A DNA stretch of 64,000 nucleotides from assembly GCA_026706485.1 (NCBI GenBank), contig JAPOYR010000004.1, positions 124,001 through 188,000 on the forward strand, read 5' to 3'. The notes under the pieces are model-generated. The model was not told the DNA's origin, did not search any database, and saw nothing but the letters and a program-made list of their open reading frames with translations. Positions 1-64,000 of the stretch are shown here, in pieces; positions within the stretch are counted from its first letter, which is position 1; every line of letters starts with the position of its first letter. Source of the stretch: Chloroflexota bacterium. Its GTDB lineage: Bacteria; Chloroflexota; UBA11872. The position numbers were made by a program, and so were the translations under genes.

Positions 1-2252
1 GAAAGATTTCCCAACTCGGACGGGATGACCCCGCTGAGCTGGTTGTCATCGAGCAGCAGAAGTCCCAGGTTGACAAGGCTGCCCAAGTCGGACGGAATCG
101 CGCCGCTCAGCTCGTTGTGTTGCAAGTCCAGCCATTCCAGGTTGACGAGGTTCCCGAGATGGGGCGGGATCTCGCCGCTTAACCGGTTCGCGTCGAGACT
201 CAACGCAGCCAAGCTCACAAGGTTGCCTAATTCGGACGGAATCGCGCCGCTCAACTGATTCTCACCTAGAAACAGAAAATTCAGATTGGTGAGGTTGCCA
301 AGGGCGGGAGGAATCGAGCCGCTGAGCTGATTTGCTTCGAGCGCCAGGACTCTCAGGTTGGCGAGATTGCCAAGCACGGGGGGTATCGCCCCTGTCAGCT
401 CGTTATCACTAAGGTTCAGCCACGCTAGGTTGACGAGGCGGCCCAGTGCGAGCGGGACCGCCCCACGCAACTCGTTTTCGTGGAGGAACAGCCCCAACAG
501 ACTCGGCAGTCTGCCCAACTCCGACGGAATCTCCCCGCTCAGTCGGTTCTCACCGAGCTCAAGGAAGGTGAGATTGGCGAGGCGACCTAACTCGGGCGGA
601 ATCGCCCCAGTCAAATGGTTTGCACCGAGATTCAGCTCTTCGAGATTGGCGAGGCGACCCAACTCTGGCGGGATCGCCCCCCGGAATAGGTTCGAGCTGA
701 GATCGAGTCGTGCCAGGTTAGAGAGGCGGCCTAGCCCGGGCGGTATCTCCCCGGTCAACTGGTTCGCATCGAGCCGAAGCTCCCGCAGGCTGGCCACGTC
801 GCCCAATTCAGGCGGGATCGTCCCAGTCAACCGATTGTCAAAAAGGTACAGCGCGTGCAGGCTGCTCAGACGGCCGAGCTCGGCGGGTATCACTCCACTC
901 AGCCGGTTGCGATCGAGGTATAGCGCTCGCAGGTTGGTGAGGAGGCTCAGCTCTGCCGGAATCGTCCCCCGCAACTGGTTGTCCCAGAGGGATAGCTGGA
1001 CGAGGTTGGAGAGGCGGCCGAGTTCCGCGGGTATCGCTCCACTCAACTGGTTAGACGCGAGCGACAGTCCTCCCAGTGCAGTGAGGTTGCCCAACTCAAC
1101 CGGGATTGTCCCCCGCAACTGGTTCGACTCGAGGTAGAGCGCCTGCAGGTTGGTCAGGCGGCCCAGCGCCGCGGGGATCGTCCCTTCCAGCCGGTTCCCC
1201 GTGAGGTGAAGCTCGCGGAGGTTGGTGAGGCTGCCTAACTCCAGCGGAATCGCTCCGCCTAATCCGTTCTCCTGTAGCCGCAGTTCGGTGACGTGGCCGG
1301 CGGGATCGGTAGTGACGCCATGCCATACATCGAGCGACGCCTCGCTCAGCCAGTTGGCGCTGTTTGTCCAGTTCGGCCCGTCGGTCGCGTTGTAGAGCGC
1401 AACCAGCGCGGCCCGTTCCGAGACGGGTACGAGAAGGGGGGCCGGCGTGGGAGTCTCCAGCGAGAACGTTGGTAACTCGGCCACCTGGCTTGCCAGCACC
1501 GGCGCCTTGGCCGCGTCCGGGATGATGACGTTGCTCAGCTTCTTCACCTTGTCGGGCACGTTTTGCAGGTTCACCCGGCCCACGGTCGTCCCTGGCGCCG
1601 GCACGTTCCAGATCACGAACACGGTGCGCTGCGCCCGCAGCATCTGCAGGCCCTGGGGGTTGCTGTTGACTTCCCGCTCCTCGTAGCGGATGGGCAGGCC
1701 GTAGAGATTGAGCCAGTCGGGCTCGCTCAGGAACCGGTCCTTGATGGGCGCGTTTTGGTCCAAGAGCGCCAGGTGGTTCCGCGTGATGGTGGCGAAATCG
1801 GCGCCCTGGTCGGCTTCGAGCACCTGGTGCGGGGGCACGTTGGGCAGCTCGACGTCGGGATAGCGATTCGCGAGCACGTCGAGGGTGTTGTAGTAGTTCA
1901 TCCGCTGCTTGCCGGGGTCCCACTGGAGGATGACCTTCTGGAAGGCCTGGAGGGTGAAGGGGCCGCGCGCCCAGCGCTGGCTGATGGGGTAGCCGATGGC
2001 CTGGAGGTCGCGCGCTCGGACGAAGTCCCAGAGCGGCACGCCGTCGGTGTTGGTCACCGCAAAGCCGTCGCCCGGATCCTCGGTGTCGCCGCCCGTAATG
2101 GTGAAAAGGCAGCCCTCGTCGAGGGTGACGCCCTCGCACTCCAGCGCCGCCGCCGACGGCCAAACGGTCAGCGCAGCCATGACGGCGATGGCCAGCACCG
2201 CGAGCGCCGCGCGCAGCCGTCGCCACCGAATACTCAGGCACAGATCAGGCAT
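1..2252 (-). CDS. secreted leucine-rich-repeat protein (3' end outside window)
   Basis: The frame is open from the ATG at 2252 to the left edge (about 750 codons), so the C-terminus is missing. An N-terminal signal segment (residues about 14-45, ending WPSAAA) precedes a domain of about 230 residues shared with the neighbouring paralog, then a short Pro/Thr linker. An LRR cap (ALVALYNATDGPNW, about residue 290) is followed by at least 18 repeats of 24 residues of the type LxxLxxLxLxxNxLxGxIPxELG. That repeat is the so-called plant-specific LRR class, known to form curved protein-binding solenoids; no kinase or membrane anchor is visible. Binding or adhesion at the cell surface is inferred. 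The start was chosen because it aligns with the paralog at 4582. Confidence 0.85.
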   Translation of the reverse strand, partial: MPDLCLSIRWRRLRAALAVLAIAVMAALTVWPSAAALECEGVTLDEGCLFTITGGDTEDPGDGFAVTNTDGVPLWDFVRARDLQAIGYPISQRWARGPFTLQAFQKVILQWDPGKQRMNYYNTLDVLANRYPDVELPNVPPHQVLEADQGADFATITRNHLALLDQNAPIKDRFLSEPDWLNLYGLPIRYEEREVNSNPQGLQMLRAQRTVFVIWNVPAPGTTVGRVNLQNVPDKVKKLSNVIIPDAAKAPVLASQVAELPTFSLETPTPAPLLVPVSERAALVALYNATDGPNWTNSANWLSEASLDVWHGVTTDPAGHVTELRLQENGLGGAIPLELGSLTNLRELHLTGNRLEGTIPAALGRLTNLQALYLESNQLRGTIPVELGNLTALGGLSLASNQLSGAIPAELGRLSNLVQLSLWDNQLRGTIPAELSLLTNLRALYLDRNRLSGVIPAELGRLSSLHALYLFDNRLTGTIPPELGDVASLRELRLDANQLTGEIPPGLGRLSNLARLDLSSNLFRGAIPPELGRLANLEELNLGANHLTGAIPPELGRLANLTFLELGENRLSGEIPSELGRLPSLLGLFLHENELRGAVPLALGRLVNLAWLNLSDNELTGAIPPVLGNLANLRVLALEANQLSGSIPPALGNLTNLNFLFLGENQLSGAIPSELGNLVSLAALSLDANRLSGEIPPHLGNLVNLEWLDLQHNELSGAIPSDLGSLVNLGLLLLDDNQLSGVIPSELGNL

Positions 2253-2437
2253 GAGGCGTTGCCCTAGGTGACGGCGGCCCGGCACTCCCGCGAACCGCCC
2301 GACAGCCAGGCGGCGCAACTCTAGCGCACGCACGGACCGGAGTTTGCCCGCACCGAGCGAACGAGAGTGAGAGTGTGGTTTGCACCGCAGGTGGCGCCGA
2401 GCGAGCCGATAACACGGAATGGCGCCGTGGCTGCGGC

Positions 2438-2473
2438 CTACTCCCGCGCGCGGTCGATGGTGACGGCGGCTCC
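2438..2473 (-). pseudogene. degraded copy of the folB 3' end
   Basis: Read on the minus strand, this stretch encodes AAVTIDRARE and a TAG stop, matching the FolB C-terminus AAVTIDRARA and TAG at 4774-4803. About 39 of 45 bases around it are identical to the true folB end. It lies upstream of the first LRR gene exactly as folB lies upstream of the second. The rest of 2253-2593 holds no gene that I can support; it is the leader of the first LRR gene plus this remnant. Confidence 0.75.
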
Positions 2474-2593
2474 TCCGCCATCCACCACGTCGGTAGGTGT
2501 GGGCTGCGAGTGCATCATGACCCTCTCCGGATCTTGGTCACGCCTGAACCAAGAATCCGTCAGCCGCGTCTCACTCCGCTGTGGTCAGTACAC

Positions 2594-4582
2594 CTAGGGA
2601 TTGGGCACCGCGAAGCTGATGCCCTCGATTTCGATTGCCAGGTCGACCAAGCTCGGGACGAGATCGAACACCACGGCAAACGTGGCCGTCTCGCCGCTTG
2701 GCACGCTCTCGACCTCGACTACCGGGCGGCCTTCCGATGCCGGCGTGGCCATGCCGCTGAGCGCCATGACACCCTCGGAGTCCACAGGAATGCTGTTGTA
2801 GTCCGGGTCATACAGAAAAATGTTCTCCTTGGAGACGACGATGTTTCCGCTGTCTTTGGTGTTGGTGAACGTGAAGGTCACGACCAGGTACAGGCCGTTC
2901 CGGGGCCTAACCGGTGAGCCTTGAGCCTGCGTCAACTGTTCGAAACGTTGCACCGAGACCAGCGTCAATTTGAACCCAAGTAATGTTGTGCGGACGGTGT
3001 CGCCTACCGTGGGCAGGAAGCTGCGCCATTCGGCGCTGTCCGCCCCTTCAACCGTGACCTCCACCACCTCTTCAACCGTGACCTCAGCCGAATCCTCGGC
3101 CTCGGTCTCGACCTCCGCTGTCTCGTCGCTGGCCCCGCAGAAGGGCAGACCAAGCCTGGCAAGGTCGTTTTCTTCGACATCCTGCAACCGGTCGGGGATG
3201 CAGCCGGTGAATTGGTTACCGCCGGCAAGCGCCAGCCATACGAGCCGGGACAGTTGGGCCAGCTCGGGTGGTATCGCACCGGTTAGGCGGTTTGCCTCGA
3301 GACCCAGGTGGATCAGGTTGGAGAGGCGACCAAGCTCGGGCGGGATCGGTCCAGTTATCTGGTTGCCAGTAAGACCAAGCCACTTCAGGTTGGCGAGATC
3401 GCCGAGCGCCGGCGGGATTGTTCCCGCAAGGTCGTTGATCGCGAGATCCAGCGCTTCCAGGCTTGCCAGTTGGCCCAACTCGGGCGGGACGGTCCCGGTC
3501 AGGCTATTCAATTGGGTACTCAGCACCCTCAGCTTCGAGAGTTGCCCCAGCTCAGGCGGCAAGACTCCGGCCAGCCGGTTGGAGGTGAGCACTAGCTGCG
3601 TGACCCGGCCGGAGTCGTCGGTGGCAACCCCGTCCCATTCGCTGAGAGGGGCGTCGCTCAGCCAGTTGGCGTTGCTTCTCCAGTTCGGTCCATTGGTGGC
3701 GTGGTAGAGCCGGATCAGCACCTCCCGGTCGGAAGCCGGAGTCGAAACCGGCCCAGGTGCGGATGCCGGCGCTGGCGAGGTCGTGGGCAGCGTGAAGCGG
3801 GGGAGCCCGGCGACGTCGTGCTGGGCAACGGGCGCCTTGGCCGCATCCGGAATGATCACGTTACTGAGCCGCTTCACCTTGTCGGGGACGTTCTGCAGGT
3901 TCACCCGGCCCACCGTGACTCCCGGAGCGGGCACGTTCCAGATCACGAACACCGTGCGCTGGGCGCGCAGCATCTGCAGGCCTTGCGGATTGCCGTTGAC
4001 CTCCCGTTCCTCATAGCGGATGGGGAGCCCGTAGAGGTTCAGCCAGTCGGGCTCGCTGAGGAAGCGCGCCTTGATGGCCGCGTTCTGCTCCAGCAGCGCC
4101 AGGTGGTTTTGGGTGATGGTGGCGAAGTCGGCGCCGCGGTCGGCTTCGAGCACCTGGTGGGGCGGGACGTTGGGCAGCTCGACGTCGGGGTACCGATTCG
4201 CGAGCACGTCGAGGGTGTTGTAGTAGTTCATGCGGCCTTGGCCGGGATCCCACTGGAGGATCACCTTCTGGAAGGCCTGGAGCGTGAAGGGGCCGTTGAC
4301 CCAGCGCTGGCTGATGGGATAGCCGATGGCCTGGAGGTCGCGCGCTTGGACGAAGTCCCACAGCGGCACGCCGTCAGCGTTGGTGACCGCGAAGCCGTCG
4401 TTGGGATCGTCCGTGTCGCCGCCGGTGATGGTGAAGAGGCAGCCGTCGTCGAGGGCGATGCCTTCGCACGACAGCGCCGCTGCTGATGGCCAGACGGTGA
4501 GCGCGGCTATCGAAGCAATGGCCAGCACCGCAGCCGCGAGGCGCAGCCGTCGCCGTTGGCTAGCCAGGCACAGCTTGGGCAT
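2594..4582 (-). CDS. secreted leucine-rich-repeat protein with DUF4352-like C-terminus
   Basis: The product has 662 residues. Signal peptide (residues about 10-36), then the same N-terminal domain of about 230 residues as the gene at 1-2252; it contains IGYPIS and QWDPG motifs that recall repeat modules of extracellular Chloroflexota proteins (weak inference). An LRR cap near residue 290 is followed by only six 24-residue repeats against at least 18 in the paralog. An acidic linker rich in Glu/Val leads to a C-terminal domain of about 130 residues (GDTVRTTLLGFKLTLVSV, later VVTFTFTNT) typical of DUF4352/telokin-like extracellular domains. The ATG at 4582 aligns with the paralog; 38 upstream in-frame codons were dropped as untypical. 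Function unknown; an extracellular binding role is inferred. Confidence 0.85.
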   Translation of the reverse strand: MPKLCLASQRRRLRLAAAVLAIASIAALTVWPSAAALSCEGIALDDGCLFTITGGDTDDPNDGFAVTNADGVPLWDFVQARDLQAIGYPISQRWVNGPFTLQAFQKVILQWDPGQGRMNYYNTLDVLANRYPDVELPNVPPHQVLEADRGADFATITQNHLALLEQNAAIKARFLSEPDWLNLYGLPIRYEEREVNGNPQGLQMLRAQRTVFVIWNVPAPGVTVGRVNLQNVPDKVKRLSNVIIPDAAKAPVAQHDVAGLPRFTLPTTSPAPASAPGPVSTPASDREVLIRLYHATNGPNWRSNANWLSDAPLSEWDGVATDDSGRVTQLVLTSNRLAGVLPPELGQLSKLRVLSTQLNSLTGTVPPELGQLASLEALDLAINDLAGTIPPALGDLANLKWLGLTGNQITGPIPPELGRLSNLIHLGLEANRLTGAIPPELAQLSRLVWLALAGGNQFTGCIPDRLQDVEENDLARLGLPFCGASDETAEVETEAEDSAEVTVEEVVEVTVEGADSAEWRSFLPTVGDTVRTTLLGFKLTLVSVQRFEQLTQAQGSPVRPRNGLYLVVTFTFTNTKDSGNIVVSKENIFLYDPDYNSIPVDSEGVMALSGMATPASEGRPVVEVESVPSGETATFAVVFDLVPSLVDLAIEIEGISFAVPNP

Positions 4583-4631
4583 GAGGGTTCGTATTCCAGG
4601 CAGGTATCTAGGCACTCGCGCAAACCGACCA

Positions 4632-4661
4632 ATTCTAGGGAGTGCAAATATACTCCGCCAA
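4632..4661 (-). promoter_or_regulatory. candidate promoter for the second LRR gene
   Basis: On the minus strand a TTGGCG box at 4661-4656 is followed after 18 bases by TAGAAT at 4637-4632, about 50 bases before the ATG. The match to a sigma-70-type promoter is moderate and untested. Confidence 0.3.
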
Positions 4662-4773
4662 TGGACCTGTGTCCCAGGTAGCCAGCGGATTCGCAAGTGC
4701 GGGTTCGGCTATCGCCGAGAGTGCGTCGTCGCCAAACGGGATCTGGACACCGCCGAATGCCGGTGGTTGCGGC

Positions 4774-5145
4774 CTACGCTCGTGCGCGATCGATGGTGAC
4801 GGCGGCTTCGGCGAGAATGGAGCCGGCGATGGCGACGCTGGGCTTGGCGATGCGCACGCGCACGCGGGTGACGCGGGGGAACTCGGCCAGAACGCGCGCG
4901 GCGATCGTTTCTCCGAGCGACTCCAGCAGATTGCGCGGCTGCCCCTGCATCACATCCTGCGCGACGGCGTAGAGCTCGCTGTAGTTGACGGTGTCGCTGA
5001 CGCTGTCGGACTGGCCGGCGGCGCGCAGGTCGGCGTGAACGTCCATGTCCACCACGAAGCGCTGCCCCAGGGTGCGCTCCTCGGCGCGGGCGCCGTGGTA
5101 GGCGAAGAAGATCATGCCCTTGAGGCTGATGACGTCGGTGTTCAT
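4774..5145 (-). CDS. folB: dihydroneopterin aldolase
   Basis: FolB cleaves 7,8-dihydroneopterin to 6-hydroxymethyl-7,8-dihydropterin in cytoplasmic folate synthesis. The product has 123 residues, the normal length for a one-domain FolB. It starts with the typical DVISLKGMIFFAYHGARAEER (substrate-binding region, with the Glu of AEER), and has the central DTVNYSELY and the conserved LLESLGETIAARVL. It ends the minus-strand run that begins with the S1-protein gene, though 201 bases with two palindromic repeats separate it from rlmB, so independent transcription is possible. Its 3' end exists in a second, degraded copy at 2438-2473. No other folate gene is in the window. Confidence 0.93.
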   Translation of the reverse strand: MNTDVISLKGMIFFAYHGARAEERTLGQRFVVDMDVHADLRAAGQSDSVSDTVNYSELYAVAQDVMQGQPRNLLESLGETIAARVLAEFPRVTRVRVRIAKPSVAIAGSILAEAAVTIDRARA

Positions 5146-5164
5146 GGATTTCCGCCTTTGGAGA

Positions 5165-5201
5165 CCCTCACCCTAACCCTCTCCCTGGAAGGGAGAGGGA
5201 A
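5165..5201. repeat. palindromic repeat, CCCTCACCC family
   Basis: CCCTCACCCTAA is followed by a hairpin with a 10-base stem (CCCTCTCCCT / AGGGAGAGGG, three-base loop). Nearly the same element is at 11056-11094, and variants are at 28763-28800 and, inverted inside a gene, at 54197-54233. Confidence 0.8.
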
Positions 5202-5252
5202 CCGGACCTGCCCGACGCCAGGCATCCGGCTCGTTTCCAGGCTCGACCGGAC

Positions 5253-5280
5253 TGGATTCCGGCTTCCGCCGGAATGACGG
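5253..5280. repeat. palindromic repeat, GGATTCC...GGAATGACGG family
   Basis: TGGATTCCGGC, a short loop and GCCGGAATGACGG form an inverted repeat. A longer variant with an internal hairpin is at 28886-28934, and a worn one around 18858-18886. It lies between rlmB and folB. Confidence 0.65.
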
Positions 5281-5346
5281 AGGGGATGCGCAGAGGTCTC
5301 TCAAGGGGAGAGGGGGTCGAACGAAAGCGTGACGGTTGTGCAAGGG

Positions 5347-6105
5347 TCACTCGGTTCGTTGGCGGGCGATGTGGTGCAGGACGATGGCGCCGGCGGCGGC
5401 GACGTTGAGCGAGCCGATGCCGCTGCGCAGGGGCACGCGCACGATTACATCGCACGCCTCGCGCACGCTTGGCCGCATCCCACGCGCCTCGTTGCCCACG
5501 ACGATGCAGCATGGCGCGTCGTAGGCCATGGCGTCGAACGGCGTCTCGGCGTCAGCGTCGAGGCCGATGACGCGCACGCCGTCCGACTGGAGGGATTTGA
5601 GCGCCCGCGCGAGGTTGGTCACGTTGACCACGGTCGAGCGCAGGCTCGCTCCGGCGGAGGCGCGGGCCAGACCGCCGGTCAGCGCCGCGCTGCGCCGCTG
5701 CGGCACGATCAGCCCGGCGCCGCCGCAGGCTTCGAGCGTGCGGACCAGCGAGCCCAGGTTCCCCACGTCCTCGACCTGGTCGGCGGCCAGGATCAGCGGC
5801 GGTTGGGCGCGTCCCGGCTGGGGTTGCAGCAGGTCACGCGGTGCGGCGTTCGGGGTTGAGTCAATGGTGGCGACGACGCCCTGGTGGTTGCCGCCGAAGG
5901 CCAGCGAGTCCAATTCGGCTGCGTCAACAAAGGCCACCGGCACGCCGGCGTCGCCCGCCAGCTCACGCAGGGGCGCCGTGGATTCGGCGGCGCCACGGGC
6001 GACCATCAGGCGCGTCAGGCGGTAGCCGGCAGCGAGCGCTTCGCGGACGGGGTGGCGGCCCCAGATGGCTCCGGCTAGGGGTCGGTCGGCGCCTTGCGGC
6101 GCCAA
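5347..6105 (-). CDS. rlmB: 23S rRNA (guanosine-2'-O-)-methyltransferase RlmB
   Basis: RlmB is a SPOUT-family, SAM-dependent enzyme that methylates the 2'-O of a conserved guanosine in the 23S rRNA peptidyl-transferase region (G2251 in E. coli). The N-terminal substrate-binding domain begins at WGRHPVREAL. The three SPOUT motifs are visible: EDVGNLGSLVRTLEACG (motif 1), IVVGNEARGM (motif 2) and VPLRSGIGSLNVAAAGAIVL (motif 3, the trefoil knot). An ATG at 6183 would overlap cysS by about 109 bases and add an Arg/Pro-rich tail. The TTG at 6105 gives a 31-base overlap and a normal N-terminus, and is preferred. The gene follows cysS as in many Gram-positive genomes. Confidence 0.88.
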   Translation of the reverse strand: MAPQGADRPLAGAIWGRHPVREALAAGYRLTRLMVARGAAESTAPLRELAGDAGVPVAFVDAAELDSLAFGGNHQGVVATIDSTPNAAPRDLLQPQPGRAQPPLILAADQVEDVGNLGSLVRTLEACGGAGLIVPQRRSAALTGGLARASAGASLRSTVVNVTNLARALKSLQSDGVRVIGLDADAETPFDAMAYDAPCCIVVGNEARGMRPSVREACDVIVRVPLRSGIGSLNVAAAGAIVLHHIARQRTE

Positions 6106-7478
6106 ATCGTGCCGTCGGGGCCGTCTTCCAGGACGACGTCGAGGTCCGCCAGACGGTCCCGGACGCGATCGGCGAGCTCCCATTGCCGCGCCTCCCGCGC
6201 CATGCCGCGAATCTCGACCAGCAGCTCAATGTACGGCGCGGCGTCTGCGGCGTCGGCCGTGCCTTCGCCCACCTCGATGCCGAGGACGCCCAAAAGGTCG
6301 CGGAGACAGGCCTGGGCCTCGGTCACGGCAGCGGGCGTCGCGCTCGGCGCGGCACGGTTGATGGACCGCCCAAGCTCGAACAGCGCGCCGATGGCGCGTG
6401 GGGCGTTGAAGTCGTCGTCCATGGCGGACTCGAACTCGCGCTGGGCCTGTCCAGACGCCGCGGCCAGCGTCTCCGCGTCGCCAGAGGGATCGCCGCCGCG
6501 CGCGCGCAGAATGCTCCGCAGCCGCTCGTAGGCGGACGCGGACGGCTGCAGGGCCTCCATCGAGAAGCCCATCGCCGTGCGGTAGTGCACCGAAAGGAAG
6601 AAGAGCCGCAGCACGTCCGGCTCCACGACCTCCAGCACATCCGCCAGGGTGGTGTAGTTGCCGGCGGAGTGGGCCATTTTTTCGCCCTCGGTCTGCAGCA
6701 ACCCCGTGTGCAGCCAGTGCCGCACGAACGGCGACTCCCCGCTGCCGGCTTCGGACTGCGCGATCTCGTTTTCATGATGCGGGAAGATCAGGTCGGCGCC
6801 GCCGCCGTGGATGTCGATCTGGTTGCCGAACGCGGTCTGGATCATGGTGGAGCACTCGATATGCCAGCCGGGGCGTCCGCGACCCCAGGGACTGTCCCAG
6901 CCGATCTCGTCGTCCGGGGCGAGCTTCCAAAGCGCGAAGTCGCGCGGGTCGCGCTTCTCGGGGTCCACCTCCACGCGCGCGCCGGCCTCGACGCCGAGTT
7001 CGTCCGTGCGTCCGGACAGCGAGCCGTAGTCGGGGAAGTCAGGCACCGAGAAGTAGACTCCCTGCGAGGTGGCGTAGGCCACGCCGCGGTCGATGAGATG
7101 TTGCACCGCCGCCACAATCGCCGACATCGAGCCGGTGACCGTGGGGTACTCGTGGGCATGGCGCACGCGCAGGCGGTCGAGCACGTCGAAGTAGGCTCGC
7201 GTCTGCTCCTCGGCATATTCGAGCGGGTCCTGTCCGACGGCCCGCGCCCGGTCGATGATCTTGTCGTCGATGTCGGTGAAGTTCTGGAGGTGCCGCACCT
7301 TGTAGCCGCGGTACTCCAGGTAGCGCCGGACCACGTCCATGTGGACGAACATGAAGCCGTGGCCGGCGTGGGGCGGGGCCTTGGGGGTCATGCCGCAGAC
7401 GTAGATCCGCACCGTCTCGTCGAGCGGCGTGAAGGGACGCTTCTCTCCCGTGCGGGTGTCGGAGATGTGAAGCGTCAC
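6075..7478 (-). CDS. cysS: cysteinyl-tRNA synthetase with altered signature motifs
   Basis: This class I aminoacyl-tRNA synthetase charges tRNA-Cys. The product has 467 residues and starts at GTG. Hallmarks present are the Zn-binding Cys28 (YVCG), the TDIDDKII helix, GWHIECS with the second zinc Cys, and GGGADLIFPHHENEIAQSEA with the zinc His and Glu. Both nucleotide-binding signatures deviate: the HIGH motif reads HAGH (residues 37-40) and the KMSKS loop reads KMAHS within EGEKMAHSAGN. The related cysteine ligase MshC was considered, but the C-terminal tRNA-binding region is present and the gene is in the usual ispF-cysS-rlmB position. If it is the only cysS it must be functional; the changed loop is the odd feature. 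Confidence 0.9.
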   Translation of the reverse strand: MTLHISDTRTGEKRPFTPLDETVRIYVCGMTPKAPPHAGHGFMFVHMDVVRRYLEYRGYKVRHLQNFTDIDDKIIDRARAVGQDPLEYAEEQTRAYFDVLDRLRVRHAHEYPTVTGSMSAIVAAVQHLIDRGVAYATSQGVYFSVPDFPDYGSLSGRTDELGVEAGARVEVDPEKRDPRDFALWKLAPDDEIGWDSPWGRGRPGWHIECSTMIQTAFGNQIDIHGGGADLIFPHHENEIAQSEAGSGESPFVRHWLHTGLLQTEGEKMAHSAGNYTTLADVLEVVEPDVLRLFFLSVHYRTAMGFSMEALQPSASAYERLRSILRARGGDPSGDAETLAAASGQAQREFESAMDDDFNAPRAIGALFELGRSINRAAPSATPAAVTEAQACLRDLLGVLGIEVGEGTADAADAAPYIELLVEIRGMAREARQWELADRVRDRLADLDVVLEDGPDGTIWRRKAPTDP

Positions 7479-7511
7479 CGTGGCTGACCGTGGGCGATGC
7501 GGCGGCGAATT

Positions 7512-7985
7512 CTACCGATGGCGCTGCGCCAGCAGGACCACGGCGTGGCAGGCGATGGCGCGGCCCTCGCCCACGGCGTCCAGTCCCTCATTCGTGGCGG
7601 CCTTGACGTTGACGCGGTCGGCGGCGACGTCGAGGCACTCAGCTACCCGTTTCTCGATGGCGGGCACGTGCTCGGCGAGCTTGGGCCGCTCCAGCAAGAC
7701 TGTGGCGTCGACGTTCACCGGCTCCCAGCCGGTGTCGCGGGCGCGGGCCGCCGTCTCGCGCGCGAACCGGGAACTGTCGGCGCCGCGCCAGGCGGGGTCG
7801 GTGTCGGGATAGTGGCGGCCGATGTCGCCAGCCTTGAGCGCGCCCAGGATGGCATCCACGACGGCATGCAGCAGCACGTCGGCGTCGGAGTGACCCAGGG
7901 CCCCCTGCTCCGACGGCACCTGCACGCCGCCGATCATCAATGGGTGGCCGCCGGCGAGCCGATGGATGTCGTAGCCGTGGCCCAC
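7512..7985 (-). CDS. ispF: 2-C-methyl-D-erythritol 2,4-cyclodiphosphate synthase
   Basis: IspF makes 2-C-methyl-D-erythritol 2,4-cyclodiphosphate in the MEP isoprenoid pathway. The zinc site is seen in VGHGYDIHRL at the start and HSDADVLLHAVVDAILGA. Also visible are GDIGRHYPDTDP and the C-terminal VNVKAATNEGLDAVGEG, which packs around the trimer cavity. The start is unsure: GTG at 7985 begins right at VGHGYDIH. A CTG at 8000 lies 11 bases downstream of a GGAGG sequence and would add MPEIR, which fits the family better. Upstream is the reductase gene (stop at 8024), then ispD. Confidence 0.9.
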   Translation of the reverse strand: MGHGYDIHRLAGGHPLMIGGVQVPSEQGALGHSDADVLLHAVVDAILGALKAGDIGRHYPDTDPAWRGADSSRFARETAARARDTGWEPVNVDATVLLERPKLAEHVPAIEKRVAECLDVAADRVNVKAATNEGLDAVGEGRAIACHAVVLLAQRHR

Positions 7986-8023
7986 GCGGATCTCGGGCAG
8001 GGGCTCTGACGCCTCCGCGCCGC

Positions 8024-8941
8024 CTACCAGTAGTCCTCCGTGATGACCTGCGACTCGCGGCCGGTGGTGGGGAAACCCTTGGATTCGAGCACTTCTTTCA
8101 CGTCGCTGATCATGCCCGGATTGCCGCACAGGTAGGCCGCGCTGCCGGCGACCGAGAGCCGCGCGCGCACCTGGTCGCGGACCTCGGCAGGGAGCCAGGG
8201 CTCCACGCGGCCGATGGCGGGCTCGCCGCAGATCATGCGCAAGACATCGTTCAGTCGCCCGCGGCCCATGGGTTCGTCGTATCCGGGGTCTTGGGAAGGC
8301 CGGCTGACGACGGGTACGTAGAGGAGCTCGAACCCCGCGTGGGAGGCCAGCTCCTCCAGCTCGGCGCGATAGCCCAGCTGGCTAGCGTAGGACACGCCGT
8401 GGAGGACCGTGAGACGCCGCGGCAAGCGGCCGTCGCGCTGAAAGTCCTGCCAGAACACGCGGGCCATCGAAACGAACGGGGCGAGGCCCGTGCCGGTGGC
8501 GGCGCACACCAGGTCGTGCTGCGAGGTCCGGGAGGGCACGAAGCGTCCGGCGGGGCGCGGCATGTAGAGCACCTCGTCGCCGGGCACGTGGCGCCAGAGC
8601 GCGCCGGTGAAGACGCCCTGGCGGTTGCTGCCGTCCTCGTCCGCGTCGCGCACCAGGATGACGTAGAACTCGAGCGAGGTGCGGTCAGCGGGCGTCGACG
8701 CGATGGAGAACTGGCGCGGGCGCGGGTCGTCCGTCGGCTGATCCCAGAAGGCGAGCTGGGTGTACTGGCCGGGCTCGAACTCCGCGAACGGCTCGCCGTC
8801 AGGGCGCTCGATGGTGAAGATCGCGAGATCGGGGTCCTCGAGCAGCTCCCACGACGCCAGCCGCGCGCTTTCCATGCGCTCACGAATGTCTCGGCGTCGA
8901 CGGCGTGGGGCGGGGGCCGGGGCTTGCTTGGCGTCAGCCAT
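8024..8941 (-). CDS. ferredoxin/flavodoxin-NADP+ reductase family protein
   Basis: An FAD-dependent oxidoreductase that shuttles electrons between NADPH and ferredoxin or flavodoxin. The product has 305 residues. The FAD-binding RxFS motif is in RQFSIAST (about residue 80). NAD(P)-binding signatures are ATGTGLAPFVSMAR and YLCGNPGMISDVKEVL. It ends in TEDYW, the aromatic C-terminus that stacks on the flavin in Fpr-type enzymes. The ATG at 8941 overlaps the ispD stop as TGATG, so translation is probably coupled. Its position between ispD and ispF suggests it could reduce the carriers for IspG and IspH (inference); those two genes are not in the window. Confidence 0.85.
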   Translation of the reverse strand: MADAKQAPAPAPRRRRRDIRERMESARLASWELLEDPDLAIFTIERPDGEPFAEFEPGQYTQLAFWDQPTDDPRPRQFSIASTPADRTSLEFYVILVRDADEDGSNRQGVFTGALWRHVPGDEVLYMPRPAGRFVPSRTSQHDLVCAATGTGLAPFVSMARVFWQDFQRDGRLPRRLTVLHGVSYASQLGYRAELEELASHAGFELLYVPVVSRPSQDPGYDEPMGRGRLNDVLRMICGEPAIGRVEPWLPAEVRDQVRARLSVAGSAAYLCGNPGMISDVKEVLESKGFPTTGRESQVITEDYW

Positions 8942-9675
8942 CACTGTTGAGTGTCAGGTTCGGTCATGGCGTCAGGATAGCTGGGCATCGACGCGACCCG
9001 GACACGTGCCGCCTGCAAGTCCGCGGGCCGGGTGATCTTGACGTTGCCCGCGTCGGACTCGAAGACGTGCACGGGCACGCCCTCGTGCTCCAGCAACGCC
9101 ACGTCGTCGGTGAAGTCGGCCAAGCGGTCCCGATTGCGCCGGTGGGCCTGGAGCAAGTCGTCCAGGCGACCGAATTGCGGGGTCTGGGCCAGCCACACCT
9201 GGTCGCGCGGCAGCGTGCGGCTGACCCGGCCCGCGGGCGTGACGAGCTTGACGGTGTCGACGGACGGCACGGCGGCCACCGCCGCCCCGTGCGCCCGCGC
9301 CGCCTGGACGCCGCGCGCGATGATGTCCGGGGTCACGAACGGACGGGCGCCGTCGTGAATGGCGGCGAACGCCACGCCACCGTCCGCGAGCGCTTCAAGT
9401 CCGCAGAGGACCGATCCGGCGCGGGACGTGCCGCCCAGAATCACGCGGACAACCTTGGTCAGGCGCGCCGCGCGAATCACATCGGCGATTTGGTCGCGAT
9501 TGGCCGGGCTGGCGGTCACCACCACATGGCGGATTTCTGTCGCTTGCTCGAAGGCGCGCAGGCTCCAGACGATCAGGGGCGCGTCGCCCAGGGGCGTCAG
9601 CAGCTTGTCCTCGCCGCCCATGCGGGTTGCGCCGCCCGCGGCCAGCACCACGGCGTCCACGGGGCCTGCGGTCAT
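8941..9675 (-). CDS. ispD: 2-C-methyl-D-erythritol 4-phosphate cytidylyltransferase
   Basis: IspD transfers CMP to methylerythritol 4-phosphate, the third MEP-pathway step. The product has 244 residues. The CTP-binding motif AAGGATRMGGEDK (residues 12-24) is intact, followed by IHDGARPFVTPDII, VPSVDTVKLV and LAQTPQFGRLDDLLQAH. The late DDVALLEHEGVPVHVFE and GNVKITRPADL complete the family pattern. The ATG overlaps the radA stop (ATGA) and the TGA overlaps the reductase start, so radA, ispD and the reductase form one tightly coupled unit. The last 25 residues after the conserved domain are an unmatched tail. Confidence 0.93.
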   Translation of the reverse strand: MTAGPVDAVVLAAGGATRMGGEDKLLTPLGDAPLIVWSLRAFEQATEIRHVVVTASPANRDQIADVIRAARLTKVVRVILGGTSRAGSVLCGLEALADGGVAFAAIHDGARPFVTPDIIARGVQAARAHGAAVAAVPSVDTVKLVTPAGRVSRTLPRDQVWLAQTPQFGRLDDLLQAHRRNRDRLADFTDDVALLEHEGVPVHVFESDAGNVKITRPADLQAARVRVASMPSYPDAMTEPDTQQ

Positions 9676-11006
9676 GGCAATGCGAGGGCCAGGGCCTCCG
9701 CCAGATTCGCGGCCCCAAGTCCCTCGGTCGCGCCGTTGCGGGCGCTGGCGGACGGCACCAGGCAGCGGGTGAAGCCCAGGCGCTCGGCCTCGCGCACGCG
9801 CACCGCGGCCGAGGGCACCGAGCGCAGCTCGCCGGAAAGTCCCAGCTCGCCGATCGCCGCGACCTGCGGCCCGGGCGCCTGGTCGCGCGCGCTGGACGCG
9901 ATGGCCACCGCCACCGCCAGGTCAACCGCCGGCTCGCGCAGCCGCAAGCCGCCGACGACGTTGACGTAGACGTCGTGCTGGCCAAGCTGGACGCCGGCGC
10001 GGCGGCCCAGCACCGCCAGCAGCATGTGCAACCGGTTGAGGTCGAATCCCGTGGCGAGGCGCTTGGGCAGGGCGTAGGCGGTCGGCGCCGTCAGCGCCTG
10101 AATCTCGACCACCAGCGGACGGGTGCCTTCCAGCGGCACGGCCACCGCCGAGCCCGGCGCGCGGGCGTCACGCTCGGCCAGGAAGAGCGCGGAAGGATTG
10201 GGCACCTCGTGCAGGCCGTCGCCGCGCATCTCGAACACCGCCACCTCGAACGTCGGGCCGAAGCGGTTCTTCACCGACCGCAGCAGGCGCTGGGCGTGGA
10301 AGTCGTCGCCCTCGAGGTAGAGCACCGTGTCCACGATGTGCTCGAGGGTGCGCGGCCCGGCCACGGTGCCTTCCTTGGTGACGTGCCCCACCAGCATCAC
10401 GGGGGTTTGTGACGCCTTGGCGAACTGCATGATCTGGACGGTGGCCTCGCGCACCTGGCTGACGCTGCCGGGAGCCGCGGCCAGGCCCTCGACGCGCACC
10501 GTTTGAATTGAGTCGACGACGACGAGGCCGGCGCGCAGTCGCTCGGCCTCGGCCAGCGCGCCGCCGACCTCGGTGTCGGGATAGACGTGAATCGCGCTGG
10601 ACTCCAGGCCCATGCGCCGCGCCCGCATGCGGACCTGCTGGGGCGACTCCTCCGCCGCGACGTAGAGCACGGGTCGGCGGTCGGTCCCCAATGCGGCGGC
10701 GGCGCGCAGCACGAGGGTGGACTTGCCGATGCCGGGGTCGCCGCCGATGAGAATCAACGCGCCGTCCACCAGGCCGCCGCCCAGCACGCGGTCGAACTCG
10801 CTCATGCCGGTGGAGCGCCGCGCCGCGGCATCGTCCTCGACGGCGCCCAGCGGCACCGCGGCGACCGAGGCCGAAGACGCCGCCGCGCGCGGCGGGCGGT
10901 GCTCGATGATGCTGTTCCAGGCGCCACAGGCGCCGCACTGGCCGCTCCACTGCTGGTGACGCGCGCCGCAGTCCTCGCAGATGAAGGTGGCGCGGGGCTT
11001 AGCCAT
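9672..11006 (-). CDS. radA: DNA repair protein RadA/Sms
   Basis: RadA is a RecA-like hexameric helicase that promotes branch migration during recombinational repair. The product has 444 residues, the usual size. An N-terminal zinc finger has Cys10, Cys13, Cys24 and Cys27. The Walker A is GGDPGIGKST (residues 88-97), and the RadA-specific KNRFG motif is in VKNRFGPTFEVAVFEM. The C-terminal Lon-protease-like scaffold holds GGLRLREPAVDLAVAVAIASS, without protease activity in this family. It sits between clpC and ispD, the classical Gram-positive order. It begins about 98 bases after clpC, separated by a palindromic repeat. Confidence 0.94.
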   Translation of the reverse strand: MAKPRATFICEDCGARHQQWSGQCGACGAWNSIIEHRPPRAAASSASVAAVPLGAVEDDAAARRSTGMSEFDRVLGGGLVDGALILIGGDPGIGKSTLVLRAAAALGTDRRPVLYVAAEESPQQVRMRARRMGLESSAIHVYPDTEVGGALAEAERLRAGLVVVDSIQTVRVEGLAAAPGSVSQVREATVQIMQFAKASQTPVMLVGHVTKEGTVAGPRTLEHIVDTVLYLEGDDFHAQRLLRSVKNRFGPTFEVAVFEMRGDGLHEVPNPSALFLAERDARAPGSAVAVPLEGTRPLVVEIQALTAPTAYALPKRLATGFDLNRLHMLLAVLGRRAGVQLGQHDVYVNVVGGLRLREPAVDLAVAVAIASSARDQAPGPQVAAIGELGLSGELRSVPSAAVRVREAERLGFTRCLVPSASARNGATEGLGAANLAEALALALP

Positions 11007-11055
11007 CAGGGGGCCTTTGCGACAGTGGTCGACATCCTGCTCCTAGCCTCGAATG

Positions 11056-11094
11056 ACCCTCACCCTAACCCTCTCCCTGGAAGGGAGAGGGGAT
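11056..11094. repeat. palindromic repeat, CCCTCACCC family
   Basis: This copy lies between clpC and radA and is nearly identical to the copy at 5165-5201, with the same 10-base stem. In RNA it would form a hairpin between the two coding regions, which could affect transcript stability (inference). Confidence 0.8.
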
Positions 11095-11103
11095 AGGACC
11101 AGA

Positions 11104-13563
<2,460 letters not shown>

Positions 13564-13608
13564 CTGACATCCCCTGCAGCGGCCCCGGTATCAGCCGTGG
13601 GCGGTGGC

Positions 13609-14781
13609 CTACGCCTCCATTGTCGCACTATCGGCGACCTCGGTGGGTAAGGGTGACAACCGGATTCGCCGCCGGCCGGCGTCGATGCTCAGGATCTGGA
13701 ACTTGCCGAAGTCGCCTTCGCGCATCGAATCGAGCGCCGCGTCGCCGAGATCGGAGGCGTGGGCCAGCCCTTCGATGCCGTCGGTGAGCCGCACGAAGGC
13801 CCCAAACGGCGCCAGCTTGGTCACCTCGCCCTCGACGATTTCATTGACGCCGTACTTGGACTCCAGCGACTGCCATGGGTCCTTGGTCGCCCGGCGCAGG
13901 CTGAGGGCGATCTTCTTGTCCTCGCGGTCGAGGGACAGCACGTAGACCTCGATCTCCTGGCCCGGCTTCAGAATCTCCTCGGGGCTTTCCACCCGGCTCC
14001 AGGAGAGCTCGGAGATGTGGGCCAAACCGTCCGCGCCGCCCAGGTCAACGAAGGCGCCGAAGCTGCAAATGTTGCTCACGATGCCCTGCCGCACCTGCCC
14101 GACCTGCAGCTCGTCCAGCAACACCTCGCGGCGGCGCGAGCGGACCTCGCGCTCCGCGACGCGCTCGGAGAGGATCAGGCGATTGCGGCGACGGTCAAGC
14201 TCGATGATCTTGACGTTGATCTTGCGGCCCACAAGCTCCGCCAGCCGCGCGGCCAGCTCGTCTTCGGTCTCGTCGCTGGCGCCGCGCCGCAAGCTGGTGA
14301 GCTGCGACAGCGGCACGAAGCCGCGCGGCCCCACGTCCACCAGCACGCCGCCCTTGTTGTATTCGAGAATGGTCGCGTCTATGATTTCGCCCTTTTCGAA
14401 GAGCTCCTCGGTGGCGCGCCAGACCTTCTCCTGCTCGGCGCGGCGGAAGGAGAGCATGGCGCGCCCGTCGCCCTCTGGCTGCACCACGTAGACGAGCACC
14501 GTTTCGCCCAGCGAATAGGTCGGGCGAGGCTCCTCGAGCCGGTTGTCCCACTGCTCGCGCTCGGGCACGAAGCCCTCGGCCTTGAGGCCGATGTCCACCA
14601 GGATCTCGTCGGGCTCGATGCCGACGACGACCCCCTCGAGGACGTCGCCGCGGCCAATACTGGGCAGCTGCGCGCTTGCCTCTTCCAGCAAGGCTTCCAT
14701 GGACTCAAGCGCCGGCATGTCGTCCGGCGGCATAGTCTCCGCGACGGCGCCGGCGGCCGGCGCGTCGTCGGTTGTGGTCAA
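13609..14781 (-). CDS. rpsA: S1-domain RNA-binding protein (ribosomal protein S1-like)
   Basis: The product has 390 residues with four S1 OB-fold domains at roughly residues 40-110 (DVLEGVVVGIEPDEILVDIG), 120-200 (DATILEYNKGGVLVDVGPRG), 215-285 (RQGIVSNICSFGAFVDLGG) and 300-370 (VEGEVTKLAPFGAFVRLTDG). The last two match best. S1 binds mRNA leaders and helps initiation on the 30S subunit; four-domain forms are usual outside Proteobacteria. The TTG start at 14781 is chosen because the reading frame further upstream becomes Arg/Ser/Pro-rich and atypical. It heads the housekeeping run, 45 bases before clpC. A general RNA-binding role other than S1 is possible. Confidence 0.85.
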   Translation of the reverse strand: MTTTDDAPAAGAVAETMPPDDMPALESMEALLEEASAQLPSIGRGDVLEGVVVGIEPDEILVDIGLKAEGFVPEREQWDNRLEEPRPTYSLGETVLVYVVQPEGDGRAMLSFRRAEQEKVWRATEELFEKGEIIDATILEYNKGGVLVDVGPRGFVPLSQLTSLRRGASDETEDELAARLAELVGRKINVKIIELDRRRNRLILSERVAEREVRSRRREVLLDELQVGQVRQGIVSNICSFGAFVDLGGADGLAHISELSWSRVESPEEILKPGQEIEVYVLSLDREDKKIALSLRRATKDPWQSLESKYGVNEIVEGEVTKLAPFGAFVRLTDGIEGLAHASDLGDAALDSMREGDFGKFQILSIDAGRRRIRLSPLPTEVADSATMEA

Positions 14782-14983
14782 GCGCGCACCTCTATTACTT
14801 CGGAATCGAAGAAAAGTCGTCTGGGACCCGAGTATAGCAACGGCACCTTCTGTTTCCGGGCGATCTTCCGGTGAGTTTGACGCCGCGCCGAGCGCTGCGC
14901 TGCGGCTGTCGGACGGCGGCGCCTGGGTCGCGGTACCGCGCGAGGAGCCATGTCCCAGCGATCGCCGTCTGCGCGCGACCGAC

Positions 14984-15751
14984 TCAGGGCATCTGGAAGC
15001 CGCCGTCGTAGCTGATGTTTTGCCCGGTGATGTACGCGGTTTCCTCGGACAGCAGGAATGCGGCGGCGGTGGCCACATCCTCGGGTACCTGCGCGCGGCC
15101 CAAGGGGACCATCTTGATCATCTCGGCGAACACCTCGCCGGCTTCCCGGCCCTGGCGACCGCCTCTCTCGCGGTCGATCTTCTCCCACATGTCGGTATCG
15201 ACGAGACCGGGGCTGATGGCATTGACTCGGACCTGGTGCTCGCTCAGCTCCAGGGCCAGGTTGCGCGTGAGCCCGTGGAGGGCGGTCTTGCTAGTGCTGT
15301 ATGGCCCCAGCCAGAGCGATGGGCGGCGGGACGACGCCGAGGAGATGATGACGATGCTGCCGCGACCCCGCGGCGCCATGACCCGTCCGGCGGCCTGACT
15401 GAAAAAGAATGCGCCGTCGAGATTGACCGCCATGATCCGGCGCCACTCCTCGGGCGCGACCTCCAGCAGCGGCTGGATGGTGATGATGCCGGCGTTCGCC
15501 ACCGCGCCGGTAAGTCCGCCCAAGTCGGCGTCCACCTCGTTCACCCAGGCCGAGACGGCGTCGGGGTCGGTGACGTCGAGCGCGTCTCCGCGTGCGCGAA
15601 CGCCGGCCTGCTCGATCTCGGCGGCCACGGCGGCGGCGCTGTCGCCGTTGATATCGGACACCGCGACGGCCCAGCCCTCGCGCGCCATGCGCAACGCGAT
15701 CGCTCGACCGATGCCCCGTCCGGCGCCGGTGATGGCCAGTGCCCCCGCCAT
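14984..15751 (-). CDS. short-chain dehydrogenase/reductase
   Basis: A classical NAD(P)-dependent SDR of 255 residues. The cofactor motif is TGAGRGIGRAIA (residues 7-18). NAG occurs in VANAGII, the catalytic Ser in IVIISSASS, and the Tyr and Lys in PYSTSKTAL. The C-terminal YITGQNISYDGGFQMP is the usual FabG-like ending. Asp in VAVSDINGD at the end of the second strand favours NAD over NADP. The ATG at 15751 has a GGGGG sequence upstream. The substrate cannot be told; FabG-like or sugar/alcohol dehydrogenase roles are equally possible. It lies 203 bases upstream of the S1 gene on the same strand. Confidence 0.88.
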   Translation of the reverse strand: MAGALAITGAGRGIGRAIALRMAREGWAVAVSDINGDSAAAVAAEIEQAGVRARGDALDVTDPDAVSAWVNEVDADLGGLTGAVANAGIITIQPLLEVAPEEWRRIMAVNLDGAFFFSQAAGRVMAPRGRGSIVIISSASSRRPSLWLGPYSTSKTALHGLTRNLALELSEHQVRVNAISPGLVDTDMWEKIDRERGGRQGREAGEVFAEMIKMVPLGRAQVPEDVATAAAFLLSEETAYITGQNISYDGGFQMP

Positions 15752-15889
15752 TTGGTCCCCCTGCGTTCTGTTGGCGGCTCCCGGTTCAGCGCCGCCCGCG
15801 GCCTGGAGCCTCGACTGAACATCGCGGCGACGCCCTTGGTGCGCCATCGTACGCGGCGCCGTGGATCGCGGCAGTGGATCCGTCAGCTC

Positions 15890-16306
15890 TCAGGCAGACG
15901 TCGACTCGACAAAAGCCACTCGCGGGAGCAGACGCTCCTTGAAGTCTTTCAGCCGGTCCGGTCCCAGCGCTTCGAGCACCGCCAGCGCACGCGCCGCGTC
16001 ACTCCGCAGCGCCGTCACGTCCACCCCCATGCACCTCGGCTCGAACGGCTCCAGGCGCGCCAAGCCGTAGCGCAGCAGGTTGCAGGCGCCGCGATGGTTC
16101 CCGCGCGAGAGGTGATAGCACCCGACGCCAACCTGCAAGATTCCGCGGTACAAGTCGCGCACGGGTCTGGATTCGGCCCGCCAGGCGTCTTCGAGCACCT
16201 CATGCTGGGCATAGAACTCTCGTTGATTGAAGAGCGCCGCCCCACGCCGCAGCGCCGCGTCCGGCGGACCGTCGCAGCCACAGGATGGGGAAACCCGGCT
16301 GCACAC
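15890..16306 (-). CDS. DUF309 family protein
   Basis: A small helical protein of 138 residues. The DUF309 signature is clear: AALFNQREFYAQHEVLEDAWRAE (His and Glu/Asp/Trp conserved) and YRGILQVGVGCYHLSRGNHRGACNLLRYGL. The family fold is a helical bundle with conserved acidic and His residues and no proven reaction. A GTG at 16306 is preferred over one at 16324 because GGAGG stands six bases before it. No operon partner is evident; a 138-base gap separates it from the SDR gene. Confidence 0.8.
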   Translation of the reverse strand: MCSRVSPSCGCDGPPDAALRRGAALFNQREFYAQHEVLEDAWRAESRPVRDLYRGILQVGVGCYHLSRGNHRGACNLLRYGLARLEPFEPRCMGVDVTALRSDAARALAVLEALGPDRLKDFKERLLPRVAFVESTSA

Positions 16307-16472
16307 GTCGCTCCTCCTCGCCACCTGCCGGGCCGCCGTTAGCGCGGCGCCAGGATAGCGAGGCGGTGCCCGCCGGCGGTGAACGGCGTCAAGTGACGAA
16401 AGAGACGCGGGACACGCGTTGCGCCGAAGGCGGTGACCGGCCGTCGTCGGGCCCGCGCCGATCGGGCCGGGC

Positions 16473-16478
16473 TATACT
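16473..16478 (+). promoter_or_regulatory. candidate -10 box of the tRNA-Ser pair
   Basis: TATACT lies 11 bases upstream of the first tRNA nucleotide. A convincing -35 box is not seen. It could drive both tRNA genes, which are only 27 bases apart. Confidence 0.35.
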
Positions 16479-16489
16479 TCAGTAAAGCT

Positions 16490-16579
16490 GGAGGGGTGTC
16501 CGAGTGGCTTAAGGAGGTGGTCTTGAAAACCACTAGGCGGGCAACCGCCTCGTGGGTTCGAATCCCACCCCCTCCGCCA
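16490..16579 (+). tRNA. tRNA-Ser (anticodon TGA)
   Basis: The acceptor stem pairs GGAGGGG (16490-16496) with CCCCTCC (16569-16575), G is the discriminator, and CCA is encoded at 16577-16579. The anticodon stem GTGGT/ACCAC encloses CTTGAAA, anticodon TGA at 16524-16526. The long variable arm GGCGGGCAACCGCC is the class II mark of tRNA-Ser, and the T arm has GGGTTCGAATCCC. Confidence 0.96.
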
Positions 16580-16606
16580 GATCCTGTCTCCGCGTCACCA
16601 ACGCCT

Positions 16607-16699
16607 GGAGGAGTCGCATAGTTGGTCTAGTGCGGCCGCCTGCTAAGCGGTTACCGGGGGTGCTCCCCTCGGTCGTGGGTTCGAATCCCACCTCCTCCG
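16607..16699 (+). tRNA. tRNA-Ser (anticodon GCT)
   Basis: The acceptor stem pairs GGAGGAG with CTCCTCC and the discriminator is G. The anticodon stem GCCGC/GCGGT encloses CTGCTAA, anticodon GCT at 16642-16644. It has a long variable arm and the same T arm as the tRNA 27 bases upstream. The 3' end continues CCG, so CCA is not encoded, unlike its neighbour. Confidence 0.95.
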
Positions 16700-16925
16700 C
16701 CGGCGGTTTCGCCGCGGGCTAGCGCGGGAACACGCCGCGCCTCAGGCCTCTCGGTAGAGCTACACCGTGTCCGTAGTCTCGTCGTGGACTTCGTTGCCCC
16801 CGCCACCCCGGGGGCCGTGCGCGATCCGGCTCGCATCATCGTCGGCTTCCACATCTCTCATGTTGGTCCTGCTGGCTGCGATACTATGGCTACTTGTATT
16901 CATTATATTCAGGAATGCCTTTCTA

Positions 16926-17153
16926 TTGGCGACCTCGATCCGCCTGTCGCCCGAAACCGAAGAGCGGCTGCGCTTCCTCGCCACGCAAACCGGGCGTTCG
17001 AAGGCCTTCTACCTGCGCGAGCTGATTGAAGGCGGCATCGATGATCTCGAGGACTACTACCTAGCCGCCGACGTGCTCGAGCGCGTGCGCAAAGGGCGGG
17101 AAGGGCTGCACTCAGCGGCTGACGTGAAGGCCGACCTTGCCCTGGACGGTTGA
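16926..17153 (+). CDS. ribbon-helix-helix antitoxin (RelB/ParD-like)
   Basis: Small antitoxin of 75 residues. ATSIRLSPETEERLRFLA forms the DNA-binding strand and first helix of an RHH fold, and GRSKAFYLRELIEGGIDDLEDYYLA is the second helix and toxin-binding start typical of RelB-type antitoxins. The frame stays open further upstream, but that part would encode a hydrophobic stretch from AT-rich promoter DNA. The TTG at 16926, with AGGA 11 bases before it, gives the family's usual N-terminus. It overlaps the toxin gene by 17 bases. Such antitoxins usually repress their own promoter. Confidence 0.82.
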   Translation: MATSIRLSPETEERLRFLATQTGRSKAFYLRELIEGGIDDLEDYYLAADVLERVRKGREGLHSAADVKADLALDG

Positions 17154-17403
17154 CTACACCGACACGGCGCTGAGGGAACTTCGGAAGCTCGATCGGCGCA
17201 TGGCGCGTCGCGTGGTCGAGTACATGGACGAACTCGTGACGGTCCGCGACGACCCGCGGCGGGGCGGCAAGGCATCTACAGGACCGATAGGCGGGTTGTG
17301 GCGCTATCGGATCGGGCGATGCGGCGTGATCTGCGACATCCAAGATCCGGTGTTGCGCGTTCGGGTCTTGAGGGTCGCAGGACGGGACCGGGTCTACCGT
17401 TGA
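17137..17403 (+). CDS. RelE/ParE-family toxin
   Basis: Toxin of 88 residues. The start is TTG inside the antitoxin gene; no ATG or GTG is available nearby. WTVDYTDTALRELRKLDRRMARRVVEYMDEL is the helical hairpin of the family. The C-terminal sheet LWRYRIGRCGVICDIQDPVLRVRVLRVAGRDRVY carries the basic residues (WRYRIG, RDRVY) that RelE toxins use to cut ribosome-bound mRNA. The sequence therefore resembles RelE (mRNA interferase) more than ParE (gyrase poison), but this is inference. It forms an operon with the preceding antitoxin. Confidence 0.85.
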   Translation: MPWTVDYTDTALRELRKLDRRMARRVVEYMDELVTVRDDPRRGGKASTGPIGGLWRYRIGRCGVICDIQDPVLRVRVLRVAGRDRVYR

Positions 17404-17437
17404 CCCTCCGGCGCCGGCACCAACAGAAAGCTCTCGA

Positions 17438-17842
17438 CTAGAGCCAATTCTCGACGGGCAGGCCCGGAACTCGCTGGAAGTGCCGCAAGTTGCCGGTGAC
17501 GACGCTCAGACCGCGCTCGAGTGCGATGGCGGCGATGCGTAGATCGGCATCGCCCAAGGGCGTTCCGCACCGCTCCAACTCGGCTCGCAATACGCCATAA
17601 CGCCTCGCGGCGGCGGCGTCGAAGGGCAGCACCGGCAGCTCCGGCAGGAGCACGGCTTCGATCCGACGCAGCAAGACATCCCCTTCTGGCCCCCGTCGTT
17701 GCGCGCCGTAGATCAACTCGCCGAGCGTGATGCTGGAGGTGAACTGCTGCTCCGGCGGCACGGCGGCCAGACTTGCAATCAGGGTTATCGAGGGCGAGCG
17801 CTTGAGGAGATTGCTCAGAACGTCAGTGTCGAGGAGGTACAT
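17438..17842 (-). CDS. PIN-domain ribonuclease toxin (VapC family)
   Basis: Toxin of 134 residues. PIN acidic residues are visible: Asp in YLLDTDVLSNLL, Glu in ITLGELIYGAQRR, Asp in LGDADLRIAAIALERGL and the late TGNLRHFQRVPGLPVENW. VapC toxins are Mg-dependent RNases, many of which cut initiator tRNA or the 23S sarcin-ricin loop. The ATG at 17842 overlaps the antitoxin stop as TGATG. The gene is convergent with the RelE-like toxin, 34 bases away, so two TA operons face each other tail to tail. Confidence 0.88.
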   Translation of the reverse strand: MYLLDTDVLSNLLKRSPSITLIASLAAVPPEQQFTSSITLGELIYGAQRRGPEGDVLLRRIEAVLLPELPVLPFDAAAARRYGVLRAELERCGTPLGDADLRIAAIALERGLSVVTGNLRHFQRVPGLPVENWL

Positions 17843-18144
17843 CAATCCGTGAGCATCACGTCGCGTCCGGTGTCTTGCTCCCGCGCGGCGTAGATGTCGA
17901 CGACCATCGCGTCGATCTCGGAGTCGCCCACGTCTTCCCAGGCTCTCACGAGGGCCAGCGCTCCCCGAGGCCGCGCCGCGGTCGCCTGCTCCCGCTCGAT
18001 CCGGTCGAGGTCGTCAACGCTCACCAACGCGGCCATGGGCTTGCCGCGGCGCTCGATCACGACGTGCTGTCCCTGGTACGCGACGGCCGCCATCAATGCC
18101 GACAGGTCGGCCTTGGCTCGTGCCACGCTCACCCGTCTAGTCAC
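17842..18144 (-). CDS. Phd/YefM-type antitoxin
   Basis: Antitoxin of 100 residues. The N-terminal RRVSVARAKADLSALMAAV and HVVIERRGKPMAALVSVDDLDRIE are the Phd/YefM DNA-binding dimer; the C-terminal acidic tail binds the toxin. The GTG at 18144 is chosen because GGGAGG stands six bases before it. An ATG at 18183 would add 13 untypical residues. It is coupled to the VapC-type toxin gene. Confidence 0.85.
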   Translation of the reverse strand: MTRRVSVARAKADLSALMAAVAYQGQHVVIERRGKPMAALVSVDDLDRIEREQATAARPRGALALVRAWEDVGDSEIDAMVVDIYAAREQDTGRDVMLTD

Positions 18145-18175
18145 ACTGCGCCTCCCGCCGGGGCCGTCCACCAAA

Positions 18176-18191
18176 ATGACCATGATGTCAT
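18176..18191. promoter_or_regulatory. inverted repeat, candidate TA operator
   Basis: ATGAC and GTCAT arms with a six-base centre lie 32 bases upstream of the Phd-type antitoxin start. Phd antitoxins bind such short palindromes to repress their own operon (known for the family); binding here is inferred. Confidence 0.45.
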
Positions 18192-18275
18192 ATTGGTCTT
18201 AAAGGGGCATACTTGGGCTTGGAGCGAGTCACCAACTGGCCTGAGCCTTAGTCTTCGAGCGGCTCAAGGCAGTCG

Positions 18276-18310
18276 AACCGCACCGACAGTCCCGGGTGGG
18301 GCGGTTTTTT
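18276..18310 (+). terminator. terminator-like hairpin with T tract
   Basis: ACCGC and ACC pair with GGT and GCGGT across a three-base bulge, and TTTTTT follows directly. It is oriented on the plus strand, where no upstream gene is visible; the nearest plus-strand gene ends at 17403. It may end a small RNA, or be a chance hairpin. Confidence 0.4.
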
Positions 18311-18381
18311 CATGGGCATATGTTCGTCCTGCTAGTGGTCGTGAACGAGGTTGACGTCGCAGGCATCGGCAGGCCGGGCTG

Positions 18382-18669
18382 CTAGACGGTAATCTGCAGG
18401 TGCATCCCCAATGCGCGGGTGATGCGCATGACGGTGGCGAAGGACGGATTGCCGCCCTCTGACAGCGCCTTGTAGAGCCCCTCGCGCGTCATGCCGATTT
18501 CCCGAGCAAGGCGGCTCATGTTTTGGGCGCGGGCGATGTCGTTGAGTGCGGCTCGGATAAGGCTGCCGTCGCCTGGATCCTCTTCGGCGCAGGCTTCGAG
18601 GTAGTGCCGGGCGTCCTCTTTGGTTTGCAGGTGTTCGGTTACATCCCACCGAGTGAAGATCTCAGCCAT
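18382..18669 (-). CDS. HigA-like addiction-module antidote (HTH) protein
   Basis: Protein of 95 residues. The body LARHYLEACAEED-like region, AALNDIARAQNMSRLAREIGMTREGLYKALSEGGNPSFATVMRITRALG is the XRE-type helix-turn-helix of the small antidote family paired with RelE-like toxins. Normally the toxin gene is directly upstream. Here only 22 C-terminal toxin codons remain (18673-18741), so the antidote is orphaned. It may still bind the palindrome at 18743-18766. Confidence 0.85.
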   Translation of the reverse strand: MAEIFTRWDVTEHLQTKEDARHYLEACAEEDPGDGSLIRAALNDIARAQNMSRLAREIGMTREGLYKALSEGGNPSFATVMRITRALGMHLQITV

Positions 18670-18672
18670 GGG

Positions 18673-18741
18673 TCACTTCCACTCCAGCGCCAGGCGTTTG
18701 GCGCGTTCGATGTTGTGCCGCCGACGATTCCCAGCGCACAT
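18673..18741 (-). pseudogene. C-terminal remnant of a RelE-like (HigB-type) toxin gene
   Basis: The minus strand encodes MCAGNRRRHNIERAKRLALE, then WK and a stop three bases before the antidote ATG. This matches the C-terminal pattern of the toxin partner (CGGDK...DIxRAKxLAxEW) and its normal spacing to the antidote. About 75-80 N-terminal codons of a full toxin are absent. Confidence 0.7.
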
Positions 18742-18742
18742 G

Positions 18743-18772
18743 GACTGTGAACCATGGTTTACAGTCTGTCAA
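18743..18772 (-). promoter_or_regulatory. 24-base palindrome beside a perfect -35 box
   Basis: GACTGT-GAACCATGGTTT-ACAGTC is a palindrome with one mismatched pair. A minus-strand TTGACA (18772-18767) abuts it. The -10 position 17 bases further (CACAGT) is weak. The arrangement looks like the operator of the decayed HigBA-like operon. Confidence 0.55.
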
Positions 18773-18931
18773 CTCCGATCGCCAAGGACGGGCTCCCGAC
18801 CGCGTGCCGAGGCGCCGTGACACGTCCGCCACAACTGTGCCTAGCCGCCTGCCCCTTAGATTCCTCGCCGAGCTTCGGAATGACAGTGGTGGATAGGCAA
18901 GCTGTTCGCGAGCTCCCGCGAAAACGGCGGC

Positions 18932-19942
18932 CTACGCCTTGTAGCAAGCCGCCAGCTGGCCGGAGCCCTTGTCCTCGAGCGGCGGGTGGTCGTTGTCGCG
19001 GCAGAACTGGTCGGCGATGGGGCAGCGGTCGTAGAAGCGGCAACGGGGCGGCGGGTCCACGGGCCTGGAGACGCCGCCCGCGATTTGGACCGGGGCGCGG
19101 GTGACGGTGGGGTCGGGGATCGGCACGGCGGACAGCAGCGCCTGGGTGTAGGGATGCTTGGGCTGCTGGAGCACGGCCTCGGTGTCGCCCATCTCGACGA
19201 TCTTGCCGAGGTACATCACGGCGATGCGGGAGCACATGTAGCGGGCCACGGCCAGGTCGTGGGTGATGTAGAGATAGCTGATGCCCAGGCGGTCGGCCAG
19301 GCTCTGCATGAGTTGCATTACGCCGGTTCGGATCGAGACGTCGAGCATCGAGGTGGGCTCGTCGGCGACGACGAAGATCGGCTCGATGACCAGCGCCCGG
19401 GCAATGGCGGCGCGCTGCCGCTGCCCGCCGGACAGCTCGTGGGGATAGCGGAACAGGTAGGCCGCGGGCGGGGTGAGCCCGACCATCTCCAGCATGCGGG
19501 AGACGCGATCGAGGCACTCGTGCGGCCCGCAGGCGTTTTGGACCTTGAGCGGCTCGGCGACGGTGTCGAAGATCGTGCGGCGCGGGTTGAGCGACTCGTA
19601 GGGGTCCTGAAAGATCATTTGGGCCCGGCGACGAAAGGCCTTGAGGTCCGCGCCGGCGAGATGGGTGATGTCGGTTGGCGCGTCGCTGCTCTCGTCGAAA
19701 AGCACCCGCCCGTCGCTTGGCTCGGCGAGCCGCACCAGCAGGCGGCCCGTGGTCGTCTTGCCGCAGCCGGACTCGCCGACGAGGCCGAAGCTTTCGCCGC
19801 GCGCCAGCTCGAAGGAGACGCCGTCCACGGCGTGGACGAAGCTGTGGCTGCGCTCGAAGAGACCGGTGGAGACCGGAAAGCGCTTCTGAAGGCCCTCGAC
19901 CTTGACCAAAGGCTTGGTCCCGACGGACGTTGCGGTGGCCAT
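18932..19942 (-). CDS. peptide ABC transporter ATP-binding protein (OppF/DppF type)
   Basis: Cytoplasmic ATPase of 336 residues that powers the importer encoded upstream. Walker A is [10 protein letters not shown] (about residues 56-65), the signature is [15 protein letters not shown] and Walker B is [12 protein letters not shown], followed by the YITHDLAVA switch. The C-terminal oligopeptide-transporter extension holds [12 protein letters not shown] and a cysteine-rich [10 protein letters not shown]...FCRDNDHP, which in related ATPases binds an iron-sulfur cluster. The ATG at 19942 overlaps the stop of the partner ATPase gene (TGATG). It is the last gene of the six-gene operon. Confidence 0.92.
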
Positions 19943-20964
19943 CAGACGGCCGCTCCGTCGAGGGGGTGCCAGCAGGCGGCCCAGTGGGAGCCGGAGCGCA
20001 CCGTTGGCGGCTCTTCCGAGCGGCAGACATCGGTGGCGTAGGGACAGCGCGGGTGGAAGCGGCAGCCGGGAGGAGGGGCGAGCAGGTTGGGAGGCTCGCC
20101 GGTGAGCATTCCCAGCTTGTGCTTGGGTCCGGTGACGCTGGGAAAGGCGGACATCAGGGTTTGCGTGTAGGGATGGATGGGGCGGTGAAACACATCTACC
20201 GTCTCGCCCCACTCCACGATCCGGCCGGCATACATCACGCCCACGGCGTGGCTGACTTCGGCGATGACGGCCATGTCGTGCGAGATATAGATCAGGCTCA
20301 TGTTCAGAGCCTCTTGGACCTTCCGCAGCTCCTTGAGAATGCGGTCCTGCACGATGACGTCGAGCGCCGTGGTCGGCTCGTCCGCGATCAGGAGGTCCGG
20401 CTCGCAGGCCAGGGCCATGGCGATGCCGGCGCGTTGCTTCATGCCGCCGCTGTACTCGTGCGGATAGCGCGGAATGAAGCTCGGGTCGAGGCTCACCAGG
20501 TCGAAGAGCTCGCGCACGCGCTCCATGGAGATCTCGGGGGTCGACCGGATGTGCGCGTCCAGGGCCTCGATGATCTGGTCGCCGACCCGGTAGACGGGAT
20601 TGAGCGCGTTCATGGCCGCCTGGAACACCATGGCGATGTGGTTCCAGCGGTGCGCCCGCATCTCGTCGTCGGAGAGCGGGGCGAGGTCGGCGCCGTTGAG
20701 CAGGATCTTGCCCCGGATGAGGCGGGCGTTTTCGGGCAAGAGCTTGAGCAGCGCCATGGCGATCGACGACTTGCCGCAGCCGGACTCGCCCACCAGCCCG
20801 ACGGATTCCCCGCGCTGGACGGCGAACGAAATCCCATCGACGGCGCGCACGTCGCCGGCTCGCGTCGCGTAGTACATGGTGAGGTCCTCCACGGCGAGGA
20901 CCGGGTCTGGGGTGGCGACGCTTGTCGCTGGCTCAGTGGCCGACGGCTGCGGGTGGGTCTCCAT
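19942..20964 (-). CDS. peptide ABC transporter ATP-binding protein (OppD/DppD type)
   Basis: Partner ATPase of 340 residues. Walker A is GESGCGKSS (residues 60-68), the signature is [15 protein letters not shown] and Walker B is [12 protein letters not shown]. The Q-loop is in [13 protein letters not shown], and the switch is [12 protein letters not shown]. The C-terminal [13 protein letters not shown] and [18 protein letters not shown] are typical of oligopeptide transporters, with the four-cysteine pattern. It lies nine bases after the molybdoenzyme gene. Confidence 0.92.
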
Positions 20965-20973
20965 GATTCTTCG

Positions 20974-22188
20974 CTAGGTGACGCTGACCGGATGAGGCAC
21001 CGGCTGATTGAAGAGATAGCCCTTTTCGTTGAAGGGGATCCGGTCCGGCTGGGTGTTGCCTGCGGTGTCGGTGGCGCGGGTCATGATGGTGTAGCCGCCC
21101 GGACGCGCGTCCCACTCGAACTCGAACCGCGCCCAGGAGTACTGCACCTGCGGCTCGAGGACCGCGGCTTCATGCCATGTGGCGCCGGAATCGAGGCTCC
21201 ACTCGACGCGGCGAATCGCGCCGTGGGGCGAGTGGGCGTAGCCGTGAATCCGGTGCCGTTGGGCGGTCAGGGTCGCCGGCCAATGCAGCGCCAGCGCGCT
21301 CTTGATGACCTGGGTCGTGGCGACCTTGCCGAGCGCCTGGCCCTCGGGCGCGTAGTCGTCGCCGATGAGCACGTAGGACGTGGTGTTGTTGCGCGTCCAG
21401 AGGCGCTCCTTCGAGACGACGATGCGGCCCAGCCATTTGACATTGCTGCTGCCGACCCAGCCGGGGACGAGTGCGCGCAGGGGATAGCCGTGGTCGCGCG
21501 GGAGGTCCTCGCCGTTCAGCGAATACGCCAGCAGGGTGTCCGGGTGCAGCGCCTTGGCCACGGGCAGGACGCGGCGAAACCCCTGCTCGGGCGACTCGGC
21601 GTCCAGTCCAATGAGAAGCACGCTGACCGCGTCATCGGTGATCCCGGCCTGGGTGAGCACCTCGCGCATCGGCACGCCCACCCATTCGCCGTTGCTCACG
21701 CCCCCGGTCATCCACTGGGTGCCCTTGGCCTGCCGTCCCTGCACCAAGCCGAACATGGCGCGGTGATTGCCGGCGCATTCCAGGTAGCAGACGAGCGTGC
21801 GGCTCGGCAGCGCGCGGATGTCGTCGTAGGTGAACGTCCGGGGGTTGGAAACGGCGTCGCCTTCGATCGAGAGCTGCCACGTAGCCGGGTCCACCTCAAG
21901 ACTGACGGAGTTGTTGCGGACGAAGAAGAAGCGGTGGGGCGTGATCAGCCCATCCATGTTTTCCAGGCGGGTTTCCAGGCTCTTGCCGTCGTCGTGGACC
22001 ACGAACGGCGTCGTGTCCTTGAACCACGCGGAGGCCTGTGGCTTCGTGGCTTCATCCGCGACCGGCACGGCAGCCGGCGTTTCCTCGGGCTCGCTCGTAT
22101 CGCCGCACGCGGTCAGGACCGCGGCCGCGCCTCCGGCGGATAGCGCCCGGAGGAAGCGTCGGCGGCCAATGCGCGCGAGGCCGCTCAT
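20974..22188 (-). CDS. Tat-exported sulfite-oxidase-like molybdoenzyme (lipoprotein)
   Basis: Protein of 404 residues. The N-terminus has a twin-arginine motif (GRRRFLRAL, residues 9-17) and a lipobox ending at Cys28 (AVLTAC), so a membrane-anchored extracytoplasmic Tat lipoprotein is likely. The sulfite-oxidase fold is shown by LITPHRFFFVRNN, LVCYLECAGNHR (Cys138 is the expected molybdenum ligand), GGVSNGEWVGVPM, the HGYPLRALVPGW core and the C-terminal Mo-co dimerisation domain (RRVEWSLDSGATWHEA). No haem domain is present. The true substrate is unknown: sulfite, or methionine sulfoxide as in MsrP, are options. The ATG overlaps the permease stop (ATGA). It is unusual between permease and ATPase genes of a peptide transporter. 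Confidence 0.88.
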   Translation of the reverse strand: MSGLARIGRRRFLRALSAGGAAAVLTACGDTSEPEETPAAVPVADEATKPQASAWFKDTTPFVVHDDGKSLETRLENMDGLITPHRFFFVRNNSVSLEVDPATWQLSIEGDAVSNPRTFTYDDIRALPSRTLVCYLECAGNHRAMFGLVQGRQAKGTQWMTGGVSNGEWVGVPMREVLTQAGITDDAVSVLLIGLDAESPEQGFRRVLPVAKALHPDTLLAYSLNGEDLPRDHGYPLRALVPGWVGSSNVKWLGRIVVSKERLWTRNNTTSYVLIGDDYAPEGQALGKVATTQVIKSALALHWPATLTAQRHRIHGYAHSPHGAIRRVEWSLDSGATWHEAAVLEPQVQYSWARFEFEWDARPGGYTIMTRATDTAGNTQPDRIPFNEKGYLFNQPVPHPVSVT

Positions 22189-23135
22189 AGCCGTCGCAGC
22201 CGCGGGTTGACGACTTCGTCCAGCGAGCGACCGAGCAGGTAGAACGACGAGCACAGGAGGGTGATGGACAAGCTGGCCGGGAATATGAGCCACCAGTACT
22301 CGCCGACTTGCAGAAGATAGCCGGCGGATTCGGTGGTGTGGATCATCAGGCCCCAGCTCATGCGCACGTCCAGCAGTCCCAGGAAGCTCAGCACGGCTTC
22401 CGAAAAGATGGCGCTGGTGACGGTGAACATCATGTAAAGGAAGGAGAGCGGCAGCAGGTTGGGGACAACGTGGACGAGCAGGATGTGCAGCGTTCCGCCT
22501 CCCGCGGCCCTGGCGGCGTCGATGTAGGGCTTGACGACGACGGACAGCGCCTGGGACTTGAGCACGACGCCGGTGCCGCCGAATCCCGAGAGCAGGCCGA
22601 TGAGGATGGCCAACTCCAGGTGCCCGACCTCGAACAGGGCGCTCAACACGATGAGAATGCTGATCGCCGGCATCATGATCATGATGTCGGCCAGGCGCAT
22701 CAGCAGCGTGTCCACCCAGCCGCCGTAGTAGGCGGCGATGGCGCCAACCATCGTGCCGATGCACACGGTCATGAGCGCCGCGAGCAATCCCAGCAGGAAC
22801 TCGGACCGCGTGCTGAACATGAGCTGGCTGAGGATGTCGCGGCCCAGCGGGTCGGTGCCGAGCGGATGGCGCAGGCTCGGCGGCGCGGGCTGGACGGGCT
22901 CGTCGAAGGCGTAGCCAATGATCGGATCGTAGGTGCGCTCGTCCCAGATGGTGTGCATCAGGATCGGATGCGCCGCGGCGAGCAGCAGGTAGAAGAGGAT
23001 GATCGCCAGGCCCAAGAGGCCGATGCGCGTGCCCAGGAATAGCGACCAGTTCTGCTTGAGGCTTCGGCCCGCCAGCGCCAGGCGCATGTGCCACAGCGCC
23101 AGCGTGGAGGCAACGCGCGCGAGGTCGAGCCTCAT
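22185..23135 (-). CDS. peptide ABC transporter permease (DppC/OppC type)
   Basis: Inner-membrane permease of 316 residues with about six hydrophobic segments. The N-terminal segment (LFLGTRIGLLGLAIILFYLLLAA) is followed by a periplasmic loop and the DppC hallmark HPLGTDPLGRDILSQLM. The EAA coupling loop is in AARAAGGGTLHILLVHVVPN. It overlaps the DppB-type gene by ATGA. With the other permease it forms the translocation channel. Confidence 0.92.
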   Translation of the reverse strand: MRLDLARVASTLALWHMRLALAGRSLKQNWSLFLGTRIGLLGLAIILFYLLLAAAHPILMHTIWDERTYDPIIGYAFDEPVQPAPPSLRHPLGTDPLGRDILSQLMFSTRSEFLLGLLAALMTVCIGTMVGAIAAYYGGWVDTLLMRLADIMIMMPAISILIVLSALFEVGHLELAILIGLLSGFGGTGVVLKSQALSVVVKPYIDAARAAGGGTLHILLVHVVPNLLPLSFLYMMFTVTSAIFSEAVLSFLGLLDVRMSWGLMIHTTESAGYLLQVGEYWWLIFPASLSITLLCSSFYLLGRSLDEVVNPRLRRL

Positions 23136-24283
23136 CGGTGGCGGACTCGCGGGTCGAGGTAGGCGTAGAGGACATCGGCCGCCAGGTGCGCCACGAGCAC
23201 GAAGATGCCGACAAAGACGAAGGCGCCCACGGCGAGCGGCAGGTCTTCGCTCACCGTGGCCGACACGAGCGTCTGTCCCATGCCGGGCCAGGAGAAGATG
23301 GATTCGATGATGACGCCGCCGTCGATGGCGAAGGCGAGGCTGAAGACGAAGCTGGTCACCACCGGCAGCAGGGCGTTGCGGGCGACGTGCTTGTCACGCA
23401 CGACCTTTTCGGGCAATCCCTTGGCCCGGGCCACCATCACGTGGTCCTCGCGAATGACCTCCAGCATGCTGTTGCGGGTCAGGAGCATGGTTCCGGCGAA
23501 GCTGATCAGCGTGAGCGTGGCGATGGGCAGGATCATGTGCTTGACGAGGTCCAAGGCCAGATATCCGACGCCCGACGCCAACCACACGCCGATCACAGCC
23601 ACGGCAGCCGCGGTGACGGTCCCCGCCTGAATGAGTGGCGCCTTGGCGAGGCGCTTCTTCTTGGTCGCCACAGCCATCGCAAACGCCACCACAGTCAGGA
23701 TCGCGGCGGTGGCCAGCATGAGATTGAAGATTGTGTTCGAGTCGGTCGGCGCATCGCGCCACACCACCGGGTCCAGGAACTTGCCGATCGGCAGCCAGCC
23801 GGCCTTGAAGGCGAACAGCCAGATCATCATCAGGCCAAACCAGGGCGTGAACACCGTGTACAGCGAGACGCCGCCGAGGGTCGAGGTGTATTCGACCCAT
23901 CCGCCGCGGCGCCAGGCGATGATCTTGCCCAGCGCGAACCCGAGGTAGAAGGAAATCACAGTCGCTGTCGCGAACAGCACCAGCGTGCGCGGCAGACGCT
24001 CCAGGATCACGTCGCCAACGGTTCTCGGATAGAGGCTGAACGAAACGCCGAAGTTGCCGGTGACCGTGTTCTTGAGATGGACCAGGTACTGCTTCCACAG
24101 CGGCTCGTTGACGCCGAAGAGCTCCTGGAGGTTCGCGCGGGTCTCCGGCGGGAGGCTGGGGTCCATGGAGTACAGGCGGGTGATGTCGCCGGGCTGAGCG
24201 CTCACCAGAAAGAACACGATGGTCAGAAAGACGAAGAGGGTGAGGAGGATTTGGACGGTGCGACGCAGGAGATACGACGCCAT
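23132..24283 (-). CDS. peptide ABC transporter permease (DppB/OppB type)
   Basis: Permease of 383 residues, slightly long for the family. The N-terminal YLLRRTVQILLTLFVFLTIVFFLV segment and PGD motif are typical of DppB. The EAA loop is seen in ARAKGLPEKVVRDKHVARNALLPV, and the ending SIFSWPGMGQTLVSA is diagnostic. Extra length lies in the middle (residues about 190-250), where an added pair of hydrophobic segments separates the usual helices. It begins 82 bases after the binding-protein gene. Confidence 0.92.
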   Translation of the reverse strand: MASYLLRRTVQILLTLFVFLTIVFFLVSAQPGDITRLYSMDPSLPPETRANLQELFGVNEPLWKQYLVHLKNTVTGNFGVSFSLYPRTVGDVILERLPRTLVLFATATVISFYLGFALGKIIAWRRGGWVEYTSTLGGVSLYTVFTPWFGLMMIWLFAFKAGWLPIGKFLDPVVWRDAPTDSNTIFNLMLATAAILTVVAFAMAVATKKKRLAKAPLIQAGTVTAAAVAVIGVWLASGVGYLALDLVKHMILPIATLTLISFAGTMLLTRNSMLEVIREDHVMVARAKGLPEKVVRDKHVARNALLPVVTSFVFSLAFAIDGGVIIESIFSWPGMGQTLVSATVSEDLPLAVGAFVFVGIFVLVAHLAADVLYAYLDPRVRHR

Positions 24284-24365
24284 TCAACTCACCCGCGAAA
24301 TCGCGAATCGGCTGCAGACGCCGTGACTACGCCCATGCAGCCCGCCTGGTTCGCGCGGTCAAGCG

Positions 24366-26441
24366 CTACTTGATCAGCACGACGTGTTGCAGCCCCTGTT
24401 GCTGCGCCATGCCGCCGAGCACCGAGGTGTAGGGATATTCGACCCGCGAGGGTCGGAACACGTCGATCTTCGGCGTGGTGAACAGCGGCACATAGGGCAA
24501 GTCGTCGGCAAGCAGCTCCTGCATCTGGTAAACCAATTCCCGCGCGCCCTCGATGGTGGTCTCGGACAGCAGGGCAAAGGCCAGGGCATCGTATTCGGGG
24601 TTGCCGTAGCCGCCCCAGTTGTAGCCGCCCTCCTCGTTCTCGGGGGCGTGGCGGCTGTGGAAGATGTTCTCCAGGTAGTTGGGGAAGATGCTGAAGCCCC
24701 AGCCGAGGATCCACATGTCGAGGTCTTCGGCCACCGTCTCGCTGAAGAGCCGGTCGACGAGAACGTTGAATCCGACCAACTGCGCCCGCACCGGAATGCC
24801 CAGGTCGGTGAGCCAGCGCTCGATCCAGATGGCGAAGGTGGACCGCAGGGGGTCGTAGCCGGCGCTCGGCGCGATCAGCTCGAGCGGTGGAATCTCCGAG
24901 CCGTCGGGCATGCGCAGGCCCCGGCCGGGCGTGGACACGAAATCGCCGTCCTCGCCGACCTCCGGCTCCTGCTCGTAGGTGAACCCGGCGCTCTTCAGCA
25001 GCTCGACTGCCTGCGCGATCCGCTCGCCCAGGCTCAGCCCCTGGCCGATCTTGGACGTGGCGTCGTTGTGCCAGAAGGCGTTGCCCTCGGGAACCATGGC
25101 GTACATGGGAATCGCGGCGTCCTGAAGAATTGACTGCGCGACGAATTCCTTGTCGATCATGGTCGCGACGGCTTGCCGGAATTCCCTGAAGGACATGGGG
25201 CCCTTGCGGGTGTTGAAGCCCAGGTAGAAGACGCCGTTGTCGAGATTGGTCACGACTTCGAGGTCGGGCGCCTGGCGGACACGGTCCAGGAAGCCCTTCT
25301 CCAGACCCAGCGGGTTGAAGAGGAAGTCGATATCGCCCGTGGTCAGGGCGAGGATCGCCGAGTCCTGGTTGCCGTAGATGCTGAAGATCTCGGTCTCAAA
25401 GTGCGGACCGACCTCGAGCTCAAGAACCGTGTCGCCGGTAGCCTCGCCGTACGCGACCTCGGTGTAGCCGAGGCGTTCGTTGGTCTCCCGGTAGGCGCCG
25501 TTGGCGAACTCCGTGACGACGGCGCCCATCTGGAAATGACTCGACACGGTCTCGTTCTCGAAGAAGGCGCCCGGCTCCCACTGGCGAAAGGCCAGACCGC
25601 CGGCGGTGGGCTCGCCGTCGGGCACGTGCGCGAATAGGGCTTCGATCTGCTGGGGCATCGTGCCGGCCTGCTTGGCCTGCTCCACCACGGGCGCCCAGTA
25701 GTGCTCCGGAAGAATCGGCATGAATGCCAGGCCGAACTGCCACACGCTGAGGCCGGGCGTCTGCGGATTGCCGTCGGCGTCGGTGGACTTGAAATAGATC
25801 TTCAGCCGATGGCTGTCGAGCGCTTCCGCCCGGTCGACGAACGCGGTGTCCACCAGTTGGGCCCAGTTGCCGCCGAGTTGCAGGTCCATGACGGTGTTGA
25901 CCGTGAAGACGAAGTCGTCCGCCGTCAGCTCCTCGCCGTCGCTCCAGGTCACGCCCTGCTTGAGCGTGACCTCGGTCGTCCAATACTCGGTGCCGTCGAT
26001 GGTCTCCTGGGACAATGCCGTTGGAAAGCCGTCCGCGGCCACCGGGACCCAGTCGAACCGCTGCGCGGAATAGCCGTAGAGTTGCGTGGCGTAGCCGCCG
26101 ATCACGTAACCGGTCCAGACCGACCCGGCCGGTCCGCCCAGGTAGTTCCAGACGTTGCGCGAGATCGGGTCCTCGAACAGCCCCATCTTGTAGATGGCCG
26201 GACCGGTGGGGGCCGGGGCCTCGGTCGGCGCCGGGGTCGGGGTGGCCTCGACGATGCGCTCGACCTCCACGATCTTCTCGACTTCGACGACTTTTTCGAC
26301 CTCGACCGGGACTTCGACCGTGACGGTGACGATTGTTTCAACGGGTGGCGGCTGGTCGGTGTCGCCGCAGGCGAGCGCCGCCGCGGCGACGCTGAGAATC
26401 AGGATCAGGAGAATCAGCCGACCGCGCAGAATGCCGCCCAT
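24366..26441 (-). CDS. solute-binding lipoprotein of the peptide ABC transporter
   Basis: Family 5 extracellular solute-binding protein of 691 residues. A signal segment ends in a lipobox with Cys (AAAALAC, about residue 25), so it is lipid-anchored. A Val/Glu-rich charged linker (repeats of VEVEKVVEVEKI type) and a Thr/Pro/Ala stretch follow. The binding domain runs from about residue 85: VTLKQGVTWSDGEELTADDFVFT is the family signature, and the C-terminal WILGWGFSIFPNYLENIFHS the usual ending. The ligand cannot be read from sequence; peptides, opines or sugars are all bound by this family. The start at 26441 gives a normal signal peptide; 13 upstream codons were dropped. Confidence 0.9.
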   Translation of the reverse strand: MGGILRGRLILLILILSVAAAALACGDTDQPPPVETIVTVTVEVPVEVEKVVEVEKIVEVERIVEATPTPAPTEAPAPTGPAIYKMGLFEDPISRNVWNYLGGPAGSVWTGYVIGGYATQLYGYSAQRFDWVPVAADGFPTALSQETIDGTEYWTTEVTLKQGVTWSDGEELTADDFVFTVNTVMDLQLGGNWAQLVDTAFVDRAEALDSHRLKIYFKSTDADGNPQTPGLSVWQFGLAFMPILPEHYWAPVVEQAKQAGTMPQQIEALFAHVPDGEPTAGGLAFRQWEPGAFFENETVSSHFQMGAVVTEFANGAYRETNERLGYTEVAYGEATGDTVLELEVGPHFETEIFSIYGNQDSAILALTTGDIDFLFNPLGLEKGFLDRVRQAPDLEVVTNLDNGVFYLGFNTRKGPMSFREFRQAVATMIDKEFVAQSILQDAAIPMYAMVPEGNAFWHNDATSKIGQGLSLGERIAQAVELLKSAGFTYEQEPEVGEDGDFVSTPGRGLRMPDGSEIPPLELIAPSAGYDPLRSTFAIWIERWLTDLGIPVRAQLVGFNVLVDRLFSETVAEDLDMWILGWGFSIFPNYLENIFHSRHAPENEEGGYNWGGYGNPEYDALAFALLSETTIEGARELVYQMQELLADDLPYVPLFTTPKIDVFRPSRVEYPYTSVLGGMAQQQGLQHVVLIK

Positions 26442-26479
26442 ATGACTACTCCGCCGTTGGAGTCTGGGACCGTGGGCCA

Positions 26480-26504
26480 ATAGTACGGGGTACGGTTCTA
26501 CCGT
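26480..26504 (-). promoter_or_regulatory. candidate promoter and operator of the ABC operon
   Basis: A minus-strand TACTAT (26485-26480) could serve as -10. The inverted repeat ACGGT-TCT-ACCGT at 26492-26504 lies just upstream in the spacer. A good -35 is not seen. The remaining bases to 26717 show no gene. Confidence 0.3.
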
Positions 26505-26717
26505 TGCGAATCGTAGTGGTGAATCTTCCAGTCGCCAGCGGCCGTCCGATCACACGTGACGCGGCGATTTTCGGGTCATGGCCGACTGCCGGCGGCTGCC
26601 AAGACTAATGATCCAGGAGCGCAGCTCCTGGGCGACGCAGCTCGGTGGTCGACTTCGCTGGGTTGACGGCGGCTGGAAAGGTGCCGGAATGCCCGGTAGG
26701 AAGTGGCAACTTCGGCG

Positions 26718-27104
26718 CTACCAGAGGACGGGCGCCGGGTATTGGGCGATGGACGGGTCGGGCGTCACGATGGTCATGTGGTTGAGAATGGCCTGGGAGA
26801 CCAGACCGCGGTCGAAGGGGTCCGTGTGCAGCGCCGGCAATAGCACGTCGTGCGAGGCCGCGACCTCCTCGAACGGCAGCGGCTCGACCTGGAGCCATTG
26901 GCGTCGGCTGGGGACATAGCGAGTTGGCGGCTCCGGCAGCGGCAAACGTCCAAGCCGATGCTTGATGGCGATTTCCCAGGCCGAGAGCGAGCTCAGATAG
27001 ACCTCGTTGGCGGGGTTGCGGCAGCTTGCCCGCGCCACTTGGCTCAGTTTGGGGTCGTCAGCTGCCAGCCATAAGAAGGTGCAGGTATCCAGCAGCAGCT
27101 TCAC
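26718..27104 (-). CDS. PIN-domain toxin (VapC family, COG3744 type)
   Basis: Toxin of 128 residues. PIN residues are present in KLLLDTCTFLWLAADDPKLS (first Asp), SLSAWEIAIKHRLGRLPLP (Glu of WEIAIK, typical of this VapC branch), HTDPFDRGLVSQAI and IVTPDPSIAQY. The WEIAIKHxLG and HxDPFDR motifs mark the COG3744 subgroup. It overlaps its antitoxin by ATGA. It belongs to a different branch from the VapC at 17438. Confidence 0.9.
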   Translation of the reverse strand: MKLLLDTCTFLWLAADDPKLSQVARASCRNPANEVYLSSLSAWEIAIKHRLGRLPLPEPPTRYVPSRRQWLQVEPLPFEEVAASHDVLLPALHTDPFDRGLVSQAILNHMTIVTPDPSIAQYPAPVLW

Positions 27105-27355
27105 GCCGGGTCAGCGTCTCCGTGAAACGCGGCAATGAGCTCCGGCGGGAGAGGCTCGAAGAAGCTGGACGGGACGGTCATCCCGCGGTCGATACCCACG
27201 GGCCGGAGCTTGCGTGGCGGCTTGGGCAACGGACGAATCTCGGCCACCGGCACGTTGCGCCGGCAAAGCAGGATCGTCTCACCCCGCTCCACGCGGCCCA
27301 AATAGCGCGAGAGATGCGCCTTGGCCTCGGCAATATTGATCCGAATCATGGTCAT
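27101..27355 (-). CDS. Phd/YefM-type antitoxin of the second VapC pair
   Basis: Antitoxin of 84 residues. IRINIAEAKAHLSRYLGRVERGETILLCRRNVPVAEIRPL is the usual N-terminal DNA-binding half; the acidic and Pro-rich C-terminal part (ELIAAFHGDADPA) is the expected toxin-neutralising segment. Two in-frame ATGs, at 27355 and 27349, are equally plausible. Confidence 0.88.
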   Translation of the reverse strand: MTMIRINIAEAKAHLSRYLGRVERGETILLCRRNVPVAEIRPLPKPPRKLRPVGIDRGMTVPSSFFEPLPPELIAAFHGDADPA

Positions 27356-27444
27356 ATTCTAGATCAGGAAGATGGTCGATACCATGACGTCGTCCACGAG
27401 TTTGCTCGACCGCCGGTGGACACTTGGGGAGGCGCCCGCGCCAG

Positions 27445-28356
27445 TTAGACCTCACCCTCCGCCCAGGCGCGGATGAGGTGGTGGGCGATGGCGAACTCGC
27501 CGGGGACGCGGAGGTCGGGATCGGCGCCGGCGAGGGCGCTGAGCACCTGGGACCGGTCGAACCAGCGGACGGCTTGCATCTCCACGTCGTCGGGGCGGAG
27601 GTCGGTCGTGAGCGCGTCGGCGTGGCAGCCGATCATGAGCGACGAGGGAAACGGCCAGGGTTGCGACGAGTGGTAGCGCACCGCGCCTACTTGGATTCCG
27701 GCTTCCTCGGCGACCTCGCGCCGGACGGCTTCCTCGATGGACTCCCCCTGGTCCATGAACCCGGCTAGCGCCGAAAACATGCGCTGGCTCGACAGCCGGC
27801 CGTGGGACTGGCCCAGGAGGCAGCGGTCGCCGTCGGCGACGACGACGATCACCACCGGGTCGGTGCGGGGGAAGTGCTCCGCACCGCAGTGCCCGCACTT
27901 GCGTGACTGACCGCCGCGCTGCGGGGCGGTGGGATGGCCGCACGCGCCGCAGAACCGATGGCGCGCGTGCCAGTCCACGTTGGCCCTGGCCTGAGCGGCG
28001 ATGCCGGCCTCGGATGCCGGGAGCAGACCTGCGGCCTCGCGCAGCTCGGCGAACCGCTGCTCGCGGTCCTGGTCGATGTCTTCGGGATGGTCCGACACAT
28101 CCACCGCGAAGTGGGCCACACCGCCGGAGATCCCCAGCAGATAGCGCGGCCCGTCCACCCGCATCTCGGCCAGCCAGCGGCCCGGGCGCCAGTCCAAGCG
28201 CGTGGCGGTGGTTTCGCGCACCAGGACGTTCAGGCGGCGTAACGGCAGGAAGACGCTGGCGGGGTCCCGCTCGCGCCGCGCGATCCAGGCCGGGTCGCGC
28301 CGCTCGCGCTCGGCGCGGTCCAGCCGGTTTCCGCTGAAGGTGTGTGGACGAGTCAC
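27445..28356 (-). CDS. nudC: NAD+ diphosphatase (NudC-type Nudix hydrolase)
   Basis: NudC splits NADH/NAD+ into NMN and AMP and can remove NAD caps from RNA. The product has 303 residues, starting at GTG. The zinc ribbon has Cys136, Cys139, Cys154 and Cys157. The Nudix box is GFMDQGESIEEAVRREVAEEAG (residues 199-220, pattern Gx5Ex7REVxEExG), and the NADH-pyrophosphatase motif SQPWPFPSSLM follows. It is divergent from the rhamnose mutarotase gene, with only about 51 bases between starts, so both promoters must overlap. Confidence 0.93.
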   Translation of the reverse strand: MTRPHTFSGNRLDRAERERRDPAWIARRERDPASVFLPLRRLNVLVRETTATRLDWRPGRWLAEMRVDGPRYLLGISGGVAHFAVDVSDHPEDIDQDREQRFAELREAAGLLPASEAGIAAQARANVDWHARHRFCGACGHPTAPQRGGQSRKCGHCGAEHFPRTDPVVIVVVADGDRCLLGQSHGRLSSQRMFSALAGFMDQGESIEEAVRREVAEEAGIQVGAVRYHSSQPWPFPSSLMIGCHADALTTDLRPDDVEMQAVRWFDRSQVLSALAGADPDLRVPGEFAIAHHLIRAWAEGEV

Positions 28357-28407
28357 CGGCGGCGGCGCATGCTGCTAGCGGCCATGTATCCAGTGCTGGA
28401 GAACGTC

Positions 28408-28722
28408 ATGCCGCGCATCGCTTTCGCCCTGCCGATCAAGCCCGACAAGATCGACGCCTACCGGGAGACCCACGCCAACGTGTGGCCCGAATTGCTGGCC
28501 GAGAATACCGTTGCGGGCATTCGCAACTACACCATCGTGCTCTTCGGCCACCACGCCATCGGTCTGCTGGAGTGCGACGACTGGGACGCGGCGACGGCGT
28601 ACCTGGCGAAGTCGGAGTCCCAGCTGCGCTGGCAGGAGCTGCACACGGACATCCTGGACGTGGACATGAGCTCGGGCCTGGTTCCGCTGGAGATGCTGGA
28701 GGAGCTGTTCCACCAGGACTGA
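28408..28722 (+). CDS. L-rhamnose mutarotase-like protein
   Basis: Protein of 104 residues of the RhaM (DUF718) family, dimeric ferredoxin-like fold enzymes that interconvert alpha and beta L-rhamnose. FALPIKPDKIDAYRETHANVWPELL carries the conserved His and Trp; YTIVLFGHHAIGLLECDDW and the C-terminal half complete the fold. The ATG at 28408 has GGAG six bases upstream; 22 in-frame codons further upstream are not typical. No rhamnose catabolic gene is nearby, so another sugar such as fucose is possible. Confidence 0.85.
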   Translation: MPRIAFALPIKPDKIDAYRETHANVWPELLAENTVAGIRNYTIVLFGHHAIGLLECDDWDAATAYLAKSESQLRWQELHTDILDVDMSSGLVPLEMLEELFHQD

Positions 28723-28762
28723 CCGGGCGGGCCGGTCGGCGTGGGCGGCGATGGTCGGAATC

Positions 28763-28800
28763 CCCTCACCCCGGCCCTCTCCCCGTGGGAGAGGGAGCCG
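28763..28800. repeat. palindromic repeat, CCCTCACCC family (variant)
   Basis: CCCCTCACCCCGGCC is followed by a CCCTCTCCCC/GGGAGAGGG hairpin, downstream of the mutarotase gene. The stretch 28723-29059 contains no gene; it holds this element, GC-rich fragments, the next repeat and the ilvD leader. Confidence 0.75.
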
Positions 28801-28885
28801 AACCCCGATCGGGAAGGAGTCTCTCAGCCGGGCAACGGGCGCGCACGAGGAGCGCCCCTACACCGGGCGAGTGTGGGCGTGGGGG

Positions 28886-28934
28886 TGGATTCCCGCTCCC
28901 CGCCTTCGCGGGGACAGGCTCCGCGGGAATGACG
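28886..28934. repeat. palindromic repeat, GGATTCC...GGAATGACGG family (long form)
   Basis: TGGATTCCCGC and GCGGGAATGACGG flank an inner hairpin CCCCGCC-TTC-GCGGGG. It is the longer relative of 5253-5280. Confidence 0.7.
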
Positions 28935-29059
28935 GAATCGGAGTGATCCGCTACCCGGCCTCGATGTTGCGTATATCATTTGTGACTGCGCGATTCAGCG
29001 CACCACCGGTCGCGGGCACTGGCTCGCGGCCCTTTTCCTGACTTTTCGAAGGACTTGCC

Positions 29060-30748
29060 ATGCCTCCGCTGCCGCGACCGAATAGCGCCGCCATGACCCA
29101 GGGCCCGGCGCGCGCCCCCGCACGCTCGATGCTCAAGGCCATCGGTTTCACCGACGAGGACCTGCGGCGTCCCATCATCGGCGTGGCGCACCAGTGGATC
29201 GAGACCATGCCGTGCAACTTCAACCATCGCGAGATGGCCGAGCACGTCAAGGCCGGGGTGCGGGCGGCGGGCGGCACGCCGGTGGAGATCAACACCATTT
29301 CCGTCTCCGACGGCGTGGCGATGGGTACCGAGGGCATGCGCGCCTCGCTGGTGAGCCGCGAGGTCATCGCCGACTCCATCGAGCTGGCGGCGCGGGGGCA
29401 CTGCGTCGACGCGTTGGTGGTGCTCGTCGGCTGCGATAAGACCATTCCCGCCGGCGCCATGGTGCTGGCGCGGCTGAACCTGCCGGGGTTGGCGCTCTAT
29501 ACCGGCAGCATCGCCCCGGGGGTTCACCGCGGACGCGACGTCACGATCCAGGACGTGTTCGAAGGTGTGGGGACCCACGCGGCGGGGCGCATCGACGACG
29601 CGGAGCTGCTGGCCATTGAGGACGCCGCCTGTCCCGGCGCCGGGGCATGCGGCGGGCAGTTCACGGCCAACACCATGGCCACGGCGCTGGAGTTCCTGGG
29701 GATCAGCCCGGCGGGCGCCAACGCGGTGCCGGCCACCAACGCGGCCAAGGCCCAGGCCGCGGTCGCCGCCGGCGAGCTGGCGGTCGACCTGCTGCGGCGC
29801 GACGCGCGCCCGCGGGACGTCATCACCCGCGCGTCCATGGAGAACGCCATCGCCTCATTGGCGGCCACCGGCGGTTCCACCAACGCCGTGCTGCATCTCA
29901 TGGCCATTGCCCATGAGGCGGGCGTTGACCTCGAACTCGAGGACTTCGACCGTATCGCCGAGCGCACGCCGATCATCACCGACCTCAAGCCCACCGGGCG
30001 CTTCGTGGCGTCGGACGTCTATGCGGCCGGCGGCCTGTCCGTGATTGCCGCCGAGCTGGCGTCGCGCGACCTGCTGCATGCGGACGCGCGCAATGTGGAC
30101 GGACGCACGGTAGCGGAGATTGCCGACGCCGCGCAGCGGTCGGACGCCGCCGGCGAGGTGATCACGAGCATCGACACGCCCGTGAAGGCCAGCGGTGGGA
30201 TTGCCATTCTGCGCGGGAATCTGGCCCCGGACGGCTGCGTCGCCAAAGTCTCCGGCCAAGAGCAGACACCCTTTAGCGGACCGGCGCGGGTCTTCGACGG
30301 CGAGGCCGCCTGCTACGCCGCGCTGGAGGCCGGCGAGATTGCGCCCGGCGACTTCGTGGTGATTCGCTACGAGGGACCGGTGGGCGGACCCGGTATGCGG
30401 GAGATGCTGCAGGTGACGGGCGCACTGCAGGGAGCCGGTTTGGGCGGCTCGGTGGCCTTGATGACCGACGGACGATTCTCGGGCGCCTCTCACGGACGCA
30501 TGGTCGGGCACGTGGCGCCGGAGGCCGCGCACGGCGGGCCCATCGCCATCGTGCGCGACGGCGACCGCATCACCCTCGATCCCGTGGGCCGCCGGCTGGA
30601 CGTGGCGCTGTCGGATGACGAGATCGCGGAGCGTCTTGCGGCCTGGTCCCCGCCGCCCCCACGCTATCCCGGCGGCGTGATGGCCAAATATGCCGCGCAG
30701 GTTTCGTCGGCGAGCGCGGGGGCCGTGACCAGCGTCTTCACGCCCTAG
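29060..30748 (+). CDS. ilvD: dihydroxy-acid dehydratase
   Basis: IlvD dehydrates dihydroxy-isovalerate and dihydroxy-methylvalerate in valine, isoleucine and leucine synthesis. The product has 562 residues, the normal length. Iron-sulfur ligands are seen in [10 protein letters not shown] and [17 protein letters not shown]; other family blocks are [20 protein letters not shown], the [15 protein letters not shown] helix, [12 protein letters not shown] and [13 protein letters not shown] near the end. AAGGA stands seven bases before the ATG. No leader peptide or attenuator is evident, and no other branched-chain gene adjoins. Confidence 0.95.
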
Positions 30749-30772
30749 CCAACCACCGCCGAGAGGCGGCTG

Positions 30773-31423
30773 CTACATGGGCGGGTGCATGGCCATGGCC
30801 AGGGACGTCTCGATGTCCCACACGGCCTGCGAAATGGCCTGGCCGATCAGGTCCAGCTTGCGCACCTGCTCGATTCGCGCGGACGCGGTGGCCAGCTCGC
30901 GCGTGGACAGGAGCGCCTGGAAGATGCCGCAGGCCTCGGCGAGGGCGACGATGACAATGTCGCGCGGGTCGGGAATCTCGTCGCTGAACAGCACGCCCAT
31001 GATCCGCAGCTTGACTTCGCGGTCGGCTTTGCCGTCCACGGCCGGATAGCGCCGCGACTTGAACACCCACAGGAAGCTCTCGTCCCGGCGCTCAAGAATG
31101 CCGTGCTCCGTGAGACGAGCAAGCGCGCGGTCGCGGATCTGGTCGGATTCGCGTGCCGTCTGGTGGACCCAATGGGCGGCGTCGTACGTCTCGTCGGCCG
31201 CGGCGATTCTTTCAAGCGTCGGGTCGAGCAGGTCGTCCCCGACGGGCGTCGCATCGACCAGGACGAGCTGCTTGAGGTCGGTGTCGATGCGGTTCTCCAA
31301 CGCCAGGTCCATGAGCACCGCGCCGGCCAGGGCGCAACGCAGCGACCAGTCGGAGACGTGCAGGAAGTCCCCGCCCTCGTCGTCGAGCAGGAGCAGCATG
31401 ATCTCTTCGGCGAATCTCAGCAC
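30773..31423 (-). CDS. GPP34 family protein (Golgi phosphoprotein 3-like)
   Basis: Protein of 216 residues. RFAEEIMLLLLDDEGGDFL opens the GPP34 domain; WSLRCALAGAVLMDLALENRID and LERIAAADETYDAAHWV follow in family order, with VKLRIMGVLFSDEIPDPRDIVIVALAEACG near the end. Eukaryotic GOLPH3 binds phosphoinositides and enzymes at the Golgi. Bacterial members, common in Actinobacteria and Chloroflexota, have no settled role, but membrane association is likely. The gene is convergent with ilvD and divergent from the acetyltransferase. Confidence 0.85.
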   Translation of the reverse strand: MLRFAEEIMLLLLDDEGGDFLHVSDWSLRCALAGAVLMDLALENRIDTDLKQLVLVDATPVGDDLLDPTLERIAAADETYDAAHWVHQTARESDQIRDRALARLTEHGILERRDESFLWVFKSRRYPAVDGKADREVKLRIMGVLFSDEIPDPRDIVIVALAEACGIFQALLSTRELATASARIEQVRKLDLIGQAISQAVWDIETSLAMAMHPPM

Positions 31424-31543
31424 CGGTCACGCTCCTTTGCGTGCTTGAAAGAGCTCGCAAACCTGCCGCTAGCATATCGCCCCACCCGCGACGGTGTTCG
31501 AGTTGCGGCGGCTGGCCGCCGGCCTGCATCGTTGGCGTGGGAC

Positions 31544-32053
31544 ATGACCGGCATCGTGATCGAGGACTGCGGGCCTGGCGATTCGCGCGAGCAGGCGGCG
31601 CGCGATTTGGCCGATGCTGTGGGCCAGGCCGAGTACTTCGCGTATGAGGCCGAGTGGCACCTGGACAAGCACACGCTGGTCGCGGTGAAGTCTGACCGTG
31701 TGGTTGGGTTTCTCCGTTTTGTCGTCCAGGAAATCGGACCCGACAGTGACCGAGCGAGCCTGACCCTGCGCGGCGAGCCCATGCGCGAGGCGTACGTGCT
31801 GGCCTTCGGCGTCGCCGACGATCAGCGGCGCCGCGGCGTGGGAACCGCGCTGCAGAACGAGTTGATTGAGCGAGCCGCGACCCTCGGCTGCCTGCAGGTG
31901 CGCTCGCGCAGCGCCGGCGATCGGGCGGCCAATCACGCGCTCAAGCTCTCGCTCGGCTTTGGCGTCCATCCCACCAAGGACACCGATCAGGGCGTGTTCT
32001 TTGTGCTGCGCCTGCCGCAGGCGGAGCGGTCGCGAGACGGGGTTGGAGACTAA
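31544..32053 (+). CDS. GNAT family N-acetyltransferase
   Basis: Protein of 169 residues. The acetyl-CoA site is LAFGVADDQRRRGVGTALQNELIERA (the RRRGVGTAL pyrophosphate-binding loop). TLVAVKSDRVVGFLRFVVQ forms the preceding strands. The late NHALKLSLGFGVHPTKDTDQGVFFVL is the usual end of the fold. The ATG at 31544 follows a rather weak ribosome-binding site; the frame is open far upstream, but that part overlaps the GPP34 gene antisense and is rejected. Substrate unknown. Confidence 0.83.
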   Translation: MTGIVIEDCGPGDSREQAARDLADAVGQAEYFAYEAEWHLDKHTLVAVKSDRVVGFLRFVVQEIGPDSDRASLTLRGEPMREAYVLAFGVADDQRRRGVGTALQNELIERAATLGCLQVRSRSAGDRAANHALKLSLGFGVHPTKDTDQGVFFVLRLPQAERSRDGVGD

Positions 32054-32117
32054 GGGCCGCAGTTTCGCGTGCCAGGCATCCGACAAGCGCCGGCGGACCC
32101 TGGCCATAGTGTCGGCT

Positions 32118-32175
32118 GGCGACAATATGGCGGCCGAAGGCTTCCATACGTGCGGCTGCCGATAATATGGCCGGC
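32118..32175. promoter_or_regulatory. direct repeats upstream of the first Fic gene
   Basis: CGACAATATGGC (32120-32131) and CGATAATATGGC (32160-32171) match in 11 of 12 bases and start 40 bases apart, about four helical turns. They lie upstream of a possible promoter (TTGCAA 32177-32182, TAACAA 32201-32206). They may be paired binding sites for a regulator. Confidence 0.4.
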
Positions 32176-32213
32176 ATTGCAACTCTATAGATACTGGTAG
32201 TAACAATAAGGAG

Positions 32214-32227
32214 TGGGGAATTCCCCA
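32214..32227. promoter_or_regulatory. perfect palindrome near the expected transcription start
   Basis: TGGGGAATTCCCCA is a perfect 14-base palindrome about eight bases after the candidate -10 and 61 bases before the Fic ATG. Its place fits an operator (inference). Confidence 0.4.
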
Positions 32228-32287
32228 TATATTCTCGAAGTGATAGTATGGGATCGCCACACGATCCTTGTTGTCGTTTCCGAACAT

Positions 32288-33493
32288 ATGGAAAGCCCCG
32301 CCGCCCAAGTCGAGATCTCCGACTCCGAAGAAACAGATGCCCGCCAGCGCGCTGGCAGGTATGTTGCGCAGCCGCAGGGCTACCGGGCGTTCATGCCATC
32401 CCCGCTGCCCCCGGAACCCCCGGTGCAATTGGACGGCGGACTTCAAGCCTTGCTCTCCCAGGCCGACCAGGCGCTGGGCCGCCTCGACGGCTCAATCCAG
32501 ACATTGCCCGATCCGGACCTGTTCGTGTTCATGTACGTGCGCAAGGAGGCCGTGCTCTCCAGCCAAATTGAGGGCACGCAGAGCTCGCTGCAAGACGTGC
32601 TGGCCGCGGAGGCTCAGATCCGCTCGCCGGATCGGCCACGCGACGTCGACGAGGTCATCAACTACGTGACGGCCATGAACCACGGTCTGGACCGATTGCA
32701 AACGCTGCCGATTTCCGTCCGCTTGATCCGCGAAATCCATGCCTGGCTGCTCGAAGGCGTCCGCGGGTCTCGGCTCCAACCAGGCGAGTTGCGCCGCAGG
32801 CAGAATTGGATCGGCCCCACTGGATGCACCCTAAACGAAGCGACGTTCGTTCCCCCGCCGCACCGCGTGGTGCCGAACGCCTTGGGCGCGCTGGAAGCGT
32901 TTATCCATAGCCCCAGCGAGTTACCGGTGCTGATCCAGATTGGATTGATCCACGCGCAATTCGAAACCATCCATCCGTTTCTCGATGGGAACGGACGCGT
33001 CGGCCGGCTGCTCATCACGTTCTTGCTCTGCCAGCGCGGAATCCTCGGGGAGCCTGTGCTCTATCTCTCACACTTCTTCCGGCAGCACCGCGGCGAGTAC
33101 TACGACCGGCTGCAGGCCGTGCGGGACCGCGGCGATTGGGAAGGCTGGCTGGCCTTCTTCCTGCGTGGCGCAGCCGCAGTCAGCAGCGAGGCCGCGGAGA
33201 CTGTGCGCCGTATCCTGACCCTGCGGGAGGAGCATCGGGCCCTGGTCACGGAGCGCCTGGGTCGGGCCGCCGCCGACGGCCATCGCGTGCTCGGCCGGCT
33301 CTACCGACAGCCGTTCCTCACCGTTGCCGATGTGCCGCCAATTACAGGGACCAACTATCCCGCCGCCAATCGCCTGGTTGCCCGACTGGTCCGGATAGGG
33401 GTGCTGGAGGAAATCACCGAAAGCCGGCGCAACCGCGTGTTCCGCTATGGCCCCTACCTTCAGGCTCTGGAGGGCGTCGAGACGGCCGACTAA
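32288..33493 (+). CDS. Fic-domain AMPylase-type protein with N-terminal inhibitory motif
   Basis: Protein of 401 residues. An N-terminal Fic_N region leads to the (S/T)xxxE(G/N) inhibitory helix SSQIEG (residues 91-96), which marks a class II, self-inhibited enzyme. The Fic core has the catalytic HPFLDGNGRVGR (residues 229-240) and the preceding beta-hairpin flap (NWIGPTGCTLNEATFVPPP). A C-terminal winged-helix-like segment follows (FLTVADVPPITGTNYPAANRLVARLVRIGVLEEI). Such proteins usually transfer AMP from ATP to a target Tyr, Ser or Thr. Upstream repeats suggest tight regulation; the C-terminal winged helix could act in autoregulation. A GTG at 32213 is possible but not preferred. It converges with, and overlaps by four bases, the next gene. 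Confidence 0.92.
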   Translation: MESPAAQVEISDSEETDARQRAGRYVAQPQGYRAFMPSPLPPEPPVQLDGGLQALLSQADQALGRLDGSIQTLPDPDLFVFMYVRKEAVLSSQIEGTQSSLQDVLAAEAQIRSPDRPRDVDEVINYVTAMNHGLDRLQTLPISVRLIREIHAWLLEGVRGSRLQPGELRRRQNWIGPTGCTLNEATFVPPPHRVVPNALGALEAFIHSPSELPVLIQIGLIHAQFETIHPFLDGNGRVGRLLITFLLCQRGILGEPVLYLSHFFRQHRGEYYDRLQAVRDRGDWEGWLAFFLRGAAAVSSEAAETVRRILTLREEHRALVTERLGRAAADGHRVLGRLYRQPFLTVADVPPITGTNYPAANRLVARLVRIGVLEEITESRRNRVFRYGPYLQALEGVETAD

Positions 33494-34479
33494 CCCGCCT
33501 CGGACTCATCCTCCAGCGGCTGCCCGTGGGCGTCGAGCCGGGCGACCTGCTCCAGCAGCCGCATGCTGTGCACCACGTCGTGGATGCTGGTGAGCGGCTC
33601 CCGGCCCTCGTGAATGCAGTCTCGAAAGTCACGGTGCAGCGCCGGCACGCCGTCGTCCAGCTGCCCGTGCGGGTCGCCGGTGAGGCTGGCGGCGTCGAGA
33701 ATCTCGGGGGTGTCGGCGCCGTCGGCGAAGATTTCGCCATATGACGGCGGGCGCAAGTAGGCGCTGATGCCGTTGCCGTGTAGCTCGACCCGGTAGTAGC
33801 GGCTGCCCGCGTGTCCGATGGCCGTGTGCACCGCCAGCGCGCCCGACGTGAACGCGATGACGGACTGCGTGGCGTTCGTCCACTCGGTGTAGGCGTTGTC
33901 GACGCGGGCGTGCGCCTCGTCCCACTCGCCGCCGCAGACCCAGCGGATGAAGTCGATCATGTGGATGTCGCGGTCGTACATCACGGGGATCCGCAGCGAC
34001 TCGGGCGGCTGATGTGAGGGGTGCTTGTGCATGCCCGCCAGGACGAAGCGGATCGGGCCGCGAGCCTCGATGCGCGCCTTGGCGGCGCGGATCAGCGGCG
34101 TCCAGCGCCGCTGCAGCGCCACGCAAACCAGCCGGTCGTTGCGGGCGGCCGTCGCGGCGATGCGAGCTGCCTCGGTCGAGTTGGCGCCGGGCGGCTTCTC
34201 GACCATGACGTGCTTGCCCGCGTCCAGCGCGTCCACGGCCACCTGGCACACGTGATAGGGCTGCATGATGGCGTAGACCACGTCGCAGTCGACCTCGTCG
34301 AGCATGCGGCGGTGGTCGATGTAGCGCCGGGGGATGTCGTAGGTGTCGCCGGCGTGCGCCAGGCGCTCCGGATCCAGGTCGCAGACGGCCTCGAGGCTCA
34401 CGTCGTCGGCGTCGGCCAGCGCGGGATAGTGCGCCCGCGTCGCGCGTCCCCCGGCCCCGATCATGGCGGCCTTGAGCAT
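33490..34479 (-). CDS. Gfo/Idh/MocA family oxidoreductase
   Basis: NAD(P)-dependent sugar-type dehydrogenase of 329 residues. The Rossmann motif is AAMIGAGGRATRAH (residues 4-17), and the family's catalytic Lys is in VMVEKPPGAN. QPYHVCQVAVDALDAGKH precedes it as usual. The C-terminal sheet domain includes the DRDIHMIDFIRWVCGG motif with the usual His and Asp. The substrate is not readable. It overlaps the Fic gene's 3' end by four bases and is divergent from the M20 peptidase gene, about 40 bases apart. Confidence 0.9.
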   Translation of the reverse strand: MLKAAMIGAGGRATRAHYPALADADDVSLEAVCDLDPERLAHAGDTYDIPRRYIDHRRMLDEVDCDVVYAIMQPYHVCQVAVDALDAGKHVMVEKPPGANSTEAARIAATAARNDRLVCVALQRRWTPLIRAAKARIEARGPIRFVLAGMHKHPSHQPPESLRIPVMYDRDIHMIDFIRWVCGGEWDEAHARVDNAYTEWTNATQSVIAFTSGALAVHTAIGHAGSRYYRVELHGNGISAYLRPPSYGEIFADGADTPEILDAASLTGDPHGQLDDGVPALHRDFRDCIHEGREPLTSIHDVVHSMRLLEQVARLDAHGQPLEDESEAG

Positions 34480-34520
34480 GGCTCGCTCCCGGACGGTGTG
34501 GTTCGCGCCCAGAGTCTAGT

Positions 34521-35729
34521 ATGAGCGGCCCGCGCCGGCGGAATGCGCACGTGATGCATCAACAGGTTCTGGATCTACTCGATGCCGACGCCATCGCGCG
34601 GGACACGCTGGCCTTTGTCCAAGTTCCCAGTGAGACGGGCGCCGAGGGTCCCGGCGGCGAGCACTTCGCCGCCCTTTGCGAGCGGGCCGGGCTCGAGGTC
34701 GAGGTCGACCGCTTCATTCCCGATCGACCCAACGTCTACGCGCGTCATCCGGGATCCGAGTCGGGGCGTCCGCTGCTGTTGAACGGCCACGTGGACACGA
34801 TCCCGCGCGGGGCCAGCGACCCGCCGGAGATGCGGGACGGCTGGGTCGTGGGCCGCGGCGCGGAGGATATGAAGGGCGGGCTGGTGGCGATGGTGCACGC
34901 GGCGATGGCGCTGCGTCGGGCCGGGGTGCGGTTGCGCTCGGATCTCTGGCTCACGGGAGTCGTCGGTCACGAAACGCCGGTGGGCAAGAAGGAAGGACCG
35001 AAGCGCCTGGTGGAACGCATTCACGCGGGCGACGTTCCGGCGGCGGCGGTGATCATCGCCGAGGGGCCGCACGCCATCTGGACGGCCGGGCTGGGCGCGG
35101 CGATGTTCCGCATCACGCTGACCAGCGCACGGGGCATCGTGCACACGCTGCACGTGCCCTACGCCGACAATCCGGCCCGCTGGGCGGGCACGATGCTGGA
35201 GGAATTCGCCGAATGGGAGGCGCGGTTCGAGGCGGAGACGCCGCATCTGCTCTGCGGCCGGCAGCGGGTCGACATCGGCCTGGTCGCGGGCGGCGACTAT
35301 CCCAACCGTCTGCCCACGCCCCTCACGCTGCGGGGCACGCGGCGCTGGCGGCACGGGCTGACGGCGGCCGACATCAAGGCGGAGCTGCGGGGGATCTGCC
35401 GGCGCATCGAGGAGAGGTCGGGGTTGGAGGCGACGTATTCGTTGGACGCGCCGCACGAACCCTTCGAGACGCCCGGCGACCACGCGCTGGTGCGTGCGCT
35501 AGAGGCCGCGGCCGCTACCGCCACCGGCGCCGCGCTGCCGCGGATTGGGCTGGGGCTGGTGACCGACGCCAACATCTACGCCAACGACGCGTCGCTGCCG
35601 GTGGTCTGCTGCGGCCCCGAGTACGCCACGGCCCACTCGGACCACGAGCGCGTGTCGGTCGAGCGCCTGCACCGGACCGCCGGGCTCTACGCGCTGGCGG
35701 CAATGGAATTCTGCGGCGTAGAAACCTGA
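34521..35729 (+). CDS. M20 family metallopeptidase/deacylase
   Basis: Zinc hydrolase of the ArgE/DapE/ACY1 group, 402 residues. Metal-site motifs are LLNGHVDTIP (His and Asp), GRGAEDMKGG (bridging Asp) and VVGHETP (catalytic and metal Glu). The lid/dimerisation domain includes SARGIVHTLHVPYADNPA. The C-terminal metal His is in ATAHSDHERVSVERL. It may remove acyl groups from amino acids or peptides. The first ATG is used; another is 11 codons on. Its last 34 codons recur in degraded form at 36811-36915. Confidence 0.9.
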   Translation: MSGPRRRNAHVMHQQVLDLLDADAIARDTLAFVQVPSETGAEGPGGEHFAALCERAGLEVEVDRFIPDRPNVYARHPGSESGRPLLLNGHVDTIPRGASDPPEMRDGWVVGRGAEDMKGGLVAMVHAAMALRRAGVRLRSDLWLTGVVGHETPVGKKEGPKRLVERIHAGDVPAAAVIIAEGPHAIWTAGLGAAMFRITLTSARGIVHTLHVPYADNPARWAGTMLEEFAEWEARFEAETPHLLCGRQRVDIGLVAGGDYPNRLPTPLTLRGTRRWRHGLTAADIKAELRGICRRIEERSGLEATYSLDAPHEPFETPGDHALVRALEAAAATATGAALPRIGLGLVTDANIYANDASLPVVCCGPEYATAHSDHERVSVERLHRTAGLYALAAMEFCGVET

Positions 35730-35834
35730 CGCCTGGGCGCCGAAGCAGGTCTGGCAGGCGTTCGGCGGTAGTGAGCCCGAACTCGGGCGGCTCGAGCTAG
35801 TCGGAATAGGACTTTGTGTCGAGGGACTATTCTC

Positions 35835-35888
35835 TTGACTAAGTCGTGTCATTGAAATACTCTCCTAGAGCAAGGGAGTATTCCATTG
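35835..35888 (+). promoter_or_regulatory. promoter with overlapping inverted repeat
   Basis: TTGACT (35835-35840), a 17-base spacer and TACTCT (35858-35863) form a good promoter. AATACTC (35856-35862) and GAGTATT (35876-35882) are an inverted repeat covering the -10. The box AAGGGAGTATTCCATTG (35872-35888) recurs near the second Fic gene. It reads toward the first membrane-protein paralog. Confidence 0.5.
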
Positions 35889-35991
35889 GTAAGACGCATG
35901 AGTTTCCATTTCACCGTGGATGTGCGTGGGATTGAAGCCGTTTCTCTCTTCCGGCGCTCTTGCGAAGCGCTCACGCAAAGTGGGCAATCCC

Positions 35992-36795
35992 ATGTCTGAC
36001 CGGCGCTACACGATGGCCAAGCCGTACTGGCGCCAGCTACTGGAATCGCCGCGTTTCGTGGCGGGTGTCTTGGGGACCGCGATGGCCCTGTGGGTCATTC
36101 TGCGCTTGGTGGGAGTCCTCGACGGTTGGGACCTGTTGACGCTCGTCTTGGCCATCGCCGGTCTCGCTTGGGTGATTGACCTCGGCCCGCGCCACCCGGC
36201 CGGGTGGCTTGTGATCAGCGCCGGCATCCTGGTGCAGGTAAGCCAACTCGGTGCGTTTGGCAGCGGCGTGCAACTGGGTATCTGGCTGGCGTTTGCAATC
36301 GTTGCCCTCGGCGTCCTGTGGAAAAACGGGACCATCCGCACGCGTCGGACGGTGCGCTTCCGCGGGTGGAAAGACCGCCGCGTGGACCTCACCTACACCG
36401 GGGGTGCGCTGCGCGCCAGGGGCGACATCCGGCGGGGCGAGATCACCTGTCGGCTGAGCAAGGTCGTGGTCGATCTGCGGTACGTCGACATCACGCGTCC
36501 GCCGGCGATCCTCGATGTGTCGTGCGTCGCGGGTCGGCTGGACCTAGTCGTGCCGGTCTGGTGGCGCATCGGCCAAAACGTGAACTCCACGCTCTCGCGC
36601 CTGGTGCTCGAGGCGCGGCTGGCCGGGGAACATGGCAGTCCAAGGACCAGCTCGTGGCTTAAGCGCATGCGTCCGGTCGGCAGCCAGAGGCGTGGCGTCA
36701 ACGAGGGCGGAGACCCGGAGCCGGACGCAGGCTTCGTGAACCTGCTGGTCCAGGGGTCGTCGCACTTTGGCCGGGTTCGGATTCGCCACGCCTGA
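35992..36795 (+). CDS. membrane protein with C-terminal soluble domain, copy 1
   Basis: Protein of 267 residues, family not recognised. About four hydrophobic helices (residues about 20-120; FVAGVLGTAMALWVILRLVGV, LLTLVLAIAGLAWVI, WLVISAGILVQVSQL, LGIWLAFAIVALGVLW) resemble the small LiaF-type membrane module. They are followed by a beta-rich domain of about 130 residues (RVDLTYTGGALRARGDIRRGEI, LDVSCVAGRLDLVVPVWWRI) like the DUF2154/LiaF-C cell-wall stress domain. LiaF proteins repress envelope-stress kinases; this assignment is tentative, and no kinase gene adjoins. A paralog of nearly the same length follows at 37109. Confidence 0.75.
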   Translation: MSDRRYTMAKPYWRQLLESPRFVAGVLGTAMALWVILRLVGVLDGWDLLTLVLAIAGLAWVIDLGPRHPAGWLVISAGILVQVSQLGAFGSGVQLGIWLAFAIVALGVLWKNGTIRTRRTVRFRGWKDRRVDLTYTGGALRARGDIRRGEITCRLSKVVVDLRYVDITRPPAILDVSCVAGRLDLVVPVWWRIGQNVNSTLSRLVLEARLAGEHGSPRTSSWLKRMRPVGSQRRGVNEGGDPEPDAGFVNLLVQGSSHFGRVRIRHA

Positions 36796-36810
36796 CGACC
36801 GGCGTTCGCC

Positions 36811-36915
36811 GCGACGGGCCACTTGGACGAGGAGGGCGTGTCGGTCGACCGCCTGCGTCGTCCCGCCGCGCGCTACGCCCTCGCGGCGACGGAGTTTCGC
36901 GGCGTCGAGAGTTGA
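36811..36915 (+). pseudogene. duplicated 3' end of the M20 peptidase gene
   Basis: The reading frame ATGHLDEEGVSVDRLRRPAA, RYALAATEFRGVES and stop aligns with the last 34 residues of the M20 peptidase with about 22 identities and no gap. It has no start and starts just after the first membrane-protein gene. The rest of 36796-37108 shows no gene and is leader for the second copy. Confidence 0.8.
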
Positions 36916-37108
36916 CGCCACGGGCCTGAGACCGGGAGGGCGGTCTCGGGCCGACGCATCCGGTCCTTTGCTAGGCTCCGAGTTGAGGAGCACTGCATGC
37001 ACCACACCGGGCTCGTGTCACAGGACGAGCGCAGCCTTAGGGCCTGCTCGGCGCGGTACACCTCAAGAACTGCCCGCGCGCCTCGGCGCGCGCACGGTGG
37101 GCGATCCC

Positions 37109-37924
37109 ATGCCTGACGACATGCGCGACCGGCGCTACATGATGGCCAGGCCGTTTTGGCGCCAGCTGCTGGACTCGCCCCGCTTCATGCGGGCGGCCTT
37201 TGGGATGGTCCTGTTTCTCTGGATCATCCTGCGCATGGTCGGGGTCCTCGATGTCTGGGACCTGCTGACGATGATGTTGCTCCTCTTTAGTCTCAGCTGG
37301 GCGAATGATCTCGGCCCGCGCAGTCCGATCCCATGGCTTGTGGTCGGCGGCGGAGTCCTGGTGCAGGTGAGTCATCACGGCGATTTCACCGGCGGCGTGC
37401 AGGCGGGCATCTGGCTGGCCTTCGCGATCGTTGCCTTCGGCGCCCTGTGGCAAAGCGGAGCCATCCGCACGCGTCGCACGGTGCGCCTGCGGGGGTGGAA
37501 GGACAGCCACGTGGACCTGACCTATACCGGGGGCACGCTGCGCGCGCGGGGCGATGTCCGGCGGGGCGAAATCAACTGCCGGCTGTGCGACGTCACGGTC
37601 GATCTGCGCTACGTCGACATCACACGTCCACCGGCGATCCTCGACGTGACGTGCGTCGCGGGACGGCTGGACCTGGTGGTGCCGGTCTGGTGGCGTATCG
37701 GCCAAAACGTGAACAACACGCTCTCGCGCCTGGTGCTGGAGGCGCGCCTCGCCGGAGAACATGGCAGCCCCGTACCGCGCAACTGGATTGGTCCGATGCG
37801 GTCGATCGGCAGCCGCAGGCGCGGCGTCAGTGGCGGCGACGAGCCAGAGCCGGACGCGGGCTTCGTGAACCTGCTGATCCAGGGGTCGTCGCACTTCGGC
37901 CGGGTGCGGATTCGCCACGCCTGA
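37109..37924 (+). CDS. membrane protein with C-terminal soluble domain, copy 2
   Basis: Protein of 271 residues, a close paralog of the gene at 35992 (about two-thirds identity by eye, strongest in the C-terminal domain: RYVDITRPPAILDV, CVAGRLDLVVPVWWRIGQNV, SSHFGRVRIRHA). It has the same four N-terminal helices. Divergence is concentrated in the membrane part and in the last loop. The ATG at 37109 aligns with copy 1; the frame is open upstream, but that part is the M20 remnant in another frame. Function unknown, possibly LiaF-like. Confidence 0.75.
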   Translation: MPDDMRDRRYMMARPFWRQLLDSPRFMRAAFGMVLFLWIILRMVGVLDVWDLLTMMLLLFSLSWANDLGPRSPIPWLVVGGGVLVQVSHHGDFTGGVQAGIWLAFAIVAFGALWQSGAIRTRRTVRLRGWKDSHVDLTYTGGTLRARGDVRRGEINCRLCDVTVDLRYVDITRPPAILDVTCVAGRLDLVVPVWWRIGQNVNNTLSRLVLEARLAGEHGSPVPRNWIGPMRSIGSRRRGVSGGDEPEPDAGFVNLLIQGSSHFGRVRIRHA

Positions 37925-37999
37925 CGGTGTGAGTTTGCTTCCGCGGAGCGGGTCCGTCCGCAGAGGCCGGGAACGCATGTTTCAGCGCGCGAGCGGTCG

Positions 38000-39220
38000 C
38001 TAGGCCACCAGCTCGTTCGCGAGCGACAGACCCTCGTCGAGCCGGTGCGGCCAGTCGGGCGCGAGATGCCGCACTGGATTGGTGCAGACCCGGAAAATGC
38101 ACACGGCCTCTCGCAGGTTGAGCGCGCGTTCGTCCCAACCGAACCGATCCAGCGCGGCCTCGCGCATGCGGCGGTAGTAGGCGCCGCTGGCCTTGGCCTC
38201 GGCTTCGGGCCCGAAGTTCGCCGACCAACGCGTATGGGCCAGGAAGTTGCCCACGTCGAGGAGCGGATCGCCCAGCCCGGTCTCCTCGAAGTCCACCAGC
38301 GCCAACCGGCCATCCGGGATGCGGATCATCTGGTCGTCGTAGAAGTCGTTGTGGGCGGTGCCTGACGGCTGCCACGTTTGAACGAACGGATCCAGTGCGG
38401 CGACTGCTTCCCGCAGGGTTCGGCGCGGGCCGTCGTGGTCCCGCAGTACCTGGCGAAACACGCGCCGCGCCCGCCGGTAGGCGCCGCGGAGGCTGAATGG
38501 GCGCCGGCCGTTGGCCGGATCGGGGATGTTCCAGAGCCCGGTCAGCGCGTCGAGGATCAGCTTGGGGTCGATCGCGTCGTCCTTGCGGATCAGCCTTCGG
38601 ACGTTGGTTCCCGGAATTTCGGACAGCCAGACCACGCCGCCCTCGGTCCAGCAGCCTGCCAGGCGCGGCAGCGCAAACCCGGACGGCGCCACCAGCTCCG
38701 CCGCCTCCATCAGGCGGAAGACGCGTTCGGGCCGCATGACCCGGACGTAGAAGCGCACTTGACCGACTCGATGGCGCAGCACGGCGTGCCCGCCGGGTCG
38801 GTAGCGCACAACGTTCACACGCACGCGCCGCACGGGGATCTCAACCACATGTCTGTTGAACAGCGAGCACGCGGTTTCCGGGGAGGCGGCGTCGCTCAAT
38901 CCGGGCAGGTGAGGATCTTGCGGATAGCGGAATAGGCGCGCCGGTTGCCCGGGCGCCAGTTCGATGGCAAACGATTCCTGGGTGACGAAATCGTCGTGCA
39001 GCCACTCCGCGGCGCAGGTAAGCACGGCGCGCCGGCGCGGGTTATAGCTGAGCTGCCGCAATCGAAGGCGATGCGGTGGATCTTCCGGTTGGCCGAACGA
39101 GGCGCAATGGGCGCGCCAGACCCACTCGCCGTCGAAGAGGTCGGAAAACCCGGCTAGCTCAGCGTCCTCCGGCAGAGTGACCGGCGGAGACAACGGCGGC
39201 ATCGCGGAGATTCCCGACAC
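38000..39220 (-). CDS. phosphotransferase enzyme family protein (APH fold)
   Basis: Kinase-like protein of 406 residues. The Brenner-type catalytic loop is GTAHNDFYDDQM (about residue 290), and the metal-binding DFE is in LALVDFEETGLGDPLLDVGNFLA. The N-lobe includes VNVVRYRPGGHAVLRHRV. The family phosphorylates small molecules such as choline, homoserine, aminoglycosides or sugars; nothing in the context decides which. It starts at GTG behind GGAGA. It is convergent with the second membrane-protein copy. Confidence 0.82.
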   Translation of the reverse strand: MSGISAMPPLSPPVTLPEDAELAGFSDLFDGEWVWRAHCASFGQPEDPPHRLRLRQLSYNPRRRAVLTCAAEWLHDDFVTQESFAIELAPGQPARLFRYPQDPHLPGLSDAASPETACSLFNRHVVEIPVRRVRVNVVRYRPGGHAVLRHRVGQVRFYVRVMRPERVFRLMEAAELVAPSGFALPRLAGCWTEGGVVWLSEIPGTNVRRLIRKDDAIDPKLILDALTGLWNIPDPANGRRPFSLRGAYRRARRVFRQVLRDHDGPRRTLREAVAALDPFVQTWQPSGTAHNDFYDDQMIRIPDGRLALVDFEETGLGDPLLDVGNFLAHTRWSANFGPEAEAKASGAYYRRMREAALDRFGWDERALNLREAVCIFRVCTNPVRHLAPDWPHRLDEGLSLANELVA

Positions 39221-39262
39221 GTTCTCTCCGATTCACTTCGACACGATGGCCGTTCGCCGGAT

Positions 39263-40051
39263 TCAGGAGGTGGTTTCCGTGTCGTCGGTGGCGGTGGCCG
39301 TAGCGGTCGGTGTAGCCGTCGCGGTGAGATCCGTGGCGTCGGTATCGTCCGTGCCCGTGACCGTCAGCGAAAGGCCGTCGTCGGTGGCGGTGGCGGTCGC
39401 GGTGGCCGTCTGATCGCCGGTCGCCGTGGCGGTGGCCGTATCGGTCGCGGTGGCCGTGTCGTCGTCGTCATCCTCGTCATCGTCGTCGTCATCCTGCCGG
39501 TTTTGGCCGGAGATCACCGCTGACTGGCCATCCTGCGTCGAGGGATTCGGCGTGGCCGGCGGGAGTGACGACGTTTGGAGGTCGTCGACCGAGAATCCGT
39601 ACTCGGACTCCCAGGCCGACCGGTCAAGTACGAAGTCTCCGTAGTTGTCGCTGTTGATGCCGAACAGCTCGACATCCGCGATTGACTGGATGTGGAACAA
39701 CTGCGGCTCGTCCCACTCGGTCTCCCATTTGGGGAGATAGATCGGGTCGCCGTCCTTCAACAGGCCTAACGAAAGCCAGGGATCGCCACGCTCCAGATCC
39801 TGTAGTTCGGCCAAGCTGACCTCGACGCGGTCGCCCCAATTGATGGTGCGCCCGGCGAGGGCTCGGGTATCGCCGCCCCAATGCAGGACGCCCTCGGCAT
39901 CGGCGATCCAAAGGTGGGGGGTTCCTTGAAGGCCGACCACCGTGCCATGCGAAATCGTGGCGCCGGCCCCTGCCGCGAGCGCCGGAGCGAGCATGCCGCA
40001 AATCAGAGTGGCAAAGAGAACCGCGCCAAAGCGCCAGCGTAGTCTCTTCAT
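39263..40051 (-). CDS. secreted protein with Asp-rich and Thr/Ala repeat tail
   Basis: Protein of 262 residues. A signal peptide (residues 1-28, LFATLICGMLAPALAAG) precedes a folded domain of about 130 residues (HGTVVGLQGTPHLWIADAEGVLHW, SLAELQDLERGDPWLSLGLL, DGDPIYLPKWETEW). I have not matched it to a named family; related domains occur in Chloroflexota extracellular proteins. Then comes a run of Asp/Glu (DDDDDDEDDDDD) and about 70 residues mostly of TATATD/TATATA type. The tail may be a flexible, metal-binding or glycosylated surface stalk (inference). A GTG at 40060 is an alternative start. Confidence 0.75.
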   Translation of the reverse strand: MKRLRWRFGAVLFATLICGMLAPALAAGAGATISHGTVVGLQGTPHLWIADAEGVLHWGGDTRALAGRTINWGDRVEVSLAELQDLERGDPWLSLGLLKDGDPIYLPKWETEWDEPQLFHIQSIADVELFGINSDNYGDFVLDRSAWESEYGFSVDDLQTSSLPPATPNPSTQDGQSAVISGQNRQDDDDDDEDDDDDTATATDTATATATGDQTATATATATDDGLSLTVTGTDDTDATDLTATATPTATATATDDTETTS

Positions 40052-40161
40052 GCGCTTCACCAGCCTTTTGCTCCCGCGCTTGGACTTGACGCTAGTCCAG
40101 CGCCGCCAAACGCGTCAAACGCTTGGGTCATTCCGCCGTTCGAACCTCGATTGAGGGTCGG

Positions 40162-41013
40162 TTAGTCGTCAAGGGCGACGAGGATCTCGTTGCGGACGGT
40201 CACGACCAGCGTCTCGTTGTAGAGCGTCGGCGGTCGACGCGGCAGCGGCGGCTCGGTGGGCGTCCGGGACGGGTCGCGCAGGGCGCGGCGGTCGCGGCCC
40301 CGCACCTCCCACCACCAGTGCTCGGATGCCAACGGCTCGACCTCGCGCCGCAGGATGAACTCGGTGCGGTCCCAGGCGCTGAAGGCCGCGTGGGCCAGGA
40401 ACACCCGCGACACCGTGGCCCCGTCCCACGTCGCGAGATCGGGCAGCGCCATCGGCCCGGTATCGACCTGAAAGGCGCCCTTGGTGCGCTCGATGTTGAT
40501 CGTGCGAATGGGGTATTCCAGCGTGATGGTGAGCCCGAGGGCGCTTTCGTAGTGCGTGGTGCGGGCGTTCAAGCGCCGGCCGGCCAAGACTGCGTCCACG
40601 ACCGCGCCGGTGTCACGCGTGGTCTGCGCGTCGGGAACCTCGTGGGTCGTGAAATGCGTGCCGGCGTAGCGGCCGGCGTGTGGCGTGGTGGCGGTCGGCT
40701 CGCGCTCGGTTGACGGGCGTCTGGCGATGGGGATGCCGTGCGAGCGGCTCAGCGCCACCCGAAACTCCTGGCTGGGAACCTGGAACAGGTTGCGGTCGGC
40801 GATGGTGTATTCGGCCAGGCAGGGCTGCAGCAGGAAGATTTCCAGCGGGGGTGCGCCCTGGTCCCCGGTGATCGTGCACACGGAGTCGTAGCCGATGCGC
40901 ACGTGGTAGGCGTCGCCGGGCTGACCCACGAAGCCGCCCGGATACTTGTACTCCGGATCCGGCCGGTGGGGCAGGTGATCCCAGGTGAAGTGCGAGCGCG
41001 CGAAGTCGATCAC
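40162..41013 (-). CDS. uncharacterised protein, paralog A of a tandem pair
   Basis: Cytoplasmic-looking protein of 283 residues with no signal peptide, membrane helix or recognised fold. Family blocks shared with the gene at 41207 are YPGGFVGQPGDAYHVRIGYDS, FLLQPCLAEYTIADRNLFQVP, RLNARTTHYESALGLTITLEYPIRTIN, ALPDLATWDGATVSRVFLAHAAFSAWDRTEFILRR. The GTG at 41013 (with GAGG upstream) aligns with the paralog's ATG. A long upstream open stretch in frame covers a palindromic repeat and is rejected as coding. Function unknown. Confidence 0.8.
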   Translation of the reverse strand: MIDFARSHFTWDHLPHRPDPEYKYPGGFVGQPGDAYHVRIGYDSVCTITGDQGAPPLEIFLLQPCLAEYTIADRNLFQVPSQEFRVALSRSHGIPIARRPSTEREPTATTPHAGRYAGTHFTTHEVPDAQTTRDTGAVVDAVLAGRRLNARTTHYESALGLTITLEYPIRTINIERTKGAFQVDTGPMALPDLATWDGATVSRVFLAHAAFSAWDRTEFILRREVEPLASEHWWWEVRGRDRRALRDPSRTPTEPPLPRRPPTLYNETLVVTVRNEILVALDD

Positions 41014-41100
41014 TGGAACCTCGCCCGAGAGATGCGCCCCGCCAGCCCGGTCGACAGATGCGTGCTTGCGGTCCAGACACATTGAAAGCAGCCGCCGATC

Positions 41101-41154
41101 CGTTCGCCCTGAGCTTGTCGAAGGGCGTGGTTCGACAGGCTCACCACGAACGGG
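41101..41154. repeat. inverted repeat between the paralogs
   Basis: CGTTCGCCCTGAGC, TTGTCGAAGGGC and GGTTCGACAGGCTCACCACGAACG. The ends CGTTCG/CGAACG and the centre TGTCGAA/TTCGACA are complementary, giving a cruciform-like element. Elements of this kind occur in many GC-rich genomes. It lies between the two paralog genes. Confidence 0.65.
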
Positions 41155-41206
41155 GCTTGGGCATCCGCGGAGGCACATCTGGCAACTAGGCGGGATTGCG
41201 CCACGG

Positions 41207-42049
41207 CTAGACCTCCGAGCTCCGCCAGATGGTGTTGTCTGCCGCGAGCTCCCAGGTTTCGAAGTAGCCGGCGGCACGGGGTGGCGGCCGATCGACCGGA
41301 TCACCCGGGATGCGCCGCTCGTACCTGTCGCGCCCGCGCACGGCCGCCGCCCAGGCGAGCTCGTGCTCGGCCAGGTCGATGCTGCGACGCAGGACGAACT
41401 CAACGTGGTCGTCGGCGGTGAAGGCCGCGTGGGCCACGAAGACCCGGTCGACGCCATGCCCGTCCCAGGTCGTCAGATCGGGCAGCGCCACCGCGCCGGT
41501 GCACACCTGATAGCGGCCGCCGCCGGCGTGCAGGTTGATGAGCTTGATCGGGTATTCGACGGTGACGGTCAGGCCGTGCGAGCCGTCGCGGTAGGTGGAC
41601 CGGGCATTGAGGCGCGCGCCCGCCAGCGAAGCCGCGACGACCGCGTCGTCCGACGCCAGGGCCACGGCCTCACGGGTGCGCACGTCGATGGCGACCTCCG
41701 CGAAGCGCTCACCGACGGGCTGTCGCCGCGTGCCTTCGTCATGCCAGCTGGGCTCGTTGGCGATGGGGATCAAGACCGCGTCGCCGACCGCGGCGCGGAA
41801 CTCGCCGTTGGGCACTTGGAACAGGTTGTCGTCGGCGATGATGAACTCGGAGCGGCAGGGCGCGGTGAGAAAGATCGTGCACGCCGTGCCCCGCGCCTCA
41901 TCGACGATCTCGCAGCAAGCGTCGATCTGAACGCGGCTGGTGGTGGCCTCACCCGGCTCCCCGACGAAGCCGCCGGGATAGGCATAAACCGGGTCGGGTT
42001 CGGCCCACTCGATGGTCCATGTGACGAAGGATCGGTTGAAGTCGATCAT
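41207..42049 (-). CDS. uncharacterised protein, paralog B of a tandem pair
   Basis: Protein of 280 residues sharing its whole length with the gene at 40162 (YPGGFVGEPGEATTSRVQID, FIIADDNLFQVPNGEFRAAV, RLNARSTYRDGSHGLTVTVEYPIKLINL, DLTTWDGHGVDRVFVAHAAF). Identity is moderate, so the duplication is old. An N-terminal Asp (MIDFNRSFVTW) and repeated Trp/Asp motifs are conserved, but no catalytic signature is recognised. The copies are 193 bases apart and separated by an inverted repeat. Confidence 0.8.
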   Translation of the reverse strand: MIDFNRSFVTWTIEWAEPDPVYAYPGGFVGEPGEATTSRVQIDACCEIVDEARGTACTIFLTAPCRSEFIIADDNLFQVPNGEFRAAVGDAVLIPIANEPSWHDEGTRRQPVGERFAEVAIDVRTREAVALASDDAVVAASLAGARLNARSTYRDGSHGLTVTVEYPIKLINLHAGGGRYQVCTGAVALPDLTTWDGHGVDRVFVAHAAFTADDHVEFVLRRSIDLAEHELAWAAAVRGRDRYERRIPGDPVDRPPPRAAGYFETWELAADNTIWRSSEV

Positions 42050-42250
42050 TTCCGCATTGCCGGTACCGGGGAAGCGCGAGGATATCCCGGCGCCGACTCG
42101 GCGGACCATTCACCCGAGGCGTCCGCCGCGGTTGAAATGCCGTTCGGAGAGCGCGGCAGCCGGGACGTCAGGAGAGGGGAGTCTCACTTGGAGGCTATAC
42201 GAAACACCCTTCTGACTATTGCTGCCGGGATCGGTGTTGGCTAGTCTGTT

Positions 42251-42266
42251 CGCCCCGCGCGGGGCG
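42251..42266. promoter_or_regulatory. perfect GC palindrome before the symporter gene
   Basis: CGCCCCGCGCGGGGCG is a perfect 16-base palindrome 31 bases before the symporter start. It could be an operator or an mRNA hairpin; no T tract follows. Confidence 0.35.
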
Positions 42267-42296
42267 GTCGGCAAGCCGGGGGATTAGTCGACACAG

Positions 42297-43799
42297 ATGG
42301 TGGACGCCTGGGAACTTGCGGTCTTCATCGCCTATTTTGCGGTGCTTATCGGCATCGCCGTGTTTCGCGCCCGGCGCATGCGAGCGATGTCGGACTATGT
42401 GCTCGGCGGACGCAAGCTCAGCAGCTTCACCACGGCCCTGAGCGCCAGCTCTTCGACGACGAGCGCCTGGACGATCCTTGCCCTGCCGGCGCTGGCCTTT
42501 GCTGGGGGCGTGACCCACCTGTGGACCGTCGTCGCCCTCGTGGCCGGCAGTTGGATCTGCTGGACGGTGGTGGCGAAGCGGCTGCGGCGCTACACCATTG
42601 CGGCCGACGATGCGCTGACTCTGCCCGAATTCCTTGAGAAACGGTTTGGCGACACCTCGCACCTCCTGCGCACGCTGGCCGCGTTGCTGACGATTCTCTT
42701 TGTCATCTTCTATGTGAGCTCAGGCTTGGTCGCGGGCGCCAAGCTGCTGGAATCCGAATTTGGCGTCGAATACACCCCCGGCATTCTGATCACGTTGATC
42801 GCCGTGGCGTCCTACACGTTCATCGGCGGATTCCTGGCCGTCTCCCGCACCGACGTCTTTCAGTCGGTGTTGATGCTGGTCGGCTTCATGATCGTGCCGC
42901 TGGCGCTGATCGTCGTCGCGGGCGAGTCGTTGCTGCGCGCGGGCTCCGACACGCCGGGATTCTGGAATCCGCTGACCGATCCCGACAACAATCCCGTCAC
43001 GCCGGTCATGCTGCTCTCCGCCGTTGGATGGGGCCTGGGCTTCTTTGGCTCACAGCGAATCTTGCAACGATTCATGGCGATCGAAGGCGAGTCGAGCATT
43101 CCCGCGGGGCGGCGGATCGGCACGATCTGGATCGCGCTGATGTACGCCACGGCGGTGGTGTTGGGCGTCATCGCGCTCCCCGCGCTTACCGAACTAGACC
43201 TGCTGGAAGCGGTGGCCGACCCGGAGCGGATTTACCTGGTGGTGGCGGTGGCGTTCTTCCATCCCGTCATCACGGGATTGCTGATGACCACGTTGATCGC
43301 GGCGGTCATGAGCACGGCGGACTCCCAGTTGCTCCTGGCGTCGGCGGTCGCGGCGGACGACGTGCCGGTGCTTCGACGGCTCACCTATTCCCGCGCGGCC
43401 TACGCGCGCGTGTGGATTGGCCGCGGACTGCTGGTCGTGATCGGCATCGTGGCGGCGGTGCTGGCGCTGGTGGCCCAGGAGTCGGTGTTGCAGTTGGTCA
43501 CCTATGCCTGGGGCGGCATGGGCGCCGCCTTCGGGCCGGTGACGATCCTGGCGCTGTACTGGCGCCGCTTCAACCTCTGGGGCGCGAGCGCGGCGATCGT
43601 GACCGGCACGCTCGTGTCCTCGATCTGGTGGGCATCCTCCGGAGGCCCGGGCGGCGTGATGGACATCCACCCGGCAACCCCGGGGTTCGTGCTGGGGATG
43701 ATTGCGGCCGTTGCGGTTTCGCTGCTCACGCCGCCGCCCGCGGCGGCGACGGTGCGGACGTTCGACCGGGTGATCGGCGAGCGCGAGGCCGCAGCCTAG
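42297..43799 (+). CDS. sodium:solute symporter family protein (PutP-like)
   Basis: Polytopic inner-membrane transporter of 500 residues with about 13 hydrophobic segments. Family blocks: DYVLGGRKLSSFTTALSASSSTTSAW (helix 2 region with the Ser-rich Na-site), FLEKRFGDTSHLLRTLAA, ASYTFIGGFLAVSRTDVFQS (the sodium:solute signature), and LMTTLIAAVMSTADSQLLLASAVAADD. PutP-type sodium/proline uptake is the closest description, but ligand specificity cannot be fixed. No adjacent catabolic gene is visible; recJ follows. Confidence 0.9.
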   Translation: MVDAWELAVFIAYFAVLIGIAVFRARRMRAMSDYVLGGRKLSSFTTALSASSSTTSAWTILALPALAFAGGVTHLWTVVALVAGSWICWTVVAKRLRRYTIAADDALTLPEFLEKRFGDTSHLLRTLAALLTILFVIFYVSSGLVAGAKLLESEFGVEYTPGILITLIAVASYTFIGGFLAVSRTDVFQSVLMLVGFMIVPLALIVVAGESLLRAGSDTPGFWNPLTDPDNNPVTPVMLLSAVGWGLGFFGSQRILQRFMAIEGESSIPAGRRIGTIWIALMYATAVVLGVIALPALTELDLLEAVADPERIYLVVAVAFFHPVITGLLMTTLIAAVMSTADSQLLLASAVAADDVPVLRRLTYSRAAYARVWIGRGLLVVIGIVAAVLALVAQESVLQLVTYAWGGMGAAFGPVTILALYWRRFNLWGASAAIVTGTLVSSIWWASSGGPGGVMDIHPATPGFVLGMIAAVAVSLLTPPPAAATVRTFDRVIGEREAAA

Positions 43800-43845
43800 A
43801 CGCCGGGAGTACCCTAGGCCCCATGCCGCACTTCAGATCCCCGGC

Positions 43846-45534
43846 ATGAGCAGCCTCACGGGCGCGGTGTGGGACATTCGCCGCCGCGCGCCGAAGGAGC
43901 TGTTTGCGCGGCTGGAGGACGTGCCGCCGCTGGCGGTGCAATTGCTTCACAACCGGGGCTACGGCGACGAGGCGGCGATTCGCGAGTTCTTAGACGGTCC
44001 GCTGCCGCCGCACGATCCCTATCTGCTCGACGGCATGGAGGCGGCGGTGGCGCGCGTGACGCAGGCGCTGGCGCAGGGCGAGCGCGTCTACGTCTACGGC
44101 GACTACGACGTCGATGGCGTCACCGGCACCGCGCTGCTGCTGGAGACCTTCGAAATGCTCGGTGCCGCGGCCACGCCCTACATTCCCGAGCGACTGACCG
44201 AGGGCTACGGCCTCAATCACGACGCGGTTGACGCGATCGGCGCGCAGGGTCCGGGGCTTATGGTGACGGTGGACTGCGGGATCGGCAGCGCCGATGAGAT
44301 TGCGCGGGCGCGGTCGCACGGGATTGACACCATCGTCACGGATCACCACCCAGGCGACGGCGCGGACAACGGCGCGGTGGCGGTGCTGAACCCCAATCAG
44401 CCGGGCGGCGTCTATCCGTTTCCGGGGCTTTCCGGCGTGGGCGTGGCCTACAAGCTCGTGCAGGCGCTGGCGGAGGAGATGCCGGAGCGCCTGCCCTATC
44501 CCGAAGAGTTTCTCGATCTCGTGGCCCTGGGGACCGTGGCGGACATGGCGCCGCTGCGCGATGAAAACCGCACGTTCGTGGCCGAGGGTCTTGACGCGCT
44601 GCGCCAAACCCAACGCCGCGGCCTGCATGCGCTGGGCGAGATCGCCCGTCGCCCCGTCTCACGCGTTGGCGCCGCGGACATTGCCTTCGGCTACGCCCCG
44701 CGGCTCAATGCCGCCGGCCGCCTGGCGCGCGCCGATCTGGCGCTGCAGCTGCTGCGAGCCGGCCACACCGTGGAGGCCGAATCGCTGGCGCACGAGCTTG
44801 ACAATCTGAACATCGAGCGCCGCCGACTGACACAGCTCGTGATTGACGCGGCCTCGGCGCAGATCGACCCGGCTGAGCCGTTGGTGTTTGCCATCGGCGA
44901 CGAGTTTCCGCTGGGCGTCGTCGGGTTGGCCGCCGGCCGGTTGGTGGAACAGACGGGGCTGCCCGCGTTCGTGGGGGCGCATGTGAACGGCGTCGTGCGC
45001 GGATCGGCGCGGGCGCCGGACGGCGTGGTGCTGGCCGATGTCCTCGGAACGCAGGCGAATCTGCTCGACGCCTGGGGCGGGCATGCCCAGGCGGCGGGGT
45101 TCTCCGTGCGGCCCGAGCGCGTGGATGCGCTGCGCGACGGCCTGGTTCGGGAGCTGGAGCGAGCGGGCGTCCAGGCGCCGGCGGAGCCGCGGTTGGACGC
45201 CGACTGCCGCGTCTACCCGCGCACCGTGACCTGGGAGACCTATGAGTTGACCCAACAGCTGGGACCGTTCGGCGAGGCGCATGCCGAACCGCGATTCGTG
45301 GTGGAAAATGTGGCCATTGACGAAACTCGGGTCGTGGGCTCGACGCATCTCGTCCTGCGCTTTGCGGAGCTGGGCGCGGATGTGGAGGGCATCTGGTTCG
45401 GACAGGCGGATCTGCGCCACGAGATTCCGCCGGGCCGGCGCTGCGACGCGGCGTTTCGTCTGAACCTGCGTACGTTCAATGACGAGACGCGGCTGCAAAT
45501 GCTCATCGACGACATCCGCCACACGGCGGCCTAG
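43846..45534 (+). CDS. recJ: single-stranded-DNA-specific exonuclease RecJ
   Basis: RecJ degrades ssDNA 5' to 3' in recombination and mismatch repair. The product has 562 residues. DHH phosphoesterase motifs: VYGDYDVDGVTGTALLL, VTVDCGIGSADEI, and IVTDHHPGDGADNGAVAVLNP. The DHHA1 domain ends with WGGHAQAAGFSV, and a C-terminal OB-fold domain follows (WETYELTQQLGPFGEAHAEPRF). It lies 12 bases before the relA/spoT-type gene, as in many bacteria. Confidence 0.94.
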   Translation: MSSLTGAVWDIRRRAPKELFARLEDVPPLAVQLLHNRGYGDEAAIREFLDGPLPPHDPYLLDGMEAAVARVTQALAQGERVYVYGDYDVDGVTGTALLLETFEMLGAAATPYIPERLTEGYGLNHDAVDAIGAQGPGLMVTVDCGIGSADEIARARSHGIDTIVTDHHPGDGADNGAVAVLNPNQPGGVYPFPGLSGVGVAYKLVQALAEEMPERLPYPEEFLDLVALGTVADMAPLRDENRTFVAEGLDALRQTQRRGLHALGEIARRPVSRVGAADIAFGYAPRLNAAGRLARADLALQLLRAGHTVEAESLAHELDNLNIERRRLTQLVIDAASAQIDPAEPLVFAIGDEFPLGVVGLAAGRLVEQTGLPAFVGAHVNGVVRGSARAPDGVVLADVLGTQANLLDAWGGHAQAAGFSVRPERVDALRDGLVRELERAGVQAPAEPRLDADCRVYPRTVTWETYELTQQLGPFGEAHAEPRFVVENVAIDETRVVGSTHLVLRFAELGADVEGIWFGQADLRHEIPPGRRCDAAFRLNLRTFNDETRLQMLIDDIRHTAA

Positions 45535-45546
45535 CGGAGGCGTCGC

Positions 45547-47940
45547 ATGCCAGTTTCAGTGACGGCCACGCTGGCGCCGATGGTAAGCGCGGACACGCCC
45601 GCGCTGGCCATCGACGAGTTGCTGGAGCGGGTCGCCGCCTACACGCCCGCCGACGATCAGCCCGAGGCCGGCGAGCTCATCCGCCGCGCCTACGACGCCG
45701 CCGAGCGGGCGCACGCGCCGCAGAAACGGCTATCCGGCGAGCCCTACATCCAGCACGTGCTGGCGGTGGCCATGCTGGTGGCCGATCTGCACCTCGATGC
45801 CGACACCGTGGCCGCCGGCCTGCTGCACGACGCGGTCGAAGACACCAGCCTGAGCCTGGAGGTGATCAGGCGGCAGTTCGGGAGCGGGGTAGCGGAACTG
45901 GTCGATGGGGTGACCAAGCTGGAGCGCGTCACCGTGGCGAGCCTGGACGAGCAGCAGGCGCAAAACCTGCGCAAGGTGCTGCTGGCGATGGCGCGCGATG
46001 TGCGCGTGGTGCTGATCAAGCTCGCCGACCGCCTGCACAACGTGCGCACCGCCTGGGTGTATTCGGCCGAGAAGCGCGCCCGGTATGGGGAGGAAACACT
46101 CGAGATCTTCGCGCCCCTGGCCGGGCGCCTGGGAATCGAGGAATGGCGCTGGCAGTTGGAGGACTACGCGCTCAAGCTGCTGGACCCCGATCGCTACCGC
46201 GACCTGGCCCGCTGGCTGCTGGCCGAGCGGCGCGCGCGAGAGGCCGCCATCGCCGAGGTGCAGGAGCAACTGCGCGGCGGCCTGGACGACGCGGGCATCG
46301 ACGCCCACATCCAGAGCCGGGTCAAGCACATCTACAGCATCGAGCGAAAGATCCGGCGCAAGGGCGCCGACCGCGAGTCGATCTACGACATTCTGGCAAT
46401 CCGCGTGATCGTGAACTCGCAGCAGGACTGCTATGGCGCGCTGGGCGTGGTGCACGGGGCCTGGCGCCATATCCCGGTCGAGTTCGACGACTACATCTCG
46501 GCGCCCAAGGAAAACGGCTACCAGTCGCTGCACACCGCCGTGCTGGGGCCCGACGGCAAGCCGGTCGAAGTGCAGATCCGCACCCGCGAGATGCACCAAA
46601 ACGCGGAGTATGGCGTGGCGGCGCACTGGCGCTACAAGGAGGGCGGCCCGCTTGGGCCCGAGGCCTTCCTGGACAAGCTGGCCTGGATCCGGCAGATCCT
46701 GAGCTGGCAGGAGGACGGCGACTCGGCGGGGGCCTTTGTAGACGCCGTCAAGACCGATTTCTTCAGCGACACCGTGTTCGTCTTCACGCCCAAGGGCGAG
46801 GTCAAGGACTTTCCCATCGGCAGCACGCCGCTGGACTTTGCCTATCGCATCCACAGCGACGTGGGCCACTCCTGCATCGGGGCCAAGGTGAACCGCCGCC
46901 TGGTGCCGCTGGACCACGAGCTGGAAAACGGCGACGTGGTGGAGATCCTGACCAGCACCAGCAGCAAGGGGCCCAGCCGGGCGTGGCTGTCGCAGGTGCG
47001 CACGGCGCATGCCCGCGACAAGATTCGCCGCTGGTTCAAGCGGCACGAAAAGGCCGAGAACGTCGTCTCGGGCCGCGCGCTGCTCGACCGGGAGTTGCGG
47101 CGCGTGGGTCAGGGCGGGGTCGCGAACGTGCCGGACGCCGACCTGAAGGCGATTGCCACCTCGCTGGGGTACCTGGACGTCGAGAGCCTGCTGGCCGGCG
47201 TCGGCTACGGCGCCACCACGGTGCATCAGGTCGTGACGCGGCTGCGGCTCACCCCGGAGGTGGCGGAGCCGGAGCTGCCGGAAACGCTGGAGCCGGACGA
47301 GCGGCGCGAGGTGCAGCCGCTGGTCAACGTGCTGGGCGCGGGCAATCTGCTCACGCGGGTGGCGGCCTGCTGCCATCCGCTGCCCGGCGACGACATCGTG
47401 GGGTTCATCACCCGCGGCCACGGGGTCAGCATCCACCGCCGCAGCTGCGCCAACGTGCGCAACGTGTCCGAGCCCGAGCGCCTGGTGCCCGTGTCCTGGG
47501 CCGACCGGCTGGTCGAGACGGATACCGACCTGCCCGTCCGACTGGCGAGCTGTTGCACGCCGAGGCTCGGCCGACGCATCGAGGGCGTGGCCAAGAACGG
47601 CGCGGTGGAGGTGCACCGGCGCACGTGCCGCGAGCTGGCGGGCGAGACCGACGCGCGGGTGCCGGTGCGCTGGATCGAGGACGACTCGCAAAGCCTGCCG
47701 GTCAGCATCCGCGTGGTGGCGCACGACCGCGAAGGGCTGACGCACGACATCACCGGCATCATCCGCGAAGAAGGGCTCAACATCGCCACCATGTCGGTGC
47801 GCACCAACCGGCGGCACGAGGCCACCTTCCGGCTCACCGTCGCGCTGCGCAGCGTGGCCCAGCTGGCCCGGCTGCTGCGGCGCATCGAGACCGTCCGCAG
47901 CGTGGTCGCGGTCTCACGCGAGGGTGCGCGGGCGCGGTAG
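45547..47940 (+). CDS. bifunctional (p)ppGpp synthetase/hydrolase with doubled zinc-finger region
   Basis: Rel-type stringent-response enzyme of 797 residues. The hydrolase HD domain has LLHDAVEDTSLSLEV (His94, Asp95), so hydrolysis should work. The synthetase domain has RIKHIYSIERKIRRKG-type and YDDYISAPKENGYQSLHTAVLGPDGKPVEVQIRT blocks, and TGS is around residues 405-465 (FVFTPKGEVKDFPIGSTPLDFAY). The zinc-finger/RIS segment seems doubled: RVAACCHPLPGDDIVGFITR with IHRRSC, then RLASCCTPRLGRRIEGVAKN with VHRRTC. A C-terminal ACT domain ends the protein. It is some 60 residues longer than usual because of the second copy. Confidence 0.93.
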   Translation: MPVSVTATLAPMVSADTPALAIDELLERVAAYTPADDQPEAGELIRRAYDAAERAHAPQKRLSGEPYIQHVLAVAMLVADLHLDADTVAAGLLHDAVEDTSLSLEVIRRQFGSGVAELVDGVTKLERVTVASLDEQQAQNLRKVLLAMARDVRVVLIKLADRLHNVRTAWVYSAEKRARYGEETLEIFAPLAGRLGIEEWRWQLEDYALKLLDPDRYRDLARWLLAERRAREAAIAEVQEQLRGGLDDAGIDAHIQSRVKHIYSIERKIRRKGADRESIYDILAIRVIVNSQQDCYGALGVVHGAWRHIPVEFDDYISAPKENGYQSLHTAVLGPDGKPVEVQIRTREMHQNAEYGVAAHWRYKEGGPLGPEAFLDKLAWIRQILSWQEDGDSAGAFVDAVKTDFFSDTVFVFTPKGEVKDFPIGSTPLDFAYRIHSDVGHSCIGAKVNRRLVPLDHELENGDVVEILTSTSSKGPSRAWLSQVRTAHARDKIRRWFKRHEKAENVVSGRALLDRELRRVGQGGVANVPDADLKAIATSLGYLDVESLLAGVGYGATTVHQVVTRLRLTPEVAEPELPETLEPDERREVQPLVNVLGAGNLLTRVAACCHPLPGDDIVGFITRGHGVSIHRRSCANVRNVSEPERLVPVSWADRLVETDTDLPVRLASCCTPRLGRRIEGVAKNGAVEVHRRTCRELAGETDARVPVRWIEDDSQSLPVSIRVVAHDREGLTHDITGIIREEGLNIATMSVRTNRRHEATFRLTVALRSVAQLARLLRRIETVRSVVAVSREGARAR

Positions 47941-48055
47941 CCGCTACGACCCTGGCTCCCGGCAGTTGACGGGGCGACGAGGTATGGCCACGAGCGGGGC
48001 ACGGGGTACCGTGAGCCGAGTCCGGCGAGCGACGAACCACACCATTGGAGAAGTC

Positions 48056-48958
48056 ATGGCCGAGCAACTGGCGACCGCGACGTTGGGACGAACGGGCCTG
48101 GAAGTGACGCGCCTGGGATTCGGCGCGATGGAGATTCGCGGGGGGACGCGCGGGCGCCCCACCAGCGATGCCGAGGCGGAGGCCATCCTCGCGGCAGTGC
48201 TCGATGCCGGGATCACCTATATCGACACGTCCAACGACTACGGGCGGAGCGAGGAGCTGATCGGTCGGTTCATCTCCAACCGGCGGGACGAGTATTTCCT
48301 GGCCACCAAGTGCGGCTGCGTGGGACCCGCTGGCGGCCAGCACGTGTGGACGCGCGAGAACCTGATGCGCGGGCTGGAGCAGAGCCTGGAGCTGCTGCGC
48401 ACCGACTACGTCGACGTGATGCAACTGCACGGCGCGTCCGTCGAGGAATCGGAGCGCGAGGGCGTGGTGGACACGCTGAACGCCATGCGCGAGCAGGGCA
48501 AGGTGCGGCACATCGCGACGTCGACCTCGGTGCCGAACCTGCCGACGTTCATCGAGTGGGGGGCCTTCGATCTGTTTCAGATTCCCTATTCGGCGCTGAA
48601 CCGCGAGCACGAGGCGTGGATCAGCACGTCGGCTGAAGCTGGGATCGGGACCGTGATCCGCGGTGGCGTGCAAAAGGGCGAGCCCGGCGAAGGCGGCGGC
48701 CGGGCCGATGCCTGGGAGAAGTTCGAGCAGGCCGGACTGGACGAGTTGCGCGCCGAGGGCGAGAGCCGCACAGCCTTCATGCTGCGCTACACGCTGAGCC
48801 ACCCGGACGTGCACACGATCATCGTGGGCACGAAGAACCCGGACCACCTGCGGGAGAACCTGGAGACTGAGCGGCGCGGTCCCCTGGCCCCGGATGTCTA
48901 CGCCGAGGCCAAGCGCCGGCTGGACGCCATCGGCGAGGCGCCCGCGAGCGCGGGCTAG
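48056..48958 (+). CDS. aldo/keto reductase
   Basis: NADPH-dependent (beta/alpha)8 oxidoreductase of 300 residues. Catalytic residues are found in ITYIDTSNDYGRSEELIG (Asp and Tyr), FLATKCG (Lys) and VDVMQLHG (His). LGFGAMEIRG opens the barrel, and SHPDVHTIIVGTKNPDHLREN is the C-terminal NADP-binding block. The ATG at 48056 has GGAG nine bases upstream. Substrate unknown. Confidence 0.9.
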   Translation: MAEQLATATLGRTGLEVTRLGFGAMEIRGGTRGRPTSDAEAEAILAAVLDAGITYIDTSNDYGRSEELIGRFISNRRDEYFLATKCGCVGPAGGQHVWTRENLMRGLEQSLELLRTDYVDVMQLHGASVEESEREGVVDTLNAMREQGKVRHIATSTSVPNLPTFIEWGAFDLFQIPYSALNREHEAWISTSAEAGIGTVIRGGVQKGEPGEGGGRADAWEKFEQAGLDELRAEGESRTAFMLRYTLSHPDVHTIIVGTKNPDHLRENLETERRGPLAPDVYAEAKRRLDAIGEAPASAG

Positions 48959-49034
48959 GCAGCGCCAGACACGGTGGAGAGAGTCCTGGTGACTAAGGTG
49001 CTCCTTGTCGGCCGATCGATGGAGTGGTGAGCGA

Positions 49035-49991
49035 GTGGGAACCGGGGAAGGCTTCGCGGAGGCGCTGCGCGCCGGCGATGCCGCGGCTGTTAGAAGCTTT
49101 CCGAAGACCGACCTCCACGCGCACGGGTACATCAGCGCCCGCATCGAGAGCCTCGAACGACGGCTTGGCCACGCGCTGCTGAGACCCCCGCGCCGCATGA
49201 ACGGCCTGGGGGAGTTTCAGGAGTATCTGCGGTTGGCCATTGACCCCTACGTCGGCACAATCGAAGGTGCGGAGCTTGCCGCGGCAGTGGCCGTGGCCGA
49301 CGCCGTCGACGACGGCGTGTCGGTGTTCGAGATGAGCTTCGATATCTGGCCCGTGCCCCTCTATCCCGACGGCCTGCACGGATACATCCGCATTCTTCGA
49401 TTGCTGGACGAGCAATGCGCCGACCGCATTCAACTGCGGCCGGAACTCGGCTTCTCACGACGCTACGCATCCAACGCCGCGCTCATGGACCGTGCCGCCG
49501 AGGCCGTCGCGTCCGGGTTCTTTACCTCCATCGATCTCTACAGCACCGAGGACGCCTGCGCCCCCGAGGATGTGCAGCCGCTCTACGCGCAGGCGCGCGC
49601 CCAGGGAATGATGCTCAAGGCGCACGTGGGCGAGTTCGGCAGCGCCGAAGACGTCCGCCGGACGGTCGAGGTGTTGGACCTCAACGAGGTGCAGCACGGC
49701 ATTGCCGCCGCCGATTGCCCCGACGTCATGCGGTGGCTCGCGGACAGAGGCGTGCGGCTCAATGTCTGTCCGACCAGCAACGTGATGCTGGGCGTGGTGG
49801 CGGAGCTCTCGGAGCATCCGATCCGCCGGCTCCACGATCACGGCGTCGCGGTGACGGTGAACTCGGACGACCTCACGGTGTTTGGGCAAAGCGTCTCGGA
49901 CGAATACCTGAACCTATTCCGGGCTGGGGTGTTTACCGCTGAGGAGCTCGACGGTATTCGCGTGGCGGCGCTCGCCAGCCGCGGCAGCTAG
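49035..49991 (+). CDS. adenosine deaminase-like metal-dependent hydrolase
   Basis: Protein of 318 residues. The metal His pair is in KTDLHAHGYIS. Later blocks LKAHVGEFGS, VQHGIAAADCP, LNVCPTSNVMLGVV and VTVNSDDLTVFG follow the adenosine-deaminase order (zinc His, catalytic Glu, His, and Asp-Asp). The family hydrolyses adenosine, adenine or related aminopurines. The normal N-terminal HxHLxG reads HAHGYI, slightly off. The GTG at 49035 is chosen because GGAG precedes it; a TTG at 49005 is possible. Confidence 0.85.
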   Translation: MGTGEGFAEALRAGDAAAVRSFPKTDLHAHGYISARIESLERRLGHALLRPPRRMNGLGEFQEYLRLAIDPYVGTIEGAELAAAVAVADAVDDGVSVFEMSFDIWPVPLYPDGLHGYIRILRLLDEQCADRIQLRPELGFSRRYASNAALMDRAAEAVASGFFTSIDLYSTEDACAPEDVQPLYAQARAQGMMLKAHVGEFGSAEDVRRTVEVLDLNEVQHGIAAADCPDVMRWLADRGVRLNVCPTSNVMLGVVAELSEHPIRRLHDHGVAVTVNSDDLTVFGQSVSDEYLNLFRAGVFTAEELDGIRVAALASRGS

Positions 49992-50001
49992 ACGCGCCGA
50001 A

Positions 50002-50373
50002 CTACGGCTTGCATGCCGCTCGGTCGATACGCCGTAGAAGCCGGACGAGGAACCCTTTGAGTTCCGGGTCCTGCGTGAGGCAAAGGGCGTGATGCGCGCT
50101 GCTGGCGGCCTCCGTGTGAGCGCCGGTCTTGAACAAGCTGCTTGCCAGCCAGGCGTACGCCTCCGCCTCTAAACCCGGATCGATGCCGAGTGCGAGCGCG
50201 TTTCGGTAGTGGGGGATCGCCTGGGCTTCCCGACCGTTGTTGTCGTGGAAGAGGGCAAGGTTGTAGTGAGCCTGAGCCATCGCCTGCTTTGTCGTCGCCC
50301 GGTCCAGCGCGGCGGTCAGCGAACCGAGGCTCCGGCGCTTTCGCAACTGCTTCTCCACAGTCGGAGACTCCAC
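50002..50373 (-). CDS. small TPR-repeat protein
   Basis: Protein of 123 residues starting at GTG. MAQAHYNLALFHDNNGREAQAIPHYRNALALGI and LEAEAYAWLASSLFKTGAHTEAASSAHHALCL are two tetratricopeptide repeats with the usual small/large residue spacing. It likely mediates protein contacts. It is convergent with the deaminase gene, and no partner is identified. Confidence 0.75.
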   Translation of the reverse strand: MESPTVEKQLRKRRSLGSLTAALDRATTKQAMAQAHYNLALFHDNNGREAQAIPHYRNALALGIDPGLEAEAYAWLASSLFKTGAHTEAASSAHHALCLTQDPELKGFLVRLLRRIDRAACKP

Positions 50374-50507
50374 CCCTCGTCACATTATTCGAGAAGCAGC
50401 GCCCCGGCGCCCCAGGCTGCGGCTCACGCCGTCGCGGACCCGCGCTCCGGGCTGGCAATGCTGACCTAGACGCGAAGATGGCCTCGCTACCCGGCGCCGG
50501 GCGACGT

Positions 50508-51347
50508 TTAAGGGGCGGCCCGGGCCGACGCGTCCTCACCGTGCAGCCAGCGGAGGCCGCCGGGCCAGCCGCGCATGGACTGCTCCAGGATCGAGCGGGT
50601 GTAGGGGTTGAGCCCGCTGACCGTGAAGTCGTAGCGGTCGGCCTCCCACACGAAGTAGTTCACGATGGCCGCGCCCAGGAACTGCGCCGGCGAGCTGTAG
50701 CCTCCATGAAGCCGCCGGTGGGCGGCGATGAGGTCCGGGGCGCGCTTGAGCTCCCATGCCGATGCCGGAGCGCCGTCTCCGTGCCGGTAGACGACCCCGT
50801 TCACGACATCGACGCAGCCCCAGCGTCCGTGGCGCAGCACTTCGACGATCACATGACCGCTGTATGCCGCCGAGGTGTTGAAGAGGCACACCAACCTGGC
50901 CGGCAATCCGGCGACTTGGCATAGAACGCAGCCAACACGGGACAAATCGGTGCACCAGTCGGTGCCCCGCTCGACGATGGCCTCCTCGTGGCCGCCCAGC
51001 AGAAAATCGTCGAGACCCAGATCGTCGGCGGCCTCGGCAATGTCGGCGCACCACCGGACTATGCCGTCGACAATCTGCTCGGGGTCCGTGGCGCCGTCGG
51101 TCGCCGCGCGCAGGAAGCGCTCCAACTCGGGACGTGATCCGGGGCGATAGCGCGACGTGGTGGGCGTGTAGGACCCATAGAGGTAGTCGGCGGTCGCCGC
51201 GTGAAGCCGGATCATGCGTTGCGACAGCACCCGGTCGACCGATCCGGCGGCGTGGGCGTCGCCGGCCAGCATGACCCGGTAGGCCGGACCGAACTGGCCT
51301 TCGCCGACATGTTTGGCGATCTCAGGCGGTGTTTCGAGGGAGGGCAT
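50508..51347 (-). CDS. transglutaminase-like cysteine protease-fold protein
   Basis: Protein of 279 residues. GTDWCTDLSRVGCVLCQVAGLPARLVCLF holds the expected nucleophilic Cys of the transglutaminase core; SGHVIVEVLRHGRWGCVDVVNGVVY supplies the His and Asp. No signal peptide is seen. Bacterial members are usually peptidases or amidases; the substrate is unknown. Confidence 0.82.
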   Translation of the reverse strand: MPSLETPPEIAKHVGEGQFGPAYRVMLAGDAHAAGSVDRVLSQRMIRLHAATADYLYGSYTPTTSRYRPGSRPELERFLRAATDGATDPEQIVDGIVRWCADIAEAADDLGLDDFLLGGHEEAIVERGTDWCTDLSRVGCVLCQVAGLPARLVCLFNTSAAYSGHVIVEVLRHGRWGCVDVVNGVVYRHGDGAPASAWELKRAPDLIAAHRRLHGGYSSPAQFLGAAIVNYFVWEADRYDFTVSGLNPYTRSILEQSMRGWPGGLRWLHGEDASARAAP

Positions 51348-51393
51348 GGGTCGAGATTACCTGGCGCCGGTGTGCGGGCCGACGAAACCCGCG

Positions 51394-51849
51394 TCAGTCG
51401 CTCAGGTTTTTCCCACGCCCGCGCGCCACTGGCTCCAACCGGTCACCCACGATCCGGCGGTAGTAGCAGCTGTGGCGCGCTGCCCCGTCCTCCAGGGTGT
51501 GGCACACGCCGCCCTTGCGCAGCCGGACGAGATACAGCAGCGAGTTCTGTTCGCAATTCACGCGCACGTCGACGATGTCCAGCTGGTTGCCGGACGTTTC
51601 GCCCTTGACCCACAGGCGATCTCGCGAAAGGCTCCAGAACGCCGCCACGCCTTCGCGCAAGGTGTGGTCGAGGGCGGCCTTGTTCACGTGGGCCAGCACC
51701 AGCACGTCGTGGGAGTCGACATCCTGGGCCACGACGGGCAGCACCCCCTGGCCGCTGGCGGAGAAGAACCGCTCGAAATCGAGAGCGATGTCGCAGCATT
51801 CCTCCAGCTCCTCGGTGCTGTCGAGCTCGCGTGGGTGTTTCCAGGCCAT
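51394..51849 (-). CDS. hisI: phosphoribosyl-AMP cyclohydrolase
   Basis: HisI opens the adenine ring of phosphoribosyl-AMP in histidine synthesis. The product has 150 residues. The core VLPVVAQDVDSHDVLVLAHVN, WSLSRDRLWVKGETSGNQLDI, and zinc/magnesium-site Cys in DVRVNCEQNSLLY, GGVCHT and ARHSCYYRR are intact. An N-terminal extension of about 30 residues is longer than usual. The ATG at 51849 has GGAGG nine bases upstream. No other his gene is in the window. Confidence 0.9.
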   Translation of the reverse strand: MAWKHPRELDSTEELEECCDIALDFERFFSASGQGVLPVVAQDVDSHDVLVLAHVNKAALDHTLREGVAAFWSLSRDRLWVKGETSGNQLDIVDVRVNCEQNSLLYLVRLRKGGVCHTLEDGAARHSCYYRRIVGDRLEPVARGRGKNLSD

Positions 51850-51952
51850 GAGGATCCTCCGGTGAATCTGATTGTGCGAAGTCTGCCGCGAGCGGGGCTC
51901 ACTCCAGCGGGGCGGCGGGCGCCAATGCAACACCGCCAGGGTCTACGGAGAT

Positions 51953-52041
51953 TTGGAGCCTGGCCGCCCGCTCGTAGTATGCTTTGTCACCACCCCTATC
52001 GCTTCGCCGGTAGGGTCGAGACCGCCCGGAAGGGCGGTCTC
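51953..52041 (+). promoter_or_regulatory. promoter and structured leader of the NYN gene
   Basis: TTGGAG (51953-51958), a 16-base spacer and TAGTAT (51975-51980) form a good promoter. The predicted leader holds two hairpins: ACCCCTA...TAGGGT (about 51993-52016) and GAGACCGCCC-GGAA-GGGCGGTCTC (52018-52041), a perfect 10-base stem. It ends 22 bases before the TTG start. Confidence 0.5.
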
Positions 52042-52063
52042 TGTCTTTGTATGGGAGTCGAGA

Positions 52064-52693
52064 TTGGTCACTAACGTCTACATCGACGGCTTCAATCTCT
52101 ACTACCGCGCCCTGAAGGACACGCCTTTCAGGTGGCTCGACCTGCGAAAGCTGGCCGAGACGCTCTTTCCGCAAGAAGACATCCGCAGGGTCTGCTACTT
52201 CACGGCCCGTCTCAATGTTCGCCCCGGCAATCCCAATCAGCCCCGTCGCCAGCTCATCTACCTGAGAGCCCTGGCGACGCTGCCGGGCTTCTACGCCTAC
52301 TACGGCGTCTTCCGGTCCGGCGTCAAGCGTCGCCCTCTGGTGGAGCCGGTGGTGGGGCTACCGTCTCACGTTCTGGTAAGGGACTCGGAGGAGTAGGGGT
52401 CTGACGTGAACCTAGCTACCCGTCTCCTGGTGGACGGATTCAACGGCGAGTACGAGCAGGCGGTGGTCGTGTCCAACGATGCCGACTTCGCCGGGGCCAT
52501 GCGGTACGTGCGTGACGACCTGGGCCTTCGAGTCACGCTCGTCAATCCCGACCCCAAGACCAGCAGTCCGAGAGAGTTGGCGGACGCCGCCACCTACGTC
52601 AGGCGCCTCTGGAAGAGCCATCTGCGACGGAGCCAGTTTTCCGACACACTGAAGGATGAGGTAGGAAGCGTCACCAAGCCGGCGGGGTGGTGA
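52064..52693 (+). pseudogene. NYN-domain ribonuclease gene interrupted by an amber codon
   Basis: The LabA/DUF88-like NYN protein would have about 209 residues. TNVYIDGFNLYYRALKDTPF has the first catalytic Asp, and AVVVSNDADFAGAMRYVRDDLG the second acidic site. The two halves are in the same frame, separated only by TAG at 52394-52396, in SEE-stop-GSDVNLATRLL. Relatives usually have Lys there (EEKGSDVNLAT), so AAG to TAG is the likely change. A GTG at 52406 could restart the second half. It may be a pseudogene, a sequencing error, or readthrough. Confidence 0.8.
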
Positions 52694-52760
52694 CTCTCGG
52701 CGCTAGCAAACTGGAATTCATGCTTGTAGTGGCAAACAAGACCAATACCAGGGACGCACG

Positions 52761-54707
52761 ATGAATGCCGTCGTCACCGACACCCGCCGCACGCCCGGAG
52801 TCACGGTCCAGCCGGTGCCGATCGGGGCCGTGTGGATCGGGGACGGATTCTGGCGCGGCTGGCTGGACCGGCTCTACGACGTGACGCTGCCCACGCAGCA
52901 TGCGCAGTGCGAGGCCACCGGACGCCTGGACAACATCCGGCGCGTCTCGGGCCGCGTGGATGCGCCGTTTCGGGGGCGCTACTACGACGAGTCCGACGTT
53001 TACAAGTGGCTTGAGGCCGCCAGCTGGGCGCTGGCGGGCCGTGACGATCGGCGGCTGCGAGCGCAGGTGGACGCGCTGGTCGACGACATCGCCGCCGCCC
53101 AGCAGCCGGACGGCTACCTCCACACCTACTTCGCCCTGGAGCGGGCCGACCAGCGCTACACCGATCTCATCAACAAGCACGAGCTCTACTGCGCCGGGCA
53201 CCTGATCCAGGCGGGCATCGCCCACCACCGCGCGACCGGCGCGGCGACGCTGCTGGACGCGGCCGTGCGGCTGGCCGATCACATCCGCGCCGAGTTTGGT
53301 CCGGATGCCCGTGAAACGGCGGACGGCCATCCCGAGATCGAGCTGGCGCTGGTCGAGTTGGCGCGCGAAACCGGCCGGCACGTCTATGCCGAGCAGGCAC
53401 GATTCTTTCTTGAGCAGCGCGGTCGGCAGCCGCCGCGGCTGGGCGGATATCGCTATCTGCAGGACCACGAGCCGGCGGCCGAGCAACGGGAGATCGCGGG
53501 ACACGCCGTGCGGGCGGTCTACCTGGCGTGCGGGCTGGCCGACGCCGGATTGGAGCTCGAGGACGGCACGCTGTGGGAGGCGGCGGAGCGGCTCTGGCGC
53601 AGCGCCTACGAGACGAAGGTCTACGTCACCGGCGGTCTGGGCGCGCACTGGGCCGGCGAGTCGTTTGGCGACGCCTTCGACCTGCCCAACCGCAACTCGT
53701 ATGCGGAATCGTGCGCCGCCGTGGCCGGCGTGATGTGGAACTGGCGGCTGCTCGCCGGCACGGGCGAGGCGCGCTACGCCGACTGGGTGGAAACCACCCT
53801 CTACAACGGCATGCTGGCGGGGCTGTCGCTGGACGGTGCGCACTACTTCTATCCCAACCCGCTCAGCGCATCGGCGGGGCATGCCCGGGTGGAGTGGTTC
53901 GAGTGCGCCTGCTGCCCGCCCAACCTGGCGCGCCTGCTTGCCAGCCTGCCGGGCTACCTCTACGGCGTGTCCGAGCGCGCCCTGTGGGTGCACCAGTTCG
54001 TGGCGGGCCGGGTGGACGCCGATGTGCCGGGCGCGGGCCGGCTGTCGCTGGAGGTGGAGACTGACTACCCGTGGTCGGGCGAGATTCGGCTCGCCGTGCG
54101 CCAGGCGCCGGAGGGTCCGGTGGAGCTGCGGCTACGCGTGCCCGGGTGGTGCGACGCCGCCAGCCTTAAGGTAGTCCCCGCCGACTCCGATCCTGCTCCC
54201 TCTCCCCGTGAGGGAGAGGGTTGGGGTGAGGGGATGGCCCAGCAGGCCGTCGGGGAATACACCGCTCTGCGCCGCGTCTGGGCCCCAGGCGACCGGGTCA
54301 CGCTGCGGCTGCCCATGCCGCCGCGTCGCCTCGTGAGCGACCCGCGCGTGACGGCCAACGTCGGTCGCGTGGCCCTGGCCCGTGGACCCCTGGTCTATTG
54401 CGTCGAATCCCACGACCGCCCGGGATTGGAGCAGGACGCCTTCGCCCTGCCCGACGACGCGGCGGTCACCACCGGGCCGGTCGACGAGCGACTGCCGGGG
54501 ATGACGCTGCTGCACACGACCGCCGTCGCGTTGCCGGGGACTCCGGAGCGCGGTGCGCTCTATCAGTCAGTGTCGGGCGATAGCCGTGCGAACGGCGCGC
54601 CCAGGGGTCGGGCGCCCATCCGCGCGATTCCCTACTTCGCCTGGGCGAATCGGGGGCCGAGCACCATGGATGTGTGGCTGCGGCGGAGGGAGGCCGCTTC
54701 GGGCTAG
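52761..54707 (+). CDS. GH127-type glycoside hydrolase (beta-L-arabinofuranosidase family)
   Basis: Protein of 648 residues. The (alpha/alpha)6-barrel runs through about residue 410, with DVYKWLEAASWALAG, YCAGHLIQAGIAHH and RNSYAESCAAVAGVMWNW. The catalytic Cys and zinc cluster lie in WFECACCPPNLARLLAS. A C-terminal beta domain follows. GH127 enzymes cleave beta-L-arabinofuranose from plant and other glycans. No signal peptide is seen, so it probably acts inside the cell. Residues about 479-492 (DPAPSPREGEGWGEG) come from an in-frame palindromic repeat in the beta domain. Confidence 0.88.
   Translation: MNAVVTDTRRTPGVTVQPVPIGAVWIGDGFWRGWLDRLYDVTLPTQHAQCEATGRLDNIRRVSGRVDAPFRGRYYDESDVYKWLEAASWALAGRDDRRLRAQVDALVDDIAAAQQPDGYLHTYFALERADQRYTDLINKHELYCAGHLIQAGIAHHRATGAATLLDAAVRLADHIRAEFGPDARETADGHPEIELALVELARETGRHVYAEQARFFLEQRGRQPPRLGGYRYLQDHEPAAEQREIAGHAVRAVYLACGLADAGLELEDGTLWEAAERLWRSAYETKVYVTGGLGAHWAGESFGDAFDLPNRNSYAESCAAVAGVMWNWRLLAGTGEARYADWVETTLYNGMLAGLSLDGAHYFYPNPLSASAGHARVEWFECACCPPNLARLLASLPGYLYGVSERALWVHQFVAGRVDADVPGAGRLSLEVETDYPWSGEIRLAVRQAPEGPVELRLRVPGWCDAASLKVVPADSDPAPSPREGEGWGEGMAQQAVGEYTALRRVWAPGDRVTLRLPMPPRRLVSDPRVTANVGRVALARGPLVYCVESHDRPGLEQDAFALPDDAAVTTGPVDERLPGMTLLHTTAVALPGTPERGALYQSVSGDSRANGAPRGRAPIRAIPYFAWANRGPSTMDVWLRRREAASG
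54197..54233. repeat. palindromic repeat inside the GH127 gene
   Basis: CCCTCTCCCC-GTGA-GGGAGAGGG with GGGGTGAGGGG matches the CCCTCACCC family in inverse orientation. It keeps the host reading frame and encodes about 13 added residues. Confidence 0.75.
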
Positions 54708-54803
54708 GGATTGGCCCGCGAGCTCAATGGTCGAGGCGGAAACTCGGGCCGGGCGCCATTGGAAGTCATGGCAGCCGGCGGCGTCCGGTGGCATGCTGCG
54801 GCG

Positions 54804-55559
54804 ATGCCAGCATCCCCGACTGCCCTGCGCGTCTGCTTCGTCATCCCCACCTACAACGAGGCAGCCAACATCACGCCGCTGCTCGAGCGGCTGACCGCGT
54901 TGCACCCCGGCGAGGACACTGCCGTGCTGATCGTGGACGACCGCAGCCCGGACGGTACCGGTGAACTGGTGCAGACGTTCGCTGCGGGCGATCCGCGGGT
55001 CCATCTCCTGGAAGGCGCGCGGCGCGGATTGGGCCACGCCTACGTGCGAGGCATGCGCCACGCGCTGGATGAGCTCGGCACAGAAGCGATCGTGGTGATG
55101 GATGCCGATCTCTCGCACGATCCCGCCGACGCCCACCGTCTGCTGGACCGTCTTTCCGCCGGCGCCGACGTGGTGATCGGGAGCCGCTACGTGGCCGGCG
55201 GAGGCATCGATGATCGCTGGAGCCTGCGCCGGCGGCTGCTGTCGGCATGGGGCAACCAGTTGACGCGCTGGGTGGCGGGCCTGCGGCACGTGCACGACTG
55301 CACGGCGGGCTATCGGGCCATTCGCGCCGCGGCGCTGCGGGCGGCGGATGTCGGCGGCGTCAGCGCGCGCGGCTACGCCTTCAACGTCGTGCTATTGCAC
55401 CGGCTGAGCCGCGGCGGCGCCCGCGTCGTCGAGGAGCCGGTCTTCTTCCGCGAGCGCGACCACGGACGGACCAAGCTGGGCCTGCGGGACATCGCCGAAT
55501 ACCTGCTCGTCATCTGGCGGCTGCGGCTCGCCGATCTGTTCCGCTCGCGCGGGACGTGA
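54804..55559 (+). CDS. polyprenol monophosphomannose synthase-like glycosyltransferase
   Basis: GT2 enzyme of 251 residues. FVIPTYNEAANI opens the fold, VLIVDDRSPDGTGE is the nucleotide-sugar motif and VVMDADLSHDP the DxD-like metal site. DVVIGSRYVAGGGI and CTAGYRAI follow the DPM1 pattern. It probably transfers mannose from GDP-mannose to polyprenyl phosphate, supplying a mannose donor to membrane glycosyltransferases. It has no added membrane domain. The start at 54804 gives the normal N-terminus; two upstream ATGs were rejected. Confidence 0.9.
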   Translation: MPASPTALRVCFVIPTYNEAANITPLLERLTALHPGEDTAVLIVDDRSPDGTGELVQTFAAGDPRVHLLEGARRGLGHAYVRGMRHALDELGTEAIVVMDADLSHDPADAHRLLDRLSAGADVVIGSRYVAGGGIDDRWSLRRRLLSAWGNQLTRWVAGLRHVHDCTAGYRAIRAAALRAADVGGVSARGYAFNVVLLHRLSRGGARVVEEPVFFRERDHGRTKLGLRDIAEYLLVIWRLRLADLFRSRGT

Positions 55560-55623
55560 GCGAGACGCCCGACAGCTAGCACCCCGCGTCTCGATAGGCC
55601 ATTGGTGGGACGCTATTGGATTA

Positions 55624-55663
55624 CCAAATAGCTTTGGAAGTTACTATTGTAACGCTCTAGGAT
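55624..55663 (+). promoter_or_regulatory. promoter with an operator-like palindrome before the portal gene
   Basis: TTGGAA (55634-55639) and TAGGAT (55658-55663) are 18 bases apart. GTTAC-TATT-GTAAC (55640-55653) fills the spacer, and CCAAA-TAGC-TTTGG (55624-55637) overlaps the -35. Such placement fits repression. The stretch is AT-rich against its surroundings. Confidence 0.45.
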
Positions 55664-55724
55664 AGGGGCTGTAGCACGACGGCGCGCGCTACGTGCACGG
55701 CGCCAATGACACCGGGAGGCCCCT

Positions 55725-57407
55725 TTGTCCGAGCTTCGCCCCGACGCGTTGCCCCCACCGTCCGAGTCCTATGTTCAAGAGTTGGAGCAGCACCTGCTGA
55801 CGGAGTTCGGCGGGCGCAACGCTCGCATCGAGCGGCTGCGGCGGCTGCGATTCATGGAAGAGCCGGTCGACATTCCGGCGGCCTACCGGGCCACGACGCG
55901 CGAGGTGCGGACGCCGCTGGCGCGGGAGCAGCTCAAGCGGGTCGTGGGCAGCCTGACCGCCAACCACCCGACCATCAGCGTGCCGCCGGCCGACCAGACG
56001 CCGGAGAGCCGGGCGAATGCCTCCCGCCGCGAGCGTTGGACGGCCGCCGCCCTGCGGCGCATGAAGAACGACGCCGGCCGCGACATCTTCGGCATGTTCG
56101 TGGACGCGCTGGTGGCCGACGGTACCGGCGTGATGAAGCTGGTCTACGTCCCCGAGCGGTGGACGGGCTATCCGCGCCGCGGCGACGGCGGTCCCGAGAC
56201 CGACGCCGGCTTCAACGAGCGCTCGACCCGCTTCAAGCGCTCGGCCCCGTTCCCGCTGGCCTGGCGCGACGTGGACGTGCTCACCTTCTATCCGCTCATC
56301 GGCGACGACGGGATCGAGGCCTGCCTGGAGATCGCCGAGCGCCCGAAATGGCTCATGATGCGGCGCTACGGCCTGGTGGAAGACCGCCGGTCGGGCCGCC
56401 TGGCGCCGGCGGGGAGTGAGTCGGCGAGCGAGGGTCCCGCGGCCGCCGCCGGCAGCGTGCGCGTGGTCGAGTATTGGGACCGCGAGCACTTCGCCTACCT
56501 CGTTGACGGTCATCTCGTGCGGCGCGGCCGCCACGCCTACGGCGCGGTCCCCTACGTGATGGCGCACGGGAACCAGTCGCCCAGCCGCGATCCGGCCAAG
56601 GCCGGCGAGTCCATGCTGGCGTCGGTGGAGCATCTCGTGCCGCTCCTCGACCGGCTGCTGACGATGAAGCAGAACGCGGTGCACCTCTACGCCTATCCGA
56701 CACCCAAGCTCACCGGCTTCGCCGGCGGCAACGGCGCGCTGGGCGACGACGGCCGTCCGCCGCCGATCGAGTTCCGGCCGGGCGAGATTCTGCCGCTGTT
56801 TCCCGGCGAGGATCTGAGCCTGCTGCAGTGGTCGGGCACGCCGCCCGATCTGGATGAGCTGATCGCCCTCACGCGTTCGATGATCGATCAGGCGGGCGTG
56901 CCCACGGTGCTCTTCGGCATCGCGCCCGACGGCAATACGAGCGGCTACTACCTGAACCAGCTGATCAACGCGGCGCGCCTGTCGTTCAACCAGATCACGC
57001 GGCACGCCGAGCAGGCGCTCGAGCGCATCGTGCAACTGGCCTGGCGCCTGGTCGAGCACCGGGTGCGGGAGACGGTCTACGTCTACGGCGACGAGGACGC
57101 CGCGTGGCTGGGCCTGTCGCCCCGCGATATCAACGGCTACTACGCGGTACGCGCCAAGCTGGAGGCCCTGGCCCCGGCGGACGAGATTGCCCAGGGCACC
57201 TACGCCGCCAACCTGGTGGCGGCCAAGCTGGCGTCGCGGCGCTGGGCCATGCAGGAGAAGCTAGGCATCGCCAACGCGGCGGAGATGCAGGCGGAGATCC
57301 TGCGCGAGGAGATGCTGGACGATCCGGAGGTCCGGCGCGAGCTATGGCGCCGAGATGGCGGCGCGGCGGCGGATATGGACCGTGCGGCAGAGAGGGCGGC
57401 ATCGTGA
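55725..57407 (+). CDS. phage portal protein
   Basis: Protein of 560 residues. SRSMIDQAGVPTVLFGIAPDGNTSGYYLNQLINAAR-type text around residues 385-420 and the upstream helical PLLDRLLTMKQNAVH resemble portal proteins that form the dodecameric DNA channel of tailed phages; the residues PLAREQLKRVVGSLTANHP are the usual N-terminal wing. The TTG start follows GGGAGG. The family call rests on this pattern and on the terminase downstream. No capsid, protease or tail gene adjoins. Confidence 0.75.
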   Translation: MSELRPDALPPPSESYVQELEQHLLTEFGGRNARIERLRRLRFMEEPVDIPAAYRATTREVRTPLAREQLKRVVGSLTANHPTISVPPADQTPESRANASRRERWTAAALRRMKNDAGRDIFGMFVDALVADGTGVMKLVYVPERWTGYPRRGDGGPETDAGFNERSTRFKRSAPFPLAWRDVDVLTFYPLIGDDGIEACLEIAERPKWLMMRRYGLVEDRRSGRLAPAGSESASEGPAAAAGSVRVVEYWDREHFAYLVDGHLVRRGRHAYGAVPYVMAHGNQSPSRDPAKAGESMLASVEHLVPLLDRLLTMKQNAVHLYAYPTPKLTGFAGGNGALGDDGRPPPIEFRPGEILPLFPGEDLSLLQWSGTPPDLDELIALTRSMIDQAGVPTVLFGIAPDGNTSGYYLNQLINAARLSFNQITRHAEQALERIVQLAWRLVEHRVRETVYVYGDEDAAWLGLSPRDINGYYAVRAKLEALAPADEIAQGTYAANLVAAKLASRRWAMQEKLGIANAAEMQAEILREEMLDDPEVRRELWRRDGGAAADMDRAAERAAS

Positions 57408-57640
57408 CGGCGGCGAGACGGCGGCCCTCGCCGCATGAGTTCCCGTCCCGGTTTCGCGAACTGGCCGAGGAGCACACGGATCAGATATGCACGGCCGTCA
57501 TCGACAAGGCGCGCGACGGCGAGCGCTGGGCCACCGAATTGGTGATGCAGTACGCCTTCGACCGCTCGGCCGAGGCGTCCGAGGACGCGCTCGTGAACCT
57601 GCTGGAGGAGATTCGCGCCCGCCTCGCGCACAGCGCGTGA
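57404..57640 (+). CDS. small protein, candidate terminase small subunit-like
   Basis: Protein of 78 residues starting at GTG, overlapping the portal stop (GTGA). FRELAEEHTDQICTAVIDKARDGERWATELVMQYAFDR resembles the DUF5681/terminase-small-like helix (xLIxKAxDGDxxATKLVxD). The basic N-terminus and acidic C-terminus fit a small DNA-binding adapter. Its position between portal and terminase genes supports this, but the assignment is inference. Confidence 0.55.
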   Translation: MTAARRRPSPHEFPSRFRELAEEHTDQICTAVIDKARDGERWATELVMQYAFDRSAEASEDALVNLLEEIRARLAHSA

Positions 57641-57661
57641 GGCCCGTGCCGGAGTCTGGTA

Positions 57662-57683
57662 GGGGCGGTTCGCGAACCGCCCC
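57662..57683. repeat. perfect palindrome between the small gene and terminase
   Basis: The halves GGGGCGGTTCG and CGAACCGCCCC form a 22-base perfect palindrome. Elements of this kind are scattered in many GC-rich genomes. Confidence 0.7.
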
Positions 57684-57717
57684 CGGGCGCCACGCCGTGG
57701 ATTCTGCAGCGGCCTGA

Positions 57718-59016
57718 GTGAAGATGTGGACAGCGCGTGAAGCGCTGTGGCGGCGCATCGGCTACGCGCCGAGTGCCGAGCAGCGGCAGGCGCACGACTC
57801 ACCCGCGCGCATTCGCCTGATCGCCGGCGGTGAGCGCGCCGGCAAGAGCCGCAGCGCCGCCATGGAGCTGTTTGGCCGCTGCCTGGAAGGCCGGCTCTAC
57901 TGGCTGGTGGGCCCGGACTACGAGCTCTGCCGTCCCGAGTTTCGCTACCTGGCGGAGGCGTTCGGGGCGGTTGGCGCCGTCGACAGCCTGAGCTTTCCCA
58001 GCTCGGAGCAGTGCCGGCTGATGCTGCGCACCGGGGCGCGGATCGTGACCAAGTCGGCCCGCGATCCGGCGCGGCTGGCCGGCGAGGCGCCCGACGGAAT
58101 CCTGGGCTGCGAGGCGGCCCAGCTGCCCTATGAGGTCTACCTGCGGCTGCGGGGCCGCGTGGCGGAGCGCCGGGGCTGGCTGTGGCTGAGCGGCACCTTC
58201 GAGGGCTCGCGCGGCTGGTACGCCGACCACTTCAGCGCCTGGCAGGTGGTGAACGCCGACGGCGCGGCGTCATTCTCCATCCCCACCTGGTCCAACCGGG
58301 CGCTGTTTCCAGGCGGGCGCGCCGACGCCGAGATCGAGGCACTCGAAGCGACCTATCCGGCGGCGGTGTTTCGGGAGCGGTTCGGCGGCGTGCCCTGCCC
58401 GCCCGCGACCCTGGTATTTCCCGAGTTCGAGCCGGCGAGGCACGTGGCCGCCGTCGATCCGGCCACTGTCGAAACTGTTGAGCTTGCGATTGACCCGGGC
58501 TACGCGGGCGCCTATGCCGTGCTCGCGGTCACCGAGGCGGCGGGCGTCGTGCGCGTGATCGACGAGGTCTATCACCGCCGCATGGTGGCCGCCGAGGTCA
58601 TCGCCGAGTGCAAGCGGCGCTGGTGGTGGCCGCGCGTGAGCGGCGGGGTGATCGACGTCGCCGGACGTCAGCACCACGCCAGCGCCAGCCAGGTCGAGAT
58701 CTGGCAGGCCCTGGCCGGGTTGCGCCTGCGGTCCCGCCCGGTGCGGATCCAGGACGGCATCGACCGGCTGCGCACGTTTCTGCGCGACCCGGCCAGCGGC
58801 GAGCCGCGGGTCACCGTGGCGCCGGCCTGCCGCGCGCTGATGCAGGAGTTCGGCAGCTACCGCTACCACGAAGCGCGGGACGACCGCCCGATTTCGGAGC
58901 TGCCCATCGACCGCGACAACCACGCCATCAAGGCGCTGGCCTACTGGCTCTACGACCGCTTCGGTCCCGTGGCGCGTCCGCGGCGGACGTACCGGCCGTT
59001 CGCGCTGGTGGGATAG
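57718..59016 (+). CDS. terminase large subunit-like ATPase/nuclease
   Basis: Protein of 432 residues starting at GTG. The N-terminal ATPase has the Walker A GGERAGKSR (37-45); the Walker B position reads GILGCEAA (127-134), with Cys where Asp is expected before the Glu; LWLSGTFEG (155-163) fits the coupling motif. A C-terminal RNase H-like nuclease has acidic residues Asp259 (AIDPGYAGAY), Asp313 (GVIDVAG) and Asp400 (DRDNHAIKALAYWLYD). Terminases cut and pump DNA into phage heads. The gene follows the portal instead of preceding it, the reverse of most phages. Confidence 0.82.
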   Translation: MKMWTAREALWRRIGYAPSAEQRQAHDSPARIRLIAGGERAGKSRSAAMELFGRCLEGRLYWLVGPDYELCRPEFRYLAEAFGAVGAVDSLSFPSSEQCRLMLRTGARIVTKSARDPARLAGEAPDGILGCEAAQLPYEVYLRLRGRVAERRGWLWLSGTFEGSRGWYADHFSAWQVVNADGAASFSIPTWSNRALFPGGRADAEIEALEATYPAAVFRERFGGVPCPPATLVFPEFEPARHVAAVDPATVETVELAIDPGYAGAYAVLAVTEAAGVVRVIDEVYHRRMVAAEVIAECKRRWWWPRVSGGVIDVAGRQHHASASQVEIWQALAGLRLRSRPVRIQDGIDRLRTFLRDPASGEPRVTVAPACRALMQEFGSYRYHEARDDRPISELPIDRDNHAIKALAYWLYDRFGPVARPRRTYRPFALVG

Positions 59017-59044
59017 CGGCCTATCCGCCACCAGCAGCGTCGAG

Positions 59045-60205
59045 CTACCGCTCCGAGCCATCGCCGCCGTCTGAGTCGGGCCGGCGGCGTTTCCTCGTAT
59101 ACCTATCCGCCCAACCCGACCGCTCGGCTGCGGCGATCAGTTCGGCCAAGAGGTCCGGATTCACCGCATAGCGCGTATTCCGTCCCTTGCCCGATCGCAC
59201 GGCGGCGCCACAGGACACCAGGTGCGTCAGGTCCGCGTAAGCGGTGGATGGGGACGCGCCGATCAGGCGCGCGTACATGGAGCTGGACACGGAGCCCGTG
59301 TCGATGATGTACGTCAGGCCCAGCGTCTGCCGTTCGTTCAGCCGCGTGCCGAACTCGTCCCGCCAGGCGTCCTGACGCCCCTTGAAAGACACGACAAAGT
59401 GCTCGAGCATCGCGGCGGCCGTGCTCAGGGCGTCGGTGTGGAACGCGGCGAACGGCGTCGCATCGACCGCGGACTGGAAGTCCAGACCGTGCGTGTCGCG
59501 GAGCGCCTGGTAGTAGCCGTCGCGGTTGCGCCAGATCACCACATTCAGCACCAACATGCCCTCCGCCGACCAACCCGCCTGGTGCAGGATCATGTCGGCC
59601 AGCAGACGGGCCGTCCGACCGTTTCCCTCCTCGAATGGGTGGATCAAGACCAGGCCGGCGTGCGCCAGCGCCGCGATGATCGGCGCCGGATAGTTTTCCT
59701 CGGCCGTCCAGCGCTGGATGTGGGCGACCAGCCGGTCCATCAGGTCCGGGACCCAAGCCGGCGGCGGCGGCCGATAGCGGATCTCGCGCGATTCCGCGTC
59801 CTCGATCAGACTGGGTCCGGTGCGGTACTGCCCACGGCGCCCTGAGGTTTCCTCCGGCAAGCCTTCGAGGATCAGCGAGTTCATGGCGCGCAGCAGTCCC
59901 TGGTCGATTCCCACCGTCGGGTCCGCCGCCAGCTGTTCCATTAGCTCATACGCGCCCCACAGGTTCGTCAGCTCGCGCTCCTCGGGTCGGACCGGATCGC
60001 CCTCGCCCGCAAACAGGACCCGGGCCTCTTCGTAGCCGAGGGGGTTGCCCTCCACCTTCGCGGAGGCGAGCGTGCTCAGATAGCGCGCACGCTCGCGGAA
60101 ATAGGGCTCATAGCCGCTGGGGATCAGCGTGCGGACCTCATAGAGGCGCCGAAACAGAGAATCCGTGTCGATATTGCCGACATCCGCGGCTAGCGAGAGA
60201 TCCAT
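59045..60205 (-). CDS. Fic-domain protein with N-terminal inhibitory motif
   Basis: Protein of 386 residues. The inhibitory (S/T)xxxE(G/N) motif is SAKVEG (residues 48-53) and the catalytic motif HPFEEGNGRTAR (residues 189-200). The C-terminal wHTH-like part (SSSMYARLIGASPSTAYADLTHLVSCGAAVRSGKGRNTRYAV) could bind DNA. It is a second class II Fic protein, only distantly similar to the one at 32288. It ends 28 bases after the terminase stop, convergent to it. A -35 TTGACA lies upstream at 60266-60261. Confidence 0.9.
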   Translation of the reverse strand: MDLSLAADVGNIDTDSLFRRLYEVRTLIPSGYEPYFRERARYLSTLASAKVEGNPLGYEEARVLFAGEGDPVRPEERELTNLWGAYELMEQLAADPTVGIDQGLLRAMNSLILEGLPEETSGRRGQYRTGPSLIEDAESREIRYRPPPPAWVPDLMDRLVAHIQRWTAEENYPAPIIAALAHAGLVLIHPFEEGNGRTARLLADMILHQAGWSAEGMLVLNVVIWRNRDGYYQALRDTHGLDFQSAVDATPFAAFHTDALSTAAAMLEHFVVSFKGRQDAWRDEFGTRLNERQTLGLTYIIDTGSVSSSMYARLIGASPSTAYADLTHLVSCGAAVRSGKGRNTRYAVNPDLLAELIAAAERSGWADRYTRKRRRPDSDGGDGSER

Positions 60206-60260
60206 GCATCCACCAAGACATCAGCCCCTTCTGGTAAAGGATGACTCGATGTTTCGCGGT

Positions 60261-60300
60261 TGTCAAGGGAATACTCCATTGAGCCAATGCGATATTCCAT
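60261..60300 (-). promoter_or_regulatory. upstream region of the second Fic gene with recurring box
   Basis: On the minus strand GGAGTATTCC precedes TTGACA, and GATATTCC lies on the plus strand at 60291-60298. The 17-base stretch 60265-60281 matches 35872-35888 in 15 positions. No good -10 is visible. Confidence 0.4.
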
Positions 60301-60610
60301 TAGGTCGGGCTGCCGATCGTGGGCCGTCGGTCGCGGGGCTCCTGCCGAGGCTGCTCGGGCGCCCGGGCGATAGCGGTCTACCAGCCGGAGCGCACGGCAT
60401 GGGTGGGCGTCTCCGCGTCGCGCTGGCGAGCGCGGACCGGGCGCGGCCATACTCAGTCGCACCGTCGGTTGCGGCGACTATCCGATTCGACTTCCGTTTG
60501 CGCGAGCGATTCCGCGCGGCATGCTGGTCTCCGGGCGTACTGTGACGCTGGCGGCGCGATGGCGGAGCTTGAATCGGTCGCCCGTTGACGCGAGCCCTGG
60601 CGGTGGCGCC
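60301..60610. other. intergenic region without recognised gene
   Basis: I see no credible gene here. Short frames exist on both strands but are Arg/Ser/Pro-rich and lack family features. It separates the second Fic gene from the membrane-protein gene at 60611. Confidence 0.6.
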
Positions 60611-62060
60611 ATGGAGCAGCGCTCGCCGCGCCTCGACGTGGCTCGCGCGGCGGTGCTGGTGCTGCTGGCGGGCCTGTTCTATGCGCTTTCCTCGGGCGCC
60701 CATGCCTATAGCGTGGACGAGATCACCAACTACGCCTCGGCCCGGGCGCTGGTTGAATCCGGCAGCCCGGATTTGTCTGGCGAGCAGCCGTTCCCGCGCG
60801 AGCAGCTGCTGACGCTGCGGCACCCGTCGATGGACCGGTCCACCGGTCGCTACGGCCTGCTCTCGTGGGTGGGGATGTCGCCGGCCGAGCTCCTTGCGCG
60901 CTGGACCAACTCGCAGCCACCGCCCCCGTCGTCGACGTTTCCCCAGCCGAGCGCGGTGCGGCCGGTGGCGGCGCTGCTCTACGGGCCGACCATCGCCGCC
61001 CTGCTGGTGGGCGCAACGTTTCTGCTGGGGCGCAATCTTGGCCTGCGACCCCGCTATGCCGCGGCGGCGGCGACGGTGCTGGCGTTTGCCAGCCCCCTCT
61101 GGGTTTACGCCCAGGGGCTCGCCAACATCCCGCTCGCCGCGCTGTTCGGCGTCTTGGCGTTTGTCGCGGTCACCGGTTCGCGCTCCGGAGTTGGCGTATG
61201 GACCGTTGCCGGCGTCCTCGCTGGACTCGCCGCATTGACGCGACCGGAGTTCGTGGTCCTTGCGCCCGCAGTCGGCGTGTTGAGCATGCTGAACGAACGA
61301 CCGCTGTCGCGAGTCGGTCTAACCCGCGGGTTCGCGTTTGCCGCGGCGTGGGCTGTCGTGGCCATCCCGGGCATCGGGCTCTGGAACCTCTACCGAACCG
61401 GCGACTTCTTCGATGTCGGCTATCGGACGGCGTCCATCCTCTGGCAGACGGACCGCGCCTATATCGGCATCTTCGGCGTGCTGGCCAGTCCCAGCTTTGG
61501 GCTGCTGGTCTTCATGCCCCTGGCCGCCGTGGGGGATCCTCGGCGCGACGTCGCGTCGGCCGGTCTGGCTGGTCATGCTGGCGCTGACGGTGCTGGCGGT
61601 TATCGGCTATGGGTCGTTCGACGACTGGTTCGGCGGCGTCTCCTGGGGACCTCGTTATCTCACCACCGTCACGCCGTTCCTGGCGCTCGGTGTGGGACTG
61701 GCGCTTCAGTCGGCGTCGGCGACTGTGGGCATGCGCCTGGCGACGCTTGGCCTCGCCGCGTGGTCGACCGGCCTGTCGGTGCTCGGCGTGCTGTTCGATT
61801 ACCAGTCGGGCTGGCGCAATCTCTGGGACCACGGGGCGCGTCCGGAGCAGATCGAGTGGAATCCGCACTTCTCACTCATCGGCGCCCACCTGCGGCTGGC
61901 CCGCCAGTGGGTCGATGGTCTGATCGGGCCGGATCTCTTCGTGGTGCACCGGCTGGGGCTGTGGACGATCGCGGTGCTGGCGGCGGGATTGCTGGTGGTT
62001 CTCGGCCTCGCCTGGGCGATCGAGACTCGCGGCGCCGGCTGGCGCCGCGGCAGCGGCTGA
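60611..62060 (+). pseudogene. polytopic membrane protein, frameshifted in a G run
   Basis: The first frame encodes an N-terminal segment, a loop with YSVDEITNYASARALVESG (Asp/Glu motif near the first loop as in GT-C glycosyltransferases) and about eight hydrophobic helices until LLVFMPLAAVG. At GGGGG (61531-61535) the natural continuation, ILGATSRRPVWLVMLALTVL, moves to the next frame and runs to 62060. Removing one G would give about 482 residues. A GT39-like glycosyltransferase is plausible, but unproven. An assembly or sequencing error cannot be excluded. Confidence 0.75.
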
Positions 62061-62094
62061 ACGACGTGGAGTTTGGGCCGCGCCACGGGGTTGT

Positions 62095-63522
62095 TCACTC
62101 CGCCGGCTGGTGCCCCTTTCGGCGTGCCGCGAACCGCCCGAAACCAAGCGGCCCTGGTCGGACGCTCTCCACGAGGACGAGTGGGATCAGCGTGATTGCC
62201 GTCAGCGCGACGACCGCGTCCGCCACCAGCAGCCACCAGCGTGCGTCGGTGGTGAGGAGCCGCCAAATCGCGGCCAGCTTGCTGAGCGTGGCCTCGGGCG
62301 CGCTGTAGGCGACAAACTCCAGGTTCTGATCCGGCCAGGCCAGCTCGCCGTTGATCCAGAGGCGACCGTCCTCGTAGCGGTCGCCGTTGGTCAGGCCAAC
62401 GCCAAGCCCCGCGCCGGGTGCGACATCGGCCGCGACTTGCGCGGCCAGCGGCTGGCCCTCACCAGCTGTGAGTGGCGGTTGGAGCTCAATCATCTTCCAG
62501 CGCGGACAGTCGCCCACCGGGACCTCGATCGACCCCTCGGCAAGGGTGCGGTCGGGCGTGTCAAGGGGCGTGACGCGCACCGTGACCGCTCCGCCGTGAC
62601 CTTCCCACTCGCAGTTGAAGAGCAGGAGCCCGAGGCTCTGCACGGGCGTGGCCGGCATGCGGAATCCCTGGACCAGGGCTTCCTGGCGGCTGAGATTCAC
62701 TTCGAAGGCGCCGGAACGCGTGTAGGGGGCCAGCGCCTCGATCAGTGGCGCACGGAAGAGGAACGCGAGCGCAAGGCTTCCGAGTATGGCCAGCGCCGCG
62801 ATCGATCCGACGAGCGACCGACGCCAGCGGCCGCCGAAGAGGGGATACGGCGGCGGGCGGCCATGGCGCAGCACGCCGACCGCGCTGAGCCCGATCAGCA
62901 GGGTCCCGCTGAACTCCGCGGTTTCTTCGAGCACGTACCCCAGCGTCACCGCGCCACCGGTGGGCATCCAGCGCCCGATCGCCTCCTGCACGAGCGCAAA
63001 CACCCAGCAGGCAATTCCAAGCGTCAGCGGAGCGCGGGCCGCCCGCGCGCTCATACCCTTGCGAACGAAGAGCCACATCGCCAGCACGAAAACGGCGACC
63101 AGCGGACTCACCAGCACGGGCCACGGCAGGCCTGTGCGTCCGGCCTGGTCGAAGAGGGAGATTGGTCCGCGGTCCTTGAACTCGGCCAGCTCCTCGAAGG
63201 TCAAGGCCGCGGACGTCACGGTCAGCGCGGCCCATCCGCCGACCGCAATCCAGCCGGCCGAGCGGCGGTAGCTGACAGCGGCCGCGGCAAGCGCCAGCGC
63301 CGTGACGCACGCCAAGCCGGCAGCCGACACCGAGTTCGCAATCGTGCCTTCGTTGTCGGCATCCAGCCGGCTCAGGGTGGGGTCCCAGGGCGGAAGCAGC
63401 TCCGGGAATGCGAGGCTGAACAGGTGAGTCGCAACGTACCCACCCCACCAGAAGACGATTGCGCCCAGCAGCAGCAGCCGCGCGGTCCAATCAACCAGTT
63501 GCCAGGTGGTGCGTCGGTTCAT
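62095..63522 (-). CDS. membrane protein of unknown family, with extracytoplasmic domain
   Basis: Protein of 475 residues. About seven hydrophobic helices cover residues 10-270 (first: TARLLLLGAIVFWWGGYVATHLF); a soluble domain (residues about 280-430, LLLFNCEWEGHGGAVTVRVTPL, GDCPRWKMIELQPPL, GRLWINGELAWPDQNLEFVAY) resembles a jelly-roll or carbohydrate-binding fold; a last helix (WWLLVADAVVALTAITLIPLVLV) ends it. The ATG overlaps the stop of the next upstream gene (ATGA). Function unknown. Confidence 0.8.
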   Translation of the reverse strand: MNRRTTWQLVDWTARLLLLGAIVFWWGGYVATHLFSLAFPELLPPWDPTLSRLDADNEGTIANSVSAAGLACVTALALAAAAVSYRRSAGWIAVGGWAALTVTSAALTFEELAEFKDRGPISLFDQAGRTGLPWPVLVSPLVAVFVLAMWLFVRKGMSARAARAPLTLGIACWVFALVQEAIGRWMPTGGAVTLGYVLEETAEFSGTLLIGLSAVGVLRHGRPPPYPLFGGRWRRSLVGSIAALAILGSLALAFLFRAPLIEALAPYTRSGAFEVNLSRQEALVQGFRMPATPVQSLGLLLFNCEWEGHGGAVTVRVTPLDTPDRTLAEGSIEVPVGDCPRWKMIELQPPLTAGEGQPLAAQVAADVAPGAGLGVGLTNGDRYEDGRLWINGELAWPDQNLEFVAYSAPEATLSKLAAIWRLLTTDARWWLLVADAVVALTAITLIPLVLVESVRPGPLGFGRFAARRKGHQPAE

Positions 63523-64000
63523 GGGGTAGCTGGCCGGTGCATGTCAGGCAGTCCGGGCGCGTCTTGAGCGCGCGGGCGGATGCTTGCCAGGAGAAGAGTC
63601 GGAATGAGGGTGATCACCGTAAGCGCGATGCCCAGATCGGCAGCCAGCAGCCACCAGCGGAAGTCGGTGGCGAGCAGCCGCCCAATGCCTAGCAGCTTGC
63701 TCCACGTGGGTTCGGGCGCACTGTAGGCGACAAACTCCAGATTCTGATCCGGCCAAGCCAACGCGCCGTTGACCCAGAGCCGCCCGTCCCGGTAGCGGTC
63801 GCCTTTGGTGGCGCCCACGCGGAGCTCGGCACCCGGGGCGACCACGGCCGATACCTGCAGTGCCAGCCGCTGGCCCTCGGCTGCAGTGAGTGGCGGCAGG
63901 AGCTCCACGTCGTGCCAGCGGGGGCAATCGCCCGCGGGAACCTGCACCGACCCCTGGGCGAGGATACGGTCGGGCGTGTCGGTGGGTGCGGCGCGGACCG
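63519..64000 (-). CDS. paralog of the preceding membrane protein (5' end outside window)
   Basis: Only the C-terminal 160 residues are in the window. GDCPRWHDVELLPPL, GRLWVNGALAWPDQNLEFVAYSAP and the final helix WWLLAADLGIALTVITLIPTLLL align with the paralog at 62095 over their whole length. The start lies beyond the right edge; the in-frame GTG at 63947 is inside the domain and is not a true start. Confidence 0.8.
   Translation of the reverse strand, partial: VRAAPTDTPDRILAQGSVQVPAGDCPRWHDVELLPPLTAAEGQRLALQVSAVVAPGAELRVGATKGDRYRDGRLWVNGALAWPDQNLEFVAYSAPEPTWSKLLGIGRLLATDFRWWLLAADLGIALTVITLIPTLLLASIRPRAQDAPGLPDMHRPATP

What the first reader, a model, noticed from the sequence alone, without database searches (positions are those of the whole stretch)
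34521..37924. Second duplication of the same kind: M20 peptidase tail between two membrane-protein paralogs
The last 34 codons of the M20 peptidase recur, without start, at 36811-36915, directly between the two paralogs. As with folB, the duplicated unit was the neighbour's tail plus the gene.
Basis: seen in the sequence. Interest (0 to 1): 0.65.

Follow-up and report, generated by a model that had tools for sequence, protein, structure and literature searches.

The report
Tandem LiaF-like genes carrying neighbour-gene scraps
Two neighbouring copies of a membrane-protein gene in a Chloroflexota genome are separated by a dead scrap of the upstream peptidase gene left by an old tandem duplication; the first copy also appears to have been rewired to the promoter of an unrelated fic gene, so an ordinary kind of duplication preserves a readable history of how a gene copy changed its control.

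Summary
The last 34 codons of the M20 gene recur at 36811-36915 (86/110 nt identical, BLASTN E 8e-22) between two 80%-identical paralogs. The interpretation, tandem duplication of "neighbour's tail + gene", is supported. Five of six congeneric genomes carry 2-3 tandem copies (types Z, A, B). Four show clear M20-tail scraps at every internal junction, one with an internal stop; the fifth (G002) keeps only aligned fragments. The sixth has one copy, apparently by loss. The folB case in this window is the same kind.

(1) The paralogs are divergent LiaF-like proteins. (2) The first copy no longer has the ancestral upstream region. It sits behind a fic promoter plus about 25 fic codons. Its palindromic operator CAANGGANTANTCCNTTG occurs in the genus (6 genomes) only there and at the intact fic-HTH gene, which suggests promoter capture. 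(3) All 12 copies follow a short ORF whose stop overlaps codons 2-3, suggesting translational coupling preserved through the rearrangements.

Duplication with a neighbour's remnant, and promoter capture, are both known processes. The fic-to-LiaF rewiring is the only unexpected part, and it is inferred from sequence.

The parts
34521..35729 (+). M20 family (ArgE/DapE-like) peptidase/deacylase gene, intact; donor of the tail
   Evidence: Pfam PF01546 E 1.2e-24; NCBIfam DapE-ArgE E 4e-37, below its cut-off; 89-92% identical orthologs in 5 congeners at the same locus
35624..35733 (+). 3' end of M20, original copy of the repeat
35730..35976 (+). fic-derived block: upstream region, promoter, operators and first ~25 codons of a fic gene, starting right after the M20 stop
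   Evidence: alignment to the intact fic upstream/head: score 98 vs max 42 in 1000 shuffles; also in G001, G002, G003, G005, absent in G004
35820..35837 (.). palindrome O1 (CGAGGGACTATTCTCTTG), overlaps putative -35 TTGACT 35835-35840; putative -10 TACTCT 35858-35863, spacer 17
   Evidence: the strict promoter scan found no hit
35871..35888 (.). palindrome O2 (CAAGGGAGTATTCCATTG), nearly invariant in all five stubs
35898..35999 (+). 33-aa ORF: fic head fused in frame to the end of the leader; its stop overlaps codons 2-3 of paralog A
35992..36795 (+). paralog A, 267 aa, divergent LiaF-like membrane protein
36810..36919 (+). M20 tail scrap (34 codons + stop at 36811-36915), no start: pseudogene fragment marking the duplication junction
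36967..36990 (+). conserved TTTGCTAGGCTCC block (putative -10) and GAGGAG Shine-Dalgarno, ancestral upstream region of the gene
   Evidence: found in A and B copies across congeners
36997..37116 (+). 39-aa leader ORF (MHHTGLVSQDERSLRACSARY...), stop overlaps codons 2-3 of paralog B
37109..37924 (+). paralog B, 271 aa, divergent LiaF-like membrane protein, the best conserved copy in the genus
59045..60205 (-). intact fic gene (Fic domain + weak C-terminal winged-HTH match), 386 aa; presumed owner of the operator
   Evidence: Pfam Fic E 1.8e-16, DIP2311-like_C HTH E 0.007, below cut-off; 83-90% orthologs in all 5 congeners
60264..60281 (.). same palindrome at the fic promoter (CAAGGGAATACTCCATTG on +)

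Best explanation
A segment running from inside the 3' end of the M20 gene through the downstream LiaF-like gene was tandemly duplicated (more than once) before the sampled species of this genus diverged, giving M20 - Z - [tail] - A - [tail] - B. The unit reached into M20 because the gene's promoter and leader lie directly behind the M20 stop, so a self-sufficient extra copy has to bring that DNA along. The M20 tails have no start and are decaying. Later deletions and exchanges between copies removed Z or A in some species and trimmed the scraps at short repeats. Separately, promoter-plus-head DNA of a fic gene became placed between M20 and the first copy. Deletions then joined it to different downstream points, so that copy 1 now lies behind a promoter carrying the fic operators, while B keeps the ancestral promoter. 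Shown by sequence: the duplication, its age within the genus, the losses, the fic origin of the block, and the restriction of the operator to the two loci. Inferred: the order of events, that the Fic-HTH protein binds the operators and co-regulates copy 1, and that the short upstream ORFs couple translation.
For: Tail match. Same junctions in relatives, with scraps of 27-43 codons, one with internal TAG. Paralog tree: A-type copies from G000-G003, B-type from all six, Z from G001 and G005, so duplication precedes divergence; the single G004 copy nests in B, so it reflects loss. Copies under purifying selection, dN/dS 0.15-0.54. Last ~10 M20 codons also found between the fic stub and A in G002 and G003 (scores 38 and 41 vs shuffle maxima 34 and 32), joined at a shared CTGGCGGC. 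Fic stub homology in 5/6 genomes, scores 98-144 vs at most 45. Operator pattern with up to 1 mismatch found in six genomes only at fic (6/6) and at the stub (5/5), 0 for the reversed control. Leader stop at +8 in 12/12 copies, frame open in 12/12 while the other frames have stops in 5 and 7. Precedent: the Fic-HTH protein CccR represses its own promoter through palindromes near -35/-10 (PMC9755527).
Against: No expression, binding or read data. The strict promoter scan found no sigma-70 site in 35700-38000. Leader amino-acid sequence shows little codon-position bias (276/240/296 pairwise differences at positions 1/2/3), so the leader may be constrained in frame only or partly by chance. Several tree forks are weakly supported. 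G000_1 is a long branch whose membership of A has support 90/89 and may be recombinant. The G002 scrap is recognisable only by alignment to G003 (score 23, below the shuffle maximum).
Confidence: 0.75

Rival explanations
1. The M20-tail copy is a functional element: a retained small peptide, or a transcript element needed upstream of B, kept by selection.
For: Scraps persist at the same junctions in several species, and in G000 the frame is still open with the same stop.
Against: Scrap ends and lengths differ; G005 has an internal TAG; G002 has lost the middle; no start or Shine-Dalgarno. Scraps have diverged far more (59-72% aa to M20) than the M20 tails among species. The conserved parts lie 3' of the scrap.
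Confidence: 0.07
2. Tandem duplication is right, but the fic block is just another decayed pseudogene with no regulatory role, and the operators persist by shared ancestry.
For: Fic coding beyond ~25 codons is gone; O1 in G000 and G001 carries mismatches; no promoter hit at the strict threshold.
Against: O2 and the CACCGTGGATG segment are nearly or fully invariant in five species although synonymous sites of the copies are diverged; O2 matches the palindrome better in the stubs than in most fic genes; the stub ORF stays in frame with the coupled stop in G000, G001, G003 and G005.
Confidence: 0.3
3. The two membrane genes arrived separately by transfer and the tail match is chance or convergent.
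For: None found beyond the genus restriction of the family: no M20 ortholog at E<=1e-30 in the sister genus and only distant LiaF-like matches outside.
Against: Statistics of the tail match, and its recurrence at homologous positions in relatives.
Confidence: 0.01

Closest known systems
Tandem duplication by illegitimate recombination, with promoter capture by tandem duplication or deletion (reviewed in PMC11111574; patAB promoter switching in S. pneumoniae, PMC4432121)
   Same: Head-to-tail copies, a join carrying pieces of flanking genes, and a copy coming under a foreign promoter.
   Different: Those are recent selected mutants; here the join is old, shared by several species, with copies diverged to 62-75% protein identity and the scraps decaying at different rates.
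Fic-HTH autorepressor CccR of Yersinia pseudotuberculosis (PMC9755527)
   Same: Fic domain plus C-terminal DNA-binding domain (weakly matched here), similar length (386 vs about 380 aa), palindromes at the promoter of its own gene.
   Different: Here the palindromes also stand before a second, unrelated gene; binding is untested.
LiaF-like proteins (LiaI-LiaF-TM plus Toastrack; PMC11237479)
   Same: N-terminal membrane region followed by a beta-rich C-terminal domain; profile match 99.0%, E 3.1e-18 to LiaF-like relatives.
   Different: No Pfam/NCBIfam model passes its cut-off, the FGG signatures are replaced (VAGRLDLVVP, HFGRVRI), and no association with LiaRS was tested.
Deletion-born gene fusions (PMC12803068, abstract read)
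   Same: A deletion joins fragments of different genes, here fic head plus leader end.
   Different: Here the fused product would be a 33-52 aa leader before another gene, not a demonstrated new protein.

Membership tests
Tandem gene duplication with neighbour remnant | Second copy in direct orientation next to the first | tested here: met
   801 nt at 80%, spacing 1129
Tandem gene duplication with neighbour remnant | 3' fragment of the upstream neighbour at the internal junction, intact neighbour upstream | tested here: met
Tandem gene duplication with neighbour remnant | Homologous junction in relatives | tested here: met
Promoter capture | Upstream region of one copy derived from an unrelated gene's promoter | tested here: met
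Promoter capture | Transcription of the copy from the captured promoter | not testable with these tools
   no transcript data; promoter scan negative at its threshold
LiaF-like protein | LiaF-TM / LiaF-like_C model match above cut-off | tested here: not met
   LiaF-TM E 0.23 for paralog A, none for B
LiaF-like protein | Profile similarity to proteins that do match LiaF models | tested here: met
   hhalign 99.0%, E 3.1e-18 over 174 columns; the relatives pass the LiaF-TM cut-off
LiaF-like protein | Toastrack fold of the C-terminal domain | tested here: inconclusive
   AlphaFold2 mean pLDDT 48.5; four long membrane-type helices then strands, too low for a fold search
Fic-HTH autorepressor (CccR-like), for the 59045-60205 gene | Fic domain with HPFxxGNGRxxR and SxxxE[G/N] motifs | tested here: met
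   PF02661 E 1.8e-16; HPFEEGNGRTAR and SAKVEGN read in the translation
Fic-HTH autorepressor (CccR-like), for the 59045-60205 gene | C-terminal HTH | tested here: inconclusive
   DIP2311-like_C E 0.007, below cut-off
Fic-HTH autorepressor (CccR-like), for the 59045-60205 gene | Binding to the palindromes at its own promoter | not testable with these tools
   palindromes present in 6/6 genomes

The most novel reading that the evidence does not exclude
A Fic-HTH protein directly controls a LiaF-like envelope protein as well as itself, through operators that paralog 1 acquired when fic promoter and head DNA was fused in front of it. The fic start codons were kept as a new translated, coupled leader, so two copies of one gene ended up under different regulators.
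Probability: 0.4. Interest if true: 0.6.

Novelty: new member of a known kind. Interest (0 to 1): 0.42.

Why it matters
Duplications are usually too young (identical copies) or too old (no join left) for their breakpoints to be read. Here the neighbour's scraps date and orient the events across six species. They suggest why successful duplicates carry the upstream gene's tail: the unit must include the promoter lying against it. If the fic operators really drive copy 1, this would be a worked natural example of regulatory divergence of tandem duplicates by promoter capture, linking a Fic regulator to a LiaF-like membrane protein.

Tried and rejected
AlphaFold2 of paralog B with 10 close relatives: pLDDT 48.5, not used for a fold search. 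Pfam and NCBIfam on the paralogs alone: no significant family; solved through distant relatives and profile comparison. Sigma-70 promoter scan: nothing at its threshold. Codon-constraint test on the leader peptide: no clear protein-level constraint, so I claim only frame and stop conservation. Considered and rejected: that the scrap is a small gene (stops and length differ between species); that the G004 single copy is ancestral (it nests within the B clade); that the long in-frame extension upstream of B (TTG 36767) is the real start (that frame has stops in 5 of 12 copies). Literature search for this exact pattern gave general duplication papers only.

Full report
OBSERVATION. The M20 gene runs 34521-35729(+); two genes follow, A (35992-36795) and B (37109-37924), 80% identical over 801 nt. 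The last 110 nt of M20 including its stop recur at 36810-36919 with 86 identities and no gap, in frame with the same stop and without any start. E is 8e-22, and the score is 93 against a best of 36 in 500 shuffles. The finding is confirmed at the stated coordinates.

SYNTENY. The window belongs to a 3.37-Mb Chloroflexota genome; relatives are metagenome-assembled Chloroflexota. In all five congeners the order GFO-oxidoreductase (-) / M20 (+) / paralog(s) (+) is kept. G001 has three copies with an M20 scrap at both internal junctions; G003 and G005 have two copies with 43-codon scraps (G005 with an internal TAG); G002 has two copies with fragments alignable to the G003 junction; G004 has one copy. 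All five multi-copy genomes share the beginning of the 3' flank of the first copy. G000 and G001 share a further deletion that joins this flank to the tail at a short CACGGCCCAC-like repeat (the mechanism is my inference). The M20 ortholog was not found at E<=1e-30 in the sister genus.

HISTORY. The protein tree separates Z (G001_1, G005_1), A (G000_1, G001_2, G002_1, G003_1) and B (all six genomes). The duplications therefore precede the split of the sampled species, and the single G004 copy (type B) reflects loss. Leader types do not follow gene types (LRACSAR-type before G000_2, G001_2, G001_3, G003_1 and G004_1), and the two G001 junctions are nearly identical, so exchange between copies has occurred. 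All copies look like functional genes: dN/dS 0.15-0.54.

WHAT THE PROTEINS ARE. No family model passes its cut-off. Distant relatives in the family and order match LiaF-TM and, weakly, LiaF-like_C. Profile comparison links the two sets at 99.0%, E 3.1e-18, over 174 columns. I call them divergent LiaF-like proteins; the fold itself is unproved. In Bacillus subtilis LiaF is a negative regulator of the LiaRS envelope-stress system (abstract of PMC3543457); whether that holds here is unknown.

THE FIRST COPY'S UPSTREAM REGION. The 257 nt between M20 and A do not match the segment between scrap and B. They match the promoter and first codons of a fic gene whose intact copy lies at 59045-60205(-). 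The match is present in the five multi-copy genomes and absent in G004. Two palindromes flank the putative promoter (TTGACT, 17 nt, TACTCT in G000). With up to one mismatch the pattern CAANGGANTANTCCNTTG occurs in the six genomes only at the intact fic genes (6/6) and at these stubs (5/5), with no hit for the reversed control. In G002 and G003 the stub is followed by the last ~10 M20 codons at a shared CTGGCGGC, so a deletion joined fic codons to a tail scrap. The characterised Fic-HTH protein CccR represses its own gene through palindromes near -35 and -10 (PMC9755527), which makes control of copy 1 by the Fic-HTH protein the natural hypothesis. It is untested.

THE LEADER. Before every one of the 12 copies a short ORF ends in a stop at nucleotides 6-8 of the gene (ATGnCTGA; ATGCATGA and ATGCATAA in the Z copies). 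Codon 2 ends in T in 12/12 although T makes up 10.7% of third positions, and only this frame is open in all 12. The copies are related, so these are not 12 independent trials. Independent support comes from the fic-fused leaders, which kept the frame (G000_1, the G001_1/G005_1 pair, and G003_1, where the leader's own ATG is AGG). Translational coupling is my inference. There is little sign of selection on the peptide sequence.

WHY THE NEIGHBOUR'S TAIL IS IN THE UNIT. In A and B the promoter-like block and Shine-Dalgarno start roughly 50 nt after the M20 stop or its scrap. A duplicate carrying its own promoter must therefore begin at or inside the M20 tail. The folB case (folB 4774-5145(-), tail copy 2417-2471, downstream LRR-protein gene duplicated) has the same geometry. 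This is a survivorship argument, not a special mechanism.

VERDICT. Observation and interpretation stand. The kind of event is well known: promoter capture by duplication or deletion is summarised in PMC11111574 and shown for patAB in PMC4432121. The added result is the shared, multi-species history and the probable rewiring of copy 1 to the fic operator.

Noticed in passing
window 1288-2256 vs 3600-4586, with 2417-2471 vs 4755-4807: The folB case: the LRR-protein gene downstream of folB is tandemly duplicated (80% over 989 nt) with the last codons of folB repeated before the second copy; same geometry as the M20 case.
   Followed up: yes
window 40345-40609 vs 41384-41648 and 40722-40825 vs 41758-41861: A further ~1-kb tandem duplication (70-72% identity, spacing ~1037); no Pfam match for the overlapping ORFs tested.
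   Followed up: no
window 62156-62582 vs 63574-64000: Direct repeat of ~430 nt at 77% running into the window end; probably another tandem duplication cut by the window edge.
   Followed up: no
window 13151-13257 vs 13376-13482: 107-nt direct repeat at 84%, spacing 225.
   Followed up: no
window 5163-5208 vs 11055-11100: 46-nt dispersed repeat at 93%; similar CCCTCTCCC/GAGAGGG-rich sequence follows the last paralog in G003 and G004, perhaps a REP-like element.
   Followed up: no
window 32213-33493(+): A second, different Fic-family gene (Fic_N + Fic) lies two genes upstream of the array, 26 kb from the fic gene that shares the operator.
   Followed up: no
G005:C15:33463-34617: The G005 ortholog of the operator-bearing fic gene is reported with one in-frame TAG within the match, near its 3' end judging by the shorter tblastn match.
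   Followed up: no
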